From IMG/VR virus record IMGVR_UViG_3300042507_003525, positions 1-30,789 of that record: DNA of 30,789 nucleotides, one strand, 5' to 3'. This DNA comes from a virus. The notes beneath the pieces are model-generated. The model was not told where the DNA came from. It ran no database searches and worked only from the letters and a program-made list of their open reading frames with translations. How positions within the stretch are numbered: the first letter of the stretch is position 1; each line of letters opens with the position of its first letter. Position numbers and translations under genes: made by a program. This document shows positions 1 through 30,789 of this stretch, piece after piece.

Positions 1-141
1 TTGATTGAATATCAAGCTAAAACAATAGAGAAACATACAAAACAATTAGAAGAAAATGTTCATACAAAAGTATTAATATCTCAATTAGAAAAAAAAGTAG
101 ATAAATTAGAAAAAGAATTAGATACCGCAAGAGGTAAATAA
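1..141 (+). CDS. C-terminal end of a coiled-coil protein (5' end outside window)
   Basis: This frame is open from the first base and stops at 141, giving 46 residues with no convincing start, so it is the tail of a gene that begins upstream. The visible part is almost entirely charged heptad-like sequence rich in Lys, Glu and Leu (for example ISQLEKKVDKLEKELD), which predicts one long coiled-coil helix. The stop overlaps the next start codon by one base (TAATG). Its place next to a small membrane-anchored protein and an endolysin would fit a lysis accessory or holin/spanin-type protein, but no membrane segment is visible in this fragment, so the role is unassigned. Confidence 0.6.
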   Translation: MIEYQAKTIEKHTKQLEENVHTKVLISQLEKKVDKLEKELDTARGK

Positions 142-353
142 TGATTGAAGCAGTATTTGCATTATTAATGTATATGAATGGTAAGTTAGAAGGATATTCT
201 CCTAAAGCTAACATTGCAGATTGTTTAGAACAAAAAAGAAAAGTAGAACGTGATGGTAATCCTAGTGTTACTTCATGGAGTTGTAAAGAAGTAAAAGCTA
301 TTGTTGAAGTAGATAAGCATGGCGTTAAAAGAATCAAAGAAGTCAAAGAATAA
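141..353 (+). CDS. Small membrane-anchored or exported phage protein, unknown function
   Basis: A 70-residue protein. Residues 1-13 form a short hydrophobic N-terminus (MIEAVFALLMYMN), followed by a polar domain with two cysteines (C28 and C48) that could form a disulfide if the domain is periplasmic. The C-terminus is rich in Lys, Val and Glu. I recognise the general pattern from small unassigned proteins in marine phages but know no function. The start overlaps the previous stop by one base, which suggests translational coupling. The gene lies 59 bases before the endolysin, so a role in lysis (spanin-like) is possible but is only inferred from position. Confidence 0.7.
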   Translation: MIEAVFALLMYMNGKLEGYSPKANIADCLEQKRKVERDGNPSVTSWSCKEVKAIVEVDKHGVKRIKEVKE

Positions 354-412
354 CTGTATATTTAAACTCTGGATTGGTATATGTTGTTTGTTAAAACAAT
401 GTAAGTGTAAAG

Positions 413-871
413 ATGAATTTAAGTAAAAGTTTCACATTAAATGAGTTAACTAAATCACAAGAAGCTACAAGGCTTGGGATAGATAATATTCCAAATGAAG
501 AACATATAGAAAATTTAAAGATACTTTGTGAAAAGATATTACAGCCTCTAAGAGATTATTATGGTATGCCAGTGTCCGTTAGTTCTGGATACAGATCCGC
601 TGCACTTTGTGAAGCAATAGGTTCATCTAGCAAAAGTCAACATACCAAAGGACAAGCAGCAGACTTTGAGATATTTGGTATTGCTAATAAAGACGTTGCA
701 GATTTTATAGTACAAAATCTTGACTATGATCAATGTATACTTGAATTCTGGAATGAAAATGATCCTAACTCTGGATGGGTACATTGCAGTTATAATCCTT
801 CAGGAAATAGAAAACAATTCTTGAAAGCTGAGAAACTTAATGGTAGAGTTGTTTATACTGTATTAAATTAA
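413..871 (+). CDS. M15-family peptidase, endolysin (D-Ala-D-Ala carboxypeptidase-like)
   Basis: A 152-residue zinc peptidase predicted to cut peptidoglycan cross-links and open the host wall at the end of infection. The M15 landmarks are all present: SGYRS at 58-62, the first zinc site SQHTKGQAADFE with H77 and D84, and the last zinc ligand in WVHCSY (H124). An acidic residue that could be catalytic (E111) lies between them. The length suits the single-domain phage M15_3-type enzymes. No signal peptide is visible, so it would need a holin; a holin-like gene lies far away at 25996-26241. A 59-base gap without a strong promoter precedes it. The fold assignment is firm; the exact bond cut is not determined. 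Confidence 0.9.
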   Translation: MNLSKSFTLNELTKSQEATRLGIDNIPNEEHIENLKILCEKILQPLRDYYGMPVSVSSGYRSAALCEAIGSSSKSQHTKGQAADFEIFGIANKDVADFIVQNLDYDQCILEFWNENDPNSGWVHCSYNPSGNRKQFLKAEKLNGRVVYTVLN

Positions 872-872
872 T

Positions 873-986
873 ATGCCAATAGGACGATCTCAAATACCTC
901 AACAAATAGACGGAAAACTTAGAGGAGCTAAACCTTCTAGGGCTATGAGGAAAAATGGCAAAAAGAAAAAGAAATCTATTCGCTAA
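873..986 (+). CDS. Tiny basic protein, 37 residues
   Basis: ATG at 873 follows the endolysin stop by one base and runs to TAA at 986. The product begins MPIGRSQIPQQIDGK and ends in a strongly basic KNGKKKKKSIR tail. The arrangement (immediate coupling to the endolysin, then overlap by the next small gene in another frame) and the coherent composition support a real gene. I know similar short Lys-rich proteins in marine phages but no function. The basic tail could bind nucleic acid or ribosomes; that is inference. Confidence 0.6.
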   Translation: MPIGRSQIPQQIDGKLRGAKPSRAMRKNGKKKKKSIR

Positions 987-1080
987 AATCCTACGTTCTA
1001 GACTGTTTAAGCCAAGAGTGGTACAATCCAAAAAGTTATATAATCGTAAAAAATACCATAAGGAGCTACATAATGGCTAA
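955..1080 (+). CDS. Small basic protein with an ArfA-like core, 41 residues
   Basis: ATG at 955 lies inside the preceding small gene, and the frame closes at 1080, overlapping the next start at 1073. The protein has the pattern N-L-F-A-x-I-L-x(3)-LF-x-x-RVV-x-x-KK-x-Y-x-RK. From memory this matches the core of ArfA, the alternative ribosome-rescue factor (ALL-x(3)-LFRQRV-x-x-KK ... Y-x-RK), in order and spacing apart from a gap before the tyrosine. ArfA recruits RF2 to ribosomes stalled on mRNAs without a stop codon. No functional evidence exists here, and short basic proteins can converge. The real-gene call is fairly safe; the ArfA link is a proposal. Confidence 0.6.
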   Translation: MAKRKRNLFAKILRSRLFKPRVVQSKKLYNRKKYHKELHNG

Positions 1081-1297
1081 CGATAAAGAAACAGAAATTC
1101 AAAAGATGAAAAGGCTTGGTACTAAAGAGTACATTAGACAACTTAATGAAGCCAAGTCTAAAATAAAACAAGAAAAAGATTTTAATAAAACAGGACAATA
1201 TTCTTTTAAATTAGATCCTCCAGGACTTAGAGAAGGCGGTCTTTTAGGACAATATCCAGTGCAAGTTAAAAAAGTTCCATTTAAAGGAGTGTTTTAA
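1073..1297 (+). CDS. Small phage protein, unknown function
   Basis: A 74-residue protein starting at ATG 1073, eight bases inside the preceding gene, with a clear ribosome site (AAGGAG) just upstream. The first half is a charged, probably helical segment (residues 1-40, rich in Lys, Glu and Gln). The second half is shorter and hydrophobic-glycine rich, with a LREGGLLGQYPVQVKK stretch. Its stop overlaps the start of the connector gene by one base (TAATG). It belongs to the block that leads into the head-tail connector genes and may be a minor structural or scaffold-like protein. I do not recognise a named family. Confidence 0.65.
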   Translation: MANDKETEIQKMKRLGTKEYIRQLNEAKSKIKQEKDFNKTGQYSFKLDPPGLREGGLLGQYPVQVKKVPFKGVF

Positions 1298-1986
1298 TGG
1301 CAACTTCTGGAACAGTAGATTTTAATCCACAGATAGAAGAAATTATTGAAGAAGCATATCAAAGATGTGGAGTTGCAAATAACGCTGGATATGATCTTAG
1401 ACGAGCTAGAAGAAATTTAAATGTAATATTTGCTGAATGGGCAAATAGAGGAATTCACTTATGGAAAGTAGAATTAAAAAATCAACTTTTAACTGCAGGA
1501 CAAATTACTTATACAACTCCTAATGATTGTAGTGATGTATTAGAAGCTTATATCTCTACTTCATTATCTGTAAATTCTAATACACAAGATTTATCTTTAA
1601 CAAAAGTAGATCGATCTGCTTATGCAGCACTTCCTAATAAAGGAAATACAGGACAACCTTCTCAATATTATGTAGATAGACAAACAACTCCAATTATCTA
1701 TTTATATCAAGCACCAGATACTGTTACTTATACTTATTTAAAATATTATTACATACAAAGAATAGAAGATGCTGGAGCTTATTCAAATACTTCAGATGTT
1801 GTGTTTAGATTCTATCCATGTTTAATTTCTGGATTGGCTTATTATCTATCTTTCTTAAAAGCACCAGATAGAACTGAACAATTAAAATTAGTATACGAAG
1901 ATGAATTACTAAGAGCATTAGATGAAGATGGTCAAAGAACTTCATTGTACATTGCTCCACAAACTTACTTTGGAGATGGTGTATAA
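1297..1986 (+). CDS. Head-tail adaptor, P22 gp4-like (packaged-DNA stabilisation)
   Basis: A 229-residue protein. Residues 18-52 carry the helical motif EEAYQRCGV...DLRRARRNLNVIFAEWANRG, which has the same layout as the start of P22 gp4 and related connector proteins (a small helix-turn ending in ...LGV, then a helix with AEW near its end). These adaptors bind under the portal ring and close the head after packaging. The rest (60-229) is mixed sheet and helix and probably holds the tail-facing part. It is coupled by TAATG overlaps to genes on both sides, and a second adaptor-like protein follows at 2345. The gp4-type call rests on the N-terminal pattern and gene order. Confidence 0.65.
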   Translation: MATSGTVDFNPQIEEIIEEAYQRCGVANNAGYDLRRARRNLNVIFAEWANRGIHLWKVELKNQLLTAGQITYTTPNDCSDVLEAYISTSLSVNSNTQDLSLTKVDRSAYAALPNKGNTGQPSQYYVDRQTTPIIYLYQAPDTVTYTYLKYYYIQRIEDAGAYSNTSDVVFRFYPCLISGLAYYLSFLKAPDRTEQLKLVYEDELLRALDEDGQRTSLYIAPQTYFGDGV

Positions 1987-2345
1987 TGCCTTACGCAAAA
2001 GGAAAAAGATCTTTATCTATATCTGATCGTTCTGGACAAGCATTTCCTTATACAGAAATGGTCACAGAGTGGCAGGGATCGCTTGTTCATGTATCTGAAT
2101 ATGAGCCTAAACATCCTCAAATACAAAGAAAAAGAGTTGTTGCCGATGCAATAGCTTTACAAAATACACGATCACAAGATTTTAATATTATTTCAGGTGG
2201 TGAAATGTTTACTACAATAAGCTTAACTTTACCCGGACAATTTGGATTTAACTCTACTGGTATGATGCCAGATAATGGTGCTGCTCAAAATAGAGCAAGA
2301 CAATTAGGAGCAATAACAGGTCAATTAAACGTTGTAATATCATAA
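1986..2345 (+). CDS. Conserved small structural protein, unknown role
   Basis: A 119-residue protein lying between two adaptor genes and joined to both by one-base TAATG overlaps. It contains a stretch KHPQIQRKRVVADAIALQ near residues 42-59 and a glycine-rich C-terminal half (PGQFGFNSTGMMPDNG) that resembles loops of beta-structured virion proteins. The early part has W29QGSLVH, which reads like a strand. I associate this pattern with short proteins found beside head-tail connectors in marine podoviruses, but cannot name a function. A minor head or connector component is the most likely role from position. Confidence 0.6.
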   Translation: MPYAKGKRSLSISDRSGQAFPYTEMVTEWQGSLVHVSEYEPKHPQIQRKRVVADAIALQNTRSQDFNIISGGEMFTTISLTLPGQFGFNSTGMMPDNGAAQNRARQLGAITGQLNVVIS

Positions 2346-3016
2346 TGTCTATATCTTATTCAAATTTTTTAACACAAATACGAAACTACACAGAAGTAGA
2401 TAGTCAAGTTTTAACAGATAGCATTATTTCTGAATTTCTTAGAAATGTAGAATTAGATGTTGCTGGAAAAGTAGATTATGATGATTTAAGAAAGTATGCA
2501 GATTCTGTTTTTACTGCAAATAATAAATACCTTACTTTACCTGCTGATTGCTTAATTACTAGACAAGTATTAGTAGCTACAACAGCTGGAGGAAGTCTTT
2601 CTTCTGGTTCAGTAGAATATATAGAACTAAGAGATCAATCTTTTATTAGAGAATATAACTCTTCTGGATCAACTGGTCTTCCTAAATTTTATGGTAATTG
2701 GGATGATTTTACTTTAATTGTTGCCCCAACACCAAATGTGGCATATCCAGTTCAATTAGAATATATTAAAGAACCACCACATTTTAGTTCTACAACAAAT
2801 ACTTATTTGTCAACATACCAAGAAAACGTTTTATTATATGGAACTCTTGTAGAGGCTTTTTCTTATTTAAAAGGACCAATGGATATGTACAACCTATATA
2901 AAACAAAGTATGATACCTCTGTACAATCCTTTGCTCTTCAACAAATGGGAAGAAGACGTAGAGAAGAGTATGCCGATGGAGTTCCAAGAATTAAAATTGA
3001 TTCTCCATCACCATAA
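2345..3016 (+). CDS. Head-tail adaptor-like protein (SU10 / gp6-type)
   Basis: A 223-residue protein with the layout of the SU10-type phage adaptor family. The helical N-terminus (residues 1-50, with FLTQIRNYTEVDSQVL and SEFLRNVELDVAGKV) precedes a strand-rich segment (LPADCLITRQVLV, then EYIELRDQSFIREY), a GLPKFYGNWDDFTLIVAPTPN strand pair, and a long C-terminal helix ending GRRRREEYADG. Such proteins form a ring between portal and tail. It follows the gp4-like gene and a small structural gene in one coupled block. Two adaptor-type proteins in tandem fit a portal, adaptor, nozzle design. The family link is from pattern memory, not from a search. Confidence 0.65.
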   Translation: MSISYSNFLTQIRNYTEVDSQVLTDSIISEFLRNVELDVAGKVDYDDLRKYADSVFTANNKYLTLPADCLITRQVLVATTAGGSLSSGSVEYIELRDQSFIREYNSSGSTGLPKFYGNWDDFTLIVAPTPNVAYPVQLEYIKEPPHFSSTTNTYLSTYQENVLLYGTLVEAFSYLKGPMDMYNLYKTKYDTSVQSFALQQMGRRRREEYADGVPRIKIDSPSP

Positions 3017-3036
3017 ATTAATTAAAGGAGAATAAA

Positions 3037-3480
3037 ATGGCTATTACAACTAATGCTATCTGTAATTCGTTTAAACAACAATTATTAGAAGGTGTGCATA
3101 ATTTTAGTACTGCACCTGCCGGCAATAAATTTAAATTAGCAATGTATACTACTAACGCAACTATTGGTGCATCAACAACTTCATTCACTACAGGTGGACA
3201 AGTTACATCACCAGCTGGTTATGTATCAGGTGGTAAAGCACTTGTTAACTCAGGTACATCGCTAGCTTCTGCCGTAGCAATAACTAATTTTAGTAATTTA
3301 TCATTTACTAACGTTACATTAACTGCAAGAGGAGCTTTAATATATAATACTTCAGCTACTAACAAAGCAGTTTGTGTACTAGATTTTGGTGGCAATAAAA
3401 CTGCAACTGCTGGAACATTTACAATTCAGTTCCCAGCATTTACAACTTCAGCCGCTATTTTAAGAATCGGTAACGCATAA
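3037..3480 (+). CDS. Beta-rich virion protein, probable decoration or tail component
   Basis: A 147-residue protein with a strong ribosome site (AAAGGAG) before ATG 3037. After a short N-terminal helix with FKQQLLEG, almost all the rest is Thr/Ser/Gly/Val-rich alternating sequence typical of a beta-sandwich. It has no cysteine pair, signal or membrane segment. It sits between the adaptor genes and the repeat protein at 3497. Proteins with this type of opening (MAITTNAICNSF) are familiar to me from marine phages as structural proteins of unknown place. A decoration, tail or fibre-base protein is likely; no sequence feature separates these. Confidence 0.6.
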   Translation: MAITTNAICNSFKQQLLEGVHNFSTAPAGNKFKLAMYTTNATIGASTTSFTTGGQVTSPAGYVSGGKALVNSGTSLASAVAITNFSNLSFTNVTLTARGALIYNTSATNKAVCVLDFGGNKTATAGTFTIQFPAFTTSAAILRIGNA

Positions 3481-3496
3481 TTCATAGGAGGCCACG

Positions 3497-4825
3497 GTGG
3501 CAGATATTACAGTTACAGTATCGTCACCTGGTCTCGTACCCTATGGTTATGACGATTTTGGAGAACAACTTTGGGGAGGTTCTACTCCTTCAGCAACTTT
3601 AACAACAGGAAGTGTTACTACTTCAGCGGGTGCATCTGTATCCGTTACTGGAATATCTTTAGTTGCTCTTACACATCCAGTTGATATTCAAATAGACGGA
3701 AATATATCCGTCAACGTTGATGAAGACGACGATATTGTTATTTATACAGGAAATGTAACTATTTCAATTGGTCAAGATGTTTCTGTTAATGTAGATGAAG
3801 ACGACGATATTGTCATTTCTCAAGGGCAAATAAACTTTGTATTTAGTTCTGGATGGGGTTCTAATGAATGGGGATTATATACTTGGGGTATTGCTGGTGA
3901 TGAAGCAATATTAACTGGTTCTCAATTAAATGTTGCAAATAATTTAAGTTCTATAACTGTGACAGGAACTGCTAATCAAAGCATTTCTGGTCAACAATTA
4001 AATACTAATATTAATGGCGTAACTGTTACTGGAACAGCTAATTTAGATGTTACTGGTTCAAGAATTAATACTGAAATTGGAAATGAAAATGCAACTGCAG
4101 ATGTTTCTGTTTCCGTAACTACTGCTGGAAGATTAAATTTAAGTGAAGGAACTGTAATTGCCGAAGGTGAAGTTAGAGAAGGTTGGGGTGTTTATCAGTG
4201 GGGAGCTGTTCCTTGGGGAGGCGAACAAGATCCAGAAGTTAATGTAATAGGATCTGCTTTAGAAGCACTTACTCATCCTGTAGATATTCAAATCGATGGA
4301 AATATATCAGTTAATGTCGATGAAGATGATTTTATTACTGTAGCTGTAGGAAGTCCTTCAATAAGAACTGATGTAGCATTTAATGTAACTGGTTCTAGGT
4401 TAAATATAACTGAAGGATTAAATACTGTTTTAATTATTATTAATGTTAACGTACCGGTTACAGGAAGTCAGGTTAATGTAGAATTAGGTCAAGTACAGGC
4501 TTTCCAAGAAACAGTAGTTCCTGTTACAGGTTCTCAAATAAACGTATTAATAGGAAATGAATCTACAACAGCAGATGCTAATGTCTCTGTTACAGGATCT
4601 CAATTAAATGGAAGTTTAGGTCAAATTAAATATATTGCTACTTACAGTGTTACTGGAAGTCAAGCTAATTTAAGCACTGGAACAGTTACTTTTGTAATAA
4701 CTGGAAGTACTACAGTGACAGGCTCTAGGTTGAATGTACGTCAAGGATCTGTTAATATTCAAGGGTGGTCAGAAGTACAAACAGGAGCTAATAATAATTG
4801 GACTCCGGTTGACATAGCGGCATGA
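3497..4825 (+). CDS. Repeat-built virion protein with TGSxLN repeats (GTG start)
   Basis: A 442-residue protein that starts at GTG 3497 after an AGGAGG ribosome site. It carries about eleven short repeats of the form (V)TGSxLNxxxG, near residues 140, 164, 186, 209, 251, 298, 322, 344, 366, 386 and 408. There are tryptophan-glycine motifs near 17-28, 119-131 and 229-242. A 22-residue block (ALTHPVDIQIDGNISVNVDEDD) is repeated exactly at 57-78 and 257-278, and part of it again at 96-107. The C-terminus (GWSEVQTG...NWTPVDI) resembles the ends of marine phage structural proteins. A beta-solenoid or beta-stacked fibre is the likely shape. The role (fibre, spike or decoration) is inferred from position before the tail fibre. 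Confidence 0.65.
   Translation: MADITVTVSSPGLVPYGYDDFGEQLWGGSTPSATLTTGSVTTSAGASVSVTGISLVALTHPVDIQIDGNISVNVDEDDDIVIYTGNVTISIGQDVSVNVDEDDDIVISQGQINFVFSSGWGSNEWGLYTWGIAGDEAILTGSQLNVANNLSSITVTGTANQSISGQQLNTNINGVTVTGTANLDVTGSRINTEIGNENATADVSVSVTTAGRLNLSEGTVIAEGEVREGWGVYQWGAVPWGGEQDPEVNVIGSALEALTHPVDIQIDGNISVNVDEDDFITVAVGSPSIRTDVAFNVTGSRLNITEGLNTVLIIINVNVPVTGSQVNVELGQVQAFQETVVPVTGSQINVLIGNESTTADANVSVTGSQLNGSLGQIKYIATYSVTGSQANLSTGTVTFVITGSTTVTGSRLNVRQGSVNIQGWSEVQTGANNNWTPVDIAA
3665..3730 (+). repeat. Internal coding repeat, copy 1 (residues 57-78 of the repeat protein)
   Basis: This 66-base segment codes for the same 22 residues as 4265-4330, exactly 600 bases downstream. The two copies differ at 12 third-codon positions and at no amino acid. 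A shorter related copy (12 residues, SVNVDEDDDIVI) lies at 3782-3817. Confidence 0.9.
4265..4330 (+). repeat. Internal coding repeat, copy 2 (residues 257-278 of the repeat protein)
   Basis: Second copy of the 22-residue block found at 3665-3730. All 12 base differences between the copies are synonymous, so the protein sequence is held while the DNA has drifted. Confidence 0.9.
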
Positions 4826-4860
4826 TCATAGTATTTTTATAACATATTTTAGGAGTATAA

Positions 4861-6078
4861 ATGGCATCAAGTTATTCTACAGATCTTAAACTAGAACTCA
4901 TGGTTACAGGCGAGAACGCCGGTACATGGGGAGATAAAACAAATTCAAATTTAAACCTTATTCAACAAGCTATTGCTGGTTATGAAACTATTAACGTTGG
5001 AGCATCTGACGTTACATTAGTAATGTCTAACGCAACACTTTCTAATGCGAGAAATATGATCCTTAATTTATCAGGATCACTTACAGGAAATAGACAAGTA
5101 TTAGTACCAGATGGAATAGAAAAATTTTATATAGTAAGAGACCAAACAACTAGAAATGGACATTCATTAACTATTAAAACTGTATCAGGAAGTGGATTTG
5201 ATATTGAAACTTCTGGTGCATTGGTTGCTTGTTATTCAGACGGAACAAACGTTGTAGAGATATCATTAAATACTTTAACAGGAACAATCGCTACTGCACA
5301 AATAGATAATTTAGCAATAACATCTGCTAAACTTGCTTCATTTGCGGTTACTTCGGCTAGAGTTGCATCATTTGCAGTAACTACTAATAAACTTGCAACG
5401 AATGCAGTTACAGCAGTTAAAATTACTCAATCAACAATTACACAATCAAAACTTGCATCTAATTCTGTTGGTTCAGATCAATTAATTGCAACTGCAGTTA
5501 CTCCAGCAACTTACACATCTGCTACAATTACAGTTGATGCTGATGGTCGTATTACTTCTGCATCTTCTGGATCAGCGGGCGCTGGAATGGGAATACCTAC
5601 TTTATATTCTGTGGGACCAGCATCCGGAACATATACTGCAGCACCAACAGCAAATAGAATAGGTGTCTTCATGTATGGTGGTGGGGGTGGAGGACCGCCA
5701 GGTAACAGTCCAGCGAGAGCGCCAGGTGGGGGTGGTGGATTTGCATTTTTTAATAAACCTATAACACAACCTTTTTCACAACCCTATTCTGTTGGTGGTC
5801 CAGGTCCAGCTCCTGGAGCTGGTGGTAATACTACAATAGCAAATGTAGGCTCTGCTAATGGAGGAGCTGCAGGTCCAAACGGATCTAATTCTTCAGGAGC
5901 TGCCGGCACTACACCAGGTTCGTCTTTTACTTATCCGGTAAGAGATTTTATTGTTGGTGGTTCATTTGGAAACGCTGGAGGAGCGGGAGGCCAGACTGGG
6001 GGAGAATCTCCAACGGGTACTCCTGGAACTACAGGTGCAGGTGGTGTGTTAGTAGTATTTGAAAACACAGGTACTTAA
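4861..6078 (+). CDS. Tail fibre protein with glycine-rich tip
   Basis: A 405-residue fibre. Residues 1-140 form an attachment-type domain that opens with a TGENAGTWGDKTNSNLNLI motif common in marine phage fibres. Residues 140-235 are short alternating repeats (LAITSAKLASFAVTSARVAS...) ending in DADGRITSA, typical of a slender trimeric shaft. Residues 273-400 are extremely rich in Gly, Pro, Ser and Ala with runs such as YGGGGGGPPG and APGGGGGFAFF. That tip resembles the polyglycine-II bundles of receptor-binding adhesins such as T-even gp38, where loops between the glycine runs contact the receptor. An AGGAG ribosome site precedes ATG 4861. Receptor recognition is inferred. Confidence 0.8.
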   Translation: MASSYSTDLKLELMVTGENAGTWGDKTNSNLNLIQQAIAGYETINVGASDVTLVMSNATLSNARNMILNLSGSLTGNRQVLVPDGIEKFYIVRDQTTRNGHSLTIKTVSGSGFDIETSGALVACYSDGTNVVEISLNTLTGTIATAQIDNLAITSAKLASFAVTSARVASFAVTTNKLATNAVTAVKITQSTITQSKLASNSVGSDQLIATAVTPATYTSATITVDADGRITSASSGSAGAGMGIPTLYSVGPASGTYTAAPTANRIGVFMYGGGGGGPPGNSPARAPGGGGGFAFFNKPITQPFSQPYSVGGPGPAPGAGGNTTIANVGSANGGAAGPNGSNSSGAAGTTPGSSFTYPVRDFIVGGSFGNAGGAGGQTGGESPTGTPGTTGAGGVLVVFENTGT

Positions 6079-6079
6079 T

Positions 6080-6523
6080 ATGTCTTATTTTATTTTTTTA
6101 AAAAATTTAGATAATATAGATGGAACTATTTGCAAAATAGCTGAAAATCAATCTGATTTAAATAATCTTAATATTATTCAAACTGATTATAAAATTATTC
6201 AAGATTCTCAAGAAAATTTTGATAGTGTAAAATTAAATGTAAAATATCCATTAAAATATAATGGTGATGTAATAACTTTTAATACTGTACAAAATTTATT
6301 TTTAAAAAATGATTTAGAACAAGAAGTAAATAATTTTAAAATTCAAATTAAACAATTTACTAATAACAATCCTAACCACCCATTATTTAATCGTTGGAAT
6401 AACTATTACAATCAATTAAATACTTTAAATTTAGATAATATAAACTATCCATTAACCATGTCATTAACACAGTATTTTAAAGATTTAGGACAACCTTCAT
6501 ATAATGTTTTACAATTACCTTAA
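6080..6523 (+). CDS. Small protein following the tail fibre, unknown (possible fibre chaperone)
   Basis: I place the start at ATG 6080, one base after the fibre stop, giving 147 residues. An upstream TTG at 6059 lies inside the fibre gene and is less likely. The protein is rich in Asn, Lys and Ile and looks helical in its second half (LEQEVNNFKIQIKQF...). It has no signal or membrane segment. Genes placed directly after tail fibres often encode fibre-assembly chaperones, and the coupling to the fibre gene supports that. No motif confirms it. Base composition is more AT-rich than the fibre gene and like that of the cassette that follows. Confidence 0.55.
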   Translation: MSYFIFLKNLDNIDGTICKIAENQSDLNNLNIIQTDYKIIQDSQENFDSVKLNVKYPLKYNGDVITFNTVQNLFLKNDLEQEVNNFKIQIKQFTNNNPNHPLFNRWNNYYNQLNTLNLDNINYPLTMSLTQYFKDLGQPSYNVLQLP

Positions 6524-6528
6524 AAAAT

Positions 6529-6543
6529 GATACTTAAAGTATC
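6529..6543. repeat. 15-base palindrome at left edge of accessory cassette 1
   Basis: GATACTT-A-AAGTATC is a perfect palindrome around a central base. It fills most of the gap between the fibre companion gene and the next gene and ends one base before ATG 6544. As RNA it could only form with a loop larger than the single central base. It may be a protein-binding site or a weak RNA structure over the ribosome site; no Shine-Dalgarno sequence is obvious here. Confidence 0.5.
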
Positions 6544-7299
6544 ATGTTTGATAAAGAGATAGAATTTAGTGCTCACGAAGATTATTTAGCAATTCAAGAA
6601 GATTACCCAATCCCTGCAAAATTTAATATACCTGAATGGTATAAAAAATTAGATCATACTGTTTTAAATAAAACAGTTAAGGGCTGTATGCCATTTTTAG
6701 ATTCTTTAACAGCCGGTTACATTTTAAAAATGCCTCAAGATTTTTACATAAGACATAATATAGATAATGAAAATGAAAAAGGAGAAAAATTTAAAGATTC
6801 TTTTCAGACTTTTGGACTTCATGATCAAAGAGAAATATTATATGCCAAAAGTTTAAATTTAAACTCTGGTGTAGACATTCATCCTCCTAAACAATTAGAG
6901 GGATCTCCTTTAATACATAAAAATAAAAATTTACCATTCTACAAAATTTTAAACCCTTGGAAAATAAAAACTCCAAAAGGATATTCTTGTTTATTTGTGC
7001 CCCCATTAAATAATAGTGATGATAGGTTTTCTATAATACCTGCGATAGTTGATACAGATACTTTTATTGATGAAATAAATTTTCCAATTGTTATAAATGG
7101 AGATAAATATACAGTGTTAGAAGATTTAATTAAAAAAGGGACACCTTATGTTCAGGTAATTCCTTTTAAAAGAGATAAATGGAAGATGAAAACAAAACCA
7201 AGAAAAAGTAAAGAAATTCAAAATGTTAGAGTATTTCATAATTTAAAAGTTATAAATATATATAAAGATAAGTGGTGGAGTAAAAAATCATGGAAATAA
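6544..7299 (+). CDS. Conserved marine-phage protein of unknown function, first gene of cassette 1
   Basis: A 251-residue soluble protein. The opening IPAKFNIPEWYKKL with later TVKGCMPFLDSLTAGYILKMPQDFYI (residues 24-70), then NPWKIKTPKGYSCLFVPPLN (about 136-156) and a GTPYVQVIPFKRDKWKMK stretch near 197-214, form a pattern I recall from proteins of about 250 residues in marine phages. These are usually left as unknown, possibly DUF6065-like. No HxD or H...R iron site, DxD or nucleotide loop is visible. It overlaps the first oxygenase gene by ten bases, so it is probably co-translated with the tailoring enzymes and could be a partner or substrate-handling protein. Confidence 0.6.
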   Translation: MFDKEIEFSAHEDYLAIQEDYPIPAKFNIPEWYKKLDHTVLNKTVKGCMPFLDSLTAGYILKMPQDFYIRHNIDNENEKGEKFKDSFQTFGLHDQREILYAKSLNLNSGVDIHPPKQLEGSPLIHKNKNLPFYKILNPWKIKTPKGYSCLFVPPLNNSDDRFSIIPAIVDTDTFIDEINFPIVINGDKYTVLEDLIKKGTPYVQVIPFKRDKWKMKTKPRKSKEIQNVRVFHNLKVINIYKDKWWSKKSWK

Positions 7300-7859
7300 A
7301 AAATTTTATAAAAATTTATGATGAAGTTTTACCTTGGAATGCAGTCTCTAGTTTAATACGTTTTGCAAATGTTTCAAATTTTGAAGAGGCTAAAATCGGA
7401 GGTGGGGATAAAAATACAACAGATTTTAATGTAAGAAGAACTTATGCATTGCCGTTATCAAATTTAAATAATTCTATTTCAAATGTTCATTGGTTTAATT
7501 TACTACATTCTTATTTTAATAAAAATTTAAAACAATATAAACTAGATGCCAATATTTTAGACTATGATTATCGAAATATTTTTGACATAGAAATTTTAAA
7601 ATATGAAAATACTGGTTTTTATACATGGCATGTAGATCATTTTGCAGCCATTCCAAGAACGATGAGTTGTATATTATTGTTAAATAATGATTATGAAGGT
7701 GGAAATTTGTGTTTTAGAAATCCAGATGGCTCTGGAGAATGGGAAGTAGAGGTTAAACCAAATAGAATGATAATTTGGCCAAGTAATTTTTTATATCCTC
7801 ATACGGTTAAACCAGTAACGAAAGGGACAAGGTATTCAGTAGTAGCATGGGCACTATAA
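7290..7859 (+). CDS. 2-oxoglutarate/Fe(II)-dependent oxygenase (prolyl-4-hydroxylase-like)
   Basis: A 189-residue enzyme with a complete double-stranded beta-helix signature. Two iron ligands come from HVD (H114, D116) after GFYTW, the third from H171 in YPHTVKPV, and the 2-oxoglutarate-binding arginine is R181 in KGTRYSVV. Between them EGGNLCFRNP (136-145) is the usual strand-turn. Such enzymes hydroxylate proteins, nucleobases or small molecules using oxygen and 2-oxoglutarate. Similar PKHD-type proteins are frequent in cyanophages and pelagiphages with unknown substrates. It starts inside the preceding gene and ends inside the next one, so the cassette is translated as a coupled series. 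Fold and cofactor are well supported; substrate is unknown. Confidence 0.85.
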   Translation: MEIKNFIKIYDEVLPWNAVSSLIRFANVSNFEEAKIGGGDKNTTDFNVRRTYALPLSNLNNSISNVHWFNLLHSYFNKNLKQYKLDANILDYDYRNIFDIEILKYENTGFYTWHVDHFAAIPRTMSCILLLNNDYEGGNLCFRNPDGSGEWEVEVKPNRMIIWPSNFLYPHTVKPVTKGTRYSVVAWAL

Positions 7860-8392
7860 AAGATTTTAAATATAAATTAATTAAAAATTTCTTATCTAAA
7901 GAAGAAATTAAATTATTAAATGATTACTGTAGAATCAAACACAGATTAAATTATGATTCTTTTGATTTTGTTCAAAACAATAATGGAGATACTTATTTTT
8001 ATGGAGACCCATTAATGGAATCTTTAATGGTTAATAAATTAGAATTAATGCAGAAAGAAACTGGTTTAGAATTACTACCTACTTATGCTTTTTGGAGAAT
8101 GTACACAGTTAATGCCGATTTAAAAAAACATAGAGATAGACCTGCTTGTGAAGTAAGTGTTACTGTAATGATAGGATCAGATAAAACACCATGGTCAATA
8201 TACATGGATGGAACAGAAATTAATATGGAACCTGGTGATGCTGCAGTATATTTAGGATGTGAAGTAGAACATTGGAGAGAAGAGTTTAAAGGTGATTGGC
8301 ATGCACAAACATTTTTACATTATGTTGATAAAAATGGAAAAAATAAAGAATGGTTTAAAGACAAAAGAACATTGTATGGAATATCAAAATAA
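7847..8392 (+). CDS. Second 2OG/Fe(II) oxygenase-like protein
   Basis: A 181-residue protein starting 13 bases before the previous stop. The first iron motif is HRD (H95, D97) in DLKKHRDRPACEVSVTVMIG, and the third ligand is probably H142 in LGCEVEHWREEF. The segment NMEPGDAAVYLG (126-137) is the turn before the last strands. The residue that usually holds 2-oxoglutarate, an arginine about ten positions after the last histidine, is not clear; the local sequence is GDWHAQTFLHYVD, so H152 or Q154 occupies that area. It may therefore use a different anchor or be altered in function. Fold call is good, activity less sure. Confidence 0.75.
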   Translation: MGTIKDFKYKLIKNFLSKEEIKLLNDYCRIKHRLNYDSFDFVQNNNGDTYFYGDPLMESLMVNKLELMQKETGLELLPTYAFWRMYTVNADLKKHRDRPACEVSVTVMIGSDKTPWSIYMDGTEINMEPGDAAVYLGCEVEHWREEFKGDWHAQTFLHYVDKNGKNKEWFKDKRTLYGISK

Positions 8393-8954
8393 GAAAGAAT
8401 TTTTTTTTGAAAAACCAATGCTATTGAACACGTTTATTTTAATAAATGAAATTGAAGAAATTTCTTTAATAGATAAGCTTATAGAAGTTTCAAGGAAACA
8501 TTTACCGGACTCTGTCATATCTAATCTCACAAATGTTAAAGCGCAACATACAAATTTTCACTCTTTAAATCTTTGTCCGGAGTTTCATGAATTTTTAAAA
8601 AAAATAAAAAAAGATATTTTTAAAATTTATCCTTTTAATTTTTCAATAAATTCTTCATGGACTAATTTTTATGGAAAAACAAAAACAGACCATGCACAAG
8701 AACATAGTCATAATGGCACTACCGCATTCTGCGGGATACTTTATTGTACTGATGGACCTGGACCGGGAACGTATTTTAGCCAATACGATATAAATGTTAA
8801 GGAAAAAAAAGGTAGGTTTATTTTATTTCATCCATTGTTGTTGCATAGTGTGCAAGAATTTAATTATCAATCAGAAAGAATAACTATTGCTTTTAATATG
8901 GATGAAGTTAAAAGTTGGAATTATGCAAATAATTCTATATATTCTATAAAATAA
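8376..8954 (+). CDS. Third 2OG/Fe(II) oxygenase, HxH-type (2OG-FeII_Oxy_5-like)
   Basis: I choose ATG 8376, which overlaps the previous gene by 17 bases as elsewhere in this cassette, giving 192 residues. An upstream GTG at 8292 would reach deep into that gene; ATG 8418 is a possible later start. The protein has SWTNFYG, then the iron site EHSHNGTTAFCGILY (H110 and H112), then GRFILFHPLLLHSV with H157, and SERITIAFN with R168. This order matches the oxygenase family in which the first motif reads H-x-H. Substrates of this family are mostly unknown. The gene is extremely AT-rich. It is clearly a relative of the oxygenase at 15740 but has diverged. Confidence 0.75.
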   Translation: MEYQNKKEFFFEKPMLLNTFILINEIEEISLIDKLIEVSRKHLPDSVISNLTNVKAQHTNFHSLNLCPEFHEFLKKIKKDIFKIYPFNFSINSSWTNFYGKTKTDHAQEHSHNGTTAFCGILYCTDGPGPGTYFSQYDINVKEKKGRFILFHPLLLHSVQEFNYQSERITIAFNMDEVKSWNYANNSIYSIK

Positions 8955-8963
8955 TATAAATTT

Positions 8964-9623
8964 ATGATTATTTTACTTTTTTCAGGGGGTGTTGAAAGCA
9001 CAGTGTTGTTAAAATATTTTTTAAAAGACACAAATAAGTTAATACATGTTTTATTTAATAAATTACATTACGATGATGTTCATGGTCTAAAATATGTAGA
9101 ACAAAACAAAACAGTTGACAATATATTAAATTATTTTAAAAAAAATTACAGAGATTTTAATTTTAGTTCGACTGAATTAAAATTAAATAATGTTAATAGT
9201 GTGCAACAAGAGGCAAATGGTTTTGGATACGATGAACAATGGAATATATTTTTTGCAACTATATATGCTAAACTTTTTGGTATTAAAGATATTTGGCTTG
9301 GTGAATTTACTTATTGTAATATTCATTCTACAATAACTAGAGGTTTTCCTGCATTTTGGTTTCATAATGGTACTTTAGAAAAATATGCTTTAGCTGGAAC
9401 AATGTTTGATTTTAACTTCTATAAAGATTTAAAAATTAATTTTCCATCGAAAAATTTTAATAAAACAGGAATAGATTCATTTAAATCTAAAAAAGAAGCT
9501 TTTCAATATTTAGAACCGGAACTTCAAAAAATGGTAAGATCGTGCGAAGGAAAAGAAAAATTTTGTGGACAATGCGGTAAATGCAAACAATATAAAACAC
9601 TTGAGATAGTAAATGAAATTTAA
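8964..9623 (+). CDS. QueC-like PP-loop ATP-pyrophosphatase with zinc cysteines
   Basis: A 219-residue protein of the N-type ATP-pyrophosphatase fold. The ATP loop is SGGVESTV (residues 7-14), and a C-terminal zinc site is formed by C194, C201, C204 and C207 (C-x6-C-x2-C-x2-C). That combination and length are those of QueC, which converts a carboxylate to a nitrile in 7-cyano-7-deazaguanine synthesis. The usual Asp in SGGxDS is Glu here, and the zinc spacing is one or two residues shorter than I recall for QueC. No QueD, QueE, FolE or transglycosylase partner is in the window. It may therefore be a ligase or amidase-type relative working on the cassette's own substrate. Confidence 0.7.
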   Translation: MIILLFSGGVESTVLLKYFLKDTNKLIHVLFNKLHYDDVHGLKYVEQNKTVDNILNYFKKNYRDFNFSSTELKLNNVNSVQQEANGFGYDEQWNIFFATIYAKLFGIKDIWLGEFTYCNIHSTITRGFPAFWFHNGTLEKYALAGTMFDFNFYKDLKINFPSKNFNKTGIDSFKSKKEAFQYLEPELQKMVRSCEGKEKFCGQCGKCKQYKTLEIVNEI

Positions 9624-9831
9624 ACAATATGAAAATGGTTCTTGCGATATAGAGTTTTCTTGGAAAGAAAGATTTTTACTTTTTAGAAAAGGAAAATTAC
9701 ATTTTTCTGATGAAAATTTAAAACATTTTGGAAATCATCTTGTTAAGATGGTAATGGACTGGCAAATAAAGTTTAATGAAAAAACAATAAATTTACAGAC
9801 AAAAGAAAACACGGAAATAAAAAGTGAATGA
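9613..9831 (+). CDS. Small protein between QueC-like and carbamoyltransferase genes, unknown
   Basis: A 72-residue protein that overlaps the QueC-like gene by 11 bases and the carbamoyltransferase gene by 4 bases (ATGA). It is polar, with aromatic residues in the first half (FKQYENGSCDIEFSWKERFLLF) and a Lys/Asn/Glu-rich end. It has no membrane segment or known motif. Its tight placement suggests co-translation with the two enzymes, perhaps as an accessory or carrier-like subunit, but there is no phosphopantetheine-type serine motif to support a carrier role. Confidence 0.5.
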   Translation: MKFKQYENGSCDIEFSWKERFLLFRKGKLHFSDENLKHFGNHLVKMVMDWQIKFNEKTINLQTKENTEIKSE

Positions 9832-10757
9832 AAATTCTAGGAATAAATATTTCTCACGATTTTTCAATATGTGTTTACGAAAATAAAATTATTAAAGAAA
9901 TATATTTTGAAGAAAGGTTTGTCCAAGAAAAAAATTTTATTGTTCAAAACAAAGAAACTTTTTACAATTGTATATTTAAAAAAATAAATTTTAAACCAGA
10001 CATTGTTGTTTATTCAAGTTTTCAAAGATTATTAGACAATGAGATTAAAGATGAACAAATCATTCAACAAATTCAAAAACAATTAGATAACCCAGTCTAT
10101 TATTTTAATAAAAAAAATCATCATATATATCATGCCTGCTCTTCTTTTTTCTTTTCAAAATTTGAAGAGGCTATGTCTATTGTTATAGACGGTGGAGGAG
10201 CATGTCCGTTAGAACGAAATTATAGAGAAATACAATCTATATTTTATATAAATAAAAAAAATATTTATACAATTTTTCAACACTTATCAAACTATAAATC
10301 TCTTTTATTACCTAAAAATTTCGAAGACGAATATTCAAATTTAATAACTAATATTTATAAAAAAGGAATTGAATTTTATTGTTCTTCTTTATGTATTGGA
10401 GGATTAGATTTTATAAGAGCTTGTAGTAAAATAAATTTAAAAAATGAACCAGGTAAATTAATGGGTCTAGCATCTTATGGATCAAGTAAACAACCTTACA
10501 ACTTAGATTATAACAATGTAGACGTAGCTAAAAAAATTCAAGAAAAATCTTTTAAAGAAACTTGTGTGTTAATTGAAAAAGCTTATAACTATAAAAAAAT
10601 TAAAAATTTTGTTTTATCTGGAGGCTATTTTTTAAACTGTAGTAATAACTTTAAATACGTTAAAAAGTATCCTGAATTTAATTTTTTTGTAGATCCTGAT
10701 CCTTCTGATGGGGGAACAGCTTTAGGAGCTTGTGTTTATTATGATTCTTATAAATAG
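9828..10757 (+). CDS. Carbamoyltransferase, N-terminal (YgjD-like) half of a split enzyme
   Basis: A 309-residue protein matching the N-terminal domain of the TobZ/NodU carbamoyltransferase family. Landmarks are SHD (9-11), the HH...H metal site (H98, H99, H102), DGGG (121-124), GKLMGLASYG (209-218), SGGYFLN (264-270) and DPDPSDGGTALGA (289-301). In these enzymes the domain makes carbamoyl-adenylate from carbamoyl phosphate and ATP and hands the group to a hydroxyl on the acceptor. The gene stops right after the last motif, where single-chain relatives continue into the C-terminal domain. That domain is in the next gene, in another frame, with a 17-base overlap. Confidence 0.85.
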   Translation: MKILGINISHDFSICVYENKIIKEIYFEERFVQEKNFIVQNKETFYNCIFKKINFKPDIVVYSSFQRLLDNEIKDEQIIQQIQKQLDNPVYYFNKKNHHIYHACSSFFFSKFEEAMSIVIDGGGACPLERNYREIQSIFYINKKNIYTIFQHLSNYKSLLLPKNFEDEYSNLITNIYKKGIEFYCSSLCIGGLDFIRACSKINLKNEPGKLMGLASYGSSKQPYNLDYNNVDVAKKIQEKSFKETCVLIEKAYNYKKIKNFVLSGGYFLNCSNNFKYVKKYPEFNFFVDPDPSDGGTALGACVYYDSYK

Positions 10758-11268
10758 TATTGAAGAAGCAATTAATGTTTTGTTAGATCAAAAACCTTTG
10801 GTTATTTTTCAAAACCATAGTGAATGGGGTCCTAGAGCTTTAGGTAATCGTTCTATTTTATTTGATCCTAGAAATGCAGACGCAAAAAATATTGTTAATA
10901 CTTTTAAAAAAAGAGAATGGTGGAGACCACTAGCAGGAACTGTTTTACTTGAATATGTTCATGACTGGTTTGATATAGCTACACTAAAAGAATCTCCCTA
11001 TATGAGTTTTGCAGTGGATGCTAAACAACAAGCCATTGAAAAGATACCTTCTATTGTTCATGTAGATAATACCTGTAGAATTCAAACTGTTACAAAAGAA
11101 CAAAATTTAAATTATTATAATCTTATATTTGAGTTTTACAAAAAAACAAATGTTCCAGTATTATTAAATACTTCTTTTAATTTAGCTGGTTTTCCAATAG
11201 CTGAGACATTAGATCAAGCTAAATATGTTTGCAATGTTTCAGAGTTTAAATATTTATATACTCCCTAA
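10741..11268 (+). CDS. Carbamoyltransferase, C-terminal half of a split enzyme
   Basis: I choose ATG 10741 (175 residues) over GTG 10732. The protein is the Carbam_trans_C domain: HSEWGPRALGNRSI (26-39), KKREWWRPLAG (56-66), HVDNTCRIQTV (107-117) and VLLNTSFNLAG (140-150). It lies one frame away from the N-terminal half and overlaps it by 17 bases. All family motifs are kept in both parts, so the pair is likely to form one active enzyme from two chains rather than a dead gene. The linker found in single-chain enzymes is short or absent. A sequencing frameshift or programmed slippage would give a fused chain of about 480 residues instead. It ends cassette 1. Confidence 0.8.
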   Translation: MILINSIEEAINVLLDQKPLVIFQNHSEWGPRALGNRSILFDPRNADAKNIVNTFKKREWWRPLAGTVLLEYVHDWFDIATLKESPYMSFAVDAKQQAIEKIPSIVHVDNTCRIQTVTKEQNLNYYNLIFEFYKKTNVPVLLNTSFNLAGFPIAETLDQAKYVCNVSEFKYLYTP

Positions 11269-11278
11269 TAACTCTTTA

Positions 11279-11307
11279 TTGTTAATTATATAGTCATAAG
11301 GTATAAT
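11279..11307 (+). promoter_or_regulatory. Sigma70-type promoter before the nozzle gene
   Basis: TTGTTA (11279-11284), a 17-base spacer and a perfect TATAAT (11302-11307). The -10 box is preceded by GG. Predicted transcription would begin at about 11313-11315, at the start codon itself. It stands at the junction between cassette 1 and the next structural block. Confidence 0.5.
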
Positions 11308-11315
11308 GCCTTATG
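11295..11315. repeat. Inverted repeat around the -10 box and start codon
   Basis: CATAAGG and CCTTATG are perfect 7-base complements separated by TATAATG. The loop contains the -10 box, and the right arm includes the ATG at 11313. It can act as a cruciform or operator in DNA, or as a hairpin covering the start codon in read-through RNA from the cassette. Confidence 0.6.
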
Positions 11316-13469
11316 CCTTTAAAGAAGATACCATTAGCCCCTGGCTTTGATAAACAAGATACTGCATCCCAAGCAGAAGGTCGTTGGATAGATGGAGACT
11401 ACGTTCGTTTTCGTTATTCAAATCCTGAAAAAATAGGAGGATGGCAACAATTATTACCTGAGTTATTAGTAGGTTCTGCCAGAGAACAGTTTATTTGGTC
11501 AGATCTTAAGGGAAATCGTTATGCAGCCATTGGCACAAATAAATTATTAGTTATTTATTTTGAAGGTCAATATTATGATATTACACCACTGGACACTCCA
11601 TTAACAAGCTGTACTTTTACATCTACTACTGGATCTGCAACAGTTACAGTTAATAAAGCAGGACATGATTTAGAAATTGGAGACATTATTAAACTGACCT
11701 CTGTGTCTCTTCCTGGTGGAGGGGTTACTACTTATACAACTTCTGATTTTACAACTAATTTATTTGAAGTACAAACAACACCTAGTTCTGGTACTTTCAC
11801 TATTACAATGCTTACAAACGAAGCTGGAACTGGAATGACAGCTCAAGGTTCTGCAACAACTAATCCTTATTATAATTTTGGTCCATTTGGTCAAACTTAT
11901 GGATATGGTTATGGTACAGCTAACTGGGGTGGATTTAGTTCAACAGTTACTCAAAATCAATTAAATGGATCTATTGATAATTCTCAAGCAACTATTACAG
12001 TTGATTCCACAACTGGTTTTCCAGCGTCAGGTACAATATTAATTGATTCTGAATTAATTACTTATGCTAGTAAAAACTCAACTCAATTTTTAACGTGTGT
12101 TAGAGGAGTTGAAGGAACAACAGCCACTTCTCATAACGACAATACAAAAGTTTATGATGCGGATACATTTGTAGGATGGGGACAATCTTCTTCAGTTCAA
12201 ACTCCTATTAGATTAGATCCTGCATCTTGGTCGTTAGATAATTTTGGAGAAATACTAATTGCTACAATGCATAATGGTCCTACATTTATTTGGGATCCTA
12301 CAAATACTGGTCTTGGAGGAAGAGCAACAATTAATACTAATATGCCTATTAAATCTGTAATGACTATTGTTTCAGACAGAGATAGACATGTAATTCATTT
12401 AGGAACGTGTACTACAATTAGTAATGGTGCAACTCAAGATAAAATGTTTATTCGTTTTTCTGATCAAGAAGATTATGATATCTATCAACCTACATCAACG
12501 AACACCGCTGGAACATTTAGACTAGATGATGGAACTAAAATTATAGGAGCTGTTAAAGCTAAAGATTATATATTAATTCTTACAGATAGTGCTGCATATA
12601 CTATGCAATTTGTTGGTCCTCCTTATACTTTCACTATTAGAAAAGTAGGATCTAATTGTGGTTGTTTAGGTCAACATGCAATTGTTTTTGCACAAGGTGC
12701 CGTATGGTGGATGGGTGATTCTGGCGGATTCTTTGTTTATGACGGTACGGTAACTTCTGTTCCTAGTTTAGTAGAAGATTATGTTTTTTCAACTACTGGA
12801 TTTGAAAATCCTGGTCTTAATTATAATGCAGATGAAATAACTTATGCTTCTCATAATAGTTTATTTACAGAGGTAACTTGGTTTTATGCAGATGCTTCAT
12901 CTTCTAATATTAATAGATATGTAACTTATAACTATGGTGAAAAAGTTTGGACAACAGGAACTATGGCAAGAACTACTTATGCAGATGCAAGTGTTTATGA
13001 TTTACCTCATGCAACTAAATATGATCCAAACGTTACTCCAACATTTCCAGTAGTCAATGGTGTGTCTTCAGGAGCAACTTATTACTATGAACATGAAATT
13101 GGAGTAAATGAAGTAGATTCAACAGGAGCTAAAACTGCGATACCTGCATACATTAGATCAGGGGATTTTGATTTAGATGTAGATGGAGATGGCCAGTATT
13201 TCCTAAAACTTAATAGATTTATACCTGACTTTAAAAATTTAGAAGGTAATGTAAAGGTCACTTTATTTTTAAGAAGCTATCCTGCCGACACAACAACGGC
13301 CAAAGGACAAACAACGATTGGTCCTTTTACTATAAATTCTGATACAGATAAAATAGATACTAGAGGAAGAGCAAGATTAGCTAGTATTAAAATAGAAAAT
13401 GATGCTATAGATGAGACTTGGCGTTATGGAATATTTAGAGTAGACATACAACCAGATGGAAGAAGATAA
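11313..13469 (+). CDS. Tail nozzle / needle-base protein, P22 gp10-like
   Basis: A 718-residue protein. It opens with a marine-phage motif (LAPGFDKQDTASQAEGRWIDG and VRFRYSNPEKIGGWQ). The C-terminal half has the beta-propeller pattern of P22 gp10-type nozzle proteins: SDRDRHVIHLGT, IRFSDQEDYDIYQP, DDGTKIIGAVKAKDYILILTDS, MQFVGPPYTFTIRKVGSNCGCLG and GAVWWMGDSGGFFVYDG. Residues about 95-300 hold extra Thr/Gly-rich inserted beta domains, which explain a length well above P22 gp10 (about 470). The protein would join the adaptor ring to the tail tip and hold DNA in the head. A promoter and an inverted repeat precede it; it couples by TAATG to the next gene. Confidence 0.7.
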   Translation: MPLKKIPLAPGFDKQDTASQAEGRWIDGDYVRFRYSNPEKIGGWQQLLPELLVGSAREQFIWSDLKGNRYAAIGTNKLLVIYFEGQYYDITPLDTPLTSCTFTSTTGSATVTVNKAGHDLEIGDIIKLTSVSLPGGGVTTYTTSDFTTNLFEVQTTPSSGTFTITMLTNEAGTGMTAQGSATTNPYYNFGPFGQTYGYGYGTANWGGFSSTVTQNQLNGSIDNSQATITVDSTTGFPASGTILIDSELITYASKNSTQFLTCVRGVEGTTATSHNDNTKVYDADTFVGWGQSSSVQTPIRLDPASWSLDNFGEILIATMHNGPTFIWDPTNTGLGGRATINTNMPIKSVMTIVSDRDRHVIHLGTCTTISNGATQDKMFIRFSDQEDYDIYQPTSTNTAGTFRLDDGTKIIGAVKAKDYILILTDSAAYTMQFVGPPYTFTIRKVGSNCGCLGQHAIVFAQGAVWWMGDSGGFFVYDGTVTSVPSLVEDYVFSTTGFENPGLNYNADEITYASHNSLFTEVTWFYADASSSNINRYVTYNYGEKVWTTGTMARTTYADASVYDLPHATKYDPNVTPTFPVVNGVSSGATYYYEHEIGVNEVDSTGAKTAIPAYIRSGDFDLDVDGDGQYFLKLNRFIPDFKNLEGNVKVTLFLRSYPADTTTAKGQTTIGPFTINSDTDKIDTRGRARLASIKIENDAIDETWRYGIFRVDIQPDGRR

Positions 13470-13645
13470 TGGCTAAAATAGATTTTTACGTACCAGAACC
13501 TAAACCAGAATATAATATAGATGTTCAAAGACAAATTATACAAGCTATTGATACTTTAAAGAGTCAGTTGAATACAAGCTTTCTAGAAGAACAAGTACAA
13601 GAGACACAAAGATTTACTTGGTTTAACATGAGGTTTGGCTGCTAA
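13469..13645 (+). CDS. Small structural-operon protein, 58 residues
   Basis: ATG 13469 overlaps the nozzle stop and the stop overlaps the next start (TAATG at both ends), which fixes the reading frame. The protein has a proline-rich opening (MAKIDFYVPEPKPEYN), an amphipathic helix (VQRQIIQAIDTLKSQLNTSFLEEQVQETQ) and an aromatic end RFTWFNMRFGC. The helix may form a coiled coil. No named family is known to me. Position suggests a small tail component or an assembly factor for the nozzle or the next protein. Confidence 0.7.
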   Translation: MAKIDFYVPEPKPEYNIDVQRQIIQAIDTLKSQLNTSFLEEQVQETQRFTWFNMRFGC

Positions 13646-14871
13646 TGAGTTGTGAAAATATAAATATAACTACACAACCTGTAAGTATTGGAGGAACTAA
13701 TACTGATGCATTTGGAAGATTAAGAGTATCAAACCCTCTTACGATCTTTGACAGTAAGAATATAATGTCACAGAATAATTTATTTGATCCATCAACTGCA
13801 AATGGTGGAAGTGTTACTTATACAGCTAATAAATCTACAGTTAATTTAAATGTAACGGAGGCAGCGGGATCTAAAACAATAAGACAATCTAAAAGAGTTA
13901 TGTCTTATCAACCTGGTAAGTCATTACTTATTTTTAATACATTTGTAATGAATACTTTGACTGCAAACTTAAAACAAAAGGTAGGTTTATTTGATGCAAA
14001 TAACGGAATATTTTTTACAGCAGATGGAACAACACTTAAAATAGTAAGAAGAACTTATACATCAGGTGCTCCAGTTGATACTGAAATATCACAATCTAGT
14101 TGGAACGGAGATACTTTAAATGGAACGGGAGCAAGTGGATTTACCTTAAATGCAGCTACATCAAATATACTATTTATAGATATTGAATGGTTAGGTGTAG
14201 GATCTGTTAGAGTTGGATTTGTTATTAATGGTCAATTAATTACAGCACATACTTTTTATAATGCTAATAGTTTAACGACTGTTTATATGCAAACAGCCAA
14301 TCTTCCAATTCGTTATGAGATTGAAAGAGCTGGAACATTGACGGCTGGAACTTATACATTACAACAAATATGTTCTTCTTGTATTTCTGAAGGTGGATAT
14401 TCTCCACAAGGATTAGAAGAAATGATTGGAACAGCTACAGTTAGTGCTGGTGTGAATTTAACAACAGCAAATACTTATTATAATATTGCAACAATTAGAA
14501 TTAAGACTTCAAGACCATATGCAGTTATAGTTCCGTCTGGAGTAGATGTTTTAAACATATCTAATGGAGATTTTGAATGGGGATTATTTGTTAATGCTAC
14601 ACCATCCTCTCCATTTTCATATACAAGTTTTAGTGATAATGTAGAATATGATTTAACTACAATTAATTTAACTACATTAGGAACAAGAATTGCTGGTGGA
14701 TACTTAGGTGGTAAAACTTCACCTTTTACTTTAGGTGGAGATTTTATAGCATTTGCAAATCAACTTGGACAAACTATTGCAGGTGTATCAGATACTTTAA
14801 CATTAGGTGTAAGACCAGGAACAGCTAATGGAGATGTATCTGGTTTATTAAAATGGTTTGATTTAACATAA
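13645..14871 (+). CDS. Large beta-rich virion protein of marine phages
   Basis: A 408-residue protein with the opening motif GTNTDAFGRLRVSNPLTIFDSKN (residues 18-40), which I recall from structural proteins of cyanophages and pelagiphages. The remainder is Thr/Ser/Gly-rich beta sequence with two conserved-looking strands, IDIEWLGVGSVRVGFVING (about 174-192) and YTLQQICSSCISEGGY (about 238-253). There is no enzymatic motif, signal or membrane helix. Together with the 112-residue protein that follows it may form a fibre or spike. Coupled by TAATG on both sides. Family recognition is good; position in the particle is unknown. Confidence 0.65.
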   Translation: MSCENINITTQPVSIGGTNTDAFGRLRVSNPLTIFDSKNIMSQNNLFDPSTANGGSVTYTANKSTVNLNVTEAAGSKTIRQSKRVMSYQPGKSLLIFNTFVMNTLTANLKQKVGLFDANNGIFFTADGTTLKIVRRTYTSGAPVDTEISQSSWNGDTLNGTGASGFTLNAATSNILFIDIEWLGVGSVRVGFVINGQLITAHTFYNANSLTTVYMQTANLPIRYEIERAGTLTAGTYTLQQICSSCISEGGYSPQGLEEMIGTATVSAGVNLTTANTYYNIATIRIKTSRPYAVIVPSGVDVLNISNGDFEWGLFVNATPSSPFSYTSFSDNVEYDLTTINLTTLGTRIAGGYLGGKTSPFTLGGDFIAFANQLGQTIAGVSDTLTLGVRPGTANGDVSGLLKWFDLT

Positions 14872-15209
14872 TGGCAAATTTTTATAAAAACGCATTCTAC
14901 GATCCGAATACTACAGCTGCTGTAACTGTATATTCATGCCCTTCTAATTCAAGAGCAATTATACAAAATATACAAATAACAAATGAAGCTGGATCTAAAG
15001 TATTAAAAGCATCTATATATGATAATTCTGTAAGTACTAATTTTCAAATAGCTTATGCAAGTATAACTGGTCCTACAATATGTAATATAGCAAGTGGCCC
15101 TATTATATTAGAAGAATCTGATATACTAAAGCTTGAAACTTCTAATGTATCATATATAACTGCGGTAGTGTCAATTTTAGAAATGAATAGAGAAGATCAA
15201 AACGGTTAA
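14871..15209 (+). CDS. Small beta-rich virion protein
   Basis: A 112-residue protein with regular strand pattern throughout (AVTVYSCPSNSRAIIQNIQITNEAGS, then SGPIILEESDILKLETSN, then TAVVSILEM). This reads like a single beta-sandwich or jelly-roll domain, such as those at fibre bases or on decoration proteins. It starts within the stop of the 408-residue protein and ends within the start of the next small gene. Co-translation with the larger structural protein suggests they assemble together. No named family recognised. Confidence 0.6.
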   Translation: MANFYKNAFYDPNTTAAVTVYSCPSNSRAIIQNIQITNEAGSKVLKASIYDNSVSTNFQIAYASITGPTICNIASGPIILEESDILKLETSNVSYITAVVSILEMNREDQNG

Positions 15210-15340
15210 TGGCTAGAAAAGTACAATCAGGTCACGGAACTTTTATTAAACATACTAATAAAAAAAGACCGGGGCGTCATAGCAAAAGACCTAATAAAAG
15301 AAACGATAAAAAAGAATATAGAGGACAAGGAAGAAGATGA
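15209..15340 (+). CDS. Tiny highly basic protein, 43 residues
   Basis: ATG 15209 overlaps the previous stop (TAATG) and TGA 15340 overlaps the next start. The product is MARKVQSGHGTFIKHTNKKR followed by PGRHSKRPNKRNDKKEYRGQGRR, about 40 percent Lys plus Arg. Similar GTFIKHT...KKRPGRHSK proteins are familiar in marine phages and recall ribosomal or nucleic-acid-binding proteins in composition. The function is unknown; RNA or DNA binding is a reasonable inference. Confidence 0.7.
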   Translation: MARKVQSGHGTFIKHTNKKRPGRHSKRPNKRNDKKEYRGQGRR

Positions 15341-15489
15341 TGTTTTACATATGGCATACTTTAATAGTAATTCTATTCCTAGCTTTTTCATTTTATTTAG
15401 GATATAGATTTGGTAAAAAAAATAAAGAATACAAAATTACCTATGAAGAAAAACCAAAAATAGGAAAATGTCCAATGGGGTTTAACTAA
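15337..15489 (+). CDS. Small single-pass membrane protein, 50 residues
   Basis: ATG 15337 overlaps the preceding stop by four bases (ATGA) and TAA 15489 overlaps the next ATG by one base. Residues 2-22 form one hydrophobic helix (MFYIWHTLIVILFLAFSFYLG) followed by a basic and polar tail with one cysteine (C45). The positive YRFGKKNK stretch after the helix suggests that the C-terminus stays in the cytoplasm. It could be a pinholin-like, spanin-like or superinfection-related peptide, but nothing in the sequence decides between them. Confidence 0.65.
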   Translation: MMFYIWHTLIVILFLAFSFYLGYRFGKKNKEYKITYEEKPKIGKCPMGFN

Positions 15490-15740
15490 TGGCTGAAGAT
15501 ATAAAATTAGAAGATCAATATATAAAAGGTTATGAAACAATAAATGGGGAACAAGTACCTATTATTAAATGTCCTACAAAAGTAACTATTAAAAATAAAG
15601 TTACTGGGGCAGTATATGAATCAGAAGAAGCTGCTAAGGCAGATATAGCTAATCCAAATACACCTACAAAAGAAGAACATATCTCTAGAGATGTCGCAAT
15701 AACAGTTGCACATTTAGCTTTATTTGGTAGAAGTAAGTAA
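15489..15740 (+). CDS. Small conserved phage protein, unknown function
   Basis: An 83-residue protein joined by TAATG overlaps to the membrane peptide before it and the oxygenase after it. The middle has a strand pattern (EQVPIIKCPTKVTIKNKVTGAVYESEEAAKAD), and the end is a helix with HISRDVAITVAHLALFG. No membrane segment, metal site or nucleotide site is seen. I recall similar short proteins in marine phages without function. It closes the structural block before cassette 2. Confidence 0.6.
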   Translation: MAEDIKLEDQYIKGYETINGEQVPIIKCPTKVTIKNKVTGAVYESEEAAKADIANPNTPTKEEHISRDVAITVAHLALFGRSK

Positions 15741-16357
15741 TGAAAGATTTAAACCATATTGGAATAAATCATGAGTATCTTCCTGTAGATTTATTTAATA
15801 AACTTAAAGAACAAATAAACGTTTACAAGGGTAAAGTTGGTAATCAAAAAAATTTAGCTGGAAATATTAGAGAAGAATGGAATTTAAATGATTCAGTTCC
15901 ATTATTTAATGATTATGTTCTTAATTTAATAAATAAACACCCAAGTCATTTAAAATATTTAAAAACAGAAAGTAAAAAATTTTTTTTTGAAAATAGACTT
16001 CCTCCATTAAGATTGCTAAATCTATGGGTTAACTTTCAAAAAAAACATGAGTTTAATCCCATGCATAACCACGCTGGTTTATTTACTTTTGTCATATTTA
16101 TTCAAATACCTTATTGCATAGAAAGAGAACTTAAAGAAGGGCCTGGAGTATTAGGTAATTCAAATTTTGCTTCTTGCTTGCAATTTCAAACAACAAATCA
16201 TTTAGGAAGGTACTTTGATCAAACTGTTCCTGTAGATAAATCATACGAAGGTGGTATTTATTTTTTTAATGCAGAAACCATGCATTGCGTTTATCCTTTT
16301 TTCACTTCAGATGATTATAGAATAACGGTATCTGGAAATATAGGATGGTACAATTAA
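15740..16357 (+). CDS. Fourth 2OG/Fe(II) oxygenase, HxH-type
   Basis: A 205-residue enzyme of the same broad family as the one at 8376. It has LLNLWVNFQKKHEFNPMHNHAGLFTFVIFIQ with the iron site at H109 and H111, then GGIYFFNAETMHCVYPF with H182, then DDYRITVSGNI with R194. The N-terminal 90 residues are helical and probably form the usual cap. It overlaps by one base the gene on each side, including the glycosyltransferase at 16357, so its product may act on the same glycan or acceptor. Cofactor and fold are supported by motifs; substrate is unknown. Confidence 0.8.
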   Translation: MKDLNHIGINHEYLPVDLFNKLKEQINVYKGKVGNQKNLAGNIREEWNLNDSVPLFNDYVLNLINKHPSHLKYLKTESKKFFFENRLPPLRLLNLWVNFQKKHEFNPMHNHAGLFTFVIFIQIPYCIERELKEGPGVLGNSNFASCLQFQTTNHLGRYFDQTVPVDKSYEGGIYFFNAETMHCVYPFFTSDDYRITVSGNIGWYN

Positions 16358-17292
16358 TGAATCCAAGAGGTGGTACTGAGTTACAACTAGAGTTTTTAGA
16401 AAAACACGTAGATAAAAAACTATTAAACGAATTTCAAATAACAACTTCAGTTCCTGAAAAAATACCTTTACACCCTACTAAAATTAATATTCTTTGGCAA
16501 AAGAATTCTTATGATCAACCTAATTTAGCACCATGGTTTCAAGATAAATCTAATCATAAAAAATATGATTGGTATGTATTTAATAGCCATTGGAACTATG
16601 AAAAATTTAGATACAAATTTGATATACCAACAGAGCGATGCACTGTTATAAAAAACGGAGTAGTTAGATTTCCTAAAAGAACTATTTCATATCAAAAAGG
16701 TGAGCCCGTAAAACTTATATATCATCCAACTCCCTGGAGAGGATTAAGTGTGTTATTAGCAGCAATGCAACATATTAAAAATCCTTTAATTACTTTAGAT
16801 GTGTATTCATCTACTCAAGTATATGGAGATGCTTTTAAAGCAGCTAATGATGATGAATATAAACCTCTATATGATCAAGCAAGACAACTACCTAATGTAA
16901 ATTATATTGGATATAAGCCTCATGAATATATTTTAGAACATTTAAAAGACTATCATATATTTGCATATCCAAGTATTTGGGAAGAAACATTTTGTATATC
17001 TGCATTAGAAGCAATGGCTGCAGGATTATATACAATTGTAACTGATCTTGGTGCTTTATATGAAACATGTTCAGAATGGCCTATCTATGTTCCTTACGAA
17101 AAAGATTTTTACAAATTAGGAGAACAATTTGGAGCAGCAATTGAATCTGCAGTAGAACATTTACATGAACCTCATTTACAAAAACATTTAAATGAACAAA
17201 GTAAATTTGTAGATTATTTTTATAATTGGGATAAACAAGGTAATCAATGGACTAATTTTTTAACAGGAGCATTAAATGCAAGACTCAAGTAA
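16357..17292 (+). CDS. GT-B glycosyltransferase (GT4-like)
   Basis: I choose ATG 16357, which overlaps the oxygenase stop by one base; ATG 16345 would overlap it by 13. The 311-residue protein begins at MNPRGGTELQ, where GGTE is the nucleotide-sugar loop normally found some 10-20 residues into GT4 enzymes, so the first strand is trimmed. The C-terminal half has WRGLSVLLAAM (127-137), a VNYIGYKPH strand and the E-x7-E donor motif IWEETFCISALEAMAAG (207-223; E210 and E218), then VTDLGALYE. It transfers a sugar from a nucleotide-sugar donor. A soluble enzyme, coupled to the next glycosyltransferase by a 17-base overlap. Acceptor not known. Confidence 0.85.
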   Translation: MNPRGGTELQLEFLEKHVDKKLLNEFQITTSVPEKIPLHPTKINILWQKNSYDQPNLAPWFQDKSNHKKYDWYVFNSHWNYEKFRYKFDIPTERCTVIKNGVVRFPKRTISYQKGEPVKLIYHPTPWRGLSVLLAAMQHIKNPLITLDVYSSTQVYGDAFKAANDDEYKPLYDQARQLPNVNYIGYKPHEYILEHLKDYHIFAYPSIWEETFCISALEAMAAGLYTIVTDLGALYETCSEWPIYVPYEKDFYKLGEQFGAAIESAVEHLHEPHLQKHLNEQSKFVDYFYNWDKQGNQWTNFLTGALNARLK

Positions 17293-18094
17293 ACCAATAT
17301 GGGTTAATAAAAAAGAACTACCCAAACTAGAAATAGAAGTTAAACCTTATTCTATATTTGTAGCAACACCAGTTCATTCTGATGTTTCTATTCATTATAC
17401 ACAATCATTATTAGAGTTTCAAAAAGACTGTTTTATGAATAAAGTTAAAACACAATTTCAAATTATGAAATCTTCTTTAGTAACTCAAGGAAGAAATTTA
17501 TGTGTAGGTGCTTTTTTAGAATCTAAAATGACTCATATGTTATTTGTAGATTCCGATATTGATTTTCAATCAACCTCTATATTTAAAATGGTAGCGTTAG
17601 ATAAAGATGTAATATCTATTCCTTATCCATTAAAAATAATACGTTGGGATAAAATACTAGAAAATGTTCAATCAGGAAGATTTAAAACAGCCAATGATTT
17701 GGCTACAGGAGGCATGACTTATCCTATGAAATTACCAGATGAAAAAAGTATTAAAGTAGATAAAGGAGTTATAGAAGTAACACATTCTCCAACTGGATGT
17801 ATGTTAATTAAAAGATCTGTATTTGAAAAAATGATGGAAAAATATCCTAACTTAAGAATTAGCCAACCTACTGTTATCAATGGAGAGTTAATAGAAAAAC
17901 CATTTTTATATAATTTTTTTGATACAATGTTTGATGAAGAAAAACATCAGTATTTAGGTGAAGATTATGCGTTTTGTAAACGTTGGAGTGACATTGGTGG
18001 TAAATGTCATGCCTATGTCAATGACATAATTTCACATATTGGCGAATTTCAATACTGCGGAAAATTCATAGACGAGTTGATAATTGATAAGTAA
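17276..18094 (+). CDS. GT-A glycosyltransferase-like protein with DxD motif
   Basis: A 272-residue protein. SIFVATPVHSDVSIHYTQSLL (26-46) is the opening of a GT-A Rossmann-like fold. A helix SSLVTQGRNLCVGAFLESKMTHMLFVDSDIDF leads to the metal and nucleotide-sugar site D92-S-D94. Later, SPTGCMLIKRSVFEKM (171-186) and LGEDYAFCKRW (227-237) match the acceptor and base-catalyst region of family-2-like enzymes. It lies directly after the GT-B enzyme, so two different sugar-transfer steps are encoded together. Similar proteins occur in cyanophages. It is the last gene of cassette 2 and is followed by an inverted repeat. Confidence 0.8.
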   Translation: MQDSSKPIWVNKKELPKLEIEVKPYSIFVATPVHSDVSIHYTQSLLEFQKDCFMNKVKTQFQIMKSSLVTQGRNLCVGAFLESKMTHMLFVDSDIDFQSTSIFKMVALDKDVISIPYPLKIIRWDKILENVQSGRFKTANDLATGGMTYPMKLPDEKSIKVDKGVIEVTHSPTGCMLIKRSVFEKMMEKYPNLRISQPTVINGELIEKPFLYNFFDTMFDEEKHQYLGEDYAFCKRWSDIGGKCHAYVNDIISHIGEFQYCGKFIDELIIDK

Positions 18095-18114
18095 AATGTT
18101 AATATTTTAACATT
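18095..18114. repeat. Inverted repeat after cassette 2 (possible weak terminator or processing site)
   Basis: AATGTTAA and TTAACATT are perfect 8-base complements around the loop TATT. It starts right after the stop of the last glycosyltransferase. The stem is AT-rich and has only ATTTAAA after it, so a strong terminator is unlikely; an RNA-processing or protein-binding site is possible. Confidence 0.5.
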
Positions 18115-18136
18115 ATTTAAACAGGAGCTCATAAAT

Positions 18137-19180
18137 ATGCCAGTTTGGCTTTTACCAGCATTAATCAACTTTGGAATATCAAAGGCTATGGGTGCATCTA
18201 CAAAGAATGCATTATTAAGCTCTGCTGCAGCAGCTGTATTACCAGGGGCAGGGGGAGGAACTTCAGCTCTTTCAGGTGGTGCCGGTGGCGGTATAGGATC
18301 TTTATTTGCACAAGGTGCAGGTCCAATTGGTATGTCTCAAGTATTACAACAAGGTCTTCCTCAATTATTATCTAGAGGAAATCCTTTAGCATATGCAGGA
18401 ATGCAATTTGCTGGTCAACAATTGTTTCCAGGAAGCACACCAGGAATAAAAGAAATGGGTGATGCTAGAGTAGCCGAACAAGTTGCTAATCAAAGCAAAG
18501 GAATGTTTGGAGGAATAACAGATATGATTCCAAAATCAGTTAGAGATTTTGCAACAAGTGATATTGGAAAATTTACTTTATTATCTACAGCTGCTCCTCT
18601 TGTAAAAGGAATTTTTAGTGGTGACGATAAACAAACAATGAATTTACCTTTACCAAATCAAGGATATTCTCGATTAGTTAAAGAAGGTGTTTTAGGACCT
18701 ACTTCATTTATGAGAAGAGATTATACAACAGGACAAGATGTTCCTTTAGAAGATAGAGAAACATATAGAGTTGTTGAAGATGTATTAGGAAATGAACCTA
18801 CACAAAAATTTAAAGCAATAGAATTAAATCAGGGTGGAATAGTAAGTGTTGCAAAATTTAATGAAGGTGGGCAAGTATTGCCGTCTAAATATACTCATGA
18901 CGAAAATGATATAAACAATTATGCTAGAGCAAATGGTTTTGTTATTGATGGCAGTGGTAATGGTGAAGATGAAAAAGATACCATGCTTGCACAACTTGCT
19001 GATGGAGAATTTGTTTCAAGAGCACATGCTGTACTAGGAGCTGGTATTATAGCAGGTGCTAATATTAATGATAAAAACGACCAAAGAAAAAAAGGAGCAG
19101 AATTCTTTTATGAACAACAAAAACGTTTTAAAAGAGTTTATGAATTATTAGATGCAAGCAGAAAAGCTACAAGACATTAA
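18137..19180 (+). CDS. Internal / ejection-type virion protein
   Basis: A 347-residue protein with AGGAG before ATG 18137. The N-terminal 100 residues are rich in Ala, Gly and Leu (LLPALINFGISKAMGAS, LLSSAAAAVLPGAGGG) and could insert into a membrane. Two short motifs LNQGGIV (230-236) and FNEGGQV (241-247) follow a polar middle, and the C-terminal region has DTMLAQLADGEFVSRAHAVLGAG (281-303). I recall that last motif from large phage virion proteins (pattern ...ML-x-GEFV...AV-x-GAG). It precedes a GNAT-like gene and three larger ejection-type proteins, as in T7-like late regions. Role in DNA ejection is inferred from context. Confidence 0.6.
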   Translation: MPVWLLPALINFGISKAMGASTKNALLSSAAAAVLPGAGGGTSALSGGAGGGIGSLFAQGAGPIGMSQVLQQGLPQLLSRGNPLAYAGMQFAGQQLFPGSTPGIKEMGDARVAEQVANQSKGMFGGITDMIPKSVRDFATSDIGKFTLLSTAAPLVKGIFSGDDKQTMNLPLPNQGYSRLVKEGVLGPTSFMRRDYTTGQDVPLEDRETYRVVEDVLGNEPTQKFKAIELNQGGIVSVAKFNEGGQVLPSKYTHDENDINNYARANGFVIDGSGNGEDEKDTMLAQLADGEFVSRAHAVLGAGIIAGANINDKNDQRKKGAEFFYEQQKRFKRVYELLDASRKATRH

Positions 19181-19616
19181 AAAAGGTGTAGATATAATAC
19201 CTATTCAACCTAAGGAAGTTGAAAGTGTTTGGCATTTAGTTCATTTTATGATTGCTGAAGCATTAAAGTTTAGTGGTCAATATGCTGAACCACATCATGT
19301 TAAAGAAATGTTAATAAAAGGAAATATGCAGTTATTTATTATGTATGGTTCTGAAGATGGAGAAACAAATAAAGTATTTGGCTGTTGCACAACAAGATTA
19401 TTTAACAATCCTAATTTTAAAGAATTACAAGGATTAATTTGTACTGGAACTAGAATGCATTTATGGGAAAGTAAGTTAATTGAAACATTAGAATCTTTTG
19501 CTAAATTAAATGATTGTAAAAGAATTAATGCATTAATGAGACCTGGTTATAAAAAAGTTATGCCTAAATATGGATATAAAATTAAACATTACGAATTTCA
19601 AAAGGAGTTAAACTAA
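19152..19616 (+). CDS. GNAT-fold protein, T7 gp13-like position
   Basis: A 154-residue protein that starts 29 bases inside the previous gene. The pattern is that of a small GNAT fold: N-terminal helix (VESVWHLVHFMIAEALKFS), strands LFIMYGSEDG and VFGCCTTRLFN, helix WESKLIETLESFAKLNDC and the final ALMRPGYKKVMPKYGYKIKHYEFQKEL segment, which matches the end of acetyltransferases. The acetyl-CoA loop (Q/R-x-x-G-x-G/A) is not convincing. In T7-like phages a small protein of this kind, gp13, precedes the internal virion proteins. Here too it stands before ejection-type genes, so an assembly role rather than catalysis is quite possible. Confidence 0.6.
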   Translation: MQAEKLQDIKKGVDIIPIQPKEVESVWHLVHFMIAEALKFSGQYAEPHHVKEMLIKGNMQLFIMYGSEDGETNKVFGCCTTRLFNNPNFKELQGLICTGTRMHLWESKLIETLESFAKLNDCKRINALMRPGYKKVMPKYGYKIKHYEFQKELN

Positions 19617-20500
19617 TGGGTATTTTTGGTGGCGGCGGTGGAGGTGGCGGCGGGCAATCAATGCCTGATGTTACTACTCAATTTGTAAGAGAAGCACCTG
19701 GTATTGAAGAACGTAAGATTGGTTTAATGGATGTTGCTAGATCATTAGCTGAAAAACCAATTGACATTCCTGCATTAAATGTTCAACCTTTATCAGGATT
19801 AGAACAACAAGGAGTAACTGCTGCTGGACAAACAGGTGTTGGAGCACCTACTACTCAAGCAGGTATTGGATCAATATTACAAGCACAAGCAGGTCCTAAT
19901 ATTTCTCAATTTTATAATCCATATCAATCATATGTATTAGATGAATTAAATAGACAATCTGCAATGCAACAAAATCAATTAGCTGCACAAGCAGTTCAAT
20001 CTGGTGCATTTGGTGGAGGAAGACAAGGAGTTCAAGCTGCTGAACAAGAACAAGCAAGATTAAGAGCATTGGGATTAGCACAAGCACAAGGTTTTCAAAC
20101 TGCATTAGGTGCTGCACAACAACAGCAACAAGTTGGATTACAAGCAGGATCTCAATTAGCTAATATTGGTCAAATGCAACAAGGAATGGCACAGCAAGAT
20201 ATTAATCAATTAATGGCTGCGGGTGGATTACAAAGACAACTTGCACAACAAACAGCAGATGCAGCAAGACAAACAGAATTGCAAAGAGCATACGAACCAT
20301 ATCAACGTGCAGAGTTCTTAAAAAATTTATATGCAGCTGGACCTACAACTCAATCTGCAATTACTCAAACTACTCAACCTGGTACAAATCCATTAGCACA
20401 AGCTGCTGGAGCTGGATTAGGTGCATACGCAACTTATTCATTATTAAATAGACAACCGGCTGCCATTCAAAGTGCTGCTGCCAACGCACCAAGAGCATAG
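19616..20500 (+). CDS. Ala/Gln-rich internal virion protein
   Basis: A 294-residue protein. It opens with a polyglycine run (MGIFGGGGGGGGGQ). From about residue 95 it has a long helical Ala/Gln-rich region, NPYQSYVLDELNRQSAMQQNQLAAQAVQSGAFGGGRQG and then many AQ-rich turns up to about residue 235. The C-terminus has a short hydrophobic glycine segment, PLAQAAGAGLGAYATYSLL. The SGAFGG-R-QG motif is one I recall from marine podovirus internal proteins. Low complexity and helix content suit a protein that unfolds through the tail and refolds in the cell envelope during ejection. It overlaps the GNAT-like gene by one base. Confidence 0.65.
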   Translation: MGIFGGGGGGGGGQSMPDVTTQFVREAPGIEERKIGLMDVARSLAEKPIDIPALNVQPLSGLEQQGVTAAGQTGVGAPTTQAGIGSILQAQAGPNISQFYNPYQSYVLDELNRQSAMQQNQLAAQAVQSGAFGGGRQGVQAAEQEQARLRALGLAQAQGFQTALGAAQQQQQVGLQAGSQLANIGQMQQGMAQQDINQLMAAGGLQRQLAQQTADAARQTELQRAYEPYQRAEFLKNLYAAGPTTQSAITQTTQPGTNPLAQAAGAGLGAYATYSLLNRQPAAIQSAAANAPRA

Positions 20501-20509
20501 AGGTTAAAC

Positions 20510-22723
20510 ATGGATGATGTGTTAAAGAGACCTTTGTTTAAAGATAAGGCAATGCAAGTTTATAAAGCTAAGCATGGCGGAAAAGTTCCAGGATTTTTTG
20601 TTGGACAAATGGTAAAAACCGGTCTTCCTTATTTATCAAGAGGATTTGGTCAAGTGTTTGGACCAACAGGTAAACTTGCAAGATTTCAAGCATTAAATCC
20701 TAAAACAGCTGCAGCAATAGAAATAGGAACTGGAGCTCCTTTATTTGCTGAAGGTATGCAAGATATTTACGGAGGAATTAAATCTGGAGACTATGCACAA
20801 ATAGCACAAGGAGTTGGAGAAACAGCATTAGGAGTTGGAGGAACTGGACTTGGTCTTAAAGCATTAACACAAGCATCTAGAAAAACACCAGGATTTAAAC
20901 AGTCTGCATATTTAACGGGTAAAGGTGTTGCTGAAAGAACACTGAGACCTGGAGTGGCTATTCCTGCTTTAGGAGCAACTATTTATCCTACATTTGCTGG
21001 TGGAGAAGAAGAAACAACTACAGAAAAACCAATTGAAGAAAGACTAACCTACGAACAAGGTGCTCCTGATATTAGAGAAGATATAGTTCCAGAGCAACCT
21101 GAAAAAAGAATTACAGGAATTAAAGGAGCTAAAACTCAAGCTGAATTAACTATGAATGAAGATATTAAAAAAGCAAATGCTATTAATGATGTTACAGCTA
21201 GACTTGGAGTATTTAGTCCTGCTGATTTAAATGCACAAACAATTAAAAATATTGCAGCTGAAGCTAATGTAACTGAAGCTGATGTTAAACGATTAGCCGG
21301 TATTAAAGATGAATCAACAACGGCCACTGGCCAACCAATTAAACCAAGTGCTAGTTTACAAAAAGATTTAACACCGGACACTGGACCAAATAAAGAAGAT
21401 GTTCAAAATTATAATCCAGCTGAAGTACAAGCATCTATTGCATTAAGAAATAATCAAATTAAAGATTCAAGAACTGCAGGTGGTTTAAATAAAGAATTTC
21501 AAGCATTTAAACAAGATATAGGAGGTTTAATTGGAGACAATAATTCTTCTATTAGAGATTTATTAGCACTAAAAGCTGCAGGAAAACTTATGTCTACTAA
21601 AACAAGACAAAGAGGCTTTAGAGGTTTTCTTGATGTAGGTGGACAAGCATTACAAGACATATCTGATTCAATGCTTCAATTAGCACTTAAACAAAAAGAA
21701 AATGATATGGAATTAGCAAAAGCTTTTTTAAAATATAAAGGAGAAAAAGCTGCTGGTACAGAAGTCTTAACTACTCCTGATATTACTATAAAAGTTCCTG
21801 ATGCTTCTGTTCCTGGAGGAGAAAGAAATGTAAACGCTGTTAAAGGTAAAGATGGTAAATTTTATGGAAGAACAGTTATAAATGGTAAACAAGATTTTGT
21901 AGAACTTCCTTTTACTGGAACAGAAATAAAATATGATACGGAAAAAGCTGTTAGATATCAACAAGCACTATTAAGTAATGCTGAAGGTGCAGCAACAGCA
22001 AGATTTGCACAAGATTTTGCAAACGAATTTGCTGGAGCTAAAGGTAAAATATTACAATTTTCAGAAAATGCTATTGGTATAGCCGATCAATTTTTAAATG
22101 ATCCTAGATATATTTCATTAACAGCAACAGATAACACAACATTAGATGATTTTATTAAAGCTAAATTAGCAAAAGATAAAGGAGAAAAAGATGCTAATGG
22201 AAATAAAATTGGTACAATTGATGATTTTGAAAAAGGAAGATCACAAGCACTTGAAAATGCTAAAGCAGAATATGCAAAAGCAAAAGGAGTTCGTCTTCAA
22301 GATTTAAGACCAACTGATAGAGAACTAGATATTATTACTAAATTAGCATTTGCAGAACATAGAATGAAATATGTATTAGCTAATGCTAATAAAGGAGATA
22401 CAGATAGATTAGCACAACGAGACATTGATGATGCTGCTAAATCAACAGCAATCATGACTTTCTTAAAATCTCCAAGAACAGTTTCAAATAATTATAAACA
22501 AATTGAATCTACTTTTAATAAAAAATTAGGAGAAAATATTTCTCTTCTTAAATCTAGTGGAGTTACAGATGATTGGATTTTAAAAAATGCTGGAAATGTT
22601 CCTGGTATTCAAAAAATATACGAAGAAGCTGCATTAAAAAATAAACAAAGACAAACAAGACAAAATATTGTTGAGCAACCTCAAGCACAAACAAATATAT
22701 TAAAAACAATTCCAATAAGGTAA
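20510..22723 (+). CDS. Large internal / ejection-type virion protein
   Basis: A 737-residue protein. The N-terminus has KHGGKVPGFFVGQMV and several hydrophobic glycine-rich segments (residues about 25-175, including AAAIEIGTGAPLFAEGM and ALGVGGTGLGLKAL) that could enter membranes. The rest is highly charged and helical, with a strand-rich insert near residues 420-480 (TPDITIKVPDASVPGG...VKGKDGKFYGRTVINGKQDFVELPF). No lysozyme, transglycosylase or nuclease motif is seen. It follows the Ala/Gln-rich protein and precedes the 1091-residue one, the usual order of ejection proteins. Size rank and context support this; the family is not recognised. Confidence 0.6.
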   Translation: MDDVLKRPLFKDKAMQVYKAKHGGKVPGFFVGQMVKTGLPYLSRGFGQVFGPTGKLARFQALNPKTAAAIEIGTGAPLFAEGMQDIYGGIKSGDYAQIAQGVGETALGVGGTGLGLKALTQASRKTPGFKQSAYLTGKGVAERTLRPGVAIPALGATIYPTFAGGEEETTTEKPIEERLTYEQGAPDIREDIVPEQPEKRITGIKGAKTQAELTMNEDIKKANAINDVTARLGVFSPADLNAQTIKNIAAEANVTEADVKRLAGIKDESTTATGQPIKPSASLQKDLTPDTGPNKEDVQNYNPAEVQASIALRNNQIKDSRTAGGLNKEFQAFKQDIGGLIGDNNSSIRDLLALKAAGKLMSTKTRQRGFRGFLDVGGQALQDISDSMLQLALKQKENDMELAKAFLKYKGEKAAGTEVLTTPDITIKVPDASVPGGERNVNAVKGKDGKFYGRTVINGKQDFVELPFTGTEIKYDTEKAVRYQQALLSNAEGAATARFAQDFANEFAGAKGKILQFSENAIGIADQFLNDPRYISLTATDNTTLDDFIKAKLAKDKGEKDANGNKIGTIDDFEKGRSQALENAKAEYAKAKGVRLQDLRPTDRELDIITKLAFAEHRMKYVLANANKGDTDRLAQRDIDDAAKSTAIMTFLKSPRTVSNNYKQIESTFNKKLGENISLLKSSGVTDDWILKNAGNVPGIQKIYEEAALKNKQRQTRQNIVEQPQAQTNILKTIPIR

Positions 22724-22727
22724 TCCT

Positions 22728-25700
22728 ATGGCTGAAATAAATGAATTACAACAAGCCATAAATGAACGCAGAGTAAATCCTAAAGATTTAAATGAAGAAC
22801 AAAGATATGCGTTAGATGAAGCTTTTAGATCAGGTGAATTAAAAGGATATACTGATTTTAACGAATATAGAGGTCTTTTTGATGTTGCTACTAAATCATT
22901 AGCTATTGCAAAACAAAAAGAATTAGAACCTTTAAAAACTTCTACAGGAATAGAAAGAGGAGATTTAGTATTTGCAGGAGCTGCAACTGGATCTATGGTT
23001 CCTTTCATGAGTGATAGAAAAACTTTATTAGATGCTTATCAAAGATATGGTTTTAAAGATTACTATGGAGTAGACACTAGATTTGCAGATATGTCAGATA
23101 TTTATAATAAACGATTAACTGTTTTATCTGATCAAATGAAAAAACTTCCTACAATAAAAGGACCATTAGGATTACCTATTAGATTATTAAAAGGAACTGC
23201 AACAATGTTAGATGACTATGCAGATACTTTTAATAAATTTTCAAAGTTTGGAGCTTCTCCTGCTTTAGCTACAACTTATAAATCTGCATTACTTGGAGCT
23301 GGAGGTGCTGCCGGAGGATCTTTAGCTTATGATATTGGTAATCTTGGAGCTAATTTTACTGGAAGCGTATCTCAAGAACTAGCAAATGTTACTGATAATG
23401 AAATTAGACAACTTCCTTTTGAACAAAGAATATTTGTTAATGCCTTAAAAGAAGCTCAAACAGATGCAATATTTTCTGGAGCAGCTACTGCATTAACTCC
23501 AATATGGAGATTTGCAGCAAGCGGAGTCAAAGAATCATTAGGTTTAAATTCTGATAGAGCAAAAGCTATTGCCAGAGCTGCACAAGAAAGTGGACAAGAT
23601 GTTAATTTAGTTTCTTTAATTGGAACTGATAATGCTTTTCAAAAGTTTTTTAAAAATTTCTTTTCAACAATCGGAGTATATCCAATTGTAGGAAGTCCCC
23701 TTATAAAATTTAATAAAGAGTTTGATAGAAAATTAACACAAGAAGTATTTATGGATAAGGTAGATAGTTTAAACTTAGCTCCATTATCTAATATTAACGT
23801 ATTAAATTATTCTGCGATTAATACTTTAAAAAAAGAATTTAAAAATGTTAATGATGTAATTGAAAATGAATATAAAGATTTTAGAAGATTTTATGAAGAG
23901 ATAGGTAATCCTACTTTTATTCCTACTACAAATATTAAAAAAGAAACAGGAAAAATGTTACAACAATTAAAAGATATGTATCCTCAAGATAGAGATATAT
24001 TTGATAGTATAGAAAAAGGTGCAAGAGAATTAACCGATGCAGATGATCCATTAGTGGCATATATGAAATATCTTAATACAATTGGAAATTATTCTTACAG
24101 AACTGATGTTCCAGCTAATTATATTAGATTAAGTGACTGGCAAGGTTTATCTAGAATGCAAACTGTTGCTTATAGTAATTCAAAATATAGAACTGTTGCA
24201 AACCAAATTGATGCAGTTAGATATGCAATGGAAAGAGATTTAAATAGTTTACAACAAGCGACTGTAAGAGATGAATTAAAAGAAAAAATATTTAAAGAAA
24301 GATATAATGAGTTATTGTCTGCTCAAGGTCCTGCTAAAGCAGAAGAATTTATTGATACACAAATTAAAACAGCTGGTGCAGCATTTCAAAGATTAAAAGA
24401 AGCTAATGCTTTCTTTAGTATGGCTATAAGACCTTTTGAAAAAGGTGCTGTTGCTCAAAAATTAAAAGCTGTGGATAGAAGTTTATTTGCTGATAAAGGT
24501 ATAGATATGGTAGGCAAAGCATCTATTAATGCAGATGAAATTTGGGATAAAGCAATAAAAAGAATATTTACTTCTGATAGTCCAGAGGCAATAAGACAAA
24601 TAAAATCTTTAATGGGTGTAACAAGAAGCACTTACGATGTATTAGATGATGCTGGAAAAATTGTTAGATCTGTTAAAATTCCAGAAAGTATTGAAGGAAA
24701 AGAAGTTTATAATCGTTATGTAAGACAATTTGTTTGGGATGCATTTAATGAATCTACAGAAAGACCATTAAGAGATCTTGCAAGTATTGCTGCTGAAGAC
24801 ATAGCTATTCAAGCACAAAAAAGAGGATTAGTAAGACCTGCTAAATATACTTTAGATAAAAATTTAGAACAAAAAATAAGAGCTAAAACTAGGATGAATG
24901 AATTAATTGATCCTGCGGAAATTGATGCAAGAATATTTTTTGAAAAAGATGGTATAGCAAATATTAAAGATGGTGTTTTAAGAGGACACGATTTTGGAGC
25001 ATTCTTTCCTGATAAAATGGTTAGAAATTTAGGTTTAGATAAACCACAAGGAAGAGATAAATTAATTGAAGTATTTGGTGGTGGAGAAAAAGGTAAGAAA
25101 GCAGTTAGTAATATTGAAGAAGTTTTAAAAGTAGCAAGTGCTGTAAAAGAAGTAGACTATACTGATCCATCTAAGTTCGTACAAAGATCTTTAACTTTAA
25201 AAGCCGGAGCAGGAACTGCTATTACTACAAGTGCAACTGCTGCTGCTATTGGTTTTGGTTCTACATTTAAATTAATTTTAGGTGGTAGATTACTTGGAGA
25301 AATATTAGCTAATCCAAAACTAGCTGAAGATGTAATGGATATGAATAGATTTTTAAGAATAGGAACAGCACCTACAGGTAAAAAAGCAATTAGTTTAGAA
25401 GGATCGTTATATCCAAAAGCAAGGCAAACTTATGTACGATTTTTAAATAGTTTATTTGAATCAGCAGGAGATGACTTTAGAGTAGATCCAGATAAAATTG
25501 ATTTTGAAGAAATAAGACAAAAAATAAATTCGCTAGATCCTAACGTTCCAATTACAGGTAAATATGATTTTGGATCAATGCCTAAATTTACTAGAGATAG
25601 AGTATATCCTGAATATGAAGCTGTTAAAAAATTAACTTCAGATCAAATAGCAAATGGAGAAAGAATGTTAGAGGGTTTTAATGTTGCAAGAATGAGTGCA

Positions 25701-26003
25701 GATAACTTTGATAAAGTTGCTAACTCTGTACCTAAACAACAAACACAACAAATGCCACAGGCTACTGGACAACCAAGAGCTCCTCAAGCTGGTTTTCAAG
25801 GATATCAATTACCACAATATCCAGGGGCTAGTTTTGCTGTAGATTATTCTGCATTATTTCCTCAAGATACATTAGGAGGAGCTATTTCTCAAAGACAACA
25901 AATGCAAGGATTTAATGAAGGTGGTTTAGTAGAATTAGTAACAAGTTATGAAACTGCTAATTTAATATTAGAAGATGCTGTAAAGGAATATCAAAATGCC
26001 TAA
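22728..26003 (+). CDS. Very large internal virion protein (1091 residues)
   Basis: The largest gene in the window, starting four bases after the previous stop. The protein is mostly helical and charged. Hydrophobic or glycine-rich stretches lie near residues 80-95 (DLVFAGAATGSMVPF), 180-205 (SALLGAGGAAGGSLAYDIG) and 820-860 (AGAGTAITTSATAAAIGFG...LILGGRLLGE). The C-terminal 100 residues become Gln/Pro-rich and end with GFNEGGLVELVTSYE, the same NxGGxV motif seen in the 347-residue protein. Its place matches the biggest ejection protein of podoviruses (T7 gp16-like position). I could not find a lytic transglycosylase motif, so the wall-degrading part is either absent or elsewhere. Confidence 0.65.
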   Translation: MAEINELQQAINERRVNPKDLNEEQRYALDEAFRSGELKGYTDFNEYRGLFDVATKSLAIAKQKELEPLKTSTGIERGDLVFAGAATGSMVPFMSDRKTLLDAYQRYGFKDYYGVDTRFADMSDIYNKRLTVLSDQMKKLPTIKGPLGLPIRLLKGTATMLDDYADTFNKFSKFGASPALATTYKSALLGAGGAAGGSLAYDIGNLGANFTGSVSQELANVTDNEIRQLPFEQRIFVNALKEAQTDAIFSGAATALTPIWRFAASGVKESLGLNSDRAKAIARAAQESGQDVNLVSLIGTDNAFQKFFKNFFSTIGVYPIVGSPLIKFNKEFDRKLTQEVFMDKVDSLNLAPLSNINVLNYSAINTLKKEFKNVNDVIENEYKDFRRFYEEIGNPTFIPTTNIKKETGKMLQQLKDMYPQDRDIFDSIEKGARELTDADDPLVAYMKYLNTIGNYSYRTDVPANYIRLSDWQGLSRMQTVAYSNSKYRTVANQIDAVRYAMERDLNSLQQATVRDELKEKIFKERYNELLSAQGPAKAEEFIDTQIKTAGAAFQRLKEANAFFSMAIRPFEKGAVAQKLKAVDRSLFADKGIDMVGKASINADEIWDKAIKRIFTSDSPEAIRQIKSLMGVTRSTYDVLDDAGKIVRSVKIPESIEGKEVYNRYVRQFVWDAFNESTERPLRDLASIAAEDIAIQAQKRGLVRPAKYTLDKNLEQKIRAKTRMNELIDPAEIDARIFFEKDGIANIKDGVLRGHDFGAFFPDKMVRNLGLDKPQGRDKLIEVFGGGEKGKKAVSNIEEVLKVASAVKEVDYTDPSKFVQRSLTLKAGAGTAITTSATAAAIGFGSTFKLILGGRLLGEILANPKLAEDVMDMNRFLRIGTAPTGKKAISLEGSLYPKARQTYVRFLNSLFESAGDDFRVDPDKIDFEEIRQKINSLDPNVPITGKYDFGSMPKFTRDRVYPEYEAVKKLTSDQIANGERMLEGFNVARMSADNFDKVANSVPKQQTQQMPQATGQPRAPQAGFQGYQLPQYPGASFAVDYSALFPQDTLGGAISQRQQMQGFNEGGLVELVTSYETANLILEDAVKEYQNA

Positions 26004-26241
26004 AGCTAAAAATACTCATGAAGAAGTACTGATATTACATGGACATATTCATGGTGTAAAAAGAGAAATAGATGTCATTAAAAACAATGACTTAAAGCAT
26101 ATGAAAGAAGATATAGATAGAATTGAAAAAACTATTGAAGGAATTAAAGAAAAAGTAGATAGACTCAACTGGTGGTTAGTACTTACTCTTGGAGGAATTG
26201 CTTTACAATTGTTCATTGTTCTTGTAGATAAGTTAAAGTGA
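25996..26241 (+). CDS. Holin-like protein: coiled coil plus C-terminal membrane helix (XhlA-type layout)
   Basis: An 81-residue protein that starts eight bases inside the 1091-residue gene. Residues 8-57 form a charged coiled coil (REIDVIKNNDLKHMKEDIDRIEKTIEGIKEKVDRL), and residues 58-77 are a single membrane helix (NWWLVLTLGGIALQLFIVLV) with a short Lys tail. This is the layout of XhlA-type holin partners, which also end in one helix after a coiled coil. The protein could help the M15 endolysin cross the inner membrane. Layout alone does not prove it; other membrane-bound phage proteins share it. The stop overlaps the next start by four bases (GTGA). Confidence 0.6.
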   Translation: MPKAKNTHEEVLILHGHIHGVKREIDVIKNNDLKHMKEDIDRIEKTIEGIKEKVDRLNWWLVLTLGGIALQLFIVLVDKLK

Positions 26242-27008
26242 AACTTATAGAAACAGAAAATTCATTTCAATTAACTGACTTTAAAGTAGTTAATAAACAT
26301 TCATATAAAAAATATTCTAGAGCAGAAGATCCTACAACAGGACAAAGAATGTATGCTGTTGATGGAACAAAGCTTCCAAGCGTTACTACAATATTATCTG
26401 CAACCAAAGATAGATCTACACTAGATAATTGGATTAAAAGAGTAGGTCAAGAAGAAGCTGATAGAATTAAAAATGAAGCTTCTTCAATAGGTACAGAAAT
26501 GCATACAGTTATTGAAAACTATATAGCTGGTGTTGGTTATTTAAATCTTACTGATAAGGGCGAGAAAGCACGTAAAATGGCCCATACAATCCTTAAAAAC
26601 CAGTCAAAATTAAGCGAAGTTTGGGGTAGTGAGGTCAGTCTAGCCTATGAGGGTAAATACGCAGGAGCAACCGATTTAATAGGTATTTGGAACGATAAAA
26701 CAGCTATATTAGACTGGAAACAAACAAATAAACCTAAACGTAAGGAATGGATTGAAGATTATTTTTTACAACTAGGAGCATATACTTTAGCTCACAGTAA
26801 AATGTATGAAAAAATTGAAACAGCAAAAGTATGTTTGTGTTCTAGAAATTATGAATATCAAGAATTCTTTTTAGATGAAAATGAATTAAAAAATTATCAA
26901 GAAAAATGGTGGGAAAGGTACACGAAGTACCTTTCCACCTTAGCTAACTATTCTTCAGAATCGTCTTCATCTTCAAAGTCATCGTCTGAATCAGAATCAC
27001 ATTCGTGA
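26238..27008 (+). CDS. PD-(D/E)XK nuclease, RecB/exonuclease-like (GTG start)
   Basis: A 256-residue protein starting at GTG 26238 in a GTGA overlap. It has PSVTTIL (47-53), GTEMHTVIENY (85-95), the active site GATDLIG...ILDWK (D146, D159, K161) and the helix FLQLGAYTLA (Q178), which is the order of RecB-type PD-(D/E)XK nucleases. Phages use such enzymes to degrade host DNA or process ends in recombination and packaging. The last 18 residues are almost all Ser and Glu (SSESSSSSKSSSESESHS). This tail is coded by DNA that on the other strand encodes an acidic protein tail, so it looks like a by-product of overprinting. A minus-strand terminator also lies within the gene end. Confidence 0.8.
   Translation: MKLIETENSFQLTDFKVVNKHSYKKYSRAEDPTTGQRMYAVDGTKLPSVTTILSATKDRSTLDNWIKRVGQEEADRIKNEASSIGTEMHTVIENYIAGVGYLNLTDKGEKARKMAHTILKNQSKLSEVWGSEVSLAYEGKYAGATDLIGIWNDKTAILDWKQTNKPKRKEWIEDYFLQLGAYTLAHSKMYEKIETAKVCLCSRNYEYQEFFLDENELKNYQEKWWERYTKYLSTLANYSSESSSSSKSSSESESHS
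26902..26939 (-). terminator. Rho-independent terminator of the minus-strand operon, inside the nuclease gene
   Basis: Read on the minus strand, a 13-bp stem with one bulged base (GGTGGAAAGGTAC pairing with GTACC-TTTCC-CACC) encloses the loop TTCGT and is followed by ATTTTTC. It begins nine bases after the stop of the acidic protein gene. On the plus strand no T run follows, so it should act for the minus operon only. Confidence 0.7.
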
Positions 27009-27106
27009 TCTTCTAATTCAATAGCCTTATCCCTTAAAGTTATAAGATCTTCTTCGATTCTATCGATGATGTCTTGGATTGTTTCGTTTTTTGGTTTTTT
27101 TGCCAT
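26948..27106 (-). CDS. Small acidic protein, 52 residues, overlapping the nuclease gene
   Basis: On the minus strand ATG 27106 has a strong ribosome site, GGAGGT, six bases upstream. The product opens MAKKPKNETIQDIIDRIEED, continues as a helix to about residue 34 and ends with an acidic run (DSDSDDDFEDEDDSEE). The acidic tail could mimic DNA or interact with a basic partner. Its last 61 bases overlap the nuclease gene end on the opposite strand. A terminator follows immediately, so it is the last gene of the minus operon. The ribosome site and start codon can pair with upstream leader sequence (see the hairpin at 27104-27161), which suggests translational control. Confidence 0.7.
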   Translation of the reverse strand: MAKKPKNETIQDIIDRIEEDLITLRDKAIELEDHECDSDSDDDFEDEDDSEE

Positions 27107-27161
27107 AAGTCTACCTCCGCAAGATTTATACGGTAATAAAAAAATGGGAGATAGACTTGTG
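27104..27161 (-). promoter_or_regulatory. Leader hairpin hiding the ribosome site and start of the acidic protein gene
   Basis: On minus-strand RNA, CACAAGTCTATCTCC (27161-27147) pairs with GGAGGTAGACTTATG (27118-27104): 13 Watson-Crick pairs, one G-U pair and one mismatch, with a 28-base loop. The right arm contains the whole Shine-Dalgarno sequence and the ATG. In this form translation would be blocked unless the hairpin opens. Confidence 0.65.
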
Positions 27162-27172
27162 CTGTTTAATTT

Positions 27173-27250
27173 TTATTTATAATTATCCTTATAAATTAAA
27201 TATAATACTCCTATAAAACAAACAATAAAAAATATTGTAAGAGTAGTCAT
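27173..27250 (-). CDS. 25-residue membrane micropeptide, coupled to Hsp20
   Basis: On the minus strand ATG 27250 overlaps the Hsp20 stop by one base (TAATG), the same coupling used throughout this genome, and the frame ends at 27173. The peptide, MTTLTIFFIVCFIGVLYLIY plus KDNYK, is one hydrophobic helix with a basic end. Such peptides can modulate membrane proteins or anchor partners. The tiny size makes this tentative, but the coupling and the clean membrane profile support a real gene. Confidence 0.5.
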   Translation of the reverse strand: MTTLTIFFIVCFIGVLYLIYKDNYK

Positions 27251-27672
27251 TACTTAATATCTATTTTAACGCCTTCAATTTCTTTAGGTTCATTAAAACC
27301 AAATTTAATTTTAAGTAATCCATCTTTCATTTCAGCTTCATCAACTATTACATCTTTAGCTAATTCAAACTGTTTGAAAAATTTTCTAAATGCTAGACCT
27401 TGTTTAACATAGTCTACATTTTTATCTTCTACTTTTCCTTCTACTGTTAAGATACCGTCTTTAACTTCTACAAGTATATTTTCTTTATTGTATCCAGCTA
27501 AACCGATTTCTAAACCGTATTTACCTTTTGAGTACTTTACTACGTTGTAGAATGGAAATGATTGTGCTTTTGACCACGTGTCAAAAATACTTTCAAAAGA
27601 ATCATCAAAAAATTTTGTTGATCCGTTGAATAATTGTTTGCTTAAATTATTGAAAACTTCAATGTTTGTCAT
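27250..27672 (-). CDS. Small heat shock protein, Hsp20 / alpha-crystallin family
   Basis: I choose ATG 27672 (140 residues) because AAGGAG lies eight bases upstream; an earlier ATG at 27696 has no such site. The alpha-crystallin domain spans about 40-125, with LAGYNKENILVEVKDGILTVEGK (58-80) and the family motif A-x-x-x-x-G-x-L as AEMKDGLL (113-120). The C-terminus carries the I-x-I assembly motif (IDI, 137-139). These proteins form oligomers that hold unfolding proteins. Hsp20 is common in marine phages, perhaps to protect virion or replication proteins. A promoter lies upstream, overlapping the end of the helicase gene. Confidence 0.9.
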   Translation of the reverse strand: MTNIEVFNNLSKQLFNGSTKFFDDSFESIFDTWSKAQSFPFYNVVKYSKGKYGLEIGLAGYNKENILVEVKDGILTVEGKVEDKNVDYVKQGLAFRKFFKQFELAKDVIVDEAEMKDGLLKIKFGFNEPKEIEGVKIDIK

Positions 27673-27731
27673 AATTATCTCCTTATTGTTAAGCAAGTTA
27701 ATTAGCCCACCCCTATGGTGCAGCTATAGGT

Positions 27732-27761
27732 ATTATATAGGTATAATTGTATTTATTTCAA
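27732..27761 (-). promoter_or_regulatory. Sigma70-type promoter for hsp20 (minus strand)
   Basis: Read on the minus strand: TTGAAA (27761-27756), an 18-base spacer and TATAAT (27737-27732). The -35 box lies within the 3' end of the helicase gene. The predicted leader is about 53 bases long and contains the AAGGAG site before ATG 27672. It would let hsp20 and the two small genes be expressed apart from the helicase. Confidence 0.5.
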
Positions 27762-29192
27762 TAGGTCTTTAAGATCTTTATCACCCAATGTTTTAGCGGC
27801 TAATTTATCTTTTGTGTTTAAAACACTAAGAATTCTCTCATCAATTGTATCTTTACAAATAATATCAGTATATAAAACATTCTTAGTTTGTCCTATTCTG
27901 TGAGCCCTATCTTCTGATTGGCTTCTTACTTCTAAATTAAAACTATTAGAAAAATAAACTACATTTGTTGCTGCAGTTAAAGTTAAACCAAAACCTCCTG
28001 TGCTGGGATTTCCTACAAAAAACATACATTCCGGATCTGTTTGAAATCTTCTTACTGCTTCTGTTCTTTTAGAAGAATCAATAGCACCATAAATAGCTAC
28101 AACAGATTTTTCTCCATACTTATCTTTTAAAAAATTAATAATAGATTCAAGACTATGAATATAAGTTGCCCAAATAATTATTTTACCATCTGCTTCATCT
28201 ACAATATCTGACAATGCATGTAGTTTAGGATTTTTAAAATCTTTTATGACACCGTCATTTGTTTTAATAAAACCATTTGCAACTTGATGAAGTTTTACTA
28301 TTTCAGTTAATTTATTACTATAAGAAATAGTTTTATCTTCTACTATTGCTAAGGCAATTTCTTTTAAAGATGCATATACTTTAGATTGATCTTCATTCAT
28401 ATCTACATATCTTCTTGTACGTAATTTTTTTGGAAGATCTAAACACTGACTTTTTTTAACACGATAAGAAAAATCTTTTAACTTAGTTTCTAATTCATCT
28501 AAATTAACATAATACTTCGGTATCTCAGCAAATTTTCCAGGGCCAACTTCTATTCTATGAGTGACACAATACCTGTTTCTAAATGTATAAAAGCTATTAA
28601 AACCAAGATGTTTTTCTCCTAAAAATAAACATTGAGTATATAAATCTAGTGGAGATTTAGTTACTGGAGAACCAGTTAATATTCTTCTATAAGTTGATAA
28701 AAGTTTTAATTTTAATATGTTTCTTGTTCTAATAGCTAGATGATTTTTAATTGTTGTTGATTCATCAATAACAGTTAAACATTTAGGATTATGACAAAGT
28801 AAGAATTTTTTAGCATATTCAAATCCTTTTTTTGTAGATAAAGCTTCAACATTCATTACAAGGATAGTTAAATCTTTATCCACTTTAAGACATTTATCTA
28901 ATGTCTTTGGTTTATCAATATTCCACTTATAGATGTTATATTGAATATCATTACTTATATGTTTAGCAATTTCATCATATGCCCAAACTGTATAAACAGA
29001 TTTAGGTGCAATAATTAAACAACCTGTAATTTGTTTGTGAATTCTTAATAATGCTATATTATCAATAGCAACCTTGGTTTTACCTGTTCCCATTTCCATA
29101 AAGAAAGCATAACTTTCTTTATCCCAAGATTTAGATAAACAATCCTTTTGATGTTCGTAAGGTTTTGTTTTAAAGTTAAACAAGTTCAACAT
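27753..29192 (-). CDS. SNF2-type superfamily-2 helicase/translocase
   Basis: A 479-residue ATPase. The motifs are in the expected order: PYEHQKD (11-17), Walker A MGTGKT (34-39), Walker B-type DEST (143-146), motif III LTGSPVTKSP (172-181), motif V GGFGLTLTAAT and motif VI SEDRAHRIGQ (426-435), the SNF2 hallmark. It uses ATP to move along double-stranded DNA. Short single-core members are frequent in phages with replication or recombination modules. It is the first gene of the minus operon and is transcribed away from the ssDNA-binding and primase genes. No ribosome site is seen before ATG 29192, and the predicted promoter would start RNA just before the ATG. Confidence 0.88.
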   Translation of the reverse strand: MLNLFNFKTKPYEHQKDCLSKSWDKESYAFFMEMGTGKTKVAIDNIALLRIHKQITGCLIIAPKSVYTVWAYDEIAKHISNDIQYNIYKWNIDKPKTLDKCLKVDKDLTILVMNVEALSTKKGFEYAKKFLLCHNPKCLTVIDESTTIKNHLAIRTRNILKLKLLSTYRRILTGSPVTKSPLDLYTQCLFLGEKHLGFNSFYTFRNRYCVTHRIEVGPGKFAEIPKYYVNLDELETKLKDFSYRVKKSQCLDLPKKLRTRRYVDMNEDQSKVYASLKEIALAIVEDKTISYSNKLTEIVKLHQVANGFIKTNDGVIKDFKNPKLHALSDIVDEADGKIIIWATYIHSLESIINFLKDKYGEKSVVAIYGAIDSSKRTEAVRRFQTDPECMFFVGNPSTGGFGLTLTAATNVVYFSNSFNLEVRSQSEDRAHRIGQTKNVLYTDIICKDTIDERILSVLNTKDKLAAKTLGDKDLKDLLK

Positions 29193-29201
29193 ATAAAAAA
29201 T

Positions 29202-29230
29202 AATATAATAATTAACTGTTGACTTGTCAA
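29202..29230 (-). promoter_or_regulatory. Strong sigma70-type promoter for the helicase operon (minus strand)
   Basis: Read on the minus strand: perfect TTGACA (29230-29225), a 17-base spacer and TATATT (29207-29202). Only nine bases separate the -10 box from ATG 29192, so the mRNA would have almost no leader. Its -35 box touches the -35 box of the opposite promoter. Confidence 0.6.
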
Positions 29231-29246
29231 ATTAAATGTTTATATG
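29219..29246 (+). promoter_or_regulatory. Sigma70-type promoter for the rightward replication genes
   Basis: TTGACT (29219-29224), a 16-base spacer and TATATG (29241-29246). The predicted start at about 29253 lies just before the AAGGAGGT ribosome site at 29255-29262. The -35 boxes of both directions form the palindrome TTGACTTGTCAA (29219-29230). Confidence 0.5.
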
Positions 29247-29269
29247 TTGATTCGAAGGAGGTCATTATT

Positions 29270-29812
29270 ATGAACCTAGAACAACTAACAACTATAAATG
29301 TAGACACAACAACTATTACAGAGATTTCACAACTTTGTAATAAATTAATCTCCCAAAGAAAAGCTGTTGAGTTAGCTGAATTGGCATTAAAAAATGCTGA
29401 AGCGGCTGAACGACATCTATCTGAAGAGGTTATACCTACTAAGATGCAAGAGGCAGGAATATCATCACTTACTTTAACTGATGGTTCTTCTGTCGAAGTA
29501 TCGCCTTACTATTACGCAAAAATTTCTGAAGACAAAAAAGCGGATGCTTTTGATTGGCTAAGAAAAAATAATTTTGCGGATCTGATAAAAAATAATTTAT
29601 CAGTTACTTTTAGTAAGGGTGAAGATTCAAGTGCGGTTCAATTAAAAGCTGAACTTGAAAAAAAAGGTCTTGTCGTAGATCAAAAAGAAGATATACACTG
29701 GCAAACTCTTAGAGGCTTTGTTAAAGAACAAGTCGAAAAGGGAAATGCAATACCAAGTGATTTATTCGGTTTGTATGTAGCGAACAGGACAAAAATAAAA
29801 ACTAACAACTAA
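29270..29812 (+). CDS. Early-region protein of unknown function
   Basis: I choose ATG 29270, seven bases after a near-perfect AAGGAGGT; an upstream TTG at 29219 lies in the promoter. The 180-residue protein has an N-terminal coiled-coil region (about 17-55, LCNKLISQRKAVELAELALKNAEAAERHL). It is followed by SLTLTDGSSVEVSPYYYAKISEDKKADAFDWLRKNNFADL (about 65-104), then a charged helical end. I recall similar proteins next to ssDNA-binding genes in marine podoviruses but know no role. Its place at the head of the rightward operon suggests an early replication or recombination accessory protein. Confidence 0.65.
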   Translation: MNLEQLTTINVDTTTITEISQLCNKLISQRKAVELAELALKNAEAAERHLSEEVIPTKMQEAGISSLTLTDGSSVEVSPYYYAKISEDKKADAFDWLRKNNFADLIKNNLSVTFSKGEDSSAVQLKAELEKKGLVVDQKEDIHWQTLRGFVKEQVEKGNAIPSDLFGLYVANRTKIKTNN

Positions 29813-29824
29813 AAACTAACAACT

Positions 29825-30625
29825 ATGAACGTAAAAGCACAAGCACAAGCGGTAGTTAAAAAAACTGCTGCACCTGCTCCAATGGATTTATCTAATCTAG
29901 AAAAATTTGCTGGGGCTGGGGCGGAAAATATTACATCTAAAGATGTATCTCTTCCGTTTTTAAAGATCATCACAAATACATCTGCCTATGTAACACCAGG
30001 AGATGCTAAATTTGTTGATGCTGCAAGACCTGGAATGGTAATTAATACCGTTCTAAATAAAATGTATGATGGTAAAACTGGATTCTTAGCGATTCCATGT
30101 TTTTACAAATTTGAATATGTAGAGTGGGCAGAAAGAGGTTCTAAAGATTCTTTAGCACCGATTGCTTCTTATCCTGCTGATTCAGATATCATGACAAAAA
30201 CTACAAAAGGTGATGATAGAAAAGATAGATTACCAAATGGTAATTATATTGAACCTACTCATTATCATTTTATATTAACTGTAGGAGAGGATGAGCAACC
30301 AGGAGAAACTGCTGTAATAGTTATGAAGTCTACACAGGCTAAAAAGTCTAAGAAGTGGAACTCCATGATGTTGTCTCAAAGAAGAAAAGGTGAGAAGGGT
30401 TTCTTCCAACCACCAACATGGTCTCAAATTTATACATTGAGAACTGTCCTAGAAAAAAATAATTTAGGAAGCTGGTACGGCTGGGAAGTTGATCACGTGA
30501 AAGATATACCTAATGCAAATCTTATGAAAGCTGCACAAAGTTTTTATGATACTTGCAGAAAAGGTATGGCTAAAGTTAACCTATCTCAAGACGAAACTAC
30601 AGAAACAGAAAAATCTCCATTCTAG
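29825..30625 (+). CDS. Putative phage ssDNA-binding / replication accessory protein
   Basis: A 266-residue protein. It opens with a low-complexity Ala/Gln/Lys segment (MNVKAQAQAVVKKTAAPAP), then LPFLKIITNTSAYVTPGDAKF (about 43-63), KTGFLAIPCFYKFEYVEW (about 83-100), VIVMKSTQAKKSKKWNSMM (about 164-182), a QPPTWSQIYTLRTV stretch and a charged acidic C-terminus (QDETTETEKSPF). Acidic tails are typical of phage ssDNA-binding proteins such as T7 gp2.5. The mixed beta profile and the place between the early operon promoter and a primase-like gene fit. I do not see an unmistakable OB-fold signature, so the call is by layout and context. Confidence 0.5.
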   Translation: MNVKAQAQAVVKKTAAPAPMDLSNLEKFAGAGAENITSKDVSLPFLKIITNTSAYVTPGDAKFVDAARPGMVINTVLNKMYDGKTGFLAIPCFYKFEYVEWAERGSKDSLAPIASYPADSDIMTKTTKGDDRKDRLPNGNYIEPTHYHFILTVGEDEQPGETAVIVMKSTQAKKSKKWNSMMLSQRRKGEKGFFQPPTWSQIYTLRTVLEKNNLGSWYGWEVDHVKDIPNANLMKAAQSFYDTCRKGMAKVNLSQDETTETEKSPF

Positions 30626-30631
30626 TTTATT

Positions 30632-30789
30632 ATGAATTCAATAGAATTTTTTAGTAAACTATTTGAAGGTTTAGATTCTGCTTACGGAACCTACGAGCTC
30701 AATGGAGCTCGTAGGACCGATGGTAAAGCGGAAGGAAAAGCTTTTACAAAGAAGGGTAAAGTTACTTTAGACTTATTTCAAAAACATTT
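30632..30789 (+). CDS. Start of a putative DNA primase (3' end outside window)
   Basis: ATG 30632, seven bases after the previous stop, opens a frame that runs off the window after 52 codons. The visible part, MNSIEFFSKLFEGLDSAYG then TYELNGARRTDGKAEGKAFT and KKGKVTLDLFQKH, resembles the N-terminus of primase proteins of the archaeo-eukaryotic (TOTE-like) type, which open with an LF-x-G-x-x-x-AYG stretch and an H-L-x-G segment further on. The catalytic residues are not in the window. Context after an ssDNA-binding-like gene agrees. A strong hairpin lies within this coding start (30690-30715). Confidence 0.45.
   Translation, partial: MNSIEFFSKLFEGLDSAYGTYELNGARRTDGKAEGKAFTKKGKVTLDLFQKH
30690..30715. 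repeat. Perfect 11-bp inverted repeat inside the primase-like gene
   Basis: CCTACGAGCTC and GAGCTCGTAGG are exact complements separated by AATG. It is unusually GC-rich (14 of 22 stem bases) for this genome and lies about 20 codons into the gene. It may act as DNA (origin, binding site) or as an RNA structure that slows ribosomes or attracts RNase. Confidence 0.75.

Follow-up and report, generated by a model that had tools for sequence, protein, structure and literature searches.

Gene organisation at the locus

The window analysed is a 30,789-base virus fragment, to which any statement that a gene is absent from the window is limited. It was assigned to the HTVC023P-type pelagiphages from a short DNA match (89%) and from the synteny of its gene island and nozzle gene with HTVC023P gp59–72. 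The ORFs at 6544–11268 all lie on the + strand and overlap or are narrowly separated (Table 1). All of the genes listed in the initial annotation were found here on this strand, and it correctly sited them after the tail fibre genes and before the nozzle gene. GC content is ∼25% across the island and higher in the flanking structural genes. Read from its GTG, OX3 shares 101 bases with OX2, and translation probably starts instead at ATG 8376 or ATG 8418.

The fibre and companion genes belong to the same island unit. The companion is syntenic in nearly all islands and has no family match in Pfam or phrog; it is possibly a fibre chaperone. At the other border, NOZ is the constant right-hand neighbour of the island in relatives. 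Identical gene order was seen in more than 100 non-redundant contigs, and the gene set is therefore due neither to chance nor to assembly error.

Table 1. Genes of the island and its borders, with the second cassette
Feature	Position	Strand	Matches and remarks
Tail fibre	4861..6078	+	phrog_31104 and tail-fibre phrogs
Companion protein	6059..6523 (probable ATG 6080)	+	Between fibre and U1
U1	6544..7299	+	phrog_7084 2e-46; core gene
OX1	7290..7859	+	PF13640 E=3e-18; core gene
OX2	7847..8392	+	phrog_2954 5e-49; core gene
OX3	8292..8954	+	PF13759 1.2e-7; accessory gene
PPL	8964..9623	+	PF06508 QueC 2.9e-4; accessory gene
SM (72 aa)	9613..9831	+	Conserved; near-core
CTN	9828..10757	+	PF02543 6e-12, phrog_1601; N-terminal Kae1-like half of TobZ/NodU-type carbamoyltransferase
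CTC	10732..11268 (probable ATG 10741, overlaps CTN stop)	+	PF16861 9e-53; carbamoyltransferase C-terminal half
NOZ, nozzle-like virion structural protein	11313..13469	+	phrog_3287 7e-78; island right border
Second cassette: small ORF, OX4 (PF13759), group 1 glycosyltransferase, Anp1-like glycosyltransferase	15489..18094	+

Core proteins

U1 is probably a distant relative of DUF6065 (PF19541) and has a predicted dUTPase-like beta fold. The window protein itself does not match the family; five of eight U1 family members do (best 7e-7). The top PDB matches in Foldseek of its AF2 model (pLDDT 90) were dUTPases (E=4e-4), a similarity at the level of the fold only, with the RSS and C-terminal motifs absent by eye from the invariant columns. 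Three haloarchaeal viruses carry U1 homologues two to three genes from an adhesin with 40–48% Gly.

Characterised protein prolyl hydroxylases act on proteins, some of them on Gly-Pro-rich collagen-like sequences. OX1 resembles 2OG-Fe(II) oxygenases of this protein/prolyl-hydroxylase kind, as judged from its sequence: the HxD...H iron triad and distal Arg (HxD...H...R) are kept in 152 sequences, and its profile matches in the PDB are PKHD hydroxylases, collagen prolyl 3-hydroxylase 1, EGLN1 and bacterial P4H (1e-10 to 3e-8). OX2 has no Pfam match, and no sequence-profile link between OX2 and OX1 was found. Its AlphaFold model (pLDDT 96.6) has a predicted DSBH prolyl-hydroxylase fold, with Foldseek matches to Pseudomonas putida P4H (3e-8) and PHD2 (3e-7), and HxD...H is kept in 147 sequences; OX2 thus resembles a 2OG-type oxygenase of prolyl-hydroxylase fold. 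Family searches (Pfam, phrog) with SM returned no known relatives. Two further observations concern OX2: phrog_3531 looks like an OX2+OX1 fusion, and the OX2 homologue of P-SSM7 lies among replication genes.

OX2 is annotated as a ‘ferrochelatase’ in public phages, an identity that we rejected given the lack of a Pfam match and the predicted structural similarity to prolyl hydroxylases. This bears on the first proposal made for the phage group, that the 2OG oxygenases and ‘ferrochelatase’ change host iron or heme use during infection. That reading is published (PMC9599517), and a 2OG oxygenase of HTVC027P has been discussed in connection with host iron uptake (PMC12753301). It is nevertheless highly improbable in view of the predicted OX2 fold, the invariant site next to the fibre and the covariation between enzyme and fibre tip described below.

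Accessory enzymes

OX3 carries the motif HxH...H...R. PPL scored 20.9 bits against PF06508, just below the 22-bit cut-off, and contains LFSGGVES and CX6CX2CX2C, of which SGGxxS and the four cysteines are invariant in 11/11 sequences. It is predicted to be a QueC-like PP-loop ATPase with a C-terminal zinc-type cysteine cluster. Among the window proteins scanned there was no QueD, QueE, FolE or tgt-like neighbour that would place it in a queuosine/deazaguanine pathway making preQ0. PPL was always found with OX3 (10/10 islands, p=6e-6). It was also enriched in the company of the gene family c4 (p=5e-7) and of the split carbamoyltransferase (p=1e-4).

The carbamoyltransferase has the Kae1-like N-terminal domain, the C-terminal domain and the catalytic motifs of the TobZ/NodU type. 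HHxxH, DGxG, GPRALGNRS and CRiQT are conserved in 34 homologues, and CTN carries HHxxH, DGxG and SGG. The split into two halves noted initially is a single conserved junction, with an identical +1 frame offset and overlapping ATG in 14/14 contigs that have the split form. Catalytic motifs are conserved in the homologues of OX1, OX2, PPL and the carbamoyltransferase.

A constant core with exchangeable accessory genes

With U1 as the bait, we compared 122 non-redundant islands. The trio U1-OX1-OX2 was constant in this U1-based sample and SM was present in 114/122, with OX3 in 40/122 and the carbamoyltransferase in ∼32/122. Other oxygenases, glycosyltransferase, sulfotransferase, O-methyltransferase and flavin halogenase interchange to give 78 architectures, and a JmjC-type enzyme is also among the genes swapped in. 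At the other extreme, 16 islands have U1, OX1, OX2 and SM alone between the fibre-companion pair and NOZ, and this minimal fibre-companion-U1-OX1-OX2-SM-NOZ unit was found in distant relatives. The site of the second cassette in relatives exchanges c0, c1, c5, c9 and carbamoyltransferase families with the first island. Oxygenase clusters also adjoin tail fibres in HTVC008M, Mosig, HTVC033P and S-SCSM1.

The initial annotation had proposed one oxidise-then-carbamoylate pathway, an idea that by its own terms fails if the genes rarely occur together in relatives. Across the 122 U1-sampled islands the full set was seldom together (PPL in 10/122, split carbamoyltransferase in 14/122, both in 6/122). 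A single fixed pathway is therefore not supported; a tail-linked cassette of tailoring enzymes whose active sites are intact is supported.

A swapped oxygenase covaries with cysteine in the fibre tip

Residues from about 234 to 405 of the fibre (nt 5560–6075) form its Gly-rich tip, in which glycine reaches 29 per 100 residues. It is conserved in 107 relatives, and P253, P352-G and N333 are quasi-invariant. We scored cysteines in the C-terminal 175 aa of the fibre against the accessory genes. A tip cysteine was present in 23/23 islands with c0-2, a swapped oxygenase subfamily, and in 6/91 without it (p=6.5e-19), the top result of 260 tests covering 13 accessory subfamilies and 20 residues (p=4e-20). 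Over the tree built from U1+OX1+OX2, c0-2 changes ∼19 times. Of 19 independent pairs, 17 favoured the association, none opposed it and two were ties (p=1.5e-5). Among new HTVC023P-type contigs with c0-2, 7/7 had a tip cysteine; without c0-2, 4/8 of this small new set had one. Cysteines in the companion, two other tail proteins, SM and NOZ had no link to c0-2, and U1 and OX1 had slightly fewer cysteines where c0-2 was present.

The association extends to other viruses. Searching with c0-2 alone gave 50 distant loci, where cysteine was present in 61/62 Gly-rich ORFs upstream (median 20/1000 residues) and in 1/6 downstream. HTVC033P and HTVC023P each combine c0-2 with Gly-rich fibres that contain cysteine; in HTVC023P the Gly-rich tips belong to gp59–62. 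No c0-2-level match was found in HTVC008M, Mosig or S-T4, which have 0–1 Cys. Since the window has neither c0-2 nor a tip cysteine, the argument extends to it through the shared island organisation.

The other enzymes gave no comparable residue link in the same 13 × 20 comparison. The carbamoyltransferase was associated with a tip motif, RxFxxG (21/28 with versus 12/83 without, raw p=6.7e-9; independent pairs 11 to 1, p=0.006), a link that a small set of new contigs did not reproduce (3/5 versus 3/10, p=0.33). For OX3 and PPL, no tip residue partner survived phylogenetic pairing. As a negative control, OX3 showed a weak link to cysteine (7 to 0 pairs, p=0.016); its frequent co-occurrence with c0-2 is the probable cause.

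Covariation could also arise by hitchhiking, if the region is a recombination hotspot in which enzyme genes and fibre alleles travel as modules and enzyme and substrate are unrelated. Marine phage tail-fibre regions are hypervariable islands in which Fe(II) oxygenase genes have been counted (PMC3909814), and c0-2 also goes with lower tip Gly. However, the position and context of the tip cysteine differ between phages carrying c0-2, which rules out a single inherited allele. Furthermore, core genes and a distance of ∼2–3 kb typically separate the tip from c0-2 downstream, the link of c0-2 to cysteine persists in unrelated viruses with different fibres, and the other accessory genes have no residue link of this kind. 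We therefore consider linkage alone unlikely.

The Gly-rich tip is not strictly required, since in some viruses these oxygenases lie next to other fibre types, and of 15 nozzle-baited contigs, two encode a Gly-rich protein but not these oxygenases.

DNA, glycan or virion protein as the substrate

The initial annotation left base, glycan and virion protein as candidate substrates. With a DNA substrate, the oxygenases would hydroxymethylate bases (TET/JBP-like or via a hydroxymethylase) and the carbamoyltransferase would then yield a 5-carbamoyloxymethylcytosine-type base. There is a phage-type carbamoyltransferase that carbamoylates 5hmC in DNA, and in the study concerned the carbamoyltransferase is paired with thymidylate synthase in modified contigs only (PMC8670742). 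U1 has a predicted dUTPase-like fold, and certain HTVC023P-type clades have thymidylate synthase and hypermodification genes (PMC9599517). The lack of a methylase in the window proves little on its own, because the window is a fragment. In eight relatives of 42–62 kb, including the complete cultured HTVC023P and HTVC033P, we found no homologue of thymidylate synthase/hydroxymethylase (PF00303), the partner in a 5hmC-DNA system, and no C5-cytosine methyltransferase (PF00145), the partner for a TET/JBP route; a DNA substrate is disfavoured for this reason. Moreover, OX1 and OX2 resemble protein hydroxylases, the genes belong to the tail operon, the exchange of halogenases, sulfotransferase and JmjC-type enzyme is ill-suited to one base, and the tip cysteine covariation would be left unaccounted for. 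Base modification is thus improbable.

TobZ/NodU-type enzymes and the Rhamnosyl_O-MT/CmcI, Gly_transf_sug and GT1 families use sugars. The island enzymes could accordingly decorate a virion or host-surface glycan rather than amino-acid side chains, with the carbamoyltransferase, sulfotransferase, O-methyltransferase and glycosyltransferases all acting on sugars. Of the 122 islands, 15 have a glycosyltransferase; in the window there is none within 6544–11268, and two lie in the second cassette (16345–18094). Carbamoyltransferases of unmodified contigs are flanked by group 1 glycosyltransferases (PMC8670742). Against this, oxygenases are the majority of island genes, the core has no glycosyltransferase, the 16 minimal islands make do with the core and SM, and the c0-2/tip cysteine link points to a protein residue. 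We give glycan tailoring a small but appreciable chance. A mixed scheme, in which the tip is hydroxylated and then glycosylated, is possible as a variant of tip tailoring.

Virion protein, in the form of the Gly-rich fibre tip, is thus the favoured candidate. We propose, with a probability of roughly 0.7, that the island is a combinatorial protein-tailoring system acting on the receptor-binding fibre tip and not on DNA.

Proposed tailoring of the fibre tip

Computation gives the arrangement of the genes, their intact motifs and folds, their combinatorial exchange and the tight covariation of c0-2 with tip cysteine; what we infer is the modification itself, its benefit and the residues at which OX1, OX2, OX3, PPL and the carbamoyltransferase act. 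The core quartet U1, OX1, OX2 and SM would presumably be co-expressed with the fibre late in infection and would hydroxylate the Gly-rich receptor-binding tip, most likely at the conserved prolines P352-G or P253. U1, with its dUTPase-like fold, appears to track Gly-rich adhesins. Accessory enzymes would then add phage-specific chemistry at other residues in hypervariable tip loops. In many relatives this would be c0-2 as a Cys-directed oxygenase; in the window phage OX3, the PP-loop ligase/amidase-like enzyme and the carbamoyltransferase would modify the tip, and in other phages a sulfotransferase, glycosyltransferase, O-methyltransferase or flavin halogenase. The outcome would be a receptor-binding surface with chemistry past the 20 amino acids, which may benefit host range, receptor chemistry or escape from bacterial counter-adaptation.

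A broader reading, for which we see even odds, is that this is a new diversification system: a conserved hydroxylase core with a swappable library of tailoring enzymes (oxygenase families, carbamoyl-, sulfo-, methyl- and glycosyltransferases, halogenases and PP-loop ligases) that co-evolves with tip residues as matched pairs. Receptor binding would then be diversified chemically, beyond sequence alone, in phages whose hosts are the most abundant ocean bacteria.

Marine-phage 2OG oxygenases are common (76/153 cyanophage genomes; PMC10452541) and unexplained, and have so far been filed as metabolic genes. If tip tailoring is correct, a large set of ‘auxiliary metabolic genes’ would be host-recognition machinery, the long-held ‘ferrochelatase’ annotation would fall, and ocean phage-host specificity would gain a chemical layer not visible in fibre sequence. 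The island would also supply protein-tailoring enzymes with candidate peptide substrates encoded alongside.

Comparison with known systems

As the initial annotation had supposed, we found no system with this exact gene set in the literature. The oxygenase cluster has been reported previously; a fibre-tip substrate was not found in the literature searched. HTVC023P-type pelagiphages have eight non-orthologous 2OG oxygenases, and one or two ‘ferrochelatases’ always adjoin an oxygenase (Wittmers et al. 2022, PMC9599517). That study concerns the same phage group and genes and reads them as iron/heme auxiliary metabolic genes; ‘carbamoyltransferase’ and ‘sulfotransferase’ are absent from its main text. 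Here, in contrast, they form a fixed core with swap slots between fibre and nozzle, OX2 has a predicted prolyl-hydroxylase fold, and one enzyme covaries with fibre-tip residues.

The OX1 profile and predicted OX2 fold match protein prolyl hydroxylases (bacterial P4H, EGLN/PHD2, PKHD/PiuC and collagen prolyl 3-hydroxylase), whereas the OX3/c0/c8/OX4 families have HxH rather than HxD, and the substrate here is a proposed one. A phage-borne TobZ/NodU-type family is shared with the 5hmC carbamoyltransferase system (PMC8670742). In the present case, however, the carbamoyltransferase is split and lies amid tail and oxygenase genes, in relatives without a thymidylate synthase/hydroxymethylase partner.

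Virus-encoded enzymes modify virus structural proteins in phage virion glycosylation and in the hydroxylation and glycosylation of mimivirus collagen; the island differs in that its chemistry is mostly not that of glycans and its enzymes are swapped in varying combinations. Diversity-generating retroelements diversify the receptor-binding tip of tail fibres through DNA sequence, and none of the proteins scanned in this analysis was seen to be a reverse transcriptase. The island would resemble them in effect, the tip being diversified, but through enzyme chemistry instead of DNA sequence.

Gene content of the island and its exchange among relatives

All eight genes that the initial annotation had placed between the tail fibre genes and the nozzle gene were found, overlapping or closely spaced on one strand. 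The window is a virus fragment of 30,789 bases. Family searches matched the oxygenase-like proteins OX1 and OX3 to PF13640 and PF13759, respectively, and backed the QueC-like PP-loop protein (PPL) and the two carbamoyltransferase halves. The first protein, U1, was assigned to phrog_7084, and the oxygenase-like OX2 is a phrog_2954 member without a Pfam match. No relatives of PPL or of the 72-aa protein SM were found in the cultured phages searched, nor any relative of the PPL profile among solved structures. At its right-hand end, the window carries Hsp20-like and SNF2/helicase genes on the opposite strand.

Relatives' contigs were gathered using U1, carbamoyltransferase, the nozzle gene, PPL, OX1 and the oxygenase subfamily c0-2 as baits; after deduplication, 122 had a complete U1-to-nozzle stretch. 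The frame order was constant: fibre, companion, U1, OX1, OX2, SM, nozzle. All 122 islands had U1, OX1 and OX2, U1 being a condition of sampling, and 114 had SM; 16 islands held nothing further. Other genes occupied three exchange slots (OX1|OX2, OX2|SM and SM|nozzle) in 78 arrangements. The most frequent were c0 (46 islands), OX3 (40), c1 (28), fused carbamoyltransferase (19), the glycosyltransferase c2 (15), split carbamoyltransferase (14), c3 (13), c4 (11) and PPL (10). Given this swapping, the eight genes of the window's island are one draw from a gene library, and their earlier reading as a single pathway was rejected.

Many of the swapped genes are additional 2OG or JmjC oxygenases (Pfam PF13759, PF13640, DUF6445 and JmjC_2). 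The mean is 3.8 oxygenase-like genes per island, where c1 and c11, having no Pfam match, were scored on motifs only. Others encode a DXD glycosyltransferase, a CmcI-like O-methyltransferase and Trp-type flavin halogenases (PF04820, E ≤ 7e-80). The halogenase genes may point to a natural protein substrate for marine viral halogenases; in HTVC008M, such a gene adjoins the terminase. Some islands carry a compact sulfation-like module of a sulfotransferase, an APS-kinase-like P-loop protein and a nucleotidyltransferase, and one contains a 480-aa ORF that by eye resembles a sodium/solute symporter. Significant couplings linked PPL with OX3 (10/10), with c4 and with the split carbamoyltransferase, and in seven islands the fused carbamoyltransferase lay immediately 5′ of OX3. 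At the site of the second cassette, 3′ of the nozzle gene, relatives swap the same oxygenase and carbamoyltransferase families.

Coordinates of features in the window and in contigs of relatives and other viruses
Sequence	Feature	Position	Strand
Window	Tail fibre gene (Gly-rich tip, residues ∼234–405)	4861–6078	
Window	Fibre companion gene	6059–6523	
Window	Island of eight genes	6544–11268	+
Window	U1	6544–7299	+
Window	OX2, labelled ‘ferrochelatase’	7847–8392	+
Window	Nozzle gene	11313–13469	
Window	Second cassette	15489–18094	
Window	Second cassette: small ORF, oxygenase OX4, two glycosyltransferases, unknown ORFs	15489–20500	
Window	Hsp20-like and SNF2/helicase genes	27250–29192	−
L107	U1 relative	8483–9235	
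L108	U1 relative	2736–3491	
L078	Sulfation-like module	7021–7767	
L076	Sulfation-like module	7400–7789	
L022	Sulfation-like module	6841–7197	
L151	Sulfation-like module		
L111	Tryptophan halogenase	8144–9601	
L156	Tryptophan halogenase	4595–6163	
L157	Tryptophan halogenase	1057–2652	
L187 (HTVC008M)	Tryptophan halogenase	275–1669	
L117	Symporter-like ORF	6431–7873	

Conservation of active sites

Active-site motifs were kept: HxD...H...R by OX1 across 152 sequences, HxD...H by OX2 across 147, SGG, S and four cysteines by PPL in 11/11, and HHxxH, DGxG, GPRALGNRS and CRiQT in 34 carbamoyltransferases. OX3, OX4, c0 and c8 have HxH...H, which we take to be the PF13759 pattern. The carbamoyltransferase split was identical in 14/14 contigs (a +1 overlap, with an ATG within the final codons of the first half), ruling out sequencing error. 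The halves look like two subunits whose translation is coupled, a programmed frameshift being a possible alternative.

Association of c0-2 with cysteine in the fibre tip

We compared the composition of the Gly-rich C-terminal tip of the upstream tail fibre with island content. Among 260 subfamily–residue tests, the pairing of c0-2, a PF13759-type oxygenase, with cysteine was the lone standout (p = 4e-20); before the subfamily split, the broad c0 family gave p = 1.3e-9. Tip cysteines occurred in 23/23 c0-2 carriers versus 6/91 non-carriers, at widely differing positions, mostly within Gly-rich loops. Nearest-neighbour and phylogenetically independent comparisons agreed: the backbone tree implies ∼19 changes in c0-2, and cysteine was found solely in the carrier in 17 of 19 independent pairs and solely in the non-carrier in none. 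Cysteine counts in the companion, two other tail proteins, SM and the nozzle protein did not track c0-2, and those in U1 and OX1 showed a slight opposite trend. The window itself lacks c0-2, its accessory enzymes being OX3, PPL and the split carbamoyltransferase, and the single cysteine of its fibre lies outside the tip.

In new HTVC023P-type contigs, tip cysteine was present in 7/7 carriers and 4/8 non-carriers. A second replication used 50 loci from other viruses, fetched by c0-2 alone and with no core detected; cysteine occurred in 61 of the 62 Gly-rich ORFs upstream of c0-2 (often 10–25 residues) and in 1/6 downstream. Gly-rich fibres of the cultured phages HTVC023P (where c0-2 is gp66) and HTVC033P contain cysteine, and those of HTVC008M, Mosig and S-T4, without a c0-2-level match, have 0–1. 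The Gly-rich fibres are gp59–62 in HTVC023P and gp62 and gp64 in HTVC033P, both phages being cultured on HTCC1062. The large fibre-like Gly-rich ORFs upstream of c0-2 (L277–L338) are roughly 300–940 aa long with 3–25 cysteines each, an unusual adhesin class in marine viruses.

As c0-2 and the cysteine sit in different genes, the simplest reading of these sequence comparisons is that they would be enzyme and substrate. The association runs one way, from c0-2 to cysteine, as expected if a virion-tip cysteine can, for the most part, be tolerated or of use only after processing. Pure linkage of enzyme genes and fibre alleles is disfavoured, since it explains neither the variable cysteine positions nor the recurrence in unrelated viruses, and other swapped genes show no similar links. 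DNA modification would leave the tip covariation unexplained, and its required partners were not found in eight large relatives; we judge against it.

Other associations with the fibre

After phylogenetic pairing or correction, OX3, PPL, c1, c2, c3, c4, c5, c8 and c9 had no convincing residue partner. Carbamoyltransferase tends to accompany the tip motif RxFxxG (TYPVRDFIVGG in the window); this roughly survived correction for pattern number and gave p = 0.006 on phylogenetic pairing but was not replicated in the small new set, leaving a suggestive lead. In the nozzle-baited sample, the oxygenase core was moderately associated with a Gly-rich fibre (15/23 versus 2/15, p = 0.0025). A general rule that the core occurs only with such fibres was not upheld, other fibre types also adjoining oxygenases.

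Nature of the core proteins and proposed chemistry

Against the PDB, the OX1 profile matched PKHD hydroxylases, collagen prolyl 3-hydroxylase 1, EGLN1 and a bacterial prolyl 4-hydroxylase. Many records of cyanophages and pelagiphages label OX2 a ‘ferrochelatase’, and ‘ferrochelatase’ partner genes have been reported (PMC9599517). Its profile gave only noise against the PDB (E > 0.3) and hhalign detected no similarity to OX1; the resemblance to prolyl hydroxylases came from fold comparison, the AlphaFold model (pLDDT 96.6) matching prolyl 4-hydroxylase from Pseudomonas as well as PHD2, with E values of 3e-8 to 3e-7. On this predicted fold we reject OX2 as a ferrochelatase, and the label, also on phrog_2954/3531, looks wrong. 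A metabolic role, which rests on that name, is thereby disfavoured. The first half of PHROG 3531 matches OX2 and the second half OX1, consistent with a substrate common to both.

U1 has a predicted dUTPase-like fold and is probably distantly related to DUF6065. In the haloarchaeal viruses HRTV-15, HF2 and HSTV-2, a U1 homologue lies 2–3 genes from an adhesin with 40–48% glycine, and these stretches have no annotated oxygenase; U1 may be a Gly-rich-tip factor predating the oxygenase core. Elsewhere among marine viruses, contigs L107 and L108 have a U1 relative immediately 3′ of a fused carbamoyltransferase and adjoining what is, by eye, a ThyX-like gene.

In the window, OX1/OX2 would hydroxylate a conserved tip residue, probably proline, OX3 would oxidise a second putative residue and the carbamoyltransferase would cap a hydroxyl at a presumed site. 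By analogy with PP-loop AMP-forming enzymes, PPL may install an amidine- or amide-type group on a further candidate residue. Glycan tailoring may be mixed in with the proposed protein tailoring, since some islands, and the second cassette too, contain glycosyltransferases.

Comparison with known systems

The oxygenase cluster itself has been published (PMC9599517), and a 2014 report counts oxygenases among host-recognition island genes, stating no mechanism in the passages concerned (PMC3909814). We found no open-access report of tail-fibre hydroxylation, enzyme–residue covariation or a combinatorial tailoring island. The island differs from DNA carbamoylation, from ferrochelatase and from virion glycosylation in the defining features tested for each, and we therefore rate this kind of system, with the chemistry as proposed from sequence, as categorically new.
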